A DNA stretch of 64,000 bases, from contig NZ_CP093281.1 of the NCBI RefSeq assembly GCF_026651855.1, forward strand, positions 496,001 to 560,000, in the 5' to 3' direction. This DNA is from Pseudomonas silvicola. Lineage in GTDB: Bacteria > Pseudomonadota > Gammaproteobacteria > Pseudomonadales > Pseudomonadaceae. Under the pieces are notes generated by a model, which saw only the letters and a list, made by a program, of their open reading frames with translations, was not told the origin of the DNA and did no database searches. Shown piece after piece: positions 1 to 64,000 of this stretch (its first letter is position 1; every line of letters begins with the position of its first letter). Made by a program: the position numbers and the translations under genes.

Positions 1-945
1 CCAATGGGTAAAACCTGATGTGCGATCAACGTTCTTGACATCAAGTCGGCAAGGATCATGAAATGGCAGCCCGACAGGAATGTCACGGGAAGGGTGATAA
101 GGTGTCGCTGTCCAACCAGCATGCGGGTCACGTGCGGGATGACCAATCCGATAAATCCCACCGCCCCAATTGAGCTGACAATCACCGCCGTGATGAATGC
201 CGTAATCAACAGCAACACCACCCGCACTTTCACAACCGGAGTACCTAACGTTACCGAGACATCGACACCAAATGAAAACGTGTCCAGCGTGCGTGCATAG
301 CACATGATCACCCCAAATCCGCTGACGATGACGATGGCGCACAGAACGGCATCTGGCCAGCGAACGCCGCTTAAACTGCCTAAGAGCCAAAACATCACAC
401 CGCGCGATTGCTCCGCATTGGCTGATGTGCTGACGATGTAAGACGTGAGCGCATTGAACAGCTGTGTTCCGGCAATCCCGGCCAAAATGATGCGCCCGGT
501 GTTTTCCCCCATCCCTCGTGAGAGCAATATGATCAAGCCAAATGCCAGGCAAGCGCCGGCAAAGGCACCACTGCCAACCGTCAACACGCCGCTGCCAATA
601 CCCAGCAGCATCACCATTACGGCCCCGGTGGAAGCACCCGCAGAGATACCCAACAGATAAGGTTCCGCCAGCGGGTTTCTTAACAGCGATTGCAACACCA
701 GGCCACAAATCGCTAAGCCACCTCCACTGCAGGCAGCCATAAAGGCCCGGCTCATCCGATATTGCCAGACGATGCCAGCTTCAACGGGAGGGAGATCATA
801 ATGCGTCAAGCCACCCCGTTGGTGATCGGGCCTGGAAAGTGGCGCTCAATGAAATGGACATATCGCCAATGCTGGATGAGAAGATCGGGCGGCTGGATAA
901 GGCCCGTGATGAAAATAAAGCCGATCAAATGGGTGCCCGATTCAT
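1..945 (-). CDS. FecCD/BtuC-type ABC permease, partial and frameshifted
   Basis: Inner-membrane permease of a metal-chelate importer (FecCD family). The minus strand reads continuously from about 755 to the window edge. It contains the family signature near the N-terminus (LRNPLAEPYLLGISAGAS), several hydrophobic helices and a late GFIGLVIPHVTR segment typical of FecCD proteins. The C-terminus lies off the window. Upstream of 755 the N-terminus (GDMSISLSATFQ, matching the usual GD..IPL..V region) is in other frames, so at least two indels are present. The ATG at 945 sits one base after the stop of the binding-protein gene, so the two are translationally coupled. The substrate is not readable from the permease; the Zur-like box upstream of the operon argues for zinc or a zinc chelate. 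Confidence 0.85.
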
Positions 946-946
946 A

Positions 947-1956
947 CTATTTAAACGCGGCAATCTTTTGACCGATCAGCTCAACCGCATCGACATTGCG
1001 CAGGGACGGATTGAGTGACATCGCAGGCACGACCACGATATGACCCTGCTTAACCGCGTTCATTTCTCAGGTAACGGGATCGCTGGTGAGAAAAGCCTGT
1101 TTTATGGCGACATCATCGGCTGGATACAGCCTTCTATCCAAAGTGCTGGCGATGACGATGATATCGGGCTGAGATTGTGCGATATGTTCCCAACTCACGG
1201 CGGGCCATTCATCGGAGGAAACAATGATATTTTTGAGGCCTAGAGTCTGAGTGATCCAGCCCGGCGCACCATCACTGCCTGCGATCCACGGATCGCCTTT
1301 AAGGCGTGTGCTTGAGAACCAATACACCGTTCACCTTAAGGGGTTTGCTGGTGTGAAGCGCCGCCTGTTGTTGTGCCTGAGCGATTCGTGCAGATAACTT
1401 CTCCTTTAAGGCATCACCACGCTCCGTCACATCGAAGATGTTGGCAAGCGCGGTGATTTCATCATAAATCACCTCAATCGAGTAAGGTTTCACGCGCGCA
1501 CCGTCGCCGTTTGAAGTGGCGGTGACCGATTTGCCCTGACAATCAGCAGGTGAAATCCGTAAATTTGATGCCAGGTTGTTCAAATTGATCGCGAGTAGCG
1601 ACTTACCCTGAGGCCCAACATGCCAACCGTACCGCGCCAAAAACCAATCAAAGTTTGCGCGACGACGGCTTCAAACCCCGGTGAGTTGTCCGCGAGGCGT
1701 TTAATACCACTGCCAGCCTGTGCTAATTCAGAGGAGAGGGCCGAACCAGACGGCGGTTCCCGCGATTTTACTCTCCAGGCCAAGTGCCAGAAGGAGTTCT
1801 GTTTCATGCTGACCAATGGTCACCACGCGTGCAGGTGGTCGTGAAAGGTTTCCGTTTACCGCAGTTTTCAATGTTGAGTGGAAAGGCGGAAGCCAGTGCG
1901 GCTGAACTGCTGAATACCATTATGAGTGCTAAAAGGCGGGTCGAAAAAGTGCGCAT
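947..1956 (-). CDS. Periplasmic metal-chelate binding protein (FecB/TroA fold, 'F420-0 ABC' subfamily)
   Basis: Secreted binding protein of the importer whose permease follows. The N-terminus MRTFSTRLLALIMVFSSSAA is a clear signal peptide. Downstream pieces in several frames give a GLESKIAGTAVWFGP stretch, NSPGFEAVVAQ, YGWHVGPQG, ADCQGK, a DGARVKPYS motif and the C-terminus SLNPSLRNVDAVELIGQ. The AGTA..FG / PADC / DGAR..PYS pattern is that of the binding proteins named 'putative F420-0 ABC transporter substrate-binding protein'; that name is a family label, not evidence of F420 transport. At least three frameshifts. The start at 1956 is chosen because it begins the signal peptide; no good Shine-Dalgarno is visible. 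The stop TAG abuts the permease ATG. Confidence 0.82.
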
Positions 1957-1978
1957 GATTTACCGATTACGTAGTGTT

Positions 1979-1995
1979 ATGTTATAACGTAACAT
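1979..1995. promoter_or_regulatory. Zur-box-like palindrome upstream of the metal importer
   Basis: ATGTTATAACGTAACAT matches the enterobacterial Zur core ATGTTATANTATAACAT at 14 of 16 defined positions. A wider dyad with 10-bp arms (1975-1994) has a single mismatch. It lies 23-39 bases upstream of the binding-protein start, where a repressor would block transcription. This suggests zinc-responsive control of the binding-protein/permease operon. Confidence 0.7.
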
Positions 1996-2070
1996 AATGG
2001 CAAGTCTGATGTATTCATGTCAATTGATTCTGATACCCATTGTGAGTGTTAAGTGTTAAGGCTATTGAAG

Positions 2071-2091
2071 GAAGTCCGTGGCCCGGACTTC
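2071..2091 (-). terminator. Hairpin after panE
   Basis: Perfect 8-bp stem (gaagtccg/cggacttc) with a 5-base loop, 10 bases past the panE stop. No strong U tract follows, so termination strength is uncertain. Confidence 0.5.
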
Positions 2092-2100
2092 ACTCTGATC

Positions 2101-2980
2101 TTAACCCGGACCATCACTTCCTGCCGCCAGCAGAGGCACCACCACATCACTGATCGGTGTCGCGATGCCTTGTGCTTGCCGCGTCGCTGCACCACGCCAT
2201 TACGGATGTCCCACTCAAGCGGGCGATTGGCCTGACGATCCGCCAGGATCGAGGTGCCTAAATCTGCCGGGCGATGGAAGCAGCCATAATTTCCTGCGGC
2301 ACGTTGTCGCTCAGATTGGCGCCTTCCGCACGCGCCACAGTCAGACACTCCCGCAGATAGGCCAGACCAGCTCGGTGATATCTTCGCGCTGAAACATCCC
2401 GGCGCGGCGATTGGCGAGCACCATTAAACCGGGGCGACGGCGTTTTGCAACAGTTTGCGCCAGGCAATGGTGAGGAAATTGCCTCCATTCGACCGCACAG
2501 CGAGTCTTGCGTGCTTGCACAATACGCTGTGCTGGCGACGTCGGGCACAGTCAGGGCGCGGCTTCGCGCGTAACCACACCGAGGCATCAGGCTCGCGCGA
2601 GCCGGGAACCACACCACAGAAGGCAGTACCGTTGCGCCATTGACTAATGGGGACAGCTGTTCAACTTGCTCCACGCCATTTTGCAGCGCGCACACCACCG
2701 TATTCTCATCGCACAACACCGCCAGCCAGGGTGCAATTTCCGCCACCTGGGTAGTTTCTGACCGCCACAAACACCAAATCAAAGGGCCTGGCGATCGCTT
2801 CAGGATTGCTCAGCACCGGGCCAGGCACCACAACCTCACCGTCTCCGTGGCGCAGCAGCAATTGTGTATGTGCCGTACGCCCACACAGTGTTGGCGTGCG
2901 ATTCATTCATGCAGCGCGGCAGCCACAGTGGTGCCGATGGCGCCGGGTCCGACAAGGGCGATGGTTGGAAACTCAGTCAT
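2101..2980 (-). CDS. panE: 2-dehydropantoate 2-reductase family protein (PanE/ApbA)
   Basis: Ketopantoate reductase family: NADPH reduction of 2-dehydropantoate to pantoate in coenzyme A synthesis; paralogues act on other 2-keto acids. The N-terminus MTEFPTIALVGPGAIGTTVA carries the Rossmann GxGxxG-type motif (GPGAIG). Later pieces give ALQNGVEQVEQL, the conserved QNG motif, and VPQEIMAA near the C-terminus before a PLEWDIRNGVVQR segment matching the typical ..E.d...G.vvr..... C-terminal motif. About four frameshifts. The start at 2980 has a good Shine-Dalgarno (AGGAG, 9 bases upstream). Total length of about 290 residues fits the family. Whether this is the main panE or an extra paralogue cannot be told. 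Confidence 0.85.
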
Positions 2981-3135
2981 GCAGCTATTCTCCTGTTTAT
3001 CCAGTGCTGCCCTCAGGGTCAGCGAAAACTCTCTATTACAGCCTGGCATTGTGACTGAATGATGTGCGTTCCATCGGCCAGATAGAAAAATCATAGCGCG
3101 GGATAATCACTCAATGCCTGCATTGAAAGGGCGAA

Positions 3136-3888
3136 TTACAGCAGGGCTATCTGTTTCTGTTGCAGCAGTTGCTGCATCTCAGCATCAGGTTCTCCATCAA
3201 CAATCAGTGTGCTGGCCAGTGACAGATCGCCAATGGCGAACGCCGATGCTGAGTTGAGTTTCTCTTTAGAGACCATCACCACCGTTTCCGCCGCACGCGC
3301 CGCCAGTGCACGTTTCACACCGGCTTCTTCGTAATTACCCGTGGTTAACCCTGCGGTTTTGTGTACTCCGGTGACGCCCATAAAGAACAGGTCTGCATTG
3401 ATGTGTGCAATGGCTTCGATCACCGCTGATCCCACGGCAACCACCGAGTGACGATACAGTTGGCCGCCAATCAGAATCACCTCAACCAGAGGAAAATCAA
3501 CCAGGGCGACGGCAATACTCGGACTGTGGGTCACCACGGTAAAAGCCAGTTCTTTGGGCAGCAGTGCACCATTTCCGCTGGGTGGTTGTACCGCCATCAA
3601 TAATCACCACCTGACCCGGTTGAATCAGTTGCACCGCTTTTTGCGCGATCAGGCGCTTAGAACTGATTTGCACGTTTTGCGTGTTTCGAAAGGCAATAGC
3701 AGCAGAAACCGGCAGCGCACCCCCGTGGACACGTTGCAGTAAACCCTCGCTGGCCAACTCCTTAAGTCACGGCGAATCGAGTCTCAGAGACGCTAGCGCT
3801 GGCTGAGCCTCGCTTTGACATCACTTGCTGCTCATCGGCAAGAATCGTCAATATCTGCTGTTTACGTTGACTGAAAGCATAATTTCAT
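3136..3888 (-). CDS. DeoR/GlpR-family transcriptional regulator
   Basis: Sugar-phosphate-responsive repressor. The N-terminus has the [19 protein letters not shown] helix-turn-helix start, then [17 protein letters not shown], the classic L...G...RVHGGA DeoR signature. The effector domain follows: VIIDGGTTT (phosphate-binding type), [43 protein letters not shown] and the C-terminal IVD of the sugar-isomerase-like fold. Two or more frameshifts, one in the HTH region and one near 3600. It is transcribed divergently from nudK with about 72 bp between, so it may regulate nudK or itself; the inducer is unknown. Confidence 0.85.
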
Positions 3889-3960
3889 TCGTGTTTTTGC
3901 TTGTATGTGCATCGATTATGCATGATAACGTCTGTTTTGTCAGCCATCGGGAGACCAAAC

Positions 3961-4548
3961 ATGCAGCATAAAGTGCATATTCGTGAGCAGTTGTTATCCG
4001 ACAACTGGTACACCTTAAAAAAATACACCTTCGATTTACAGCGTGCCGACGGCAGTTGGCAACAGCAAAGCCGCGCGAAGCTTACGACCGTGGCAATGGT
4101 GCGTGATCCTACTTTATAACCGCTACAACAGACAGTCGTCCTGACACGGCAATCTCCGCTTTCCCATCTTTATCCATGGGCATGATGGCTTTTTGATCGA
4201 GGCCGCAGCCGGTTTGCTGGATAACGCCTCGCCGGAAACGCGCATTATTGCCGAGGCAGAAGAAGAAACTGGTTACACTGTCACAAATATTGAGAAGGTG
4301 ATGGAGGCTTATATGAGCCCGGGTTCGGTGACGGAGAAGTTGTTTTTCTTTATCGCGGAATATCACGATGGCGACCGAAAGCATGCTGGCGGCGGTCTGG
4401 AGGAAGAGGGGAAGATATCGAAGTACTGGAGTGGCCTTTCGCACGCGCGATGGACGCGATCCGAAACGGTGAAATCGAAGATGCCAAAACCATCATGTTG
4501 CTGCAACACCTGGCATTAAACATTCAATTTGAGGAGAAAGTGCAATGA
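3961..4548 (+). CDS. nudK: GDP-mannose pyrophosphatase NudK-like Nudix hydrolase
   Basis: Hydrolyses GDP-mannose and related NDP-sugars to sugar phosphate and NMP. The N-terminus [20 protein letters not shown] and the internal [19 protein letters not shown] (Nudix box), [20 protein letters not shown] and HAGGGLEEE segments follow E. coli NudK closely. The fifth variable position of the Nudix box is Ser where Glu is usual, so activity should be checked. Three frameshifts. The C-terminal frame ends with a TGA that overlaps the next ATG by four bases (ATGA), so the two genes are translationally coupled. Confidence 0.86.
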
Positions 4549-4917
4549 TGATTCTGATCGCAGGTCCGGTTCGCAGTGGCACTCACGGTGATCAGCAACT
4601 GATTGAGCAAAATATGCAGAAACTTGATCACATGGCGTTGCAGGTTTATCAAAAGGGCCATACCCCGGTGATAGGTGAATGGCTGGCGTTACCGCTCGCC
4701 AATGCGGCGGGTTCGCAGCGGATCGGGGATGAAATCAGCGAAGCCTTCCTTTATCCCGTTGCGCATCGTCTTATTCAGAGTTGTGATGCCATTTTACGCA
4801 TGCCTGGCGCATCAACGGAGCGGATCAGATGTGCAAGTTGGCAAGGATTTGGGTTTGAGTATTTTTTACGATATCGAACAGATCCCCTTGGTTCAGGCCC
4901 AGGCAGGATACATATAG
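4545..4917 (+). CDS. Small DUF4406-like / nucleoside-deoxyribosyltransferase-fold protein
   Basis: About 123 residues. The N-terminus [13 protein letters not shown] is the start of a deoxyribosyltransferase-like Rossmann fold. It continues with GHTPVIGEWLALPLA, a DAILRMPGAS motif and, after one frameshift near 4830, QVGKDLGLSIFYDIEQIP. The I.GP.R and LPG.S motifs are those of DUF4406 and related proteins. Coupled to nudK by a 4-base overlap and preceded by a GAGGAG Shine-Dalgarno. No function is proved; the pairing with a Nudix enzyme suggests a role in nucleotide-sugar or nucleotide clean-up (inference). Confidence 0.7.
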
Positions 4918-4974
4918 ACAGATAGGGCAAGCTCTGTTTTGCCGATTTGAACACCAAGGGCGGAGGATAGTGTT

Positions 4975-5618
4975 ATGGAGGAAGTGATGACGGAGAGAGC
5001 CTACTATTTCAGCGATCTGCTGGAGATGGATACGGAAGTGTTGCGTTGTGAAGTGCAGGAAGACGGCCAGTTTCGTGTACAGCTGGCGGCAACACTATTT
5101 CATCCGCAAGGCGGTGGGCAACCCGCTGACAAGGGCACGATAGGCGATGCCAACGTGCTTCAGCTCATCCAGGACGAGGGTGAGTTAATCCATATCACTG
5201 ACCGCGAAGTGGCGCTGGGCTGCGCATATCCAAATTGATGCGGCACTGCGTAAGCTGCATACCCGTTACCATTCTGCAGGGCATCTGATTGCTTATGCCG
5301 GAGAGAAGTTTGGCTGGTTAGGTTACAAAGGCGATCATCGGCCCGGCAATGGACGTATCGTTTTTAAACCGCAGGGCGAACCACAAGCCGTTGATGAAGC
5401 GATCATCGCTGAGGGTGTAGATGCACTAGTGGCGCAGGATTTAGCACGCGTGCTGCAGGATGACGCCGGACGCAGAATGGTCAGCTGGGCGATCTCAAAC
5501 CTTAAGTGCCTGTGGCGGCACATGTGCAGCGCACCGGTGACGTTGGCGATATTGTCATTACCCGAGTGAAAGAGAAGAAGGTGGCGAACTTTCGGTGCAG
5601 TATGAAGTGCGGGATTGA
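4975..5618 (+). CDS. Alanyl-tRNA editing protein, AlaX family
   Basis: Free-standing AlaRS editing domain that deacylates mischarged Ser- or Gly-tRNA(Ala). It shows HPQGGGQPADKGTI (the FhpegGGQ.sD.G motif of AlaX), then after a frameshift near 5225 the zinc-ligand motif TRYHSAGHL (HxxxH) and later GYKGDH. The C-terminal zinc motif, normally CGGTHV, reads as LPVAAHVQRTGD, so the cysteine is missing as in several AlaX-type proteins. The end VKEKK..LSVQYEVRD gives a TGA at 5616-5618. Three frameshifts. Starts at 4975 and 4987 both have purine-rich upstream sequence; 4975 has the better spacing. Confidence 0.83.
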
Positions 5619-5647
5619 TGAGCAGGCGGATTAACGCCTGCACTGCG

Positions 5648-6252
5648 CTACTTAAATTCATCTATTTTTAATTGTGCGAAAGCCTGATCAACATCGCTAT
5701 ACGCTTGTGAGGTGGTATAAGTGCCAGACAGCTGCCAATAAAAACCGGAGCGCCAGGTTCTTCGCTGCTTTCCGGCCACCCGGGATAGCGAGAATTTTAT
5801 TAGCGCGGCTTCAGTCAGATCATCATTGTCCTGATTTGACGAGAATTTCATCGCGCGATCAGGTAATAAAACGCCCGGATATTGTGCAGTTCAAAACCAA
5901 TGATTTTGTCAGAGGAACCCGCAAGACGAAAATCAGACCAGGTAAAACCATCATCATCCGGAACCGGTAAAATAAACCAGTTGCCGTTTTTATTGATGAA
6001 GGCAGATAGCGTCTGGCTGGGATGCGAGGTGTTATTGTCAAAGGTCGCTGAGACCAGCAAATCCGGGATGCCATCCTGATTAAGATCGATATTATTCGCC
6101 CCTGCCAGCAACCCGACCCGCGTAGCACCCTGCGCACCGAAAACGGTACTTAATGACAGAACGATAAACGCGAAAGTTTTAATTTCACTGCACGCTTTCT
6201 CACTGGTTAAGACAATATCAGGGATTAACACCTGAATATTGAAAGACAGCAT
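5648..6252 (-). CDS. CarG/CpmJ-like secreted protein
   Basis: Small exported protein. A hydrophobic segment (IKTFAFIVLSLSTVFGAQGA) forms a signal peptide, followed by ANNIDLNQDGIPDLLVSA, an FG-GAP/EF-like Dx(N)DG acidic loop, then SDFRLAGSSDKIIGFELHN and, after frameshifts near 5850 and 5790, FYWQLSGTYTTSQAYSDVDQAFAQLK. The DxNxDGxxD start and DVDxAF ending resemble proteins annotated 'carbapenem self-resistance CarG/CpmJ family'. No carbapenem synthesis genes are in the window, so any resistance role is unsupported. The start is uncertain because the signal peptide may begin at a later codon in another frame. Confidence 0.5.
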
Positions 6253-6380
6253 GGTATTGCTGCCTGATGGCCATCATGGCGTATTTTAAAAATTTTGCTC
6301 TCCAATCGCGCTGAATTATGGGTGTTTTTTCTGTGATGTGAAAGGGGGAACGGAATATTAAAAGAAAAGAGATTAACCGA

Positions 6381-6410
6381 CGAAGTGCGTCATCCATTAC
6401 GCACTTCGTT
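6381..6410 (-). terminator. Hairpin between SDR and CarG-like gene
   Basis: Perfect 11-bp stem (acgaagtgcgt/acgcacttcgt) with an 8-base loop. On the minus strand it follows the SDR stop at 6459 and leads into a pyrimidine-rich stretch (TCTCTTTTCTTTTA) about 10 bases later, so it most likely ends the SDR transcript. Confidence 0.6.
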
Positions 6411-6458
6411 AGGAGGAAAACAGACCTAATGTGAACGTCTTTCCTGGGAACCATCAAC

Positions 6459-7207
6459 TCATACTTGCGCCATGCCGCCATCCACGAACAGTTCGGTGGC
6501 ATTAATAAAGCTCGAAGCATCGGATGCGAGAAACGCGACAACCTGACCAATCTCACCGGGTTCACCCAATCGGCCCAATGGCACTGGGCAGCTAATGCAT
6601 CGAACAATCCCTGACGTTGATCTGGCACCAAATCGCCCAAACCCGGCGTGCGCACCGGACCAGGTGGCTCACCACGTTGACAACGAATTCCGCGATCTTT
6701 CACATCCAGCGCCCATGAGCGGCATAAAGTTGCGCACGGCGGCTTTACTGGCGCTGTAAACACTGAATCCTGCGGTGCCCTGAACCGAAGTGGTGGACGA
6801 GGTCAAAATCACCGAGGCTTTGTCGCTCAGCAGCGGCAGCGCTTTTTGCACGGTAAACAGCACGCCTCGCACGTTGGTGCCAAAGATACGGTCAAAGTGC
6901 TCTGTAATCGCACCGAGCGGTGGCAAACATTAATCGCCGCCGCCAGCATTGGCGAACAGGATATCGAGCCGGCCTGCCTGGCGTGCAATCTGGGCATACA
7001 CCGCATCCAGATCGCTCAGCACAGAAGCATCAGCGCGGATACCGGTTGCCTGCGCGCCAATCAGCGTCACGGCGGCATCCAGTTCCGGCTGGCGACGACC
7101 GGTGATAAACACCCGTGCGCCCTGTGCTGCCAGCGCCTGGCAGAGGCTAAACCAATCCCGCTGGCGCCGGTGACTAATGCAATTTTACCGTTTAATGATG
7201 TGTTCAT
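6459..7207 (-). CDS. SDR-family NAD(P)-dependent oxidoreductase
   Basis: Classical short-chain dehydrogenase. The N-terminus is [19 protein letters not shown] (TGxxxGIG nucleotide motif, with one base lost), then [27 protein letters not shown] (NNAG position), [11 protein letters not shown] with the catalytic Ser, and [12 protein letters not shown] with the YxxxK pair. The C-terminus [20 protein letters not shown] is typical. At least five frameshifts. The start at 7207 has GGGAG upstream. It is divergent from a LysR gene with about 130 bp between, a frequent SDR/LysR pairing in which the regulator controls the dehydrogenase. Substrate unknown. Confidence 0.85.
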
Positions 7208-7336
7208 GAGTGTTCTCCCAAATGGATTTAAGTGTGTAATGACTGCGTTGCAGTGCATGGGAGAGCAATGTAACCCTGCGCGGTTTAGTGATAAATGGTG
7301 TAAAATCGAAATCACTATTCTGCATGGATAATAAAA

Positions 7337-8230
7337 ATGGACCAGCTGTTGGCGATAAAGGCGTTTGCGCGCGTGGTGGAAGCGGGGAACTTCACCCGTG
7401 CGGCCGATTCACTGGATATGCCGAATGCCACGTTGGAGCAAACTGGTGCAGGAGTTAGAGGGCATCTGGGCGTGCGCCTGTTACAGCGCACCACGCGTCG
7501 CGTCACCGTCACGCCTGAAGGACGAGATTATTACGATAAAGCACTGCGTATCGTGCGTGACGGAAGATATTGATGGCGCATTTAACGCGGTAAACGGAAC
7601 GCCTCGCGGGTATCTGCGCATTGATATTGCGGCTCAACGGCGCGTGACGTCCTCATCCCACTGTTACCTGATTTCGTCGCGCGATTTCCTGAGATTAGCC
7701 TCGATCTCGGCGTATCAGACCGGGCTGTGGATCTGATTAGCGACAATGTCGATTGCGTGATCTCGTGGCGGTCCGCTCGGTGATTCATCGCTGGTGGCGC
7801 GTCATCTTGGTAATGCTGAGATGATCACCTGCGCGGCACCCGCTTATCTCAAAACTTACGGCGTGCCAGCCTATCCGCAAGAGCTAAAATGGCCACCGCT
7901 GATCGAAGATATCCCCGCAAAGCGGACGCGCTTTTCCCCTGCGCTTCATGCAAGGGAATGAGAAACAGGAAATGAAAATCGAGCATCGCATTGGCATCAA
8001 TGAGAGCAACGCGCATCTGGCAGCTGCAGTGGCAGGATTAGGCATCATTCAGACATTCCGGTACGCAGCAGCGGCAGATTTAGCGTCAGGCGCGCTGGTG
8101 GAGATACTGAAGGATTGGCGGCCCGCCAGCTATCCGTTTCACGTGGTGTATCCAAAACCGCCATCTGACCCAGCGTTTACGGTGTTTATCGAATGGTTGC
8201 GAGGTATTTCCTGCGCGACTCAATGGATGA
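7337..8230 (+). CDS. LysR-family transcriptional regulator
   Basis: The N-terminal winged HTH is plain: MDQLLAIKAFARVVEAGNFT, RAADSLDMPNATL, then after a one-base insertion KLVQELEGHLGVRLLQRTTR, VTVTPEG. The effector domain appears in three frames: GYLRIDI, IPLLPDFVARFPEI, LGVSDRAVDLISDNVDCVI, GNAEMITCAAPAYLKTYG, INESNAHLAAAVAGLGI and DPAFTVFIEWL. This is the YhcS/DmlR-like LysR type. The end ARLNG-stop at 8230 is reached after one more indel. It probably controls the divergent SDR. Confidence 0.87.
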
Positions 8231-8443
8231 CAAGCACAGCGATCTGTTATTAACTTTTTGTTTCTTAACTCCCCCCATTTTCACTACAGGCCAGCGTAAA
8301 TGACACATTCAGCTGCATTTTCCCGTCATACGAACATGGCCTGTATGCGATCTGCTGTCCGCCACCGCCTCCACTGTGGTTCATTAAGAACCGGAAGTCT
8401 TCACGCTTAAATTTCCAACGTTTGTTTTAGGAGCATTTTCTAC

Positions 8444-9314
8444 ATGCGTTCTTCGTCTCTTTGGCGTCGCAAGCGGCGACGTCGGGCTTCGTGCTGCTGT
8501 GGGGCAGTGCGGCCATCTTCTCTCGGCCTTGGTTTAGACAATGCCTCACCGATGGCGCTGTTGATCGTGCGCTTCGGTGTGGCGCTGGTTGCATTAATGC
8601 TGGTGGGCATTTTTCGGAGTGGCTGGTTACCCGATGCGGGCAGCCGAAAACGGTGATGTTTACCGGTCTGATTTTGATTGGTGCCTATTCAGTGTGTTAC
8701 TTCCAGGCGATGGCCGAGGGGGTGACGCCAGGTTTAATCGCCACCATCATGGGCATACAACCTATCCTGACGCTCTGCATTGTGGAAAGGCGCATGCAGG
8801 GCACGCGATTACTGGGATTACTGATCGCGTTAGCAGGATTGATACTGCTGGTGTGGCGCAGTCTGGCGGCATCGCAGTTGCCGTTGAGCGGCATAGTCTT
8901 CGCTCTCGGCGCACTGCTGTGTATGACGTTTGGTGCCATCATGCAGAAAAAGGTGTCCCAGCATCCCGCGCAGGTACTGCCGCTGCAATATGCGGTGAGC
9001 CTGGCGCTGTGTGCTCTTCTGCTTCCGGTTAAAGCCTTCCATATCGACTCTTTACGTTGCACTTCTGATTTGTGCTGTTTCTGGGGTGATGATTCGGTAT
9101 GGTGGCGCAGCTGCTGCTGTATCGGCTGCTGGAAAGTGCGGGAAGCATCGTTAACGTCACCAGTTTGTTTTATCTGGTTCCAGTGATAACGGCAGTACTG
9201 GATTACCTGTTGTTAGGTAATGCGCTGCCGTGGTCGGGGATGATGGGAATGCTGGCTATTCTGCTCGGCATTATGCTTGTATTCCGCGCTCCGCGCCTGA
9301 AAACCTTGGGCTAA
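8444..9314 (+). CDS. EamA/DMT-family transporter
   Basis: Ten-helix drug/metabolite transporter (two EamA repeats, inner membrane). It reads GFVLLWGSAAIFSR, the typical first-helix W.s..., then MALLIVRFGVALVALMLVG, TVMFTGLILIGAYSVCYFQAM, GLIATIMGIQPILTLCI, LALCALLLPV and in the last frame SLFYLVPVITAVLDYLLLGN. Frameshifts fall near 8480, 8520 and 9060-9090. The Shine-Dalgarno TAGGAGCATTTTCTACATG supports 8444. Substrate unknown; such proteins often export amino acids or metabolites. Confidence 0.85.
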
Positions 9315-9323
9315 GATCGAATA

Positions 9324-9346
9324 GGGCGATCAATCGTGATGCGCCC
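9324..9346. terminator. Bidirectional hairpin between convergent genes
   Basis: Stem gggcg-atca / tgat-(g)-cgccc with a 4-base loop (atcg) and one bulge. It lies between the stops of the EamA gene (9314) and the SDR (9357), which converge. Confidence 0.55.
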
Positions 9347-9356
9347 TTCATCGGGA

Positions 9357-10244
9357 TTAAACCGTGCCGGTGCCGCCATCAGAACACCAGACTTGTCCGG
9401 AGGTGAAGCTATTGGTGGTTTCCGCAAACGTCACGTAGAGCGGCGCGATTTCAGCAGGCTGACCGGGCCGACCCAGTGGTGCGGAAGCACCAAATTTCTC
9501 CACTTTCCTGCGGTTGGCCGCCACACACCTGCAATGCAGTCCAGTAAGGGCCGGGTGCCACGGCGTTGACGCGGATTTGTCTTTACCAACTGTTGGCTAA
9601 AGCTTAGTAAAGGCCGCAATCGATGCTTTGGTCTGGGCATAATCCAGCAGGATAGCGCTGGGATCGTAGGCCTGCACTGATGACGTGTTAATGATCGATG
9701 AACCCGCCGGTAGGTACTCCAGCGCCGCCTTCGTGATCCAAAACATGGCATACACGTTAGTCTTAAAGGTCGCATCAAAATCTTCTGTCGAGAGGGTACG
9801 AATCGATTCATTGAACTGCTGACGACCGGCGTTGTTGACCAAAATATCCAGACCATCAAGTTTCGTCGCCGCTTCCTTTACCAGCTGCTGGCAAAAGGAT
9901 TCGGAGCGAATATCTCCCGGTATGGCAATCGCTTTACGACCTTCCGCTTCAATCAGTTTTATCACCTCTGCCGCATCCTGTTCTTCGTCGGGCAGGTAAT
10001 TTATCGCCACGTCGGCGCCTTCTCGCGCGTAAGCGATGGCCACTGCACGACCAATACCGGAATCGCCGCCAGTAATCAGCGCTTTACGACCGGTTAAACG
10101 GCCGGTGCCACGATAGCTGGTTTCACCATGATCCGGACGTGGTTCCATTTTGGCGGCCAGTCCAGGGAAATCCTGTAATTGTTTTTTGAAGGGAGGTGTC
10201 GGATATTGATGGGTGAGCAGCGTTTTATTGGTAAATGAACTCAT
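9357..10244 (-). CDS. YghA-like SDR oxidoreductase
   Basis: SDR of the long-N-terminus YghA / general-stress type (about 290 residues). It has HQYPTPPFKKQLQDFPGLAAK, PRPDHGETSYRGTGRLTGRK, the nucleotide motif ALITGGDSGIGRAVAIAYA, LDILVNNAGRQQ, SSIINTSSVQAY with the catalytic Ser, and LDYAQTKASIAAFT with YxxxK. After a frameshift near 9600 the rest is ALAQQLVK.KIRVNAVAPGP..TAL and the C-terminus SGQVWCSDGGTGTV. The first 215 residues are in one uninterrupted frame. Homologues are linked to osmotic and general stress; substrate is uncertain. Confidence 0.88.
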
Positions 10245-10511
10245 CGTAATTCCATGTTCTTGCTAATGATAAATTAAGCCTGGCATAAATGTGATATATG
10301 TCACGTCAAAAAGTGAGCAGTTGAAATTTTGCAGCTTAAGCGAGGCGTTATTATGACTGCTGTGATGAAAATAAAAGGCGTGACTGGAATGAGAGGGAGA
10401 GAGCAGAATAAGCGCAAGACGTCAGTCATATATCGTCATTGCACTTATTCAATTGCCAGTAGAACGTATTGGCATCCTTGTCGTTGAGGCGACTAGCGCG
10501 CCCGCTGCGGG

Positions 10512-10675
10512 TTAGGAGCCTTTGTTACTGCTTTTTCCGCCTTTTTTCCCGGCTTCGGAGGCTTTCCTCGGTTGTCTTTAAAACTACCGCCGCCACTGCT
10601 TTGCCCACCTTACCCGCTTCAGATGCCTTTTGTTTATCATCTGCGAAGTTACTGAACCGCTCTATGCTCGGCCAT
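10512..10675 (-). CDS. yciG: KGG-motif stress protein (YciG/YmdF-like)
   Basis: Short basic protein of about 54 codons. The minus strand gives MAEHRGGSGNFADDKQKASE once single-base losses are allowed, followed by AGKxGG, GGSFKDNREKASEAG and KKGGKSSNKGS. This matches E. coli YciG, made of repeated (F..D..kASEAGkkGG) units. At least four indels in 160 bases hide it from simple ORF calling. KGG proteins are RpoS-type stress proteins. The longer plus-strand reading frame over the same stretch is antisense and meaningless. Confidence 0.78.
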
Positions 10676-10871
10676 AAATGCCCTATTCATGCATTGCGAT
10701 TACATAATCGGATAGCGTCACACGTTATGTCCAGACTGCAGAATTAAGGTTAGTGCCACTGTGAATATTAACAAGCGCGGCGGCAGCGTATATGGATTAT
10801 CGAGTATTTTTTCGTATCTTATTTTTTAAGTAAATGAATTATGAAGTTAATAATTAATTATTAATATAATC

Positions 10872-10890
10872 GAAGCGTATTTAACGCTTC
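10872..10890 (-). terminator. Hairpin after siderophore-binding protein gene
   Basis: Stem gaagcgt/acgcttc with a 5-base loop, immediately past the stop at 10895 on the minus strand, then an A/T-rich run (gattatatt). Likely the end of the receptor/binding-protein transcript. Confidence 0.6.
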
Positions 10891-10894
10891 TTGA

Positions 10895-12006
10895 TTATAA
10901 ATAAGGCCGATTAACCGCAGGGATTTGAGGAAATATCCCGCTATAAGGTATGGGCAGGAAATCATGGAAGATTTGCTTTAACGTTTGCTCGGGTTCGACA
11001 TCCGCGAACAGCTGAGGATAAAGTGTTTTTGCCATAAATTCCGTTGCCGCGATGTGCCAGGGGCTGAGGTAAAATTCATCCAGATGACGGCGGAGTGGCC
11101 GTTACTGTAGCGCGTGGCTAATTCACGCAATCCGTTTTGCTGCGAGGTCAGTTGGGCGAAGCTGCTTTGCACCGCTGGCAATGCCACTTCTGGCCCCAGC
11201 TTCAGCAAACCCTGCGCCTCGTTACCGCCAAATCCGGTGGCGAAGTAGTAATCCGGTTGCGCCGCGATCACCATTTCTTCACTCAAGCGACCAAACACAC
11301 CGTGCTGCGTTTTAGCCGCGATATTGTCGCCGCCCGCTGCATTTAACAGTTCGCCAAGGCTGCCGTTGAGGCGGTGACGCAACATTCATTGCGACGACCA
11401 AGATGCAGCTGCAACAACACTGAAGGCTTCGCGCCATTATAACTGGCCAGCCGTTCACGAATCACCTGCATATGTGCGTCATAAAAACGGTTAAAGGCCT
11501 GCGCGCGAGCCTGCTGATTCAGCACCTCGCCAAAAATCTCCACGCTGCGACGGGTATTCTTCAGCAGATGCACGCGCAGATCGATTTTCACCACCGGAAT
11601 ATGGGCGGCTTTCAGCATACTCACTAGGCGCAGATCGGCATCATCGTAGCGCGCAAGGCTCGGCAGGATCACCACATCCGGTTTGAGTGCCAGGATCTGC
11701 TCAGGATTGATGGCATTCGGGCCGCCTGAACCGAGGGAAGGGATTTTTAACATTTGCGGAACTGGACGCGCAAAACTGTTCCACGTCTGGCTATCGTACT
11801 TTTTCAAATCCTGAGGCCAGGCAACGATATGCTGAAAAAGGATTGCCCGTTCCAGCAGCGCCAGCGTGTAGAGCATGCGACTTTCGCCCAGCACAATGCG
11901 CTGCGGATGGTCAGATATCCACCTGATTACCGTCAATATCCGTGACGGTTTTTGCCAGCGCGGCGCTACTAAGCACCAGTAAGAAGCAGGCCAGAACAAT
12001 CAGCAT
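10895..12006 (-). CDS. Siderophore ABC transporter periplasmic binding protein
   Basis: FecB/FhuD-type periplasmic binding protein. The signal peptide MLIVLACFLLVLSSAALAK is followed, in a mix of frames, by QRIVLGESRMLYTLALLE, WPQDLKKYD, PSLGSGGPNAINPEQILALK (the ..S.G....n.E.ilalkPD motif), PDVVILPSLARY, IPVVKIDLR, then ELLNAAGGDNIAA, PDYYFATGFGG and PGTSRQRN/HIAAT. Five or more frameshifts. It directly follows the TonB receptor gene on the same strand, 48 bp after its stop. No matching permease or ATPase is adjacent. Confidence 0.82.
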
Positions 12007-12054
12007 TGGCCCCCAGTGGAAGGGGCGCGCCGGGCGCCCGCTTTAACTACAGAA

Positions 12055-14179
12055 TCAGAACTCAACGCTTGCCTCGGAGCATTAGGTTACGGGTTTCACC
12101 TCACGCACGCGCAAATTGCCGCCGCTGGAGGTAATAGTGCTTGTTGAATAGGTTGTTCAGATTCAGCTTGCTGTGTTTTTTCACCAAACAGCTGATTGTT
12201 CCAGGCGATAAAGCTGTCCGCCACCACGTAATCCGGCATGGTGAAGCTATTTTCAGGATCGCCCGCTCGCGAGCCGACATAGCGCGCGCCGCCACCGACG
12301 CGGAAATCACCGGGAATGCCGTTGATACTGAGGTTGTGGCTGAGATAGAGTGCGCCCGAATGACGCGGTGCATTTTGCAGCCGATTGCCATTGTTAGCAG
12401 AATTTACGCCATCATCAACAATCTCAGCCTTATCATAGCTGTAGTTAGCGCTGAGATCCCCCAACCCGGCAACACTTCGCCGTTCAGCTCAAACTCTGCG
12501 CCGCTGGAGCGGGCTTTATCAATTGCCCGCGTTGAACCGTTAATACTGAGCGACATGTCGCGTTCATCAATGCGGTACAGCGCGACGCTGGCAATAGCTT
12601 TGGCGAGATCTGCCATTTACTGCCGACTTCAGGTCGTGCCCCCTGTTCGGGCTTACCGACATTGCCGTCATCGTCCACATCGGTGGAAGGGGCGTAAAGC
12701 GATTTGCTGACGCTGCTGTAAAGCGAGACATCAGGGGTGATTTTATAAATTAGCCCCGCTTGTGGCAGGAATTTATTGCCTTCACTATTCAGTGTTTCCA
12801 CCACCGGATCGAAGCCTTTGGACGCACGCTGCTCGTAATGCTGATAACGTCCGCCAAATACCGCAATCCACTGTTCCGTCAGTGAAATACTGTCTTTAGC
12901 GTAAACCGAACGGCTATGAATGCGGTTCAGGTTATTGGCGTTGGCGGTGTTTTCTGTGGTGCTATTGGTCACCGGCGATAGGATGTCGTATTGCGGATCG
13001 GTAAAGTTAAACCCGGTGTTGGATTTTCCTTGATACTGATGTGCACGGTAAGTCTGATTCATCTCATAATCAGTCCCGATCACCACATCGTGGGTCATGC
13101 CCAACAACTGTTGTGAACCGAGCAGATCCCATGAAACGTATTTCGTTTTGTGGTTAAAGCCACGGTTAGCATCGGCACGACGCGTCACGACGCCGGTGGT
13201 GGGGTTAATGGCGGTGACGCGCACTTCATTATTGTCATATTGACGCTGATTCCAGCCAAAAGTGACGCGCGTGCTCCAGTCATCATTAAACTGCCAGTCA
13301 TAGTGCGCATTAAGGGTTTTGTTGTGACCCCAGGCATGATTCGCCTTGTCGTCGAGACGATCTTTGTAGCCGATATCCAGCGGCTTGCCATTGATAAAGG
13401 CGGTGCCACGATCGTAGATATCGTATTGATAATCTTCATAGCTCACGAGGAAGCTGGTTTTTCTAACCGTACCACTGCAACGAAGGCGCGATCAGCGTAT
13501 GTTTGTCGCTGCCAAAATTGCGCCAGTAATCCTGATTCTGCTTTTCGGCAATCAGGCGAAAGGCAAAGCCGTTGCCCAACGGGCCGGTGATATCAACGGT
13601 ACCAGCGCCACCACCTTCACTTGAGGAACGGCCGCTGACTTTGGTGTGCCAGTCATATTGCGGTTTTTTGCTCACCACGTTGATCACGCCGCCCGGATTT
13701 TGAATGCCATAGAGCAGGGATGCCGAGCCTTTTAGCACTTCGACGCGTTCGATGGTGGCATCGAAGTTCAACCCTGGCTGCTGCGAATGCCATCACGATA
13801 GATTGACCCATCAGAGTTGCTGCCAAATCCGCGACGCACAAAGCCATCTTCGGTGCCTGCCAGAGTATTGCCCTCTGTGACACCACTGACAAAGCGCATC
13901 GCATCAGTGAGACTAGCGGCCTGATAGTCTTCAAGCTGTTGTTGGGTCACCACACTCACCGATTGCGCTTCGTTCAGACGCGGCGTGGGCGTTTGCTGGC
14001 GACGGAACTGCTGGTGGCGTTATAGCCTTGCGGGCGACTTTCCTGCGCGGACACCGTCAGGGTATTACTGCTCTCCGCTGCCAGACTGCCTGCTGCAGTG
14101 AAAACGCTGACACCGTATATACGGCGATAATAGCCGGATGGCATTGTGCTTTAACAGCGAAACTCTTGTTGTTATTCAT
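12055..14179 (-). CDS. TonB-dependent siderophore receptor (FhuE/FpvA type)
   Basis: Outer-membrane ferric-siderophore receptor of about 700 residues. A signal region starts at [12 protein letters not shown], followed by [17 protein letters not shown], plug-domain motifs [52 protein letters not shown] and INVVSKKP, then a long intact barrel stretch (12.5-13.45 kb) with [13 protein letters not shown] and FGGRYQHYE, and the C-terminal [24 protein letters not shown]. The VSxQ.SvxVvT TonB-box/plug pattern and IxNPGG motif define TonB-siderophore (hydroxamate/mixed) receptors. About six frameshifts. A Fur-like site lies upstream. Confidence 0.9.
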
Positions 14180-14315
14180 TTAAATAAACCTGGTGTTGGT
14201 GCGGAATTAATCTCGTCCATGAAACGAAGCTAGGATTAAATTATTTTCAGCAGAGAAAAGTGCATGAAATAAGCATTCTCTGTGGATCGTGCGCCTTAAA
14301 CTGAGATGGCGTGAT

Positions 14316-14334
14316 GTTATTGAGAATCATTCAA
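14316..14334. promoter_or_regulatory. Fur-box-like site upstream of the siderophore receptor
   Basis: gttattgagaatcattcaa agrees with the 19-bp Fur consensus at 13 positions and contains the AATCATT core. It is about 140 bp upstream of the receptor start. The rest of the gap 14180-14596 is A/T-rich and holds no gene I can support; it must carry both the receptor promoter and that of the divergent rpiR-type gene. Confidence 0.6.
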
Positions 14335-14596
14335 ACATGAAAGAATGTAGTAGTAAACGGAAATAATGGCGTGGATACTACAGCAGGAATAGAGTCCATC
14401 AGCGCCATTTCATTTGAGGTTTAATTGTTATAAATGCAACAAAAACAGTGATATAAATAGATTTCTTGCTGTAATCAAACGTTCCACCCCAAAGGAGCGA
14501 TAGCGATCAGGGTGCTGAATTAAACAAGAAATATCACTACAATACCGTGCCTAAATGGGGGACGAAATCACGCCCTGAAGACAAACAGGTAAAAAG

Positions 14597-15485
14597 ATGG
14601 CCGTAAATAAAATAAAAAATAGAGTTGATGTATTAGGTGAGCGCTATCGCGCACGTGCGCCGTCATTATCGTCCAGCCTTCAATCCGTCGCGCGATATAT
14701 CCACGATAATCGTGAGGCAATATTAGATGCCACCGCCATGGAAATAGCGGATGCGACTCATACCTCAGATGCCACCGTGGTGCGTGCCGTTCAGGCATTG
14801 GGATTTGCCGGTTTGCGTGATTTGAAAACCACGTTGAAAGCCTGGTTCGGCCCGGCGATGAATTCAGAAGAGAAGATGAGCGCCACCGTCAGCGAACTGT
14901 CGTGTGACATCAATTCGGGGATCGATTTCGTACTGGGTGGCCATAAACGTGCCTGCGATGCCCTCTCGGAACCTCACAATCGGCAAGCGGTCGCGCAGGC
15001 TGTCGCGATAGTTGATCGACGCGCGTCAGGTCGCGCTGTTTGGCATTAATGCTTCAGGGATTCTGGCGGATTACAGTGCTCGGCTGTTCACGCGCATTGG
15101 CATTCCTGCCGTCACGCTCAATCGTTCGGGTATTGCCCTCGCTGAACAGTTGATCACCTTACAACGTGGTGATGTGCTGATTATGATGGCGCAGAAATCT
15201 GCCCATAAAGAAGGGCTGACTACCCTGAAAGAGGCGAAGCGGCTGGGGATGCCGGTGATTTTGCTGACCAATGCCTTAGATTCAGCCTTCGCTAAAGAAG
15301 CGGATGTGATTATCAACGTGCCGCGCGGTGGGGAAAACGGCCGCATGCCGCTGCATGGCACCGTGCTGGTGTGCTTAGAGATGTTGATTTTATCAGTGGC
15401 TTCAGCGACTTCTTCGCGCACGGTAAAAACCATGAAGCGTATTCAGGATCTCAATCGGTCGCTAAAGCCCACCAGTAAAAAATAG
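14597..15485 (+). CDS. RpiR/MurR-family transcriptional regulator
   Basis: The N-terminal HTH_6 domain reads SSLQSVARYIHDNREAIL, IADATHTSDATVVRAVQALG, FAGLRDLKTTLKAW, which is the RpiR consensus. A C-terminal SIS domain follows: QVALFGINASGILADYSARLFTRIG, GDVLIMMAQKSAHKEGLT, ILLTNALDSAFAKEADVII. One frameshift near 15005 splits the two halves. SIS-domain regulators sense phosphosugars; the target here is unknown, but the Gfo/Idh-IolE pair 3 kb away is a reasonable candidate (inference). Confidence 0.9.
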
Positions 15486-15487
15486 CG

Positions 15488-16397
15488 CTATTGACTGCCA
15501 GTGGTAGTCGGCCTGGCAGCTTTGACCATTCCGCTGCGCGTGACAAGCCATACCGCCAGCACTATCAACAATGCACCGCCCATAAAGCCCTGGTTGATCT
15601 GCTCGTCCAGCACTAACCAGCCCCACAGGATGCCAAAAGGCGGAATCAGGAAGGTGACGGTGAGGGTGCGCAGCGGGCCAATATCGGCCAGCAAGCGGAA
15701 ATAGATGATGTAGGCCAGCGCGGTGCAAATAAAGCCGACGGCCAAAATACAGGCCCAGACTTCAGGTATTTGCCAGTTCGCCGCCGGCGTTTGCGGGCGC
15801 TGAAGGCAAAGAAAGGCAGCAGGAAAAGCGAGGCGCCCAACTGGCTGCCGAACGCGACTTTCGTGGCATCAAGCCCACCGCGCGACCCAATCCAGCGCTT
15901 AGCGAGAAAGCCAGCAAACCATAACAGGTGGTGGCGACCAGACAAGCCGCGATACCGAGCACCAGCGCGCGAGAGTACGACTCCCTCGCCAGTGGTGCTG
16001 ATTAACATAATGCCGACAACACCGGCCACCATACCCAGCACTTTACCACGGTCAGTTGTTCATTGAAGAACGCCGCACCAATCGACACCCATTAACGGCG
16101 CAGTAGCGTTGAGTATTGCGGTAGCCTGCGGGCAACGCGAGCGGCAAGGCAATACATCAGGAAAGGTAATCCTGAGTTAATCACACCCAGCAACATTGCC
16201 CAACCCAGTTTGCCTTCGAAGCGACGCGGAATGCGCAGTACTGCCATCACAATGATTAAACCCAATGCGCCACATAACACGCGCAAAAAAGCCGTATTTA
16301 TCGCACCCAGCGCGGGAACGGCAATACGCATAAAAAGAAAACTGGCTCCCCAGATAGCCGCCAGCAGCAAAAGTCGCAACGAGTCCGATGTTCGCAT
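15488..16397 (-). CDS. EamA/DMT-family transporter
   Basis: Second EamA protein, on the strand opposite the regulator and ending three bases from its stop. It starts MRTSDSLRLLLLAAIWGASF, then LFMRIAVPALGAINTAFLRV, LGWAMLLGVINSGLPFLMYCLA (the ..N.a.pf.l...A motif), after frameshifts LNATAPLMGVLIGA, LGMVAGVVGIMLIS, GIAACLVATTCYGLLA, and a clean C-terminal ICTALAYIIYFRLLADIGP..RTLTVTFLIPPFGILWGWLVLDE. The last motif is diagnostic. Five or more frameshifts. Confidence 0.87.
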
Positions 16398-16517
16398 GGT
16401 TCAGATTCAATCATTAGCAAGATGGGCTGACATCATAGCAAAAATTCTTAACACTCAAAGCGATGTCGCGGTGCTATGTTACTTCACTGCATCACAAAAC
16501 AAACGGCGAGGAAATGA

Positions 16518-17059
16518 ATGCATTGGGAGTCTGAAAGGCTGCTGTATCGGCCGATTGAGCGCACGGATTTGCAGGCGCTTTTTCGCATCTATGGAGATGC
16601 ACGAACACATCAATTTAACCCACGCGGGCCTTATCCAAGCCTTGATCATGCGCGAGAAGTGTTATTACGCAGAATCAAAGACCGTAAGCATCCGCTATAT
16701 TTTCGATGATCATCATGGAGAAAGCGATCCTCAACACGTGATTGGTTTCGGTGGCGTTTTCGTTAGCGAATTTAACGGTCGCAGAACCAATAATCTCGGT
16801 TACCGTTTTGAACCGGATGCCTGGGAAAGGGCTATGCGACAGAACTCGCGCATCGCGCTATCCGCCACGGTTTTGAAGATCTAAAACTGAAAGAAATTGT
16901 CGGTGTGGTGAGAGAAAACCACACCGCATCACGCCGCGTACTGGAAAAGGTCGGGATGACTTTCCTCGAAAGGGTGTTTAATCCGCAAGATCCGCCCGCC
17001 AGTTTGATGTTCACCATCACACGCCAACAATGGAGAGAAAGAATGGAACAGGTGATTAG
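16518..17059 (+). CDS. GNAT-family N-acetyltransferase
   Basis: RimJ/RimL-type acetyltransferase. It reads MHWESERLLYRPIERTDLQA, then in shifted frames HVIGFGGV, NNLGYRFEPDAWGKGYATE (acetyl-CoA-binding motif A), FEDLKLKEIVGVVRENHTAS and RVLEKVGM, the classic R.LEK.GM of RimJ-like enzymes, with FTITRQQW at the end. Three frameshifts. The stop at 17057-17059 overlaps the start of the next acetyltransferase gene, so the two form a coupled pair. Confidence 0.83.
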
Positions 17060-17484
17060 AAAACTCACTGCAGAGGATTACGGCACAGTGGAAATCGCTG
17101 TGGTTGGGCTTATCTCGACTTTTATGTCAGTGAGGCTACGGAAGAAGTCATCAATACGACATTTCAACGATTGGTTGCGGAAGGCGAACCGATGCATTGT
17201 CTGGTGGCGGAGGAGCAGGGCAAATTGGACTGGCTGGTGCATTTTATTTGCCATCGCAGCACCGACCCAGGGTGACTATTGTTACCTGCAGGATCTGATT
17301 CGTCAGCCCACGGGCGTAAACAAGGTACGGGTCGCGCGTTAATCGCAGCGGTGAATGCTGCCGCTGAGGCGTTGAACTGCTCGAAAGTGTATTGATGACG
17401 CGCGAGAATAATTACCGAGCCCGGGCACTGTATGATCAGGTCGCGACGAAGACGGATTTTGTGCAATACCGTGTTGCACCCTAA
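17043..17484 (+). CDS. GNAT-family N-acetyltransferase
   Basis: Second, unrelated-looking GNAT of about 146 residues. MEQVIRKLTAEDYGTWKSLW, LDFYVSEATEEVINTTFQRL, EGEPMHCLVAEEQGKL, GTGRALIAAVNAAAEALNCS, VYWMTRENNYRARALYDQVA and KTDFVQYRVAP fit the family of small GNATs with the (V/L)YW.T.E.N..AR.LYD motif. Four frameshifts. Its start lies within the 3' end of the upstream GNAT. Confidence 0.8.
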
Positions 17485-17529
17485 TCAGCAATTTACTCAC
17501 ACCGCTTGTCAATTCTTCCTACCATCCTG

Positions 17530-17563
17530 TACCATTTGGGAATCGATCATTTCCTAAATGGTA
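17530..17563. promoter_or_regulatory. Inverted repeat, candidate operator
   Basis: Two 13-base arms (taccatttgggaa / ttcctaaatggta) match at 12 of 13 positions around an 8-base spacer. The site is 136 bp upstream of the alpha/beta hydrolase start. There is no following U tract, so an operator is more likely than a terminator. A further related half site (ccaattaggaagtaacc) lies about 110 bases downstream. The rest of 17485-17698 holds no gene. Confidence 0.5.
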
Positions 17564-17698
17564 TTTCCCCTACCGCAAACTCAAATCTTGATACGAGAAC
17601 GCGGCCAACCATGCCAGCCCAGGAACGATTATGATTTCGACCTATCCAACCAAAAATTTGACCAATTAGGAAGTAACCATCAATTTTAGGAGTAACGG

Positions 17699-18612
17699 AT
17701 GAATGCCTCAGAATTAAAAATAACATCGCGCTGGTCACAACCTGTCACCAACCTGCCTGATTTTTCCCATCATTACGCCACCGTAGACGGTGCGTTCGCA
17801 TCCACTACGTTAGCGGCGGCAACCCACAAGGTGAAACCCTGGTGCTGTTAGCCGGGTTCCCACAAAGCTGGTTTGCGTGGCGCAAGGTAATGGCTCTGCT
17901 TGGCGATCGTTACTTCATTATCGCGCCCGATCTCCCCGGTCAGGGTGATTCCGGATAAGCCTTACAGCGGCTATGACACCACTTCTCTGGCAGAAAAAGT
18001 ACAGGGCCTGCTGCTGCAACTGAACATCCATCACTACTATCTTGCGGCGCATGATGTCGGTGCGTGGGTGGCCTGGCCGTTTGCCCTGCGTTATGCCAAT
18101 CAGATAAAAAACTGGCACTGCTTGATGCCGGCATTCCGGGCGTCACCTTGCCGGATGCGCTGCCTGGCCACGCCCGATAAGGCCCTGGAAAACCTGGCAT
18201 TTCGCTTCCATCTGCTGCCGGATCTGCCTGAAGCCTTAATTGCCGGCGCGAAGAGATCTATCTGGATTGGTTCCTGAAACGCAAAGCCGTCAGCCCAATG
18301 GTTTTTGACGCGGAAGATATGGCGGAATATGTGCGCTTGTTGCAACAGAACGGGGCATTGCGCGCAGGCATGGCGGGCCTATCGCGAAGTGAGCGCCTCG
18401 GCGGAACAAAACCGTGCATGGCTGCATGATAACGGCAAACTGACGGTGCCGTTGCTGGCGGTCAGTGCCGATCAGGGTTCGATCCCCGATATGGCGATTC
18501 CGTTTCAGGAGTTTGCGGCTGAGGTTTCAGGCATCAAATCGCGCACTGCGGTCACTTCATCCGGATGAGCAACCGCAGGCGCTGGCTGAAGCACTGCGCG
18601 AGTTTTTAGTTA
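17699..18612 (+). CDS. Alpha/beta hydrolase (epoxide hydrolase / haloalkane dehalogenase type)
   Basis: About 300 residues. SDHHYATVDG start, LVLLAGFPQSWFAWRKVM (oxyanion-loop region), FIIAPDLPGQGDSD, then the nucleophile elbow YLAAHDVGAW with Asp in the nucleophile place, which points to epoxide hydrolase, fluoroacetate or haloalkane dehalogenase types rather than Ser hydrolases. The end IKIAHCGHFIPDEQP supplies the catalytic His. Frameshifts occur near 17800, 17955, 18110, 18255, 18380 and 18540. AGGAG six bases before 17699 supports the start. The stop converges on the next minus-strand gene. Confidence 0.83.
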
Positions 18613-19794
18613 GTTGCGCAGACTGGCGATCTCCACACGTTGACCACTGGCAGATGAGCGCACCATCGCTTCAATGATCTGCTGATTCTCCAGGCCAAAG
18701 CGGAAATCCGGGAAACAACCGGCTTCGCTGCTGAGGCCTTTAATCAGGTCGTAAATTTCGATCACTTTCACATCGAAGTATCCCAGGCCACCGCCAGCGA
18801 AATCGAAGCCAAAGAAGCCTCCAAACTGCTCGACCTGAGAACCGGCATAAATGGTTTTAAAGCCGCGATCGTGTTTCGCATCGCCATAACGTGCAATCTT
18901 CAGTTCGTTAAAGCGCTCACCGTCCATGATGATGGTGCCTTCGGTGCCCGAGATTTCCCAGGCAATGCCGAACACTTTTCCTGCGGAGATGCGTGAAGAT
19001 TCAATCACGCCACCGGCGCGGTTCTCGAAAGTGACGAGCGCCTGGAACTGATCGTCGTTTTCCACTTTCAAACGCGCCGCCTGTTTATCTGCCTGGGCCC
19101 CATAGCCTGAACCACCACCTGCAGCAGGACGCGTGTCAATAAACAGCTGCTCCTGTCCTACCACGCTCTTGATCGGCCCCATCAAATATTGGTTCCCATG
19201 ATCAGCGCCACGCTCACCACGTGTGAGCCTAAGTCACCGAGTGAGCCAGACCCGGCTCTGTTCGCGCGAGCAACGCCAACTCCATGGCAGCTCGATCGTT
19301 GAAAAATCCCTGATCGAACCAGCCACGGAAGCGTGTCGGTGCTGATGTCACCGCGATCGATCATCTGCTTCTGCCAACTGCGCTGCCGCGTTTTGATGTT
19401 ATTGAACGCCACACAGCTCACACCTGCTCGCTCAGCTTCCTGGGTCAGGGTTTGCGCTTCCTGCAACGAACGGTGATATTTTTCGTAGTAGACGTTTACC
19501 TGCACGAATCGCGGCCAGCGCCATGTCGTGCATGCTATTAGGCGTGGTGATATCAACAATATCGATTTCAGGGTTGTTCACCAGCGACTGCCAGTCCGCC
19601 GTGCTGTGTTGAAAGCCGTAGCGTCCGAGCCGCTTCTTCGGCCAGTGCGGGCGTGACATCTGCCAGCGTATGCAGAACGGGTTGCAGCGCCGGAATTTAC
19701 GATACAGTAAACCCGCGCGGCGCCATGCATCGGCATGTGCCTGGCCCATAAAGCCTGAACCGATCAGGCCAACATTCAGTGTTTTTCCAGCCAT
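18610..19794 (-). CDS. Gfo/Idh/MocA-family oxidoreductase
   Basis: NAD(P)-dependent sugar/inositol dehydrogenase family. The N-terminus MAGKTLNVGLIGSGFMGQAH has the GxGxMG Rossmann motif, then NPEIDIVDITTPNSMHDMAL, VNVYYEK (EKP position), FNNIKT (the YNY/FNN loop), SGSLGDLGSHVVSVA with the family's GD.G.H motif, and a clean C-terminal half from 19185. The C-terminal half has the usual GIAWEISGTEGTIIMDGER and PDFRFGLENQQIIEA. Five frameshifts in the N-terminal half. The gene follows iolE by 10 bp with AAGGAG as Shine-Dalgarno, so the two are one operon. Confidence 0.88.
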
Positions 19795-19804
19795 CAGCGG
19801 CTCC

Positions 19805-20730
19805 TTAAGCGTTTGCAGGTAAAATGTGTTGGGCAACAAAACGTTGTGCGCGAGTCACGGTCTCCAATGGGGGCGCTTTCGCCGGATCCTGCTCGGCTTC
19901 CACCACCATCCAGCCCTGATAACCGCTGCGAGCGATAAACTCTGCCAGCGGTCGATAATCAATGCCGCCGTCGCTCTGGCACGGTAAACATCCCTGCGAG
20001 CACGGCTTCGTTGAAAGTCATACCGCTGGCTCGCACCTGTTGCAGGCGATCCAACCGCACATCTTTTAGATGGATGTGGCAAATGCGGTCAGCGAATTCC
20101 TCAATAAGTTGCGTATAGGAGAATCCGGCAGCGGTGGCGTGACCGGTATCCAGTAACTAGGCCAACGGCGGGCGAACAGGCATTTAACAGCGCACGAATT
20201 TCCGGCAGCGTTTCGGCCACCATCATGAGATGGTGGTGATAGACGCGAGGCGTAAACCGTATCGATCAAACAGGGCTTCGGCAAAGTGGGAAAGGCGATC
20301 GGCATAGTCGGCGACCTGACTCTCCGGCAACAAACGTCGGGTGCTCAGTGGCACATCCAGCGCGTTGTCAGCCATCCAGCCGCATTCGCCGTACACCATC
20401 ACGTTGGCGCCATTTTCCTGCAGCAGGGCGGCATGGTTGTGCACCGCATCCAGCTCCTGCTCAACGCTGCGTTCGGTGAAATCCGTCATGCCAGCCTGAC
20501 ACCAGTTGCAGTTGATGTTGTGCCAACAGCTGCTTCAATGCACCCGGTTCACGCGGGAATATGCGACTTAGCTCGACGCCCTGAAATCCGGCCTGTTTCG
20601 CTTCTTTCAAACAGTGTTCGGCCGAGGTCCCTGCGCCGAGGTATTGCAGCACTTCATTGACCCAGGAGAGTGGGCTGACGCCGAGTTGAGGTGCGGGGTG
20701 ACCTGTGCGATAAAACGCTTCTTTGATCAT
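19805..20730 (-). CDS. iolE: IolE-like sugar isomerase/epimerase (myo-inosose-2 dehydratase family)
   Basis: AP-endonuclease-2/xylose-isomerase-like TIM barrel. The N-terminus QLGVSPLSWVNEVLQYLGAG and EAKQAGFQGVELSRIFPREP is the IolE pattern (G.apl.W.nd...lG...). It continues ALFDRYGLRLA..HHHL, RALLNACSPAVGL, after a frameshift a LDTGHA-type region, then FADRICHIHLKDVRLD and GWMVVEAEQDPAKAP, the metal-binding and C-terminal motifs. Four or more frameshifts. IolE dehydrates 2-keto-myo-inositol; together with the dehydrogenase downstream, an inositol-like substrate is plausible, but the other iol genes are absent here. Confidence 0.75.
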
Positions 20731-20930
20731 CGGTTATATCCTGTAGGGGAGATAGCGATGAAATTAGCGGATGCGATGTGCAGCGGCGAGCGGTTATTTG
20801 ACGTAAAACCATCAAAATTTGCAGGCTAAACGTCAAAAAAATATTGATGTGATTTTGGATGGAAATTGATGGGTTAACAGGGAGATAGGAATGCAAGTCA
20901 TTAGAGTGGCCCTTAGAACCATCAGGACTT

Positions 20931-23089
20931 TCAGAACGACAGGGTGACGCCAGCGTAGGCGCGGCCCGGTTCGTTGTAAGTTGAAGCACCTTCATCTTCA
21001 CGATAAATGCGCTTATCAAACAGGTTGTTAATACCCGCATTAGCACGCAAATTTTTAGTGATGTCGTAATTGAGGTTCAAGCCGACGATGGAATATGGCT
21101 TGATTTCACGTTGTGAAAGACCTCGGTCTTCCCTCAATAACTGTTTCTGCATTTTGGCGCGGTTTTGGCGGCCATACCGTCAGTTGATATTGGCGCTAAG
21201 GCTATCAGTTGCTTGCCACTCTAATTGTGAGTTGATAGTAATTCAGGAATGACCGATAGAGGATTTCCGGTCTTCTTACTTTCTGAACGGACATGTAAGT
21301 CGCATTAGACCGCCACTCAAGTGTCCGCAATCAATGGAATAGTCAGGTTCCCTTCCAGCCCCTCTACAATGGCTTTGCCTCCATTCTCCACTGAACGTTG
21401 TAAGTGTGTGTGCTGAACAACATCAGTACCGGATACAATTTTGTTTTTGTAATCGTTACGGAAGTAGGTGATACCAGCGACATAACCCGCGTGGTTAAAC
21501 TCTAGTCCCACTTCTTTATTGACGCTCACTTCAGATCGAGATTGTCATTCCCTAATAAATAACATTGGGATAGGCCAATTGGGCAGCCATTGCCACGTGT
21601 TGATAGTAGGTAGCCGGGAGTTGATTGATATAAGTTAGGCGCCTTGAATGCCCTCGCAATACCCGCTTTGAGCGTAAAATAGTCGCCCAACCTTGCGAAA
21701 TATTCAGGTTGGACTCCAGTTAGCACCAAAAGCATCATGATAATCAAAGCGTAAACCCGGAATAATTTCAGTGCTGTCAGTGGCGGCAATATTATCTTCA
21801 AAATAAAGAGAACTTATCGTGGCGGAGTTAGTACTGCTGCGCTGAGACGGATCGCCTGAACTACCTGGCAAGTAAAGGTTTGTACTTGCAGATTGCATTG
21901 ACGCAGGGTCATTAAGCTCATCGTGGTTCCATTCCGCTCCCAACGTCACGGTTTGGTCCACCAATAATTCCAGTGGGAAGTTTATTTCTCCGCCAGCACG
22001 ATAACTTCTCTCCATAGACGACTGGTCGAATAAACATTACTGTTAATCATCCCTTCAACACTTCCGGCAGTGCCTTCTTTCAAGCGAGTGTTATTGGTCT
22101 TCTCGTAGTTGAAATTAAGTTTGGATGTGCCCCAATCCCAGATACCGTTATGAGTGACGCCATAGCTCTGACGATATAAGCGGTTTGTTTCACTGCCGTA
22201 CAGAGATTCAACTAAACCACCTGCACTGCTATTTCCATTGCTGTTCTGCGTGTCGCCCGCATAGATATTGCCCTGACGGCTATAGCCGTAGGAGAAATCA
22301 ACGATCTGAGTAGGGTGATTTTCCATGACAGTACACCGTTAATATCTTTATTACGTACCCCTTCCCGTCCCGCAGCATAAGAGCCGTTTTGAGCGGTATT
22401 GATATCATAAGCATCCGCATCGGTGCGGTTGATATTGCCATACAAACGCATGGTTAATGCATCGCCAGCCAGTAAGACTCAATCAGCTACGCGACGCGTG
22501 TCACCCTCTTTACTGTTTTCCGGGCTGATTGGTGAACAGTGACAGCGATCCATGCCAGTCATTGGTCGGGCGCTTTGTGATGATGTTCACCACGCCGCCA
22601 GCCGCACCGGAACCGTAACGCGCGGCGGCTGGGCCGCGAATCACTTCAATACGTTCTACCATCTCCGCGGGCACCCAGTTGGTATCACCACGCGAGTCAC
22701 GTTCGCCGCGCCAGCTGTAACGCACGGAGTTACGCGAACTGACCGGCACGCCATCTATCAGGATTAAGGTGTTTTCCGGGCCCATGCCGCGAATATCAAT
22801 CTGACGGTTGTTACCACGACTACCGCTGGCCCCGTTACCGGTCAGGTTGACGCCCGGCATTTTGCGGATGATATCGGAGAGGTCGTTAACCGGTGGACTT
22901 TCTTAATGTATCCTCAGCGGTAATGGTGGAAACGCCAGGCTGTTGTTTCAGACCCTGTTCTGCAGTGACGATCATCGATTCATCGTCAGCCAGTTTTTCC
23001 GTGGGTTCTGCGGCATAAGCAGGTGAGGTGAGCAAGGCTGCCACAATCAGTGCAAGAGGGCGCTTCCTGACATACAAAGTTACATTCAC
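20931..23089 (-). CDS. fepA: Ferric-enterobactin-type TonB-dependent receptor (FepA/PfeA)
   Basis: Outer-membrane catecholate receptor of about 720 residues. The signal peptide PLALIVAALLTSPAYAA is followed by ADDESMIVTAEQGLKQQPGV, then MPGVNLTGNGASGSRGNNRQ, IDIRGMGPENTLILIDGVPV, SRNSVRYSWRGERDSRGDTN, WVPAEMVERIEVIRGPAAAR, YGSGAAGGVVNIITKRP, all FepA plug hallmarks. Barrel pieces include LLVDQTVTLGAEWNHDELND, GIARAFKAPNLYQS, and the C-terminus NAGINNLFDKRIYRE..GA.TYNEPGRAYA ending in Phe. At least six frameshifts. A near-perfect Fur box lies upstream. Confidence 0.9.
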
Positions 23090-23137
23090 TTAAATCTTCT
23101 CCCTGAGTATTAACATATGTAAGCAAATGTGCATGAT

Positions 23138-23156
23138 AATGAGAATGTTTCTCATT
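23138..23156. promoter_or_regulatory. Fur box upstream of fepA-like gene
   Basis: Perfect dyad AATGAGAA-TGT-TTCTCATT, 49 bases upstream of the receptor start and preceded by GAT to give a GATAATGAGAAT core. This is a strong Fur-binding site and implies iron repression. Confidence 0.8.
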
Positions 23157-23418
23157 GTATATGCGACAAACCGGCGTCTCCTTTTTTTCTCCATGATTGG
23201 TGCTAAATGCGGGGGAAACGTGAAGAAACGTAAAGCCAGAGTGACGTTTGTGCTTAAAAAACGTTGCGGAGGAAAAGCGTTCATCAAACTGTCATCAATT
23301 CCTTGCAAATCAGTAGACTAAAATCAGTGATAACGCACAGTAACTACATGGGAATCCGTTTAGCTTCGAGCCTGCACCAAAAAGGGTGCCTGGGACTCTC
23401 ATAAATCAAGGAGAAAGT

Positions 23419-24600
23419 GTGCGCCAGATCATACAAACCTTTACATTCCTGTTACTGATTTCGTTCACTATTTCTGTTGCCAGAGCCGCCGATAAGATGG
23501 ATTTCTGGCTGCAACCTCAACATGGCGGCAACAGTTTTAATCGCATTCCACCCAATACTGCTTATTTCAATGCTCTCCACACTTACGGTGCCTCTTGGGT
23601 GCGGCTCTCCTGGGATAAATGGCCCACCAAACAGCGTGATTTTCTGCTGGGCGAAGTGCGGATCGCTACCAGGATTAGTGGCGGAAGATGTCCACTTTGA
23701 AATGTGCTGGATAACGCTGAGGCAGCAGGGTTGAAAGTGGTGATTACGCCGCTTTCCTTACCCGGCATGCGATGGTCACAAAATAACGGCGGACAGTTCG
23801 ACGACCGGCTGTGGCAAGACAACGCTTTCTGGCAGCAAAGTGCCGTTATTGGCGTGACCTTGACCATTGCAAGACCACCCCTGCAGTAGCGGCATACAAC
23901 ATCATTAATGAACCACCGGAGAAAATGGGTGGTCTGGACGAACATGCGTCTGCCGCAACCATGAAAAGCTGGTATCTGCCTTTAAAGCACAAGGGTACCG
24001 CGCGGGATTTACCGGAGTTTTACCGCACCGTGATTGCGGCGATTCGCGAAGTCGATCAGCAGACGCCGGTGATGGTCGACAGTGGCTGGTACGCTGCCGC
24101 CGATGCCTTCACGTATTGGCCACAGCCGCTCGAATAAACAGGTGTTATATAGCGTGCACATGTATAGACCTTATTCGCCGCAGTGCCAGATGCCAAGCAT
24201 AAACGCCCTGGCCTTACCCGGGTAAAGTCCCGTTTGCGGGATTGCAGCAACGCAGTGGGATGCACAACGCGGCCAAGCAGAATATTTAGCGCTGCCGTTT
24301 GAGTGGGCGAAAGCGCGCGGCGTGGCTCGCCATCAAATGGTGGTAGGGGAGTTCGGTTGTGTGCGCACCTTGCCAGGCTGCACACAATATCTGGAGGATG
24401 TATTAACGGTATTGGATCAGCAGCAGGCACATTGGGCGTTCTACAGCTTCCGTGAAGACAGCTGGGATGGTATGGATTACGAACTGGGCGACAAGAAAGT
24501 GTCGTGGCAATACTGGCAGGCAGCCGAGCAGATTTACCCGATATCGTTCCGCCATGCGACTAAAGAGTTTGAGCCTATACGCAAACGCTTAGAACAATAA
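23419..24600 (+). CDS. Secreted glycoside hydrolase family 5 (cellulase-fold) enzyme
   Basis: Exported (beta/alpha)8 glycosidase of about 390 residues. A signal peptide (IIQTFTFLLLISFTISVARA) precedes KMDFWLQPQHGGNSFNRIPP and GASWVRLSWDKWP (the ..vR....w of GH5). Then LDNAEAAGLKVVITPLSLPG, AVAAYNIINEP with the acid/base Glu in NEP, VMVDSGWY, SVHMYRP, and VVGEFGCVR with the nucleophile Glu, then AFYSFREDSWDGMDYELG. Four frameshifts. The GTG at 23419 has AAGGAG six bases upstream; an in-frame GTG at 23386 lies inside a leader hairpin (23374-23389). Polysaccharide target unknown; fits plant association. Confidence 0.86.
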
Positions 24601-24686
24601 ATGTCTTGCTAAGAAGAATACGTTCATAAGCCATGGCAAAAGCAGGCTGCCGAATACCTGACTAAATCTGAATACCTCACCTGAAA

Positions 24687-24706
24687 CCGCGCCATCGCTG
24701 GCGCGG
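24687..24706 (+). terminator. Hairpin downstream of GH5 gene
   Basis: Stem ccgcgcc/ggcgcgg with a 6-base loop, about 90 bases past the GH5 stop. Only a short T-poor tail follows. The rest of the gap 24601-24929 contains no gene I can support; the 3' part must hold the transporter promoter. Confidence 0.5.
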
Positions 24707-24929
24707 TCATCCCCGGCACCACGGGCACTACGTTCTATTCCCGAATTATGGCAATAGATATCCGTTTTTCGCATTTGTGATCGCTGCACATCTTACTGAG
24801 AATGGCTCCGGGACGTTCAGAGGATGAAAATTTCTTTCCGCCGTAAGGTGAGAAAGAAGAAAAATACATCGCTACCTCAACGCCTTTTCCCTACAGGGAA
24901 ACATTTATATATATCAGGAGAAGGTTCCA

Positions 24930-25823
24930 GTGAAACTCGCCAAAGGTATCACCTTGCTTGCACTTGCATTGAGTGCGCACACCGCGTTTGCCGCCGATCA
25001 ATCCGTCCCAACTGACAGCTCACTCCATGTTAAGGCCGACCCGGCACTGAAAAGCTTGCTGCCGGCGGATGTGGTTAAGCGCGGCTACATCGTGGCAGGA
25101 ACCAACCCAAACACGCCGCCGACCACCTTCTATAAAGAAGACAACAAAACCCTGGCCAGGACGTGAAATTGACGTGATGAACGCCGTGGGCGAACGCTTA
25201 GGGATCCAGGTCCAGTGGCGTGACACCGGCGGTTTCGACAACATCATTCCCGGCCTGAAAACCGGTCGTTACGATGTTGCGCTCTCGAACATTAATGCCA
25301 CCGCGACCCGCGCCAAAATTATCGATTTCGTGAGCTATTACGATGCCAGCCTGTTGGGCATTATCTCGCGCAAAGATGCCAATGTGGCACCGTTCAAAAC
25401 CCTGGACGCCGTGTGCGGTCTGGAAGTTGGCGCAGGTTCAGGCACTACGCAGGTGACGCGTCTGGAAGAAGCCAGCAAAGCGCTGTGAAGCAGCGGGTAA
25501 AAGCCGATCAAAGTATCCGTATTCCCGGATCGTCCAGCCGGTGTTCAGGCTGTCTCAGCGGTCGACGTGCCGATGTTCCTTGGCCCGTACGAAGGTCTGC
25601 TGTGGCAGGCGAAAGTGATTAAACCTATCACCCTGAGCGGCGAAATCACCGTGCATGACGCGCCTGTTTCTGTGGCTTTCGAAAGATTCTGCGCTTGAGC
25701 CTGCGGTGCAAGCGGCACTTAACTCGCTGATCAAAGATGGTAGCTACCAGAAGATCCTCGACAACTGGGGCATCGGTTTTGGCGCGGTTAAAGAATCAAA
25801 CGTAACCGAGGAAATCTTTCAAT
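24930..25823 (+). CDS. Polar amino-acid ABC transporter, periplasmic binding protein
   Basis: Solute-binding protein family 3. The signal peptide MKLAKGITLLALALSAHTA precedes ADPALKSLLPADVVKRGYIV, TNPNTPPTTFYKED, REIDVMNAVGERLGIQVQWR, FDNIIPGLKTGRYDVALSNI, FVSYYDASLLGIISRKD, GLEVGAGSGTTQVTRLEEAS, GPYEGLLWQAK and the C-terminus DGSYQKILDNWGIG, all standard. Three frameshifts (near 25155, 25485, 25515, 25675). The last codons overlap the permease start. An amino acid or amino-acid-like ligand is expected; see the sulfur-salvage finding for a candidate. Confidence 0.9.
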
Positions 25824-26748
25824 GAGTGATGATGTACGTGACCACACCGATGATTTGAAAATTGTCGGCAAACGTTACTACGGACGCTGGCTGAGTGCGC
25901 TGGTGGTGCTGTTGTGCGTCGTGGCAATGGCGCACTCGATGATTAACAATCCACGCTTCGAATGGAGCGTGATTGCGGAAAATTTCACCGGCGAATCGAT
26001 CTTGCAGGGCGTATTAATGACGCTGCAACTGACGGCGATTTCGGTGGTGCTGGGCTTTGCGTTTGGTACGGTGCTGGCGCTGATGCGCCTCTCATCCAAC
26101 CCCGTGCTGGTGGGCGTGAGTTGGTTCTATACCTGGTTCTTCCGGGGTGTGCCGATGCTGGTGCAGCTGTTCCTGTGGTACAACATTGCCGCACTTTATC
26201 CGACGATTTCACTCTCAATCCCAGGCCTGGGCGAGCTGTGGAGCACCCAATCTAATGCGCTGGTGAGTCCATTCAGTGCGGCGGTGATCGCGCTGGTGAT
26301 GCATCAGTCTGCCTATGCCGCTGAAATTGTGCGTGCCGGTATCCAAAGCGTAGGAAACGGACAACTGGAAGCCGCACGTGCGCTGGGTTACCGCCCCGCG
26401 CAGATTTTCCGACACACGGTGTTGCCACAGGCGATGCGCGCCATCATGCCACCTGCCGGTAATGAAATTATCGGTCAGTTGAAAACCACTGCCGTCGTCT
26501 CAGTCATTTCGCTGCAGGATGTGCTGTTCTCCGCGCAGATCATCTATCAGCGTACTTATGAAGTGATCCCGCTGCTGCTGGTGGCGACGCTGTGGTATCT
26601 GCTGATGACCTCGGTACTGTCGATTGGTCAGTTCTACGTTGAACGCTATTTTGGTCGTGGCGTTACGCGTCGTGAAAAACGCAGCCTGTTTAAATCCTTG
26701 CCGGGCTTTAGCGCGCAAAAACCTGAAAGGAGCGTAAGCAATGGCTGA
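25822..26748 (+). CDS. Polar amino-acid ABC transporter permease (intact)
   Basis: HisM/GlnP-type permease of 308 residues, one of the few genes here with no frameshift. After a 30-residue cytoplasmic start it has a first helix (LSALVVLLCVVAMA), then SILQGVLMTLQLTAISVVLG, FFRGVPMLVQLFLWYNIAAL, and the EAA loop AARALGYRPAQIFRHTVLPQ AMRAIMPP. The C-terminus is extended. It overlaps the binding-protein stop (ATGAG) and the ATPase start, showing a compact three-gene operon. Confidence 0.95.
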   Translation: MSDDVRDHTDDLKIVGKRYYGRWLSALVVLLCVVAMAHSMINNPRFEWSVIAENFTGESILQGVLMTLQLTAISVVLGFAFGTVLALMRLSSNPVLVGVSWFYTWFFRGVPMLVQLFLWYNIAALYPTISLSIPGLGELWSTQSNALVSPFSAAVIALVMHQSAYAAEIVRAGIQSVGNGQLEAARALGYRPAQIFRHTVLPQAMRAIMPPAGNEIIGQLKTTAVVSVISLQDVLFSAQIIYQRTYEVIPLLLVATLWYLLMTSVLSIGQFYVERYFGRGVTRREKRSLFKSLPGFSAQKPERSVSNG

Positions 26749-27495
26749 AGCGATCGCCTTACGTAAAGTCACTAAACGCTTCTCTGGCGTCACGATTCTG
26801 GACGAAGTGAATCTCGATATTCCCGCCGGTTCTGTCACGGTCATTCTTGGGCCTTCTGGTTCGGGGAAATCCACCTTGCTGCGCTGCATTAACCACCTGG
26901 AAAAGCTGGATGGCGGCACCATTCGGATTGGTGGCGAAATCATTGGCTACAAACAAAAAGGCCAGGCGCTGCATGAGTTAAGCAGCAGTGAGATTGCGCG
27001 TCAGCGTGCGCAAATTGGCATGGTGTTCCAGCAGTTCAACCTGTTCCCGCATCGCACGGTGTTACAGAACATCGTTGATGCGATGCGCGTGAAAAAACAG
27101 AACCGCCAACAGGCGACCAGCAAAAGCGCTGTCACTGCTTAAGCAGGTGGGACGGCAGGGCGCGAAGAGGTGGCCGCAGAATCTTTCCGGCGGACAGCAA
27201 CAGCGATGTGGCCATTGCGCGCGCGCGCTGATGGCCCGGGTGTGATGCTGTTCGATGAGCCGACATCGGCACTGGATCCAGAACTGGTGGGCGAAGTGTT
27301 GCAAGTGATTAAGCAACTGGCGCACTCCGGCATCACCATGGTAATTGTGACGCACGAGATTGGTTTCGCGCGCGAGGTTGCCGACAACATTGTCTTTATG
27401 GAAGACGGCAAAATCGTGGCAGCTGGACCCACTCAACAAGTCCTCGACGACCCGGAAAACGGGCGCGTAAGAAACTTATTGCAACGGTGCTCTAA
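26741..27495 (+). CDS. Polar amino-acid ABC transporter ATP-binding protein
   Basis: GlnQ/HisP-type ATPase. Walker A GPSGSGKST, LLRCINHLEKLDGG, Q-loop MVFQQFNLFPHRTVLQNIV; the signature region LSGGQQQRVAIARAL lies in a damaged stretch (27120-27240, three indels); Walker B VMLFDEPTSALDPELVGEVL, H-loop MVIVTHEIGFAREVAD. The last reading frame ends KKLIATVL with the stop inside a terminator hairpin. It overlaps the permease by 8 bases. Confidence 0.92.
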
Positions 27496-27506
27496 GCACC
27501 GTTTTT
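27483..27506 (+). terminator. Rho-independent terminator of the amino-acid transporter operon
   Basis: Perfect 9-bp stem (aacggtgct/agcaccgtt) with a 3-base loop, followed by TTTTT; it includes the ATPase stop codon. Strong canonical structure, so bisC-type gene expression probably needs readthrough or its own promoter. Confidence 0.88.
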
Positions 27507-27528
27507 CATTTTGACAGCCAGGAACAGT

Positions 27529-29811
27529 GATGACGCAAAACGGTAATACACAGCGCCCACTGGGGCGCTTTTCATGCCCAGCAATCGGGCGACCAGCTCA
27601 CTATCGAACCCTTTAAAGGCGATCCCGATCCCAGCCCGCTGCTGCAAAATTTCCGCACCGCTTTAAATCATCCGGCACGCGTCCGCGCCCGATGGTGTCG
27701 TGGCTGGCTGGAAGAGGGCCCCGGCCCCGATCAGCGCCGTGGCAATGACGAATACGTTGCTGTTAGCTGGGAGCAGGCTTACGAACTGGTCTCGCGTGAA
27801 TTGAAGCGCGTGGGCGACACTCATGGCCCGGAAGGCATTTTTGGCGGTTCTATGGCTGGTCGAGTGCCGGGCGATTTCATCATGCGCAAAGCCAGGTACA
27901 CCGATTCCTGAACACCACGCTGGGCGGCTATGTGCGTTCGGTAAACAGCTACAGTTCGGGCTCTGCTTCGGTGCTGCTGCCACATATCGTCGGCGACATG
28001 AACGAGATTGCGCGACGCGGCGTGAGTTGGGAAGAGATTGCCCAGCACAGTGAAATTGTTATCGCCTTTGGTGGTCTGGCGCTGAAAAACTCGCAGGTGG
28101 CGAGCGGTGGATTAAGTGAACACACCGAGCGCGGTTTTATGCATCAGGCCGCGCAACGCGACACACGTTTTATCTCAGTGTAAGCGAAAAGATTCGATCT
28201 GACGAAGCCAAAGGGGGTGGCTGGCCTTGCGTCCAGGCACCGATGCCGCTTTTATTCTCGGTGTTCTGTCCGTATTGATTGAAGAACAGCTGACGGATGA
28301 AGCCTTCCTGAGTCGCTACACCGTGGGTTGGCCGGAAATGGTTGCCTATATCCGTGGTGAAGAGGATGGCACACCATGCGTGATGCCGCCTGGGCAGCAG
28401 AGCGGCGTCAGCGCGGCATTTATCACTGATTTGCCCGCCAGCTACCCGGTAACGTGCTGGTGACCGGTTGCGCATGCGCTGCAACGTTCGGAACACGGTG
28501 AACAACCCGTGTGGCTCGGGCTGGTGCTGGCCGCCGCGCTGGGCCAACCGGGTTTACCGGGCGGCGGTTACACCTATGCGCTGGGCGCGTTGGGTCACTA
28601 CGGCATCACAACCTGGTGAGTTTCCGGCGTTACCGCAGGGCAAAAATGGCATCGATCGTCTGATCCCGGTGGCGCGCATCTCAGACATGTTGCTCAATCC
28701 CGGCAAACCGTTCGACTACAATGGTCGCCGCCTGACCTATCCGTATATTCGTCTGGCTTACTGGGCGGGCGGTAATCCGTTCCACCACCATCAGGATTTA
28801 GCGCGACTCCGTCAGGCATTTTGCCAGCTGGATACGCTGATTGTGCATGTTGCGTGGACGGCCAGTGCGCGCCATGCCGATATCGTATTGCCCGCGACCA
28901 TGACGCTGGAGCGAGAAGATATCGGCGGTGCATAACCGATCGCCATCTGTTTGCTATGCAGCCGGTCAGCTGCAACCGCACGGCGGAAATAAGACGATTG
29001 CCATTTTTTGCTGAGCTGGCGCGCAGGCTGGGACGTGAAGAGGCGTTTACCGAAGGTCGCGATACGCGTGGCTGGTTGACATCATTACACGCACAGTTGC
29101 AGCAAAAGCTGGCAACGCATCAGAGTCGACATTCGATTTGAACAGTTCTGGCAGCAGGGCGTGCTGGAATTGCCGCAGCTCAAGACGGGTGGACGGATGA
29201 TGACGCCTTCGTGCGTCGGATGCTTCACCACTGCCAACACCGAGCGGAAAAATCGAAATCTACTCGGCGACGATTGCCAGTTTCGATTATGAAAACTGCC
29301 CCGGACATCCGGTGTGGCGAGAGCCGCAGCAAAAGCCCGATGCCGACCATCCCGTTCTGGCTCATTCCAATCAAGCCCGCGACACGTCTTTCACAGCGGA
29401 TTTCGGGGATTACAGCCTGAGCGGCAAACGCGATGGGCGTGAAGTGTGCAGCCTGAATTCGGATGATGCGGCATCTTTGGGTATTCAAGATGGCGAGATT
29501 ATTGAGCTTTATAACCAACGTGGTCACGTACTCGCCAGCGCGCGTGTGACCGACACGGTGATGCCGGGCGTGGTGCAGTTGCCGACCGGTGCCTGGTACG
29601 ATCCCGTCGATCCCACCGCGCTGCGGCCGTTATGCCGTCACGGCCCCGAATGTGCTGACGCTGGATATTGGCCTCGTCTTTGACTCAAGGCTGCAGTGGC
29701 CATCACCGTAGTGCAGGTGCGTAAATACACCGGGGAACTGACGCCGGTGCAGGCATTCATCCGCCGCAAGTTAGCGTTCTCAATGGGCGGCCGCATCGCC
29801 CCAGACATTAA
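27529..29811 (+). CDS. Molybdopterin-dependent oxidoreductase (BisC/TorZ type)
   Basis: DMSO-reductase-family enzyme of about 760 residues binding bis-MGD. Pieces in order: [56 protein letters not shown] (Ser ligand region, with the AGR..HA motif of BisC/TorA), [109 protein letters not shown] and a molybdopterin-binding C-terminus ([33 protein letters not shown]). No Tat signal is seen, as expected for cytoplasmic BisC. At least ten frameshifts. BisC reduces biotin sulfoxide and free methionine-S-sulfoxide. Confidence 0.87.
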
Positions 29812-30179
29812 TCTTCTAACTGCAACCACATTACGCGCAGACGATGCCCATCAGGATCGATAGCCGCGAAGGTGTAAAATCCATCTCGGTCGGTGACTGT
29901 ACAATGGTGATCTCCGCAAAGCATTCGTTGTAAAGGAAATCGACGTCGGCTTTGTGTCCTGCACTTTAAAAGTGATTTCACCGTTGGCCGTAAAATGTTG
30001 CGTCTCCACCGGCGGTTGAACGGTGTATTTCGACCACAAACCCAGTTTGAATCCATTCTCAAAAACAAACATCGCAAAAGGTGGCGACGTTAATTGGCGA
30101 TATCAAACAGCGATGCATAAAAGTCGGCACTCTTCACAACGTTGGGAACGTAAAGAATGGTCATATCAGCAGTGAACAT
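29808..30179 (-). CDS. VOC/glyoxalase-fold protein
   Basis: About 122 residues. It begins MFTADMTILYVPNVVKSADF YASLFDI, then MFVFENGFKLGLWSKYTVQP, ANGEITFKVQD, and ends GYTFAAIDPDGHRLRVMW, the usual D.DGH.l.v VOC ending. Three frameshifts in 370 bases. The stop overlaps that of the convergent molybdoenzyme by 4 bases. It resembles PhnB/bleomycin-resistance-type single-domain proteins; no ligand can be named. Confidence 0.8.
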
Positions 30180-30337
30180 GGTTTTTTCTCCTTGTGTGTT
30201 TACCGCTGTAGATTACGAGAGAGCTGTGACAGAAACTGTCAGGAGTGTGGTGTAAACTTTTAGTCGCACTCGCGCTCAATATCCTGATAATGCACGCAGG
30301 TTTTATTTTTATTGAACGCTGTAAATGGAGAGATGAA

Positions 30338-30555
30338 ATGGTCAATGACTACTTTGCACCACCCCCAATGGGCATGACGCCGGAACAACACAAGCGGACC
30401 ATCGCTGTGGCGGCCGCTTTAACTGTGGCGAAGGAATCCGTCAGTGCCTCAACCTCCGCCAGCGGTTCAGCGTCATGGGATCTTCAGGCGGTTGCGTAAG
30501 ATCTCCAATCTGGCCGATGCGATTCAGGACGCTCAGGCAGAGGAGCGAAGACTAA
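30338..30555 (+). CDS. Small hypothetical protein
   Basis: Reads MVNDYFAPPPMGMTPEQHKR, TIAVAAALTVAKESVSASTS, then ISNLADAIQDA in a neighbouring frame. GGAG seven bases before the ATG supports the start. A terminator begins 20 bases after the likely stop, which supports a real gene of about 70 codons. I do not recognise a family; an alanine/serine-rich helical middle is all that can be seen. One or two indels are assumed around 30480-30500. Confidence 0.5.
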
Positions 30556-30574
30556 CCCTGACCACCGCTCACAT

Positions 30575-30606
30575 GACGGCTTTATTGGCCGTCTTGTGAT
30601 TTTTTT
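30575..30606 (+). terminator. Rho-independent terminator
   Basis: Stem gacggc/gccgtc with a 7-base loop, then TTGTGA and a run of seven T's. It closes the transcript of the small gene upstream. Confidence 0.75.
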
Positions 30607-30699
30607 AAAAAATATTTTCTCCAGCCTGCATCCAGTTGACCCCCTCCTTACGTATATCCCGTTGTGAGCAAATTCTTCGCTCCCCTACAACGAGGATTT

Positions 30700-31266
30700 A
30701 TGATGAAAAAGCTAATCACCACTGCCGTCATCTCCAGTGCGTTAATGTTCACTGCCACCACCTTCGCTGCCATGAATTCTGATTCTGTCATGGTCGGCGG
30801 TGCCGCCATGTACCCGCAGAAAAACATCATTGAAAATGCCCTCAACTCTAAAGATCACACCACCTTAGTCGCCGCAGTGAAAGCCGCAGGTTTAGTGGAA
30901 ACACTGCAGGGTAAAGGTCCATTTACCGTGTTCGCGCCAACCAATGCCGCGTTTGCGAATTGCCTGCTGGCACACGTGGATAATTTGGGTGAAACAGAAA
31001 ACAAAGCCCAGCGACCAACATCCTCACCTATCATGTCGTGGCCGGTAAATACGACATGAAAGCGCTGGAAATGAAAATTAAACAAGGTGGCGGTCACGCG
31101 GAGCTGAAAACTGTGAACGGTCAGCCTTTGTGGATTATGAGTAATGGCCCTCACAATATTCAGCTTAAAGATGGCCAGGGCAATGTGGCCAATATCAGTA
31201 CGCAATTAACCAGATCAGAAAAACGGTGTGATTGATGTTATCGATACCGTTCTGATGCCTAAGTAA
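30700..31266 (+). CDS. Secreted fasciclin (FAS1) domain protein
   Basis: A signal peptide ([20 protein letters not shown]) is followed by [92 protein letters not shown] and [15 protein letters not shown], a single complete FAS1 domain of about 190 residues. FAS1 domains mediate surface adhesion. Two frameshifts (near 30960 and 31220). An ECF sigma factor and an anti-sigma factor follow on the same strand, the arrangement seen for SigK-controlled FAS1 antigens in mycobacteria. AGGA upstream of 30700 supports the start. Confidence 0.9.
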
Positions 31267-31277
31267 ATTGTCTATAC

Positions 31278-31303
31278 TCGGAAGGCATTTCAATGCCTTC
31301 CGA
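31278..31303 (+). promoter_or_regulatory. Strong hairpin directly before the sigma factor start
   Basis: Perfect 11-bp stem (tcggaaggcat/atgccttccga) with a 4-base loop, ending five bases before the sigma ATG at 31309. There is no T tract on the plus strand (AAAAA follows) and no Shine-Dalgarno between hairpin and ATG. It could dampen transcription from the fasciclin gene or hide the translation start. Confidence 0.6.
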
Positions 31304-31308
31304 AAAAC

Positions 31309-31859
31309 ATGGATAACGTTTTGGCTGAACAGCAGGTGAATTATTGCGGGCGATTGCGCAAAGGCGATCGCCAGGCATTTGAACAATTGTATCGACTCGC
31401 TTCGCCTCATCTTTTCGCCCTGGCTTTTGCATTACGCCCAGCGAGCCTGGGCCGGAAGAGTGCTGCGATTGTTTCCTCACTTTTGGAATCGAGCCGACAG
31501 CTATGATGCCGCACTTAGCGCCCCATGCCTGGATGACGCATATCGTGCGCAATCGCTGTATTGACTGGCTGCGCAGTGGACAGGCGCGTGATGCAATCCC
31601 CTGTCTGAAGAATACACCGATAACGTTTCAGAGGGCGAAGTGGAAGGGCCAGATGAACCCTTTGATGATTCACAGACCGCCCGATTACAACATTGCTTGC
31701 AGCATCTCAGCAGTGAGCAGCGGCAGAGTGTGACGCTGGCTTATTATCAGGGGATGTCGCACAGCGATATTGCTGCCTGGATGCAGCAACCGGTAGGATC
31801 AGTAAAAAGTTGGATCCGTCGTGCGATGGAGCATCTTCGGGAGTGCAGTGGGCTTATGA
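31309..31859 (+). CDS. ECF-family RNA polymerase sigma factor (SigK-like)
   Basis: About 183 residues. Region 2: RKGDRQAFEQLYRLASPHLF, ALRITRSEPGPEECCDCF, LTFWNRADSYDAALSAP, AWMTHIVRNRCIDWLRS. Region 4: LQHLSSEQRQSVTLAYYQGM SHSDIAAW, PVGSVKSWIRRAMEHLREC, a clear sigma-70 region 4 HTH. Four frameshifts. The last frame stops at a TGA overlapping the anti-sigma ATG (ATGA). The QGxSHxdIA and P.GTVKSwirRg motifs put it with SigK/EcfG-like sigma factors paired with RskA-type anti-sigma proteins. Confidence 0.88.
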
Positions 31860-32495
31860 AAATAATAAACATGATGATGCGCTCGCCGCCGAATATGCCC
31901 TGGGAACATTACGCGGCAATCCACGGTTGCGTTCGAGAGGCGGCTGCAACAAGAGCCGGAACTGGCGGCGAAAGTGGCAAGCTGGCAGACAATGCTGGCA
32001 GGAATGGACACCCATTTGCGACCTGAAGTCCCGCCTGAACGCGTGTGGAAAAAAATTGCCTTGAGTCTTCCGGCTAAAACCCCGGTGAAACGTGCCAATC
32101 CTTATGTTGGCTGGCTGGTTGCTGCGGGTCTTGCGGCATTCACCCTGGTATCGTATTACAACCATCGTCCTGATGAATTCGCACCGTTGGTGATTCTGGG
32201 GGATTCGCAGCATCAGGGGCAATGGGTCGTGAGCCGCAGCAGCGACCGCCGTTATCTGCAATTATCGCCAATTAAACCTGTCGCCATTAATGCGTCCAGG
32301 AGTTTAACTTTGGCTGATTCCGCGGGGCAATCCCCGGTCTCGCTGGGTTTACTGGCAGACCATGCGGCAACGCAAATTGAAATGGATAATCGCGCTCTGG
32401 AAGCAGGGGCGACCCTTGCCATCAGCCTGGAACCGCAGGGCGGTTCGCCAACGGGGCAACCCACCGGACCGGTGCTTTACAGCGGTATGCTGTAA
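31856..32495 (+). CDS. Anti-sigma factor (RskA/ChrR-like, single membrane span)
   Basis: N-terminal cytoplasmic anti-sigma domain: KHDDALAAEYALGTLRGNPR, RLQQEPELAAKVASWQTMLA, RPEVPPERVWKKIAL. This is followed by a transmembrane span (VGWLVAAGLAAFTLVSYY) and a periplasmic RskA domain (VILGDSQHQGQWVVSRSSDR, QSPVSLGLLADHAATQIEM, TLAISLEPQGGSPTGQPTGP VLYSGML). The P.TGPVLYSG ending is the anti-sigma-K signature. One A is missing from the run after ATGAAAA and another indel is near 31935. It overlaps the sigma gene by four bases, so stoichiometric co-translation is likely. Confidence 0.9.
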
Positions 32496-32500
32496 ACCTA

Positions 32501-33189
32501 TTATCGGGCATCGGGATAGCGTGCTTGCTGATAATCCTTCCAGCGCTTAAGCAACTGATGGCGCGTCCCGGGATAGTTTTCATCCTCAACCACAATCTCT
32601 TCAATGCGGTCGACGCGGAAATTACGAAAATCCTGGCGCAGTTCGCACCAGCCACACAGCAGACGCACGCGGTCAAAATACCCCAACACCACGGGCCAGA
32701 TGATACGAGTGGATGACACGTCTTTAAGATCTTTATAACGCAGAGATTTTGTTGCGGGTATGGATTGCCTGACGCAGTTCCGGCAGATGCTGCTCAAACA
32801 GGGCTTCTCCCCGTGAAGCGATCAGCAGTGATTGATGATCGATGCCTTGCGATAAATGCGCTGGCATTACGGCATAGATTTTGCCAGCGCGTGTTGTGCG
32901 GCGGTTTCAATTCAGCATCAGTGTGGCGGCTGACCCAGTCAAGGCCCAACATGGCGCATCAATCTCATGACGGGAAAACATCAAGGGCGGTAAATGACCG
33001 TCGGATTTCAGCAAATACCCCAGTCGGCGCTGCCCTCGATTCCACGCCTTGCTGCTGCAGGCAGATGATGTCGCGATAGACGGTGCGCACGCTAATGCTG
33101 AGTTGCTCCGCAAGATGCTGCGCAGTCACCGGATAGCGGTGACAACGTAACAATTGCACAAGCTCCATCAGTCGCTGGGTTTTGGTCAT
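32501..33189 (-). CDS. HTH-WYL transcriptional regulator (YafY type)
   Basis: The N-terminal HTH_11 reads RLMELVQLLRCHRYPVTAQH, LAEQLSISVRTVYRDIICLQ, GVESRA (Y.DI..L...G.pI). After a frameshift GYLLKSDGHLPPLMFSRHEI DALLLG is the usual link to the WYL domain, then RIEEIVVEDENYPGTRHQLL closes the protein. The region RLLCGWCELRQDFRNFRVDR holds the WYL-domain core. Three frameshifts. It is transcribed towards the anti-sigma gene and just after the MmgE/PrpD gene; WYL proteins sense ligands or nucleic acid. Confidence 0.85.
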
Positions 33190-33216
33190 GGTGTGTGCCT
33201 AGCTAAAGTCTGGCAG

Positions 33217-34678
33217 TCAGGAGCGGTCCAGCCGCACACGCACCAGCGTTGACTCCAGCGCAAGTGCGGCGACCTGTAGTTTAATACGGCACTCGCCATC
33301 CCGATAGACGCAACTTCGTCTGTAATGTGGTGAACTAAAAGCGCTGCAACGAACGTGATATTAAACGCGTAATAACTGCTGCAGCATCGCCAGATCAGCG
33401 GTTGTCTGCAATGCGCTGCTTTGCTGCACCTGTTGCCATCGCTCGCCCGATTCCTGACGCAGTGCCAGACGCAATTTACCTTCAACGTCCACGCCATCGG
33501 CCAGCGATTGCTGACGGGTGCGTCGCTGTTGCAGCCGAGTGCCATCGCGCAAGTTAAGAGTGACCAGATGAAAACGCAGTGCGGGATTAATGGCATCTGG
33601 CGGAGCGGTGTCGTCAGGTACTCGTCTTACTTTGGCTGCCAGGTGGCATCACAGCATGATTAAGATCGCCTTCCGCAAAATCTTCCAGCCGCAGATCGTT
33701 ATAGATCAGCATTGCGGCAATCACGTATTCAGACTGAACGCTTCAATCCCATTGGTGGGCGATGTGACGAAGCTGGCAATATCGCCACCTGGCGGAAGCT
33801 ACGCTGATATCGGTGATGTTATCCAGCAGCGCTTCCAGCGAATTGCCGCTGGCTAACCAGCCATCACGCAGAATGCGCGCGGCTTCCGCTGCGCTATGCG
33901 TTCCGGCGCAGGTCGGAAGGGTTTGTACTCAGACCCGGCGTCACGACGCGCCATGGCACGCCCCAATGCGCGACCAATTTTTCAGGTTGAGCTGCGCCGT
34001 TGCTGCTGGCCGCAAGGAAAGCCTCAATCACGCCCTCCTGTTTGCCATCGAAACCGGCCAGCGTCAGCTGTGCCGCCGTAACTGCACGTTCCGCCGCTAA
34101 ACCCGCGCGTGGAGCGTGAGTTTGACAGCGGAACCGAATTGCACGCAGCCCGCTGGCCTGAGTGGTGGCGATGCCGAGCATGTTGGCCGTTGCGCCGACA
34201 TCCAGTTTAATAGACGAGCCAGCGCGGCGGCGGCGGCAATGGTGCCCAGCGTTGCGGTGTTGTGATAACCCAAAGCGTAATGCTGCTGGCTGGCAGCTAA
34301 GCCAAGCCGTCCGGCCATTTCCACACCGATGGCGTAAGCATCAAGGAAATCATCAATCGCTGCCGCCTGTTGCTGCAGCCAGGCAAACAGCGCAGGCAAA
34401 ATCACCACGCTGGGATGACCGCGAAAATCAGCGTGGAAATCATCGTAATCCAGCGCGTGAGCGGCATAACCAAGCAGCAACGCCTGAGAACGTAGGCCGC
34501 CGTCGCCATAAACGGTTCGTAGTGCCGGCAAGCCGCTATCCGGCACCTGGCCTTTCAGCACCGGCCAGCTGACAGCGAGAAAATCCTTTCCCTTCGCGCG
34601 GCTTCACGTGCAGCGGCATCGGGTTGGCTATGGACGATAAGCTCAGCGGGCAGCGGTGATACTCTTGCGGCGCCACAC
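33217..34678 (-). CDS. MmgE/PrpD-family protein
   Basis: 2-methylcitrate-dehydratase-fold protein of about 470 residues. AVSWPVL.GQVPDSGLPALR, ALLLGYAAHALDYDDFH (the H.lDyDD family hallmark), GHPSVVILPALFAWLQQ, YAIGVEMAGRLG, HYALGYHNTATLGTIAAAAA, AQLTLAGFDGKQEGVIEAFL are clear. The C-terminal half from about 33900 is scattered over several frames and ends LESTLVRVRLDRS. At least five frameshifts. The exact start is uncertain. The neighbours (M20, GNAT) recall YxeQ of the Bacillus yxe operon, whose role in S-succinocysteine salvage is undefined. Confidence 0.84.
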
Positions 34679-35799
34679 TGTTCAGTGCTGCCACAGCCAG
34701 ATTATTGGATAGCGTGATGGCAGCTTAGTATCATCATTGATGCGAAACGCCGGATGATGCAGCGCGTAAGGTTCGCCGGTGCCAATCATCGCCATAAACG
34801 CCTGGCAACTGCTGTTGATAGAAGGCAAAATCTTCACCGATTGGGCTGGCTTCAACGACGCGCGCTTCAAAAGCCGCTGGCCGCTGCCTGTTGCAGCGCG
34901 AAATCGGCCCATGTGCATCATTCACCACCGACGGTGGACCTGCATGCCAGTTGAACTCACGTTGGCAGCAAGGCCGCGCCAATTCCCTGCGATCTCGCGG
35001 AAGCGTTGCTCCAGTCGCTCGCGCGTCTCCTGTGAATGAACGCACCGTGCCTTCCAGCCACGCGCTGTCCGGGATGACGTTCGGTACTGCCGCTGTGAAT
35101 CTGGGTAATCGAGACCACCGCATTGTCGCCGGAAGGGGCATTACGGCTGATCAGCGTTTGCGCGGCAGAAACAATCTGCGCGGCGATCACAATCGGATCG
35201 TTGCCCTGATGCGGCTTCGCAGCGTGGCTACCGGTGCCGATAATTTTGATATCAAAGCGGTCGACGGCGGCGGTCAGTGGGCCGGCTTTGCTGCCAATCA
35301 CGCCCGGTGGTAATGAAGGGTCGTTATGAATGCCGAAAATAGTTATCGCATCCTGCAGTGCACCGGTAGCAATCACATCCGGCGCGCCCTGGCCGGTCTC
35401 TTCGGCGGCCTGGAACAAAATACGCACGCGGCCCGCTAAGCTCGCTTCCTGCTGTTTCAGCAGAATCGCCGCGCCTAAGGCTGCGGAACTGTGGAAATCG
35501 TGGCCGCACGCGTGCATCACGCCCGGACGCTCAGAACGGAACGTCACATCAGACTGCTCTTCAATCGGCAGTGCATCAATGTCGGAACGCAGCACGATCA
35601 GTGGCCCATTTTCGGGGCCAACTTCCGCCACCAACCCGGTTTTCAGCGGCAGATCCAACACGCGGATCTGGTGCTGATCCAGTTGCTGGCGAATACGCGC
35701 GGTGGTTTCAAACTCTTCATTAGAGAGTTCAGGAAAACGGTGTAACTCATGGCGGAAGGCAATCAATTGCTGGCCCAATGCGCTCTCATCAAAACTCAT
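34643..35799 (-). CDS. M20-family amidohydrolase (N-acyl amino-acid deacylase)
   Basis: Zinc-dependent deacylase of the IAA-amino-acid/YxeP type. Clean for the first 270 residues: LIAFRHELHRFPELSNEEFE, IVLRSDIDALPIEEQ (catalytic D.DALP), PGVMHACGHDFHSSAALGAA (metal ligands), RILFQAAEETGQGAPDVIA (catalytic EE), then DRFDIKIIGTGSHAAKPHQG. Later frames give IPDSAWLEGTVRSF, ASPIGEDFAFYQQQLPGVY and GTGEPYALHHPAFRINDDT. Four frameshifts after 35000. The start at 35799 overlaps the GNAT stop (ATGA); an upstream in-frame ATG at 35838 is less likely. Confidence 0.9.
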
Positions 35800-36343
35800 G
35801 CTTTGCTTCCTTGTTGTGCGGCCTGACGTGTCATCCACGCATCATGCGCGCTGTCATCCAGCACTTTCTTCATATATTGGGTGATGTGGCCTTTGCCGAG
35901 ATCGGTGGTGTGCATCAGCTGGAAGCCGCGCTTTTTATACATCTCGATCAGCCAGGGATGGCTGGTGGCGGTACCCAGTGATACCGCTGGCGCCCGCAGT
36001 TTACCCAGCAGGATCTCCTGTTCCAGCCGATCCTGCACCTGGCGGCCATACTGTTTACCGGGATAGTCGGGATGGGCACCGAACCAGCCAATATGCGGCA
36101 GGCCAAACGGCCCAGGCAGCGGTCCCCATGGATAGCGCACGGTGACCGAGAAACCATCCGCGCCCCTTGTGCGTAAAGCGCATAAACGCCGTGACTTTGC
36201 AGGTGGCGCAGCGTCTTTTCGCGATCTGCGGTGGCGGCATCAAATGTGATGCCCAGTGCCAGCGTCGGCGCATACGCGGCGTGCATCAGCGCCTGATAGG
36301 TTTCAACCTCATCTTCTCTAACCTGACGAAAGTCAAGTGACAT
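35796..36343 (-). CDS. GNAT-family N-acetyltransferase (YxeL-like position)
   Basis: About 182 residues. MSLDFRQVREDEVETYQALM HAAYAPTLALG, LRHLQSHGVYALYAQGARM, MRYPWGPLPGPFGLPHIGWF, AHPDYPGKQYGRQVQDRLEQ (acetyl-CoA loop), APAVSLGTATSHPWLIEMYK and KRGFQLMHTTDLGKGHI are readable in two frames. The stop overlaps the M20 start by four bases, so acetylation and deacylation are co-translated, which fits a protect-modify-deprotect pathway. One or two frameshifts near 36165. Confidence 0.85.
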
Positions 36344-36664
36344 AACTATCCCCGGAAAAACCGCATGGAAGCGGTAAACTGAATGCAGATTGAGCAGCGC
36401 ATAGCGGTTGAAACAGCGCAATTTAGAGCGCTAATTCAAAATACCAGCGTGCTAAGCAACTCAGAATATCAGTAATGCCTTGCGCTTCTATATGTGAAAA
36501 TATTAAGCTAATGCGAATTTGTGAAAATGAAATGGCTTTTCCATTGCTTATATCGCGATTTACCGTAGTATGCATAAATTACATAGCGCTATAACTATTT
36601 GGCATTAACCCCATGAAATAAAATAACTTTCGTTATAGCGCTTATTCTTAATCAGGGTGACGAC
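36344..36664. promoter_or_regulatory. Divergent intergenic region, A/T-rich
   Basis: 320 bp between the GNAT operon (minus) and the YbdH-like gene (plus). It is much more A/T-rich than the flanking genes (runs such as gtgaaaatgaaatggc, taaaataac). No coding sequence or clear known operator is visible. It must hold both promoters; the composition could favour H-NS-type silencing by the homologue encoded at 40.5 kb (inference). Confidence 0.45.
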
Positions 36665-37787
36665 GTGTTAGCGATCAAATCTCCGCGCGTGCTTATGCAC
36701 GAAGCCTGGCCTGCGTAAGCGTGCTGGTGAATTTATCAAACCTTATGCCACGCATATCCGCATTTTCTACTTCTCCCAATGCCTGGCAAGCGGTTAACGG
36801 AATTAAGCCAGAGTTTAGAAGCCAACGGTATCCGCTGGGAGTTGGAATATCTGCACGGTGAATGCACCGATGCCGTGATCGAAGCGCTCAAAACCAACGT
36901 TGAGCAACAGCAAGCAGAGCTGCGCATTTGCCGTGGGCGGTGGCCGCGTGCTGGATGCTGCTAAAGCGGTGGGCAGCCAGTTACCGGATCTGGTGATTAA
37001 CTTCGCTACTTTGGCGGCGACCTGCGCTGCATGGTCACCGGTTGCCATCATTTATAACGAGCAGAGGCGGCCCACGTGCGCAGCCAGCCGCTGGGGAAAA
37101 TGCCGGAGCTGGTGCTGGTGGACAGTGAAGTGATCGCCTGCAGCGATGTGCGCTATCTCAAAGCGGGTATTGTCGATGCGCTCGCGAAGTACTACGAATT
37201 TGCCCCTTACCTGCGCAGTAACCCGCACGATCTGGCGCTCGATCTGTGATGACGGCGCAACGAGCGCTGGATGTTTATCGCCAACTGGGTGAAGCCGCCG
37301 TCAGCGCCAATGAAAAACAGCAAGTCACGCCGGAGTTGTTGAAGGTGATTGATGCCAACATCGTACTGGCAGGCCTGGCCAACAGCGTGCGCGATCAACT
37401 TCCCACCCCGGCTGCTCATGCGATTCATAACCGTCTGACGCACCAGCTGAGCTGCATCATTGGCTACACGGCGAGAAGGTTGGCTACAGCCTGCTGGTGC
37501 AATCGCTGATTGAAAACCATGGTGTGCCTGATGCAGAACTGCTGGCACTGCTGCGTCAGTACGCGATGCCATTGACGCTGGCGCCGCTAACCGGCGAGCG
37601 CGCGGCGGCGATTCGCACTATTGCAGAACAGATTAAATTTCCGGCGGCCAGCGCTGAACGTCTGCCGTTCCGCATTCATGCGGATGCGTTAGAACAGGCG
37701 CTGCTGGCAACAAAACCGTTTCTGGAACACTCTTTTATCGACCAGGACAACTTCATGGCTACTGCACAGAACACAACGCATCCTTAG
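36665..37787 (+). CDS. Iron-containing alcohol dehydrogenase family (YbdH/HcxA-like)
   Basis: Group III/GldA-like dehydrogenase. VLAIKSPRVLMHEA start (GTG), QSLEANGIRWELEYLHGECT, RIAVGGGRVLDAAKAVG (GGGxxLDxAK nucleotide motif), PDLVINFATLAATCAAWSPV (T.AATcAAwtp as in YbdH), YLKAGIVDALAKYYEFAPYL, AAHAIHNRLTHQ with catalytic-metal His, KVGYSLLVQSLIENHGVP. Six frameshifts. The family reduces 2-oxo acids to 2-hydroxy acids in E. coli (HcxA). The 3' end runs into the monooxygenase start. Confidence 0.82.
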
Positions 37788-39047
37788 GACTCTTTGTACA
37801 AGCCGGTCGGGCAACACGTCAGCGGCTGGCGTCTCACGGAAAAACTCGGCGATCCACTGACATTGACTGGCTGATCACCATCGCAAAGCCCGAAGCGGAG
37901 TCAAATTCGATCTCGAGTTCTTCGTCGGTGATGCGCTGGCGACCAGCATGTACCGTTTGCCTTCGACCACTTGGCGCCTTGCGAGCCGCTAACCATGTTG
38001 TCGGCGCTGGCGGTGAACACCAAACGTATTGGCCTGGCAGCGACGGCATCCACCACTTTTAGCGATCCATTCACCATGGCTCGCAGCTTCTCGTCGCTGG
38101 ATCACATCAGCCGTGGTCGCGCAGCGTGGAACGTGGTGACGTCGTTCTCCACCGACGTGGCGCGTAACTTTAGCCGCAACGATATGCCAAACCATGCCGA
38201 GCGCTATGCGCGTGCGTGAGTTCCTCGAAGTGACCAACAAGCTGTGGGAAGGTTGGGAAGCGGGGCCGTGCAGCCAAACAAAGAGACCGGTGAATACTTC
38301 GTTAATGACAAAATTAAGTCGATTGATCATGACGGCGAGCACTTCCAGGTGCAGGGTCCGCTGAACATTACACGCTCCCCGCAGGGACGTCCGGTGATCA
38401 TCGAAGCCGGTTCATCTGCAGACGGTCAAAAACTGGCGGCCGAAACCGCCGAAGTGATCTTCACCGCTGCCGCCAGCCTGGAAGAAGCGCAAACCTTCTA
38501 CCGCTCGCAGAAAGATCAGGTGATTGCTGCCGGGCGTAATCCAGAGCATGTAGTGATCATGCCGGAGCGTAATGCCGATTGTCGGACGTACCCGTGAAGA
38601 AGCCAAAGCGCTGTGGAAAGAGTTGAACACGCTGGTGGATATCGAAAACGGTCTGCGTCAGCTATCGCTGCGTTTCAGCATGGATCTGAGCCAGTATCCG
38701 CTGGATGGTCCGGTTCCTGAAGTGCCGCTCGGCGAAGGTAATCAGAGCCGCGTCAAGCTGATGACGGATATGGCGAAGCGCGAAAACCTGACCTTGCGTG
38801 AGCTGGCCGCCGTGGCAGCCGGTTCGCGTGGCCATCAGCGTGATTGTCGGCACCGCAGAAGACATCGCCGATTTGAGCTGTGGCTGAAGAGGCGGAGCCG
38901 ATGGTTTCAATATCATGCCTGCCATCATGTCAGAGCAACTGGATCTGTTCGTTGAGCTGGTGATCCCGGAACTGCGTCGCCGTGGTCTGTTCCGCGATGA
39001 TTACGAATTCGCTGTTGCGCGAGAACCTCGGTCTGCCTGCGCTTTAA
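37755..39047 (+). CDS. NtaA/SnaA/DszA-family FMN-dependent monooxygenase
   Basis: Luciferase-fold, two-component monooxygenase of about 430 residues (YxeK, NtaA, DszA relatives). EPLTMLSALAVNTKRIGLAA, TASTTFSDPFTMARSFSSLD, HISRGRAAWNVVTSF (the S.GR.gWNvVTS hallmark), DHDGEHFQVQGPLN, SPQGRPVIIEAGSSADGQKL, AETAEVIFTAAASLEEAQTF, then VAISVIVGTAEDIAD, ADGFNIMPAIMSEQLDLFVE and VIPELRRRGLFRDDYE. Nine or so frameshifts, densest in the first 200 bases. It needs reduced FMN from a separate reductase, not seen here. Probably cleaves a C-S or C-N bond in an N-acetylated amino-acid substrate (inference from context). Confidence 0.9.
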
Positions 39048-39066
39048 ACCCTTTGAGGAGCTGAAC

Positions 39067-40257
39067 ATGGTCACCTTATCAAAGCGTGTGCAGTCTGTGT
39101 CGCTCTGCCAATGCCGCGGCGCGCCAGTTGACGCGCCAGCTGAAGAGCAGGGCGTAGATATTCTGGATCTCACCACCGGTGAGCCGGAGTTTTGATACGC
39201 CACAGCACATCCGTGATGCCGTTGAAGCCATGAATAATGGTGAGACGCTATACGCTCGACCAATGGCACCACGCCGCTGCGTAAAGCGGTGCAGAGCCAA
39301 ACTGGCACGCGTGAAAATCAGCTGGATTGCGTTCAGGGGCAGATTTTATCGCCAACGGGGCGAAGCAGATCATCTTCAACGCCTTCGCCGCACAGCAGAA
39401 TGACGGCGTGAGGTGATTGTGCGGTGCCATACTGGCCGACGTTCCCGGATAGCGATGCGTTTTAACGGCGGCGACGCGGTGCTGCTGGGCCCGCTGGAGC
39501 AAGAGTACAAGCTGCAGCCGCAGCAGCTGGCGCAAGCGATCACCGACAAAACCCGCTGGCTGGTGCTGAATAATCCCGGCAATCCATCCGGTGCGGTGTA
39601 TAACGCAGCAGAATTAACTGCACTGGCGGCGGTGCTACGTGACCATCCCAACGTATGGATCATGCTGGATGAACTGTATGAACACGTTCTGTTTGATGGA
39701 CGTGAACACGTCAGCCTTTGCAGGTAGCGCCAGATTTAGCCGAGCGCATTCTGCTGGTGGGGGGCGTGTCGAAAACCTATGCCATGACCGGCTGGCGCAT
39801 CGGCTTTGGTGCCGGTCCGCAAGCGCTGATTGATGCCATGGTGGTAGTGCAGTCGCAGAACAGTTCTGGTGCCTGCGCCATCAGTCAGGCGGCAGCGGTA
39901 GCGGCGCTGAACGGCGGCCTGGATTTCCTGCCACCGCAACGTGCGGCCTATCAGGCGCGTCGCGATGCGATTATGGCGCAGCTAAGCCCGGTTGAAGGCA
40001 TTGAGGTGCTGAATCGAAGGGGCGTTCTTTATCTTCTGTCGCTGTGCTGGCCTGTTGGAGCAAATCGCGTGCTGATGGACGTACGCTGGAAAGCGAACAG
40101 GATGTGCTGAATTATCTGCTGGAGAGCGGCGTATCCGGCGTTGCCGGCAGTGCGTATGGCTTGTCACCGTATTTCCGTTTGTCGATTGCCACGGATATTG
40201 AAAGCGTGCGCGAAGCCGCAAAACCGCATTGCGGCAGCCTGTGCAGCGTTGAAATAG
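39067..40257 (+). CDS. Class I/II PLP aminotransferase
   Basis: Aspartate-aminotransferase-fold enzyme of about 395 residues. VTLSKRVQSVSLSANAAARQ, ILDLTTGEPEFDTPQHIRDA, KQIIFNAFAATA, WLVLNNPGNPSGAVYNAAEL (N.PxNPTG), IMLDELYEHVLFD, ILLVGGVSKTYAMTGWRIGF (Schiff-base Lys in SK.yaMtGWR), SGACAISQAAAVAAL and a C-terminal YGLSPYFRLSIATDIESV with the substrate-binding Arg. Seven frameshifts. It starts 19 bp after the monooxygenase stop, so it belongs to the same operon. Confidence 0.9.
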
Positions 40258-40311
40258 GGATTTAATCGGTCGCCAGGATTGGCGACCTACAATAATATCC
40301 ATGCGGATCGT

Positions 40312-40705
40312 TTAAATCAACTCATCAATCGAACCGCCCGCATCTAATACGGATTTGATCGGTGAGGCGTACGACCCTGGCCAGTCCAGAATTTTTCCTG
40401 ACCGTTTTCGTCCGGTGAACATATTTCGCCGGACGTGGAGCGCGTTCGCTTTCGGTTTGGTTTCGCTCTGGTTTAATTTCGTTAATTCACTAATATCGAT
40501 GCCATCATTCAGCAGCATCTCTTTATACAGCGCCAGTTTTCTTCTTTTTCGCGCTGAGCGGCATTATTCGCTTCCGCTTCTTCCACGGCGTTCTGCAACC
40601 ACCACGGCGAACTTTTCAGCATTTCGTCTAATACCGCAATCTCAACATCACGCGCATGGGCGCGTCAGTGTACGAATTGTTCAATGCTTTGAGTGCATCG
40701 CTCAT
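40312..40705 (-). CDS. H-NS-family nucleoid-associated protein
   Basis: About 131 residues. The N-terminus MSDALKALNNIRTLRAHARD, VLDEMLKSSPWWLQNAVEEA and EKLALYKEMLLNDGIDISEL match the H-NS oligomerisation domain. After frameshifts RPAKYVHR.ENGQEKFWTGQGRTP (the AT-hook-like QGR DNA-binding core) and IKSVLDAGGSIDELI end it. The N-terminal domain diverges from housekeeping H-NS (LEEMLEKLEVV), so this is probably a paralogue of the kind carried on plasmids and islands. Five frameshifts. Confidence 0.85.
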
Positions 40706-40897
40706 GAATAACCCTTATTACTTTTATAACGAAGATGAAAGGGCGCATTCTACGTCAATTTTAATCAAATGAAAATATTACCTAATGCAGAATTGTCCGG
40801 AAAATATTTCAGCAAGTGGTCAGTCAATATCGAACAATAAGACATAAAGCAGATATTTCACTCAAGCCAGTCGAGGTGTAGCCGCGGAAAATAGCGG

Positions 40898-42210
40898 CTA
40901 CAAGGGAGATAAATATATTCTATAGACTGCGATAAAACGGAAGCAACCGGTGATCAGTGCGACCACTAATAATACAATTGAGTTGATAAACATGACCAAC
41001 GCAGCGAACCGTTGTGTCTGTGCATAATCAGTTTCAGCATGCCGACCAATAAATAGGTCGAGGCGACCAGTGGGCTGAGAATATGAACCGGTTGACCGAC
41101 GGCCAGGCGGCGCGAGAGCCGACAATCGGTTCGATACCATGTCCCGCAGCCTGCACCAGCACCGGCAGCATGCCGAAATAGAACACATCGTTCGATACCA
41201 TCCAGGTGACGGGAATGCCACTGTCAAGGCAGTAATCACCGCCAGATAAAAGGGCCGAGTGCGGCGAAACTAGATCACGTCGCCTGTGCGGGCGTTCGCC
41301 ATACCGGTTTCAGCAAAAATGCCGGTAAACACCGCCGCAGCGAAAATCAATCCGGCTACGGCAAGGATGGCGGGCGCATGGCGGCCGATCTGCTCCTGCT
41401 GTTGGCTCAGTTGCGGATAATTGACAACGAACATGATGGCGGTGGCCAGCATAAACAGGTACGCCATGGGCATCACATCCAGAACCAGGAAGGTCATCAA
41501 TGCAATGGTCAGCGCCCAGTTAAACCAGAAACGCCAGGCCACGCAGCGTTTCTCTTCAAACTGCAGCACGGCAGGTTCCACCGGGACATGCGGCTGGAAA
41601 CCCAGACGTTTGCGTTCACTTCTGCCGAGCATCACCGCCAGGATAAAAGTCCATGCCACGCAGGCCAGCAGCGGAATCAGCAGCGGGACAAACAGAGCAG
41701 AGACGTCAGCCTGAACGGCGGCGGCCGCACGCGCCGTGGGTCCACCCCACGGAAACATATTGCCCAGCCCGGTGCACTGTAATAGCAGAGCGGCAACGCT
41801 GAGCTTTGATAATCCAATGCGTTCATATATCGGCATAAACGCGGAAAGCACGATCATATATACGGTCGCGCCATCACCATCCAGGGCAACAATAAAGCCA
41901 AGCAGTGCGGTGCCGACAAATATCTTCACCGGATCGCCATCGACTGCAGAAACGATTCTTTTAATAATCGGATCAAACATCCCGGCATCCGTTACGCTCA
42001 TAAAATAGAGCATCGCGAATATCAACATGACGCCAGTGGGCGCAACGGTACGCAATCCTTTAATCACCATGGCGCCCATATCCGCGCCATGGCCAGATAA
42101 CAATGCGAATAGCGTGGGAATGAGGATTAGATGCGGTCAGAGCGGAAAGCTTTGCTCATTAATAAGCCAATAAAGCAGATTATCATAAGCAGACTGATGA
42201 TCAGCAGCAT
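40898..42210 (-). CDS. CitMHS-family citrate/metal:proton symporter
   Basis: Inner-membrane transporter of about 435 residues. A 277-residue stretch (41270-42103) is in one frame: VIKGLRTVAPTGVMLIFAML YFMSVTDAGMFDPII, VGTALLGFIVALDGDGATVY, GLGNMFPWGGPTARAAAAVQ (the mPWGGPT motif of CitMHS), two helices around WFNWALTIALMTFLVLDVMP, and GLIFAAAVFTGIFAETGM. The N- and C-terminal helices (LLIISLLMIICFIGLLMSKA; FAALVMFINSIVLLVVALIT) are in other frames. Five frameshifts. The family takes up citrate complexed with divalent cations. Confidence 0.88.
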
Positions 42211-42494
42211 GACGAAAGTTCCTGTCCAGAGGGATAGAGCACGTTTGTGGGTAGCAAACGCAACGTATTCGGAATAAATAAAAAACAGCGAATGATTATT
42301 TATTGTTCAAATTAACCTTCTGCAACCTCGTCTATCTGGCAATATTATCCAGTTTTTTCGGCAGGCACAAGGAAAGGTTAGGTTTGCGAAAGTTGTGCGT
42401 AACCTCTTAGTTTTAATAAATTTAAAATAGCGTACGGTGATGATTTATCCTGGTGTTATTCCCTCCTGTTTATCAATAGAGAGGACGTTGAATA
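42211..42494. promoter_or_regulatory. Intergenic region upstream of the CitMHS gene
   Basis: About 280 bp, A/T-rich (gaataaataaaaaacagcg, ttttaataaatttaaaatag). No gene is visible. It separates the CitMHS gene from the royal-jelly-type gene upstream on the same strand and should contain the CitMHS promoter. Confidence 0.4.
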
Positions 42495-42516
42495 AGCGCG
42501 GCGTGACTACCGCGCT
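42495..42516 (-). terminator. Hairpin at the stop of the royal-jelly-type gene
   Basis: Perfect 7-bp G/C-rich stem (agcgcgg/ccgcgct) with an 8-base loop; it overlaps the stop codon at 42515-42517. On the minus strand it is followed by TATTCAAC, a weak U tract. Confidence 0.6.
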
Positions 42517-43660
42517 AAATAGCTTTAATGGGCACGTTATGGCTTATTGATGATCGCGGCGAAGGCTTAATCGGTAACGGCAGACGGTACAGCTTCACCG
42601 GATATTCCACGGTTGACGGTTTGCCGCCGGTGGTCGCGGGCGTGCGATTGATCTGTCCGGACGGCATCCACAGTGCGCCGTCGGATACCCACATTGCGTC
42701 CAATCCCATACCAGGCGGGATCCTGCACCACGGTGGTCACTTTGCCATCAGGCGCGATGCGTTTAATGCTGCGGGTATTGATATCCGACGCATAAATATT
42801 GCCTTCGGCATCAATGGCTGTTCCGCCGGTGCTCCAGGTTTCGCGCACTTCTCCGCATGCTTCGCCACTTCCGCCGCTGAAAGGGCGCTGTCGTTCAGAT
42901 AACGGGTTTCAATGCGAGCCAGAGGACCCGGAATCGCCTGGTAATAGAGCCATTTGCCATCCGGCGAAACTTCCAGCTGATCGAGGCCGACGCGTTTTTC
43001 GCGGCCATCGCGCAGAATCAACTTCTTGCCATCCGCGTAAATTGGCTGGTGATCAATGGAAGGATGGTTATCAAGCACCCGCCAGCTTTTGCCGCTTTTC
43101 AGGTTCAGCACCACTAATCCCACCGCGCCGGGATCGGTGATATAGGCGAAATCGCCATTAAAACGCACATCATCCAGATAGCTTGTGGGTTGCAGCGTTG
43201 GTGCCTTAAACACATAGCTGTTCACCACTTTGCCAGTGGCCAGATTGATGTGGACCAGCTTGGCGCCACCAGCCACGGCCTGATCGCCGGTACCAATCCC
43301 TTTGTTGCCGAATCCATCACCCATAGATCGCCATCCGGTCCGATACGCAGCGCATTCACGTGGTAAAAATGATGCTCCGGATCGTTGGCGTTCACACTGA
43401 TTCCAGCTGTCATCGGAAAGGCTTTCAGCTGATTATTGATGCTTCCGCCAACGCAAACCCGCACCTTCCGATTGCGTTAACGGGCGAACAGGCGGTTGTC
43501 ATGACTCACGGTAATGCCATTCCACACGCGTGGTGGCGACCTGCTCCAGACGACTGTCCTGTTGCGTCGGTAACGTCACGGGCAGCGTGTCTTGTGCCAA
43601 AACCTGTGCGCTGCTGGCCAAAGCGATCATCGTAACCAGTGCTTTCAGTGAATGTTTCAT
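42515..43660 (-). CDS. Major royal jelly / L-dopachrome tautomerase-related beta-propeller protein
   Basis: Secreted protein of about 380 residues. The signal peptide MKHSLKALVTMIALASSAQV LAQ is followed by WNGITVSHDNRLFAR, GDLWVMDSATKG, GAKLVHINLATGKVVNSYVF, PTSYLDDVRFNGDFAYITDP, GLDQLEVSPDGKWLYYQAIP, TRYLNDSALS, GTAIDAEGNIYASDINTRSI, KRIAPDGKVTTVVQDP and DAMWVSDGALWMPSGQINRT, matching the six-bladed royal-jelly/yellow-type propeller. Five frameshifts. Bacterial members are periplasmic and mostly uncharacterised. Divergent from a LysR gene. Confidence 0.83.
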
Positions 43661-43796
43661 CCTTTACTCCCTTGTTAAGCGCCACAAGGTGACGCGAACG
43701 GCGTGTTGCTCTGTTGTTAATGTCATTCCATCCTGGCAGCGTAGAGTGATAAATTATATTCTCTGAATTTTATCAATTGATTCCTGGTGGGAATGA

Positions 43797-44684
43797 ATGG
43801 AAACTGAAGATCTGCATTATCTGCTGGCGGTGAAGGAAACAGGACATCTGGGTAAGGCGGCGCAATCCCTTGGTATCACTCAGCCCGCCTTAACCAAATG
43901 TCTGCAACGTCTGGAGAAGTTTTACGCCACGCGGTTAATTCTCAAGGTGGGGCGTGGGATGCAACTCCACCGAAGCGGGACTACTACTTTGTGAACGTGC
44001 TCAAAGTCATTGCACATGATGGGTCACCCGACGCAGGATTTACAGGCGCTGGGTGCGGGAACGGCGGGCGTAATCCGGTTGGGCGTGGCGGCCACGGCAG
44101 CGGAATTTATGCTGCCAGTGCTGAATAAAGACCTGTTGCACAAAGCCCCCACCGCCAGACTCGAAGTGACGGTCGGGATGAATGATCTGCTGCAAAAACT
44201 GCTGCGTGAGAACAAGGTTGATTTGATTCTGGGTTTTCTACCGCAGGGGAACAGCGAATTTATTACCCGCCCGCTGATTGAGGATCCGGTGGTGATTGCC
44301 GCCAGCCGCCATCATCCACTGGCCAATATACATCCGACGCCTGAACAGCTTGATGAATACAACTGGTTTTGCCCTCGGATAATGTCGCGACGCGTCAGTG
44401 GCTGGAACAACGCCTACGCAGCGGTGGCTATGCGGCGCCGCGTGCACAAATGGAAAGCAATACGCTGTCACCCCTGCGTGCCGTGCTGGCGCAAGAACCC
44501 AGTTATTGAGTTTTATTTCCCGCCGATTATTAAAAGGTGAGGGCGGCGAGTTGATTGAAATTCCACTGCCGTTGTAATGATGCCGCGTACCTTGGCTGGC
44601 AATTCCGCTCACTCAGTGAACTTTCCCCCGCGTCACGTCTTCTGGTGGATTTGGCGGAAAACGCTGGCCCTGGTGATCCGTTGA
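43797..44684 (+). CDS. LysR-family transcriptional regulator
   Basis: METEDLHYLLAVKETGHLGK, AAQSLGITQPALTKCLQRLE and RLILKVGRGMQLTEAG form the HTH. The effector domain follows: GAGTAGVIRLGVAATAAEFM, LEVTVGMNDLLQKLLRENKV, DLILGFLPQGNSEFITRPLI, DPVVIAASRHHPLAN. The C-terminal part is in other frames and ends DAAYLGWQFRSLSELSPASR, LLVDLLRKTLALVIR. Six frameshifts. Likely controls the divergent royal-jelly-type gene and perhaps the CitMHS transporter behind it. Confidence 0.87.
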
Positions 44685-44700
44685 ATACCATCACGACGAG

Positions 44701-44722
44701 AACCTGTGATTTATCACAGGTT
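44701..44722 (+). terminator. Hairpin after LysR gene
   Basis: Perfect 10-bp stem (aacctgtgat/atcacaggtt) with a 2-base central gap, 16 bases past the LysR stop, followed by TTTGCTC-type weak T richness. Confidence 0.6.
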
Positions 44723-44850
44723 TGCTCAATAATCTGCGTGATAATGTCCGAAAATAACCCACCTGTATTATTAATCATTGAAGAATAAGGAAATATCCAA
44801 ATGTAAAATTGCCGGATAACCGGTAACAATCTCTTGCAATAGTAATCTTA

Positions 44851-44976
44851 ATGCGTATATTTCTCATTTGCTTTCTTAACGGCATCTTTACGGTCGTTCT
44901 GTTTGTGCAGGACGGCACGGTCGAAATACCTCATCCTGATATTCCTTTTCAGCACGTTATTTATGGCTGGATCTAA
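44851..44976 (+). CDS. Possible small membrane ORF upstream of TonB receptor
   Basis: Forty-one codons: MRIFLICFLNGIFTVVLFVQ, a single hydrophobic span, then a charged tail ending FQHVIYGWI. There is no good Shine-Dalgarno and part of its start (44861-44868, ttctcatt) resembles a Fur half site, so it may be leader sequence rather than a gene. No family recognised. Confidence 0.25.
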   Translation: MRIFLICFLNGIFTVVLFVQDGTVEIPHPDIPFQHVIYGWI

Positions 44977-45034
44977 CAGACGTCAGCAGCTATGCCGCCA
45001 ACACAAAATAACGATAAGTTGATTGAGGAATATT

Positions 45035-47224
45035 ATGTCTTTCAAAGAAAAGCGCGTCAGGGAATCTGGCCGTGCGCCGCAGCGAGCATTGCGTATCTCT
45101 GTGCTGGCAATGATGGTGGCGTCAGGTATTGCCCAGGCCGCAGATAGCACCAAAACAGAACAAACCCTGACCGTGGATGCCAGCGCCAGCAGCGATATGC
45201 AAGAGCAGGCAGCAAAAGATTACAGCGTCCCGGTCCTCGTGCCGGCTCTACCAAAATGGCATTGACCGCGCGTGATATTCCGCAATCGGTCAGCATTGTC
45301 AGCAAGCAGCGTATGCAAGACCAGCAGCTGCAATCCCTGAATGACGTACTGTCGAATACCACTGGTATTCGAGGCGTCAGCAGCGATATGGATCGTACGA
45401 ATTATTATTCACGCGGTTTTATCATCGACAATTACATGGTTGATGGCATCCCTACCGCTTTCGCTTCTCGCTGGAACCTTGGCGATGCGCAAACCGATAT
45501 GGCGTTATACGAGCGCGTTGAAGTGGTGCGCGGTGCCACCGGCCTGTTGACCGGCCCAGGTAACCCGTCAGCTTCCATCAACATGGTACGTAAACACGCT
45601 GACAGCAAAGAGTTCACCGGGAATCTGGAAGCGAGCTACGGTAGCTGGGACAAACAGCGCTATGTCGCCGATCTCTCTGCGCCGCTGTCGCCCGAAGGCA
45701 ACGTGCGTGGCCGCGTAGTGGCGGGTTACGAAGATAAAAACAGCTTTATCGAGCGTTATGGCTTCGAGAAGAAATTCATCTACGGTGTGGTGGATGCTGA
45801 CCTGACCGATAAACCAAGCTGTCTGTGGGCTATGAGATTTACTCAAGTCGACACTGACTCCCCAATGTGGAGTGGTTCGCCGCGTTGGTATACCGACGGT
45901 TCACAAACGCATCTGCGTCGCGGGTATAACACCTCACCGGAGTGGGCTTACAATAACAAAGAAAATAAAAAGGTCTTTGTTAACCTGCAGCAGAACTCGA
46001 TAACGGCTGGAATATCACCCTTAACGGTACTCATAACGAGATGCTTCTCGACAGTAAGCAACTCTACATCGATGGTTACTTCGATAAGAACACCGGTATC
46101 GGCACCTCGCCATATGCTAATTACCCGCAATAAATAGGTGGCACTGGATACAACACGGTAAACGTAAAGTCGATGCCGTCGATGCGTTCGCCAGCGGCCC
46201 TTATGAATTGTTAGGTCGCCAACATGAACTGATGGTGGGTGTGAATTACAGCCGTCAGGATAATAAATACTACAGCGCGTGGGCAAATATTTCGCCGGCC
46301 GAGCTGGGCAATTTCAACTTCAATGGCAACTTCGACCAAACTGGAACCCTCGTGAGCCGGCATCAGACACGCAATGTGGTGCGTCAGAAATCCGCTTATG
46401 TCGCCACTCAGCATTTCACTTTGGCCGATCCGCTGCATATTTTAGGTGCGCGTTATACCAACTGGAATCGTGAGACGCTGAGTTCAGAGATGGAAAAGAA
46501 CAACACCACTCCTTACGGCGGTGTGATTTGGGACTTCTATGATAACTGGTCAGCTTACGCGAGCTATACCTCAGTATTCCAGCCACAAGATTATCAGGAT
46601 GCTTCGGGTGGTTACCTTTCACCTGTCATTTAGTAGAACTATGAAGCTGGTGTTAAGTCTGATTGGTTGACCAGCCGTCTGACCACTTCAATTTCCAGTA
46701 TTCCGTTCAGAACTGGACAACGTTGCGGGAAGCAACTGGGGCGACCAACCCGGATACCGGTAATGCCATCTACGTTGGTAAGAGTGGCGTAGTCAGCCGT
46801 GGCGTCGAGTTCGAAGTGAACGGTGCGCTGACGGATAACTGGCAGATGACCTTCGGTGGCACCACCTATGTGGCTGAAGACCGTGATGGTGAGAACTACA
46901 ACACAGCTTGCCACGCACCTCGTTCAACCTGTTCACCAGCTATCGTCTGCCGATGCTGGATCAGCTGACTGGGCGGCGGTGTGAACTGGCAGTCGAAGAC
47001 GTACAAAGACGTTGGCGCACCGGACGGCAATGGCACCTGGCGCAGCACGTCAGGGCAGCTATGCGTTGGTTGATCGCTTTTCGCACGTTACGACGTGACG
47101 CAAAAACCTGAGCGTGCAGGGCAATCTGAACAACCTGTTCGACAAAGAGTGAAAACGTCGGTAGTGGCGGCATCGTTTATGGCGAACCTCGTAGCTTCTC
47201 GGTGACTGCGTCTTACCGTTTCTG
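45035..47224 (+). CDS. TonB-dependent siderophore receptor
   Basis: Second FhuE/FpvA/FoxA-type receptor, about 730 residues. The signal region LRISVLAMMVASGIAQAADS is followed by TKTEQTLTVDASASS, MALTARDIPQSVSIVSKQRM, LNDVLSNTTGIRGVSSDMDR, TNYYSRGFIIDNYMVDGIPT, YERVEVVRGATGLLTGPGNP, SASINMVRKHADS, then barrel strands and the C-terminus LNNLFDKEY..VG.GGIVYGEPRSFSVTASYRF. The vRGatGLLtGpGNPsAtINlvrK motif is characteristic of ferric coprogen/rhodotorulate/pyoverdine-type receptors. About nine frameshifts; TGAGGA precedes the ATG. No strong Fur box, only a half site. Confidence 0.88.
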
Positions 47225-47348
47225 ATTTCAACCAACCGGGCGCGCAGCAATGCGTGCTCTGCCGGGGTTCACGCTGATGTTCGTGAGTCACTGGCAGGGA
47301 CGGCAAGGATGCCGGCCCGGCGTTGTTCGCATCAGACTTGAAAAATTA

Positions 47349-48343
47349 TTAACATCCCGCCGCAATATAATCCCCGTTCCCGCACTGATCGGCACCACGG
47401 TTAAAAAACAGTACCAGCGCACTAAGATCAGCAACGCCTCCGGCAATACGTACTATCCTCAGTATTTGCTGCGTGCGTGGCGATGACTCAGCCAACCATA
47501 ACTCTCCCGCGCGATGACGAAATGACGTACGAAAGAGCCAGCGCGACCAGTGCCTACCGGTGCCGAGTGCCATGGTCATCACCGCAAACATGCCCCAACG
47601 GGTGATGCCAATCACGCTGGCAAGCAGCACTTTCGTGGTGAGCCGCTGCAAGGCCGCACGCCCGTGGCAATAATAATGCCGATCCACGCTTTCCAGTTAT
47701 CCACTGAATCCGCAGTAATGCCGTGATGATGGCCGCAGCCGTTATGATGCTGTTCATGTTCACATGTTCATGTTCATGTTCATGTTCGCCATTCATGTTC
47801 ATGTTCATGCTCATGTTCGTCTTGATGCTGATGCTGATGCTGATGTTGGTACAGATGCTTATTGCGGCCTCGCCAGGCTTGCACCATTATCATCACGCCG
47901 AGCGCGGCAATAAACAGCGCGCTGGCTCCAGATACCAGCGACTGGTGCTACTGGATCGCCGGTTGTCAGGTTAAAGCCAACGGCCAGGATAAACACAAAA
48001 GCGATGGCGCTGAGGCCTGCACCAGGCTGCCAAGAAACGGCACGCTGAGCGCGACACCGCGCGGCGGTTGATGAGTGGTGAGCCAGGTGGTGACGATAAA
48101 TTTGCCATGGCCGGGGCCAACCGCGTGCAGGATGCCATAAAGAAAGGTCACGCCAATCAACCACAACCCCGCGCTGTATTGCCCGCTATTGATTTGCAGC
48201 AGATGCGTCACCAGCAGGCGGTGGAGTTGGATCTGCGTTTGCAGTGACCAGGCGAGAAACGCCGTCCAGTGGGAAAACAGCAAGGCGAGCGCGGCAAAAA
48301 TTGCCAGCGCTACAAGAGTAAATCCAGTTTTAGTGGCAGTCAT
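47349..48343 (-). CDS. NicO-family nickel/cobalt transporter with His-rich loop
   Basis: Six-helix NiCoT/RcnA-like transporter (COG2215 type) of about 330 residues. MTATKTGFTLVALAIFAALA, LWLIGVTFLYGILHAVGPGH GKFIVTTWLTTH (metal-site HxxGPGHGK), GVALSVPFLGSLVQA, FVFILAVGFNLTTG, then a cytoplasmic loop made of (HQ)n and (HE)n repeats, and NWKAWIGIIIATGVRPCSG, the second metal site, with a C-terminal LRIVRIAGGVALLI. At least eight frameshifts, several inside the repeat. Exporter or importer cannot be decided; RcnA relatives with long His loops export Ni/Co. Confidence 0.8.
47754..47856. repeat. CATGTTCATGTT/GATGCTGATG short tandem repeats coding the His-rich loop
   Basis: Six-base units (gttcat and gatgct) repeat many times with interruptions. 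On the minus strand they encode alternating His-Glu and His-Gln. Such tandem hexamers are prone to length change by slippage; the local indels could be real or sequencing artefacts. Confidence 0.8.
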
Positions 48344-48534
48344 AGCTATCAGATATCGCGGCCCTAAAGGCAACGGACAGCATGCAGGATTTTAGTGCGA
48401 TTTTTATAGGGTGTAAGGCGGAAGTAATCTGGGCGCTGCAATAGCCATTAAACGTGAAAACACAGGTTGGCGATGCTGGAGCTGCAACCTGGCTCAAAAG
48501 CATCAGTGCCCATGTCACCTCCGCAAACGTAACG

Positions 48535-49666
48535 TTATGAAGTATTCCTCGCAGCCTTGAGGCGGTTTGCCCACGAAGTGAAAATGGCGTCACTCTGCGG
48601 AGTGTGAATGCGACCGCAAAGCTTTGTTTGATAGTGACGTTGTAACGGATGACGCGTTAACGCATGATTACCAATGCTCCACCATCAGTTCAACGGCACG
48701 ATGGCATTTTCTGTCACCACTTGTTTGATCTGAGCCGTATGGCTGCTGGCAACCTGACCGCGTGCGGCACTGTTAAGCAGCGTGTGATTGGTGAATAGCA
48801 GCGTATCAATCCGTCCGACTAACTCCTGAAAACGTGGCAAGGATGCCAGCGGTGCACCGAGGTTGGCAGGAGCGCGCTGTTGTAAAAAGCCAATAAACCA
48901 GTCGCGTGCACTTTGGGCAATGGCGTCATACAGCGAGCCGAGCAACACCGCCAGCCACACAGACTCTTCATTTAGCCCGGCTTCGGCGTGCTCCAGGGTG
49001 CAACGACGCGTGATTGAGCGGAATCAACACCTCATCCTAACACACGCGATGGCTACAGGTGCCGCGCATTCCCGAGATGATCCCATTCATCGACGATTTG
49101 GATGCCTGGCGCATCGGCGGGCACCAGATAACCGCCGACCAGCGGATCGACATCATCACTGCTGGCCCAGACGAGAAACCAGCCAGCCCATAGCTGCCGG
49201 TGGAGTAAATCTTCTCGCCACTGATGCGCCAGCCCTCGGCGGTTCTTCGCGCTCGGGTTGCGGGCAAACCGCCACGCGCAGGCGTACCCAGTTCCGGCTC
49301 GACGCGCAGCGCATTGATTAACGCGCCCTCGGCTGCCACGCTGCTCGCCACCGTCGCGCGCACACTTACGGGCCAATCAGATTCCTCACTCAGCCTCCGC
49401 GTATTGAGATACTGCATGATCAGAATCAGTGCTGCGGAGGGTTCGCCGCGCGCGACTGCCTGAATGATCGCCTGACAATCGCGTAAATCGCCACCACCGC
49501 CGCCTGCGGAGACGGGCAAAGCGAAATACAACAATCCAAGTTGTTGCAGATGAGCAAAAGCCGCACGCGGAAATTCACCGCTTCGATCAACTTCTTCAGC
49601 ATGTTCAGCCAATCGTTCGGTGAGGGCTGGCAATAATTCAGCGAGAAAAGGCGTGTTATTTGCCAT
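48535..49666 (-). CDS. Acyl-CoA-dehydrogenase-like flavin monooxygenase (SfnB/DszC type)
   Basis: About 377 residues. MANNTPFLAELLPALTERLA, EHAEEVDRSGEFPRAAFAHL, LGLLYFALPVSAGGGGGDLR, LEPELGTPARGGLPATRA..TAEGWRISGEKIYSTGSYGL, DPLVGGYLVPADAPGIQI, DEWDHLGMRGTCSHRV, then DAIAQSARDWFIGFLQQRAP, LGAPLASLPRFQELVGRIDT and a C-terminus HALTRHPLQRHYxxxLCGRI HTPQSDAIF. The hAlTRhhPLeRHyRDvLcgriHtPq ending is typical of SfnB-like sulfur-scavenging enzymes. At least five frameshifts. Divergent from the Tat-exported binding protein, so probably the same regulon. Confidence 0.86.
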
Positions 49667-49877
49667 TAAGAAAACCTTGTTTATCGATGAATAACATAGG
49701 GTCGATTGTTTCCTGATATGGCAAGGCTGTAAAAGCAATAAAACCGCTTAACACATGCGTAATCGGCATAATTACACAGCTGGTTGCGCTGTTAATTAAC
49801 GATTAATCTGCCTGCTCCTGAAATGAATTATTACAACGCTCACTCTTTCACCTGTATATATTTTTGGGAGTAAAATC

Positions 49878-50934
49878 ATGCCAGAAAATTATTTACTTTC
49901 GCGTCGTCGCTTTCTTGGGTATTCCGCCGCAGCGATGATGGCGTCTACTTTACCAGGGCGCAGTTTCGCCGAAGATCAGATGCACAATATGCCGATGTCC
50001 GGCGACCTGTTGCAGGGTGGTGCGGGTAAGTGGGCACTGGCGAAACCCACGCACATTCGCCTCGCGGTGAACCTTAATGCCATTTGCCTGGCACCGGTTG
50101 TGGTGGCCGATCAACATAATTTCTTCAAAGCTCACAACCTTCAAGTGGAATTCGTCAACTTTGGCAATTCCACCGAATTATTGCTGGAGTCGATTGCCAC
50201 GGGGAAAGCGGAAGCCGCCATCGGCATGGCACTGCGCTGGGTTAAAAGCGCTGGAGCAAGGCTTCGATGTGAAACTCACCGCAGGCACGCACGGTGGCTG
50301 CATGCGCTTATTAGCGCGCAGTGACGGTCCCGCCACGCTGGAGCAGCTAAAAGGCAAAACCATCGGCGTTACCGATATGGCGGGCGCAGATAAGAACTTC
50401 TTTTCACTGATGCTGAAAGCACGGCGTCGATCCCAATACCGACGTGAACTGGCGTGTATTCCCCAAGATTTGCTGCCAATGGTGTTGGAGAAAGGGGAAA
50501 TTCAGGCCGCCAGCGGTTCAGATCCGATTATGTGGCGCCTGGCGCAGAAGCCGGGCTATCGCGAAGTCGGTACTAATTTGATGGATGAGTACGCCAACCT
50601 GAGTTGCTGTGTGGTGGGCACGCGTGGCAGTTTGATTCGCGAACAGCCAGAGGTGGCTGCTGCGATTACTCATGCCATCCTGCAAGCGCACGCCTATGCT
50701 GCGCAGCATCCCGAAGCGATCGGTAGCGAGTTCAACGGTCAGGCGCTGAATACCACGCCGCAGGAGATCGCCAGCGTACTGAAAACCCATACCCATGGGC
50801 ACTATTCGGTGGGCAATGCCTTCGTCAAAGAGATCGATGTTTATGCGCGGGATTTGAAGGCTATTAACGTGCTGCGGCCAGAAACCGATCCGCTGCTGTT
50901 CGCTAAGGGTATCACCAGCAATGTGCTGGTGTGA
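49878..50934 (+). CDS. Tat-exported SsuA/TauA-type binding protein
   Basis: Periplasmic nitrate/sulfonate/taurine-type binding protein, about 350 residues. Twin-arginine signal LSRRRFLGYSAAAMMASTLP. Mature protein: PTHIRLAVNLNAICLAPVVV ADQHNFF, VEFVNFGNSTELLLESIATG KAEAAIGMA, FDVKLTAGTHGGCMRLLARS, KTIGVTDMAGADKNFFSLML, PQDLLPMVLEKGEIQAASGS, YANLSCCVVGTRGSLIREQP and a His-rich LKTHTHGHYSVGNAF near the C-terminus. Two frameshifts (50245, 50430). A close paralogue lies at 53.2-54.3 kb. Ligand unknown. Confidence 0.88.
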
Positions 50935-51054
50935 GGGGCGATCTTATAACGCGCAATTTGATGTGGCGGAGTGATTTATCGCGCATTCATCGAGCAGCGT
51001 TGTTGCTCAGAATGCGCCATATAAATGACATCGTGATAAAGAAAACCCGGCGAA

Positions 51055-52092
51055 TCAGGCAATCTTTGTGATGTCTGAATCGCATTTGCCAGCTTGAAGG
51101 TCCTCAGCAGGCACCTGATGCGCAAACAACTGCGTCGACAGGAGCTGCTGCCGCCATCTGCCAGCAAAACCACGATACGCTTGCCGTGATTCTCCGGCCG
51201 CCGCCACCTGTTCTGCCGCCCACAATACGGCCCCGGAAGAGTCACCCACCAACACGCCTTCGCTGAGCGCCAGTTGACGCCGCCGCATACGCTTGCCAGG
51301 TTTCTACGGCGATCACTTCGTCATACACGCGTGGTCCAGATTCGCCGGATGCGTTCGGGCGGCTGATTGCTAAAGGCGTGCACCCCGGTGAACTCCAGCG
51401 GTTCCGGACGCAATTCGCTGGGTTGTGAACCCACGCCAGGCTCCACCGCGATCACCTGCAGGCTTGGGTACTGCTGTTTGAGATAGCGCCCGGTTCCCGA
51501 CAGTGTGCCGCCGGTTCCCACTGCCGCAATAAAGATATCCAGCTTGCCGCCGCTGTCGCGCCAGATCTCTGGCCCGGTGGTCTGAACGTGTACGGCCGGG
51601 TTGGCGGGATTCTCCAGCTGTAACAAAATGGACTTCCGGCTCCGCGGCGGTGACCTTTCAGCCAGCCATTTGGTGGCGGCGACAAAATCGCCATTGCTGG
51701 CTTCATAAAACTCTCGAAGCCCTCAATGGTGCTGAACGGCACCACTTCAGCACCGTAAGCCTGAATCAGTTGCGTGCGTTCGATGCTAACAAAGTCATTG
51801 ATATAGACGCGGAATTTGTAGCCCTTGGCCGCTGCAATCGCCGCTAATCCAATCCCGGTATTGCCGCTGGTGGTTTCTACCAGCGTGTCGCCAGCTGAAT
51901 GGTGCCGTTGCGTTCTGCGGCTTCGATCATGCTGAGCGCAATGCGATCCTTGACGCTGTGATTAGGATTAAACAGCTCCAGTTTGGCGATCACTTCGGCC
52001 TTAATCTCTTGTTGCTGAGCATAACGTGAGAGCCGCAGCAGCGGCGTATTACCAATCAGTTCGGTGATTGACGAGGAAATTTTTGCAACCAT
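51055..52092 (-). CDS. PLP-dependent cysteine synthase family protein
   Basis: CysK/CysM-fold enzyme, about 345 residues. MVAKISSSITELIGNTPLLR L, IAKLELFNPNHSVKDRIALS (PLP Lys in N.....KDR), TLVETTSGNTGIGLAAIAAA (SGNTG phosphate-binding), YKFRVYINDFVSIERTQLIQ AYGAEVV, after shifts LDIFIAAVGTGGTLSGTGRY LKQQYP (GTGGT), VEPGVGSQPS, and a C-terminus ALSEGVLVGDSSGAVLWAA. At least five frameshifts. Position between two SsuA-type genes suggests it builds cysteine from sulfide freed by the neighbouring pathway, or cleaves a cysteine conjugate. Confidence 0.87.
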
Positions 52093-52182
52093 AGTTCACC
52101 TCTGTGGTGGAGTAGCCTGCCTGGGCGCCATGATTGACGCCCCTTGAGATGTGGCAACGTTTCTAAGGTGCGCCTTCAGGCA

Positions 52183-53180
52183 TCACCATGCCGTTACCAT
52201 TTCACCGCTGCGTTGCCACGAAAGCAAACGGTCGCACCAGGAATAACAGGAGATCAGGGGAGAACAGCAGCGCCATCACGATCAGCGCCGCATACATATT
52301 GGCGTAGGCCCAGCCCTGTGCCCACTGGAGATACCAACCCAGGCCCGATTTCACTCCCATCATCTCTGCGGCAACCAGCACCGAGAACGATGCGCCCAGC
52401 CCCATAAATAGGCCGACAAACAGGTGCGGCAATGCGGCGGTACCGCCACGCGCAGCGCACCAGGAACATCGAATTGGCGCCCAGCGTGCGCGCCACATCG
52501 TAGTAACGGGTATCGACGCTGGAAACGCCGGACCAGGTCAGCACGGTCACCGGAACCGGTGGCCAGGGCGATGAAACACCGCAGCGGACTGGAGGGAAGA
52601 AGTAAAGTGACAGCGGCAGCAACGCCGTGCCGTGGATGGCCGGGACCCGGAAGCGTAAAATACGGATGTACCCAATAACCGAGTCCTCGCGACCAGCTAT
52701 CGCCGCCGGTCACCGAAAGCCCACCCACGCTGCCGTAGAGAAAACCAAAGGCCAGCAAACGCAGCGAATTGAGCACGCTGTCCAGCAGACGTGGCCAGTC
52801 AGTGGCGTAGGCTTCGACCAGTGCGCGCGGCGGTGCAAAGAAGGGCGCGGGCAACAGCGCCAGTTTAACGGTCACGGTTTCCCACACGCCAATCAGCAGC
52901 GCCAGCACAATCAACCACGGCCCGCTACGTTTCAACGGAGCCAGCAGCGCAGACGCGGAAACACGCCAGAGGCTATTGCCAACGGTGAGTAACAACGCAA
53001 TCGGCAAACAGTTCATGGGTTTTGATCGACAAAGCGCGGGGCAGCAAAACCCTGCGGCTCGGTACCGCCACCATCAGCGCCACTAACGCCCACCACAGCA
53101 GCACAGCGCGCCCCAGACGGCGGGTTGCAGGCGGCGCGGTGCTGCACGGTGTTGGGCAATCGTGAGGTTTCACTGGTCAT
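52183..53180 (-). CDS. SsuC/TauC-type ABC permease with unusual N-terminus
   Basis: BPD-type permease. The core is canonical: SGPWLIVLALLIGVWETVTV, LPAPFFAPPRALVEAY, LLDSVLNSLRLLAFGFLYGS, LGPVPATAWLPLSLYFF (the EAA region follows), GVSSVDTRYYDVARTLGANS, VAVPAALPHLFVGLFMGLGA SF, LVAAEMMGVKSGLGWYLQWA and YANMYAALIVMALLF. The N-terminal 65-70 residues add an extra span (LGRAVLLWWALVALMVAVP) and a VGNSLWRVSASALLA segment that looks like the region normally found inside such permeases. It may be a fusion of two permeases by deletion. At least seven frameshifts. Start at 53180 has AAGGAG and lies 22 bases after the binding-protein stop. Confidence 0.82.
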
Positions 53181-53202
53181 GACTCTCTCCTTAACTTCGA
53201 CA

Positions 53203-54254
53203 CTATGTGCTCATGTGCGCCATGTTACTGGCGTGCTGATGGGCGGATTCGGCGGGCAGCAGTTGCGGCACATAGTGTTCCAGCAGGAACGCGCATCGGT
53301 ATCGGGCGAATCACGTTGATCTTCTTCACTCCTCAACATAGGTCGCGACTTCACTGCGCAGCTGGGCGCCGGTGGAGTGGTGGTGATGAGTGTGCTCTTT
53401 GAGCATCGCGGTGATGTCCTCTACCGGCACCGAACCCGGCACAAACGGCTGGAAGATTTTCGCGGTTTCGGCGGATGATCGGCAGTCCACTGCTGTGCAT
53501 CCACAATCGCCTGGGTAATAGGCCCGCGCGGTGGCAGGATCGTCACGCACCAGCGAACCGCGCAGCCGCACGCAGCAGGTCATGCTGGCGTACTCGCCTT
53601 TGAGGTTGTTGTCGACTTCCAGCAGGTTGTGCTGTTTCTTCAGCAGCCAACCCTGTGGGTCATCGGTGGCCAGTGCCTGTACTTCGCCTTTACGCAGCGC
53701 CTCGCCAAACAGATCGGGCGGATACTGCAGCCAATTGACTTGCTTATCAGGATCGATGCCCTGTTTCGCCAGCTGCACTGCGAAGAAGTTACGAATCGGG
53801 CTGGCCTGATCGCTAACAGCGACAGATTTACCCACAAATCTTTTTTACATCGCGAGATGCTGTTTTGCGGCGTCAATAAGCGCATGCAGCCGCCGTGGGT
53901 GCCGACGGTCAGGTCGACGTCAAAACCAACATCAGCGGTTTAGCCAGCGCAGCTGCCATACAATACCACCATCAGCGGCACGGCCGATCGCGATCTTCAC
54001 AGCAGGGCATCAGTCCGGGCCGCTGATTAACCGGTTCAACGTTAAGGCCATATTTTTGAAGAAACCCTGCTTCAAGGGCAACGAAATCGGCGCCTGACAC
54101 ACTTTACGTCCCGCCAGTTTGATGGTTTTAAGCGGTTTATCGTCCTTTGAAAACATTGCTGCTCGCAACGTGGATTCACCGCTACACCAGCGCTGAATAA
54201 ACCCAGACCGCGCAATAATGCGCGCCGGCTCAGAAAGTATTTTTGCATTGCCAT
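53203..54254 (-). CDS. Tat-exported SsuA/TauA-type binding protein, paralogue
   Basis: About 350 residues. The twin-arginine signal MQKYFLSRRALLRGLGLFSA is followed by scattered N-terminal frames (LKTIKLAGRKVCQA..., GTHGGCMRLL-like), then GKSVAVSDQASPIRNFFAVQ, LAKQGIDPDKQVNWLQYPPD, LFGEALRKGEVQALATDDPQ, GEYASMTCCVRLRGSLV, PVEDITAMLKEHTHHHHSTG and the C-terminus KINVIRPDTDA..FLLEHYVPQLLPAE. It shares the CC.RGSLVR and His-rich motifs with the 49.9-kb protein. At least six frameshifts. First gene of the operon with the permease. Confidence 0.83.
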
Positions 54255-54449
54255 TCTGCTTTCCTTGTCATTAAAGATCACGGGCACCTATCAGCGATTT
54301 CCACGCAAATAACAATCCGAGGTCATGCGTTTTTCTTTATGAAAGATGACGGATAGGTTTGCCGAAAGGCTATTTCAATCAGGAAGAGAGACGCTTTATG
54401 GTTTTTGCTTTGATAACTGTCGGCACACTCTTATTGCAGGAGCAGAAAT

Positions 54450-55198
54450 ATGGCCATGACCTCTGCAGGCGTGAATATTGCTATTGAAAAGTGAATCACC
54501 ATTTTACGCTTGAAGGCAGTGATTTCCGGTGCTGGAGAACATCAATTTACAGGTGAGGCCGGTGGTTGTCCCATCTACTAAGACCTTCAGTTGCGGAAAT
54601 CGACTTTATTACGTTTGCTCGCCGGGCTGGAACCTCAGCCAGCGGTTTCTCGCGGAAGAGGTAAAGCCATTTTGGCCCCGATCCTTCACGTGGTGTGTTT
54701 CAGGATCACGCTCTATACCTTTGGTGCTCGAGCGCGTCGGTCTGGGATTGCAGATTCGCGGCGAGCCGCTGCAGTTAAAGCAGCGAATTAACGCAATGTT
54801 GGATCGTGTCGGCTTGAAGGATTTTGCTCCGCGCACGCCGCATCAGCGTCTGGCGGTATGGCAGCAAAACGGCATTGGCTCGCGCGTTGGTGAATGTGCC
54901 ACGTCTGCTTATTCTTGATGAGCCTCTGGGTAAACTTGACTCCCTTACGCGACTGCGCATGCAGCAGGAGATTGTTGACCTCTGGCAGGAGCAGCAGTTC
55001 ACCACGCTGATGGCGCTTACATGACGTTGAAGAGGCTGATGGCAGAATCGTGTGGTGTATTAGCCCAAGACCGGCAGTGGTGGATGTGATTGAGTGGATC
55101 TGCCTGGCCCGCCGACGTGACCCTAAGCTGGGTGGCGCTGCACGCAGCCATATATTGAATCTGCTGGGAATGAACAGGCGGCCGCGAAATCGCCGTAG
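54450..55198 (+). CDS. SsuB/TauB-type ABC ATPase
   Basis: ATPase for the SsuA/SsuC components, divergent from the binding-protein/permease operon. [35 protein letters not shown], a damaged Walker A then [25 protein letters not shown] (Q-loop), [53 protein letters not shown] (signature and Walker B), [40 protein letters not shown]. At least seven frameshifts in 750 bases. AGGAG precedes the ATG. Confidence 0.85.
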
Positions 55199-56070
55199 AA
55201 GAGTAATTCACGCAACCAGCGGTGCCCGGCATCGCGGTGCGTGCGTTCATCGCCAGACCACAATTTTGTTGAACCCCTGGATCGATTGAGGAGGCAAGAC
55301 CTTCCAAACCGGGTAATCATTGCGTTAACCGGCGTGGCACACCACGCTAATCAAATCACTGACGTAAGATCTCTGGTAATACTAAAGCTGCACACCGGCG
55401 TCGTCGCGAACGTCCAACCGCGGCTAACGCCTCATCCGTGACGCCCTTGAAGTTGCCTCCTACGTAGGAAACTAACGCGTGGTCCTGCGCGCAGAAACTG
55501 TCGAGCGTTAAACCTGTCTGCACAGACAGTGGATGGTCCTCGCACGCAGACACACATACTCTTCATCGTACAGCGAGCGGGCGTGTAGATCGGGTGGGGC
55601 ACTGTCTGGCGTGATCAACGCGATGTCGATGTCACCCCGTTCAAACTGCGCAGATAACTGCTCGTTGTTAACGGGCAATACCGCCACGCGGATACCCGGT
55701 GCCTGTACCCTTAACGCGGCCATAAAGGGCACAATGACCGCACGCAGGGCATAATCGGTGGCCGCGATTTTAATGGTCATTTCGGCGGTTGCAGCGTCAA
55801 AGGCTTTGGGCTGCAACAGTTCTGACACTTCCGCCAGAATGGACTTCACGGGTTGAGCCAACTTGCGGTACGCTTTAACGTCGGACAACGCCGCGCTGCG
55901 CCCGACAGACGGCGGATCGATCAAAACCTCCCTCAGACGTTAACATGCCGCTGACTGCAGGTTGCGTCAGGGCTAAACTTCAGCCGCGCGGGTGACGCTG
56001 CGCTCATCCAGTAAGGCATCCAGCGCTTTTGAGCAAATTGAGGTCAGGTTGCGGATATCGGTTTCATCAT
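55123..56070 (-). CDS. LysR-family transcriptional regulator
   Basis: TDIRNLDLNLLKALDALLDE RSVTRAAE, ALTQPAVSGMLTRLREVFDD P form the HTH (several frames). The effector domain is clean: FDAATAEMTIKIAATDYALR AVIVPFM, GIRVAVLPVNNEQLSAQFER GDIDIALITPD, YDEEYVCVMRADHPL, then SYVGGNFKGVTDEAL and the C-terminal [20 protein letters not shown], the NodD/DntR-type ending. About seven frameshifts, and both ends are approximate. Converges on the ATPase gene; a probable regulator of the sulfur module. Confidence 0.83.
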
Positions 56071-56220
56071 CTTCCGGCGATGGCGTGGCAGTGCCTCATC
56101 ATACGCTGCCACCAGATATCACGAAAACGTATATTAAAAAATAAATAATGGCGATTGGTCTTATTTCACTGAGGAAGTCAGATACTTTTTGCCACGATTT
56201 ATCCCGCTGAGACGAATGAA

Positions 56221-56739
56221 ATGAAAATGAACGCGATTAACTGGCCAGAAGGTTTTGTACCGGGCTTTGCCCAGCGATAACTACTGTTCCAACGAGGTGA
56301 TTGTGGCGGGCTTAAGCACCCAGAATATCTGGCCGCTACTGAATACGCCGTCCTCTGGCCGACTTATTATCAGAACTCGGCGAATGCGCGTTTCTATGAC
56401 AACAAAGGCCCCGAACTGGAGCAGGGCGTTACGCTTCTATTTCGAAACCTTTGGCTTCCCGGTGGAAGCGAAGGTCACCAGTACGTGGCACCCGTAGTCG
56501 GCGAAGCGCGTGTTTCCTGGCACGGCTGGGCGGGTGAAGTGGGCAGCGACGACCGATTAGATGTTCTGCACGCCTGGCTGATTGAAGATCTCTCTGACAA
56601 TCGCGTGCGTATCCTGACTCAGGAAACGCAAAACGGTAAACCGGCCGTTGAGCTGGCAAGCGCGAAACCCAATCCGATGATCAACGGTCATCAGGATTGG
56701 CTGGATGGACTGGTTGCGGCTGCGAAGGCGCGCAAATAA
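56221..56739 (+). CDS. SRPBCC-fold (START-like) protein
   Basis: About 170 residues. NAINWPEGFVPG..DNYCSNEVIVAGLSTQNIWP, TYYQNSANARFYDNKGPELE QG, FRFETFGFPVEAKVTEYVAP, RVSWHGWAGEVGSDDRLDVL HAWLIEDL, VRILTQETQNGKPAVELA, NPMINGHQDWLDGLVAAA. The W..L....WP..y.n......L..G..F.f.tfGfpv pattern and QE...G..a..L....P are those of SRPBCC proteins of the polyketide-cyclase type. The first half has four frameshifts. Ligand unknown. Confidence 0.8.
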
Positions 56740-56743
56740 TTAT

Positions 56744-56802
56744 GCAGGGTCAAAACCTCAATAAAGCGGCCGAAAGGCCGCCTTCTCCATAATCGACCCT
56801 GC
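56744..56802. terminator. Nested double hairpin between convergent genes
   Basis: Inner stem gcggcc/ggccgc with a GAAA tetraloop (56766-56781) sits within an outer 8-bp stem gcagggtc/gaccctgc (56744-56751 with 56795-56802). It lies between the SRPBCC stop and the convergent ABC ATPase stop and can act in both directions. Confidence 0.7.
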
Positions 56803-56811
56803 TGCTAGCAA

Positions 56812-57896
56812 TCAATCTTTAGCGAAAATCCACAGATCCTCTTGCGGCAGTGAGACGCCCGGAGCGCTGATTCCCGCGGAGCACTCCTTGCCATACGCGC
56901 GCAGCGCAAAAATCATCCCCACTCGGTTCGGAACCAGATATTCCAGCGATCAGCCTAAATGCGCATGCTGGTGAGAGCAGGGCGGCTCCAGGTGGTGTCA
57001 TCCGGTGGTGTCAGCGATCGTATTCATACGTTCGACGCGTATCACCGCTGTTCCTTCCTGTCCAACCTGCACATGTCGCCACTCGGTTTTACCCCACAGC
57101 GCCCACTTTTGCCCCGGCAATACAGTGCCCGGCCGCCTTCAACGTGGGTGATTTTAGCCGTGCAGACGGTTATTGCTGCCCATAAACTCAGCGGCAAACA
57201 GCGTTGAGGCTGGCTGTCTTATCTCTTGTGGTGTGCCTTGTTGTTCAATCACGCCGTTATTCCAGCAACGAGAATACGGTCAGAGATCGCCATGGCTTCG
57301 TTCTGGTCATGCGTCACCATTAAGGCAGACAGTCCGAGACAAGAATAATCAAGCTCGCGCAAGAACGCGCGCCTCTTCACGCAGTTTGGCATCGGGTTAA
57401 GGCGGTTCATCCAGCAGAATCACCGGCGGTTGTAGACTAGTGCACGGTAGCGAATCGCCACGCGCTGTTGCTGTCCGCCGGAAAGCTGACTCACGGATGG
57501 CGTTTTGCCGAATGCCCAGGCTAATTGATCCAGCACGCGCTGCGCGTTGATTGATTTCTGCCTTATCCACTTTGCGCAACTTCAGCGGGTAGGCCACGTT
57601 CTCAAACACGGTTTGTGCGGCCACAGTGCGTAAGACTGGAACACCAGACCGAGATTGCGCTCTTCAGCCGGAATCTCGCTTTTAGGCGTGCCGTCAAACA
57701 CCACATTCTTGCCGATATTGATACGCCCCTGAGACGGTTTTTCCAGACCGGCTACGGCACGCAGCAGGGTGGTTTTGCCGCTGCCTGATGGGCCCAGCAG
57801 TGAAACTACTTCGCCTTTTTTCAACTGCATCGATACGCCTTTCAATACAGGATTATCGCCGTACATCAGATGCAAGTTATCGCTACCGACAATCAT
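56812..57896 (-). CDS. FbpC-type ABC transporter ATP-binding protein
   Basis: ATPase with a C-terminal TOBE domain, about 360 residues. MIVGSDNLHLMYGDNPVLKG VS, LLGPSGSGKTTLLRAVAGLE (Walker A), PAEERNLGLVFQSYALWPH (Q-loop), VFENVAYPLKLRKVDKAEIN, SVSQLSGGQQQRVAI, PPVILLDEPP, LMVTHDQNEAMAISDRILV. The TOBE part (KITHVEGGRALYC, EGTAVIRVERMN) is badly fragmented and ends VSLPQEDLWIFAKD. Ten or more frameshifts. It overlaps the permease by a few bases, last gene of an FbpABC-type operon. Confidence 0.86.
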
Positions 57897-59641
57897 GTAA
57901 TTTCACTCCAAAGCGTAAAGCGATGCCGAGGCCGATCACCACCAGCACGATATTAATCAGGGAGAGCGCAGCCACGATATCAATGGCGCCCGCTGACCAC
58001 AGTGAGACCAGCATTGAACCGATGGTTTCGGTGCCGGGTGATAGCAGATATACACCGGTTGGTATTACGCTCAAAATCAGGAACATCAGCAACCAGGAGC
58101 CAATCAGGCCGTGGCGAGACAGCACGGTCACGTGCGCGTGGTTTGTCCCGGGGTGGCACCCACGCTGCGTGCAGCTTCTTCCAGTTCAGGGCGACCTGCA
58201 ACAGCGTTGAGGAGATCAGGCGCAAGCCGTAAGCCATCCACACCACGGTATAGGCCAGCCAGACGCTAAAGATGGTTTGACGCAGGGAACGCAGCCAAAC
58301 AATAAAGTTTTCCCGCAGCCAGTCAGCAACTGGCAGGCTGGAGAGCCAGCCGTTTTTCAGGGACTGATCGAGCCACATCGGAATGAACAAAACACCCAGG
58401 AAAAGCCAGACCGGCATAACAGTCCCGGCACGAAAGGCACGCGGCACCAGCACGCTGTAATCCAGGAAGCGTACCTGATCTGCTTGCGATGCATGGCGAT
58501 GCCGACAAACAAATAACAGATCACCGCCACCGCGCCGCCGATCACCCCAATCAGCATCGAGTTGACGATGGCACGCAACAGATTGGGTTGATCCCAGATA
58601 CTGCGGAAGGTCGCGAAGGATATTTCATCCCACAGTGAGACGCCGACGCCCCAGTGCGAGATAAACGCACGCATCACCACGCCCAGTAGCGGCACGCCGA
58701 TGGTGATGGTCAGCCAGGCCAACACCACCGCACCAGCGATCCAGCGCCATTTACCCAACGGCAGGGCGCGCGCTTGTGACAGCTTTGCCTTTCATGGTGA
58801 CAAAACGGTTGGCGGTGCGCATCAGCCAGCGCTGCAGCATCACCAGTGGCACGGTAAAACAGATCAGCACCACGGCGACAGCGGCCATCAGGTGGTAGGA
58901 AGGCGTGCCGAGCTTGTTGGTCAGCTTATACAGGTAGGTGGCGAGCACCATGTTGCCTTCGGGATCGCCCAGTACCAGCATCAGGCCGAACACCTCTAAT
59001 CCCAGGAAGAACAGCCAGCACACAGGCATACGAATCGAAGGGCGCACCATCCGGCAGGCTAACGGAAGTCATGACCTGCAACGGTGAAGCGCCGACCGTG
59101 CGGCTTCCTCCACATCGGAGCTGACGCTGCGCAGTGCCGATGAGATGTTCAGAAGATAGGCGTGCGGCACGTGAGGTGAGTCCGGCGATCCACCACGATG
59201 CTGGTCATCGAGTAGATGTTCCACGGCACCGCCAAACAGTTGATTCGCCCATTGCGACAAAGAAGCCCACCGGCCTGCAGCAACCACATAGCCAAAGGCC
59301 AGCACCATCGGTGAGACAAGATCTACCAGAATCAACGGCTCAATCAGGCGGCGTCCTGGCAGGTTGGTTCTGACCATCAGGAAGGCCAAAATACCGCCGA
59401 GTGGAATAGCAATGATCACCAGACCAAACGCCAGAATAAAGCCCGACTCCAGCGCCTTATAAAAATCAGGATCGGAAAATAAATCAAATGAACCGAGCGT
59501 CAGCTCTTTCTTTGGCAAAGAACGGCGCGGAGAAAAACTCTGCACCACAATAAACATCAGCGGCACGTAAATAACCAATGCCGTGATCAGAACAATCAAT
59601 GCACGTGGCAAACTCTGCCACTTTTTTAGTAACCTGCTCAT
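57883..59641 (-). CDS. FbpB-type ABC permease, fused double-permease
   Basis: About 585 residues with two BPD permease halves. First half: LPRALIVLITALVIYVPLMF IVVQSF, ILAFGLVIIAIPLGGILAFL MVRTNLPG, IEPLILVDLVSPMVLAFGYV, SSALRSVSSDVEEAARSA (first EAA loop), VGASPLQVMTSVSLP. Second half: WRWIAGAVVLAWLTITIGVP LLGVVMRAF, LRAIVNSMLIGVIGGAVAVI CYLFVG, FSVWLAYTVVWMAYGLRLIS STLLQVA (second EAA loop), WLLMFLILSVIPTGVYLLSP. Seven or more frameshifts. Such fused permeases serve Fe(III), thiamine and 2-aminoethylphosphonate importers. Confidence 0.88.
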
Positions 59642-59714
59642 ATGCCAACCCTATCAAACACCGGAGGCGAAAGGAGATGTTATGCGCCGCGACGGGCGCA
59701 TAACGTGGGGAGCA

Positions 59715-60786
59715 TTATTTCCCGGCGGCGGTACGCCACTGTTAATAAATTCAGGCGTTTGCCGGTTCAGATATTCAGCGGTAAGTTCATCCACCCGGAA
59801 TCGGCTTCAGAGCATCGCCCAGCATTTTGGTCATACCGTCAATATCGTTTTTGCCTTCAATATCATTGCGCAGGAAGGGATGTCCGCCTGATTTCCAGGA
59901 TATTCTGTCCCTTTCTGACAATACATAATCCAGCCACAATTTAGCGGCGTTCTCATGCTCACCATCTTCGGTGATAAACGAAACGCGAGACAGCACCAGG
60001 ATATAATCTTTCCGGGTAAGCGATGCCCAATGCCGGATCGTTCTTCCGCTCGGGCTTCGGCATAAGAACCGAGAATATTAAAGCCAATCAAATTCTCACC
60101 TGAAGAGACGCGCTCCATCATCGTGCCAGTCGAAGATTGTACCGTCAGACCCCCTTTCGCCATCCCCGCCAGGTTTCTTTGTATTGCGGATCCACTGCTG
60201 TCCTGAACCGTCAGCATGAAACCTAATCCTGATTTTTCAATATCGTAAGTGGTCACTTTATTTTTGGGTAACGGATCGGCTGCAATCATTTAGCCAGTGC
60301 GGTGTAAGAGAGTCAGGCGCGTGTAGCTGCAGGATGAGTTTATTGTTGTAAATAAACACCACCGGTTCGTAGGTCAGTGCCGTAAGCTTTTTTGCCACAC
60401 TGCCCATTTTGGTATTTTGCTTTTGCTCAGGCGAGGCATATTTACCATATTCCGTGGCCAGCTTTAGCGCGGTATCCATGGATGAACTCCATACCACATC
60501 ACCGCTGCCGCTACCCGAGGCCTGCTCACTGATGTAACGGTTATAGAGTTCGGTGCTGTTCATGTGTTTTCAACTTTGATGCCCGGATACAGTGACTCAA
60601 AGCCTTTGATCAACGGGCCCGCTGCTTTGGTGTCAGTGGTAGAATACACCACCACTTTGCCCTCTTTTGTCGCTGCATCAATGACTTTCTGATACTCAGC
60701 GGGATAACCTGCAGGTACAGCCGCAAACGCAGAGAAGGAAGTCCTGCCAGTACAGAGGTTGTTAAAAAACGCAGAGAGGTTTTCAT
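59715..60786 (-). CDS. FbpA/PhnS-type periplasmic binding protein
   Basis: Family 1 (Fe(III)/AEP type) binding protein of about 355 residues. Signal MKTSLRFLTTSVLAGLSFSA FA, EYQKVIDAATKEGKVVVYST TDTKAAGPLIKGFE, MNSTELYNRYISEQASGSGS GDVVWSSSMD, VAKKLTALTYEPVVFIYNNK, then LTVQSSTGTMMERVSSGENL IGFNILGSYA, LSRVSFITEDGEHENAAKLW LDYVLSERGQ, QADIPFLRNDI and a C-terminal QTPEFINKWRTAAGK. Six frameshifts. No Fur box is visible upstream, which weakens an iron role; a phosphonate or other organic ligand is equally possible. Confidence 0.87.
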
Positions 60787-61126
60787 ACGGATCCTTTTGG
60801 TTACATTTGTTACAAGAATTTAACAGTAACCCATTGCGACCCGATGCAATCAGAGTGTTTTCAGGATCTGTGAAGTTAGTTAGGTTATTAATCTGATGTT
60901 TAAATGGGGGCTACTTGATTGGCGTTATAAATTAAACAAGCTTTTAAAAGGTGTTATTAATATCTACGATGGAATGATTAAATGCATGAGTGATGTTAAA
61001 ATGCCCAGTGATAAAATTCATTGATGTTGTTAGGTTGACAAATAATAAAGGCTGTAATGGTAAAAACACTCATCAATATGGCAATCCATCCATCCAAACT
61101 GAAAAAACGATTTCATATCATTCATA
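60787..61126. promoter_or_regulatory. Long A/T-rich intergenic region upstream of the binding protein
   Basis: 340 bp without a gene I can support. It is A/T-rich (e.g. cttgattggcgttataaatt) and carries the promoter of the FbpABC-type operon on the minus strand. A plus-strand TTGACA at 61035 has no gene to serve. No Fur- or Zur-like dyad was found. Confidence 0.5.
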
Positions 61127-61144
61127 CCCTCATGTTAGTGAGGG
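61127..61144 (-). terminator. Hairpin after the VOC gene
   Basis: Stem ccctca/tgaggg with a 6-base loop, just beyond the 3' end of the VOC gene on the minus strand. It marks a transcription boundary between the monooxygenase cluster and the FbpABC-type operon. Confidence 0.5.
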
Positions 61145-61258
61145 CATATTGAGGTTTAAAGATTAACAGAACCTTAGGGAAGTGACGAAATGGCATAAAG
61201 GGGCAATGGGTAAAGATCTTCTGATACCAGGGTTAGCCGCGATCACAGCTCAAGAGCG

Positions 61259-62140
61259 CTATTTAGGTGCGGCCCATGGGCCGCCAAAGCTCAAGCTGAC
61301 TGCTGAAACGAGCCGCAGCGCCACGCCAAGCATGCTCAGCGCTGACGATAGCGCGGATTCTCTTCGTGGAACGGGATATCGCCCAGTAATAAGCTGGCTT
61401 TCACCTTGCGCAGATCCACGCTGCGTAAAGCAACGCCGCCATGCGTGCACTGCCGTTGTAATCCGGGGTGGTAATCCAGCGAAACGCTGTGTGACGATAG
61501 CCGGCAGCCGCGAAGCGCACCGTCGCCACGCCAGCTTTTAATACGAAGGCACCTTCCTGGCAGGCGGTGAGCGCTTAGCCCCAAATAACCGACTGTAAGG
61601 TTGTGCCGCCGCAGGATCTGTGCCACCTACAAATTCCGGTGATATCGGTCACGCCGTTGGGATGCTGACGCCGATGCATCCTGCCACCGCGTGTGGCGTC
61701 GTGCTGGCAAAAGAAACTGCGCCCATTCGGCACCAGCGCCGGTCGTAACGGCACGGTGCGGAAACGCGCCTGATCCTCATTGCCATCCGGCAACTGTACC
61801 GGACGGAAGAAGCTGGCAGGCACAGCGCCATCAATGTCCTGGCTCTCAAGATAACGCCATACCGCATCGGCATCGTCGGTCTTCCACACCAACCCGCTCA
61901 GGCCAATGGGTGACTGCCACACATCCTGACGTAAACTGGCGCGCCCCGGCTCGAAAAGCCGAGCAGCTCAAGATAGTTATCACCAAACACGGCCAGATGG
62001 TTACTGGATCCGAGTGAATGATGGCCGCGTTCGGTGAGCTGAAACCCCAACCGACGAAACAGCGCACTGGCCTCATCTAACTGATCGGCCACGTTGATCA
62101 CCACATGACCCAGACGGGGAATCGGTACGGAAATCGCCAT
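61259..62140 (-). CDS. VOC/glyoxalase-like two-domain protein
   Basis: About 290 residues. MAISVPIPRLGHVVINVADQ LDEASALFRRLGFQLTERGH HSLGSSNHLAVFGDNYLELL G is an ideal VOC N-domain (the ....H.....D.....yf..lGF..t.rG.HslGt.N pattern). Then LRQDVWQSPIGLSGLVWKTD DADAVWRYLESQDID, FRPVQLPDGNEDQARFRTVP, VTDITGFVVG, and a C-terminal GYRHTAFRW with HxxF and LSMLGVALRLVSAVSL. At least seven frameshifts. AAGGAGGAAAG precedes the ATG. The family (glyoxalase-like, PF13468 type) has no fixed reaction. Confidence 0.8.
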
Positions 62141-62532
62141 CGCTTTCCTCCTTGCTCTCATAGTCACTGCGCCCATGTTGGCGCGTCCGGTTCGGATGCT
62201 GACAGTGGCTGCCAGTTGACGTGCGTTTCGCGCCAAAACCGGCGGCAATGCCGGCAATCAGGGTGGTGATTTGCGTATCGGTGTGCTGATCAGACTGCGC
62301 ACGATGCCCTCGATCTCCGCCGTCTGAGGCCATTGTCCAGCTGTTACCGGCCGTTAGCGCGTGATGCCCAGCGTCCTTGGCGATGACGACTTCCAAGGGT
62401 GCATGAGCGCGAAACGATATGGCTGCCGATCACAATCCATCAATGCCTTCATGTGGCCGTGCGGCATGCGCGCCTTTACCGGTCAGGGTGATGTGAAAAC
62501 GCTGCGTGGGTGGGGTTTTGCCGGTCACTTGG
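62141..62532 (-). pseudogene. Remnant of an M20-family amidohydrolase
   Basis: Only the middle of an M20 enzyme can be found: FHITLTGKGAHAARPHEGID, then IGSHIVS, and further on AEIEGIVRSL and LIAGIAAGFGAK followed by VNWQPLSASEPDAP. These correspond to the dimerisation-domain motifs (.tltGkGaHAArPheGiD..v......v.al). The zinc-ligand regions at both ends (D.DALP, HACGHD, EE) are missing, so this is a deletion remnant rather than only an indel-broken gene, unless the assembly collapsed here. It sits between the CMD gene and the VOC gene on the same strand. Confidence 0.65.
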
Positions 62533-63632
62533 TCATCCTTGTGATTGTTCAGGTAAAAATGGCTCGCCCAGTGTCAACATCAAACGGTTTGCCCAGGCAA
62601 AGAAAGCGGCGGACTGGATCACATCAAGCAGTTCCAGCGTATCAAGCCCCCTGATCGCGTAACGTCTGCACCTGCGCAGGCTGGCGGCAGCGAAGGGGTA
62701 ATGGAAAAGCGTCGCGACCACGGTCAATCGCGGCCCAGCGTGGTGATGGCCGTGTGTGCCAACTCTGCGCCCGGTGCAACATTCAGCAGCTTTGTACTGC
62801 CGCATCGTCTTTTGATATTGGCTGGCTTTACGCGCGTGGACCGAAGCGCAGAAGATGCAGCCATTCACTTTCTGAAGCCCACGGTGGCCCAGTTCACGCT
62901 CGGCACGCGCGGCAATCCGCCAGCGGTGTAAAGATGCCCTTGTCGGTCAGCGTACGCTGTTCCAGCAGCGGCGGATGACGTTATAGCAGACAGAGTAATC
63001 AGGTCGCTGGCGGCCCATTTTTTCTTCAAGGTAGCCTGTTCATCGGCGGTGAATTCGTGGAGCGGTTTGGCTGCCAGCCAGGGTTCCCAGCCTAACTCTT
63101 GCTGGGTAAAGGCGGTGAGGGCGGTTTGGCCACTCAACGTCAACGGTGCATCGTGCCACTTGCCAGCCACGGCGTGCGCTTGCACGTCACTCTGCTCGCC
63201 GTTGAGCAGGCGTAAGCCGGTCAGTAAACGACTTTGAAAGCTCACAAATGCGATTAACTGTGCGAGGGTGACGATGCCACGTGGCGTCCAGCCAGCGCTT
63301 TGCAGGTTTTGAATGTGTTTGGGCGCTGCATCCACCGGGTGCAGGCTGAGCAGTTCGGCAAAGGCGTGACCGGCCGCAAAGCGCGCGTCATGTGCCTTGT
63401 TGTTCACCTGTTGCTGATCAAACAGGCGTGTTTTGTGGCGGCAACACCGCATAGCGCAACCGCCATTGTAGCGGAATGTCCGCATCATTCTAATTGCCAT
63501 GCAAACAGCAACCATAGCTGCCTTTGGCGTGTGTTGAGTGGCAGCGTGGCGCTCATTGCGTGCTAACGCGAGTTCTGATGCGGGATCGATATCCGCTAAG
63601 GCGGCAAGTAAATCAATGGGTTGAGACATCAT
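62533..63632 (-). CDS. Fused double CMD/alkylhydroperoxidase-domain protein
   Basis: About 365 residues. First domain (Avi_7170-like CMD): IDLLAALADIDPASELALAR, LRHAVL-like region, FAELLSLHPVDAAPKHIQNL, QSAGWTPRGIVTLAQLIAFV SFQSRLLTGLRLL. With no stop it runs in one frame into the second domain (Avi_7169-like): QTALTAFTQQELGWEPWLAA KPL, YTAGGLPRAERELA, KVNGCIFCASVHARKASQYQ (CxxC...H redox motif), LDTLELLDVIQSAAFFAWAN RLMLTLGEP. Four or more frameshifts. CMD proteins are thiol-dependent reductases or ligand binders. It follows the luciferase-like gene by 9 bp with AGGAG before ATGATG. Confidence 0.8.
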
Positions 63633-63641
63633 ATTCTCCTG

Positions 63642-64000
63642 TTAAGCCTGTTCCAGAGCACGTAGCTCTGGGGCGATGTGATCAGCGATTAATTCAATGG
63701 AACGCAGAATGTCGGCGTGTGGCGGATCGATTGAGTGCACTGGAAGGTGATATCGGTGACACGTTGCAAGGTCGAGTCGGCGCGTATGACGCCAACACCG
63801 CAGGTGCACGCCGTGCGCGCATCAAGCTGGCGCGCATGGCTTCAGCGAATGGCCGTGATGACGTACGCAGCCTGGAACTGCTCAGCCTGGCGCCGCAACT
63901 CTGGTCACGAGACGACGCGCATAGTCATTTGAATCGGCAACAAACGCGGTGCGTGAGGCGAGGATGCGCGGTGCATACCGGCCGGCGCGCGGCCAGATAG
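63642..64000 (-). CDS. LLM-class flavin monooxygenase, C-terminal part
   Basis: The C-terminal 120 residues of a luciferase-like monooxygenase. PRILASRTAFVADSNDYARR, LRRQAEQFQAAY, then a GTPEQVLASLRADSTLQRVT DITFQVHSIDPPHADILRSI ELIADHIAPELRALEQA ending, assembled from three frames. The FQVHSIDPPH.YILRSIELIA..V.P.L ending is characteristic of the KPN_01858-type 'putative FMN-dependent luciferase-like monooxygenase'. The N-terminus is beyond the window. First visible gene of the cluster with the CMD and VOC proteins. Confidence 0.75.

Follow-up and report, generated by a model that had tools for sequence, protein, structure and literature searches.

A locus within the window, the whole 64,000-nucleotide stretch of DNA analyzed here, probably (roughly 70%) encodes an Erwiniaceae version of the scm (yxe) pathway, by which cysteine would be recovered from S-(2-succino)cysteine (2SC). 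The substrate is one we infer from sequence comparison and gene neighborhood. Gene identities rest on intact Pantoea orthologues, nine of the ten window genes being broken.

Locus families were placed by tblastn of intact proteins of Pantoea sp. SOD02 onto the window, and queries from At-9b and P. dispersa were used as well. With the SOD02 queries, coverage was 94 to 100% per protein and best-segment identity was 57 to 96%, in agreement with the Yxe-type families that a first-pass annotation had assigned to these positions. The features are as follows.

24930-25822, plus strand: ABC substrate-binding protein, YxeM-like role, in three frames (tblastn with SOD02, 298/298 residues; SBP_bac_3).
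25822-26748, plus strand: amino-acid ABC permease, YxeN-like role, an intact 308-aa ORF (tblastn 25828-26745, 96% to SOD02).
26741-27495, plus strand: ABC ATPase, YxeO-like role, a single frame interrupted by an in-frame stop (tblastn 26741-27481).
27534-29761, plus strand: BisC-like molybdenum S/N-oxide reductase, broken (tblastn 27534-29758, 747/762 residues).
32513-33189, minus strand: YafY-type HTH-WYL protein, broken, a candidate to regulate the locus (placed with P. dispersa YafY by tblastn; HTH_11 and WYL domains).
33364-34678, minus strand: MmgE/PrpD protein of the YxeQ family, predicted epimerase, broken (tblastn with SOD02, 33370-34603).
34643-35799, minus strand: YxeP-like M20 deacylase, broken (tblastn 34709-35799, 367/380 residues).
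35796-36343, minus strand: YxeL-like GNAT acetyltransferase, in two frames (tblastn 35799-36343, 181/181 residues).
36665-37730, plus strand: iron-containing alcohol dehydrogenase (ADH) family protein, broken (tblastn 36665-37715, 351/356 residues).
37755-39047, plus strand: YxeK-like LLM FMN monooxygenase, broken (tblastn 37794-39025, 411/433 residues).
39067-40257, plus strand: class I/II aminotransferase, broken (tblastn 39067-40223, 384/399 residues; to 40256 with At-9b).

The upper end of the MmgE gene, 34678, was taken from the first-pass annotation, and protein matches extend to 34627. Two genes absent from that annotation, for the molybdenum reductase (27534-29758) and the YafY-type regulator (32513-33189), are part of the locus in some of the relatives.

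For eight of the ten locus proteins, the alignment runs through two or three reading frames; the permease occupies one open frame, and the ATPase lies in a single frame whose in-frame stop is near 27142. The sequence was used as is, without frame repair. Such breaks and the ATPase stop could indicate a decayed remnant, made up of pseudogenes in this organism. We consider this very improbable, as breaks occur throughout the listed region of the window, beyond the locus alone, and in the LLM-type relatives read, those genes that were used are intact. In a PF01546 search of the same assembly, seven of nine matches on contig C1 were near full length, while seven of ten on contig C2, to which the window belongs, were fragments; a contig of poor consensus is therefore likelier than dead genes.

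About 2.8 kb of other genes, together with the regulator, separate the two halves of the locus in the window. The set had been described as dispersed, which does not carry over to the relatives, where there is one locus, contiguous in At-9b. Their compact order is ABC transporter, molybdenum S/N-oxide reductase, MmgE-M20-GNAT, and then ADH-LLM-aminotransferase. The 4-base overlap of GNAT and M20 pointed out earlier is present in the window and kept in the intact loci of At-9b (11641-11644) and SOD02 (16423-16426). All five component types (K, L, MNO, P, and Q) are clustered in At-9b, SOD02, and P. soli, and all five are present as pieces in the window by tblastn. By the published definition, which asks for a cluster of three or more of the five components (PMC9706529), these three and the window count as scm/yxe 2SC loci.

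Neighborhood genes were found by tblastn and an all-frame ORF scan. The best 21 of 49 listed LLM places were covered by 20 fetched stretches, plasmid neighborhoods were read in 14 of 45 records, and 9 of 22 listed loci were scanned, seven of the nine being YtnJ operons. Consistent with the neighborhood check put forward in the first-pass annotation, the cluster recurs in Pantoea, in other Enterobacteriaceae genera, and in Bacilli. GNAT and M20 are missing from the P. agglomerans, P. piersonii, Erwinia, and alphaproteobacterial loci in the stretches read, so acetylation would not be universal there. A 1236-aa "FAD" gene of SOD02 (a P. soli gene is 73% identical) was rejected as a locus member, since its glycosyltransferase and amine-oxidase domains mark it as unrelated; a family search with one further ORF (L118, 8548-9081) matched no family.

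Identity to Yxe exceeds identity to Ytm counterparts for the LLM, GNAT, M20, and ATPase, and the MmgE matches YxeQ. The GNAT of At-9b is 44% identical to YxeL and 31% to YtmI; its M20 is 48% identical to YxeP, which is also its nearest solved structure (1YSJ). The LLM in four Pantoea is 48.6 to 50.0% identical to YxeK of B. inaquosorum, the reference used here; the published yardstick for a close YxeK homologue is that the B. subtilis enzyme be matched at >50% identity (PMC9706529). Identity to YxeK was not accepted as proof, because LLMs at 53 to 55% occur without GNAT, M20, or MmgE in the stretches read. LLM identity and signature positions favor YxeK over CmoJ/YtnJ, and the window pieces show QHVSGWR, QSR, GSRGH, and GFNIMP. 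The LLM and MmgE trees were built without two frame-broken entries (L091 and L126), and the LLM tree also without L075, which repeats the L074 gene. Neither the grouping of the LLM with YxeK (p-AU 0.598) nor a grouping of Pantoea/Erwinia with YtnJ (p-AU 0.38) was rejected. Of the two findings that the first-pass annotation named as refuting an Erwiniaceae yxe/scm equivalent, neither was obtained, as judged by LLM, GNAT, and M20 identity, the YxeQ match, and the recurring neighborhood; the LLM tree alone is compatible with a CmoJ-type grouping.

Such a grouping would suit salvage of a different S-substituted cysteine, such as an S-alk(en)ylcysteine sulfoxide from plants, which would first be reduced by the molybdenum reductase or MsrA and then pass through a CmoO/CmoJ-like sequence of acetylation, cleavage, and deacetylation. 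YtnJ is the nearest solved LLM structure, plants, including onion, are among the isolation sources, and a sulfoxide reductase occurs in 10 of the 12 enterobacterial loci with the transporter inside the stretch. The ytm (CmoO/CmoJ) operon for S-alkylcysteine follows the same pathway logic (PMC10863075, PMC12757645) and has related LLM, GNAT, and M20 proteins. We nevertheless judge this substrate unlikely. Identities to the ytm proteins are lower, GNAT and M20 being nearer YxeL and YxeP, and MmgE is missing from all seven YtnJ operons scanned. The sulfoxidase CmoO/YtmO was also without a counterpart: no annotated second LLM lies inside the L009-L012 loci, and no protein compared from the Pantoea loci matched YtmO.

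The best pointer to 2SC, stronger than the evidence of the first-pass annotation, is an exchange of the cleavage enzyme. Two further genomes of Enterobacteriaceae (L125 and L126) have this cluster with a Lyase_1 (adenylosuccinate-lyase-type) protein and without an LLM, as assigned from gene neighborhood and family. A fumarate-type lyase in this position fits a succinyl group, and the cleavage step appears interchangeable with a class I lyase. Replacement of LLM by lyase has been published for 2SC clusters (PMC9706529). L125 and L126 resemble the 2SL-type yxe loci of Enterococcus italicus and Dickeya dadantii in that study (PMC9706529), whereas the LLM is retained in the window and in those Pantoea loci that were read.

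As in the scm (yxe) operon of B. subtilis (YxeK-L-MNO-P-Q), the LLM, GNAT, amino-acid ABC transporter, M20, and MmgE/PrpD genes are clustered, and the Pantoea proteins are nearer Yxe than Ytm where both exist, the permease excepted (YxeN and TcyL are about equally close). The Pantoea locus differs in comprising two or three transcription units, in lying on megaplasmids, and in having an additional molybdenum reductase, ADH, and aminotransferase. Its permease is single (~307 aa), and its binding protein has diverged far, that of At-9b being 27% identical to YxeM; the At-9b ATPase is 46% identical to YxeO and 43% to TcyN.

In the proposed 2SC pathway, the free adduct would be imported by the ABC transporter, an S-oxide of the thioether would be returned to the sulfide by the molybdenum reductase (MsrA in Erwinia), and the succinyl alpha-carbon may be epimerized by MmgE/PrpD (YxeQ). 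GNAT would then N-acetylate the cysteine amine, the FMN monooxygenase would cut the C-S bond to give oxaloacetate and N-acetylcysteine (in the sister genomes, the lyase would give fumarate and N-acetylcysteine), and M20 would deacetylate the N-acetylcysteine. Acetylation, C-S cleavage, and deacetylation have been shown by others in B. subtilis, and their transfer to the Pantoea-type locus, based on homology and gene order, is putative. The reason for proposing an epimerization step is that the addition of fumarate to thiols is not under stereocontrol, and the enzyme that cleaves the adduct is expected to favor a single epimer.

Chances are about even, in our view, that YxeQ is an epimerase of the succinyl carbon of 2SC or N-acetyl-2SC, feeding both diastereomers to either cleavage enzyme. 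MmgE is the steadiest partner of the LLM and stays beside the lyase too. The LLM-linked clade, which would be the epimerase clade, spans Bacilli, Alphaproteobacteria, and Enterobacteriaceae; seven of its MmgE genes are located elsewhere, with no LLM, GNAT, M20, or transporter around them. YxeQ is evidently the protein of PDB entry 7BRA, which was deposited as "Bacillus subtilis IRG1"; after this entry, iminodisuccinate (IDS) epimerase (2HP0/2HP3) comes next among the PDB relatives of both YxeQ and the Pantoea MmgE. The substrate of that enzyme is an N-(1,2-dicarboxyethyl) compound, and 2SC is the S-analogue of such a compound. The active-site residues of IDS epimerase are kept in all 37 clade MmgE rows, including the R of RGHPS and the bases H99 and Y145, equivalent to YxeQ H102 and Y146, which are also kept in the window piece. 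The window ORF at 34097-34603 shows RGHPS, HYALGYH, and QFGSAVK. Y146 is also found in 13 of 15 rows outside the clade, so the HY pair is not clade-specific and was dropped as a diagnostic of epimerases; R100 is the better discriminator (2 exceptions in 15). IDS epimerase itself, 28% identical to bsIRG1 (PMC7347537), lies outside the LLM-linked clade in the tree.

Both the name of the family and that under which 7BRA was deposited would suit a decarboxylase or dehydratase (IRG1- or PrpD-like) acting on a downstream C4-C6 acid, and such reactions do occur within the MmgE/PrpD superfamily. We hold this possible but rather doubtful, since MmgE accompanies either cleavage enzyme though the C4 product differs. 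Known cis-aconitate decarboxylases (IRG1) are not the nearest relatives: in comparisons with IDS epimerase and the best cis-aconitate decarboxylase, the scores are 208.6 and 96.4 bits, respectively, for YxeQ, and 138.2 and 105.9 bits for the Pantoea MmgE. The decarboxylase row compared has M instead of Y at the position of the second base, and mammalian IRG1 reportedly lacks this base (PMC7347537). A role for MmgE as the S-succino lyase was rejected, since 2SC reportedly does not support growth of scmK (yxeK) knockouts of B. subtilis (PMC12757645), in which yxeQ is assumed to be intact.

Among the remaining genes, the intact molybdenum reductase orthologue scores 893.8 bits on TIGR00509 (bisC_fam) over nearly its whole length, below the curated cutoff of 1017.55; it is in the broad BisC family, subfamily unsure. 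In P. dispersa and P. soli, too, the YafY-type regulator adjoins MmgE. The dehydrogenase had been termed YbdH-like, yet it scores 154.1 bits on the YbdH model PRK10586 (cutoff, 429) and 224.7 on the glycerol dehydrogenase model PRK09423 (cutoff, 336). The suggestion that it handles the released carbon skeleton is not supported, as the gene is kept in lyase-type clusters, where fumarate in place of oxaloacetate would be released. For the aminotransferase, the nearest model is the aspartate transaminase PRK06107 (524.3 bits; cutoff, 617). Both ADH and aminotransferase are regarded as accessory.

Cysteine succination is damage of a general kind, and in disease it marks the accumulation of fumarate (PMC9706529). 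The most useful new point is the epimerase prediction for MmgE (YxeQ), which makes YxeQ function concretely and cheaply testable. If the proposals are true, large plasmids of Pantoea would carry the salvage pathway in an extended version that includes sulfoxide repair, a function would be assigned to YxeQ, for which the published operon has none, and the name of the solved structure 7BRA would be corrected.

The first-pass annotation read 24930..40257 of the window as a dispersed equivalent of the Bacillus yxe (scm) operon, which salvages S-(2-succino)cysteine (2SC), and tblastn with intact Pantoea proteins recovered each of the protein families where they had been placed. The same searches found eight of the ten locus proteins split over two or three reading frames; the transporter ATPase keeps a single frame that an in-frame stop interrupts, and the permease is the sole open frame of the ten. 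Because the window sequence is poor, orthologues from Pantoea plasmids were used instead, namely those of At-9b (L012), SOD02 (L009), P. dispersa (L010), P. agglomerans (L011), and P. soli (L101). Window DNA matches the best listed Pantoea records at 76-82%. The assembly is probably a mixture of origins, as the contig holding the window matches Pantoea and, among the matches listed for the assembly's own order, no FMN monooxygenase (LLM, the YxeK family) exceeds 51% identity to the Pantoea LLM. Contig C1 of the assembly (7.6 Mb) and the window's contig also differ in kinship and gene completeness, the window being nearer to Pantoea megaplasmids than to the assembly's own order.

In At-9b, the first half of the locus encodes, in order, a binding protein, permease, ATPase, and molybdenum S/N-oxide reductase, followed by MmgE, M20, and GNAT on the opposite strand and then an iron-containing alcohol dehydrogenase (ADH), the LLM, and an aminotransferase. 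Transporter and molybdenum reductase were absent from the stretch examined in P. dispersa, as were GNAT, M20, and aminotransferase from that in P. agglomerans. In the window, about 2.8 kb of DNA with a fasciclin-domain gene comes between the halves, followed by a YafY-type regulator; the interval 30640-32495 holds the fasciclin-domain gene with pieces judged by eye to be ECF sigma-like and anti-sigma-like, genes not seen between the halves in the Pantoea records examined. In SOD02 and P. soli an unrelated 3.7-kb gene lies there instead:

Gene inside the locus in two Pantoea records
L009 (SOD02), 9420-13130: 1236-aa protein, annotated only as FAD-dependent oxidoreductase
L101 (P. soli), 12989-16717: counterpart 73% identical, same annotation

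A domain scan of the L009 copy found glycosyltransferase and amine-oxidase domains. The locus is real, conserved, and compact, and probably serves 2SC-type salvage as a version of the published system.

At-9b proteins were compared with those of the yxe (L048) and ytm (L013; CmoO/CmoJ-type) operons of B. inaquosorum. Identities were 50% to YxeK against 45% to YtnJ for the LLM, 44% to YxeL against 31% to YtmI for GNAT, 48% to YxeP against 44% to YtnL for M20, and 46% to YxeO against 43% to TcyN for the ATPase, whereas the permease gave 31% to YxeN (112 bits) and 36% to TcyL (101 bits); MmgE and the binding protein were 37% and 27% identical to YxeQ and YxeM. The closest solved structure was YxeP (1YSJ) for M20 and YtnJ for the LLM, with no YxeK-named entry among the solved-structure matches listed for the latter. 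At 11.4-14.1 kb of L077, a locus from the assembly's own genus, a YtnJ-type LLM adjoins a transporter with ATPase and permease 57% and 44% identical to those of Pantoea; this transporter type is therefore not confined to YxeK-type loci.

In a tree of 59 LLMs, the 28 linked to MmgE fell into two groups, Bacilli and Pseudomonadota, and forcing them into one clade gave a likelihood 2.24 higher (p-AU 0.598); forcing the Pantoea/Erwinia LLMs with the YtnJ type was not rejected (p-AU 0.38). Signature positions such as YxeK H20, R335, G362-H363, and N390 are invariant across the 28 and are not retained by the 13 YtnJ-type rows, one of which has N at 390. Most signature positions are also common to 15 rows termed Pseudomonas-like (the name is a guess), only S251 (27/28) and P393 being nearly private to the MmgE-linked set. 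LLM pieces of the window display QHVSGWR, QSR, GSRGH, and GFNIMP. Sequence comparison favours an LLM nearer to YxeK than to CmoJ.

MmgE was found in 17 of 398 Bacilli genomes. A YxeK relative lay in the stretch in all 10 genomes whose best piece reached 55% identity to YxeQ or more (among them L091, which is broken) and in none of the seven with MmgE at 31-38%. On plasmids, an LLM was present in 13 of the 14 MmgE neighbourhoods examined (of 45 records). The exception is Providencia rettgeri plasmid pVCSW10.1 (L098), where an IS3 transposase at 3.6-8.3 kb adjoins a short piece of the permease together with ATPase, M20, and MmgE; the insertion may have cut this cluster. Conversely, 20 stretches surrounding LLMs in the assembly's own order (best 21 of 49 LLM places) contained no MmgE, nor did the nine loci scanned, of 22, from a YtnJ search. 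Four loci (L086-L089) keep MmgE and lack M20; the Erwinia, Rhizobium, Azospirillum, and Roseomonas loci examined group MmgE, LLM, and transporter, with no GNAT or M20 matches.

B. inaquosorum YxeQ aligned along its full length with PDB 7BRA, 'Bacillus subtilis IRG1', at 915 bits; next came iminodisuccinate (IDS) epimerase (208.6 bits) and then cis-aconitate decarboxylases (best 96.4). On this alignment, the structures that bear the IRG1 name in the PDB, 7BRA and 7E9D, are evidently those of the 2SC-operon protein YxeQ. The decarboxylase role of bsIRG1 is based, in the portion of the source consulted, on structure comparison and docking (PMC7347537); the same text names H99 and Y145 as the bases of IDS epimerase, both conserved in bsIRG1, with Y145 not conserved in mammalian IRG1. 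In a quick tree of 54 MmgE rows (SH-aLRT support only), 37 proteins formed a single clade (support 100): 28 LLM-linked, one lyase-linked, one from Providencia (M20, no LLM), and seven of a third type. All 37 carry H102, H145, Y146, G149, H151, and K199. R100 is likewise in all 37 and in IDS epimerase, but just two of the 15 outside rows have it; 13 of those 15 carry Y146, which is therefore not diagnostic.

Among 129 Enterobacteriaceae genomes, one per genus (the GTDB-type family of genome G1482), MmgE of the YxeQ kind occurred in 10. Three (L108, L118, L119) have an LLM cluster with GNAT, M20, ADH, and aminotransferase, and two have a Lyase_1 protein without LLM:

Make-up of the two lyase-type loci
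L125: three blocks, transporter; MmgE-M20-GNAT-lyase; ADH
L126 (interrupted by frame breaks): transporter with molybdenum reductase; MmgE, M20, and lyase; ADH; no GNAT detected

The remaining five (L120-L124) have MmgE without LLM, GNAT, M20, or transporter, as do L109 and L110, which came from a phylum search. In these seven the gene belongs to a sister clade and lies around 9-11 kb; in L109 and L120 its neighbours are an Abhydrolase_7 protein on one side and an AraC-type regulator on the other, and in L109 a FepA-like TonB receptor and a dihydrolipoyl dehydrogenase are next to it as well. Six of the seven, L124 being the exception, have an ORF of 475-479 aa nearby (beyond L109 and L120, by gene size only). 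The sister-clade enzyme may be an epimerase of another dicarboxyethyl compound.

PMC9706529 describes how an S-(2-succino) lyase can take the place of yxeK, with release of fumarate rather than oxaloacetate. A fumarate-type lyase can replace the oxygenase only if the sulfur-borne group is succinyl-like, which makes the swap the strongest sign that the substrate is 2SC. The L125 lyase scored below cut-off on models for an adenylosuccinate-lyase subfamily (456 bits) and the 3-sulfopropionylcysteine synthase XcbD (446 bits); because it exceeded the purB cut-off (363 bits; cut-off 326), it may have an ordinary purB-like role.

A sulfoxide reductase accompanies 10 of 12 enterobacterial LLM- or lyase-type loci with a transporter in the stretch, of molybdenum type in seven (L009, L011, L012, L101, L108, L119, L126) and MsrA in three (L099, L100, L106); neither occurs in the L118 and L125 stretches, nor in the Providencia locus with its partial transporter. 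ADH is present in 10 loci, both lyase-type ones included, and aminotransferase in six, all LLM type; we speculate that the two recover a transaminated adduct. L119 has an Ldh_2-type hydroxyacid dehydrogenase, with a 28% relative in L125.

Thiol addition to fumarate is free of enzyme control and should therefore yield both epimers at the newly substituted carbon. IDS epimerase converts the R,R and S,S forms of iminodisuccinate to R,S (PMC7347537), and 2SC is the corresponding sulfur compound. As MmgE is kept beside either cleavage enzyme, the adduct common to both variants, not their differing C4 products, should be the substrate on which MmgE/YxeQ would act as an epimerase. That MmgE is another lyase is unlikely, since growth on 2SC is reportedly lost in scmK (yxeK) knockouts (PMC12757645). 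YxeQ is described as of 'unknown function' in the consulted part of PMC9706529. No paper linking 2SC to an epimerase was found among partly accessible texts outside the 2018 discovery and 2022 YxeK papers, '2-succino' and 'epimerase' co-occurring only through reference titles on other enzymes. Epimerization of the adduct is a specific, testable proposal for MmgE/YxeQ, an enzyme of a published system without an assigned role.
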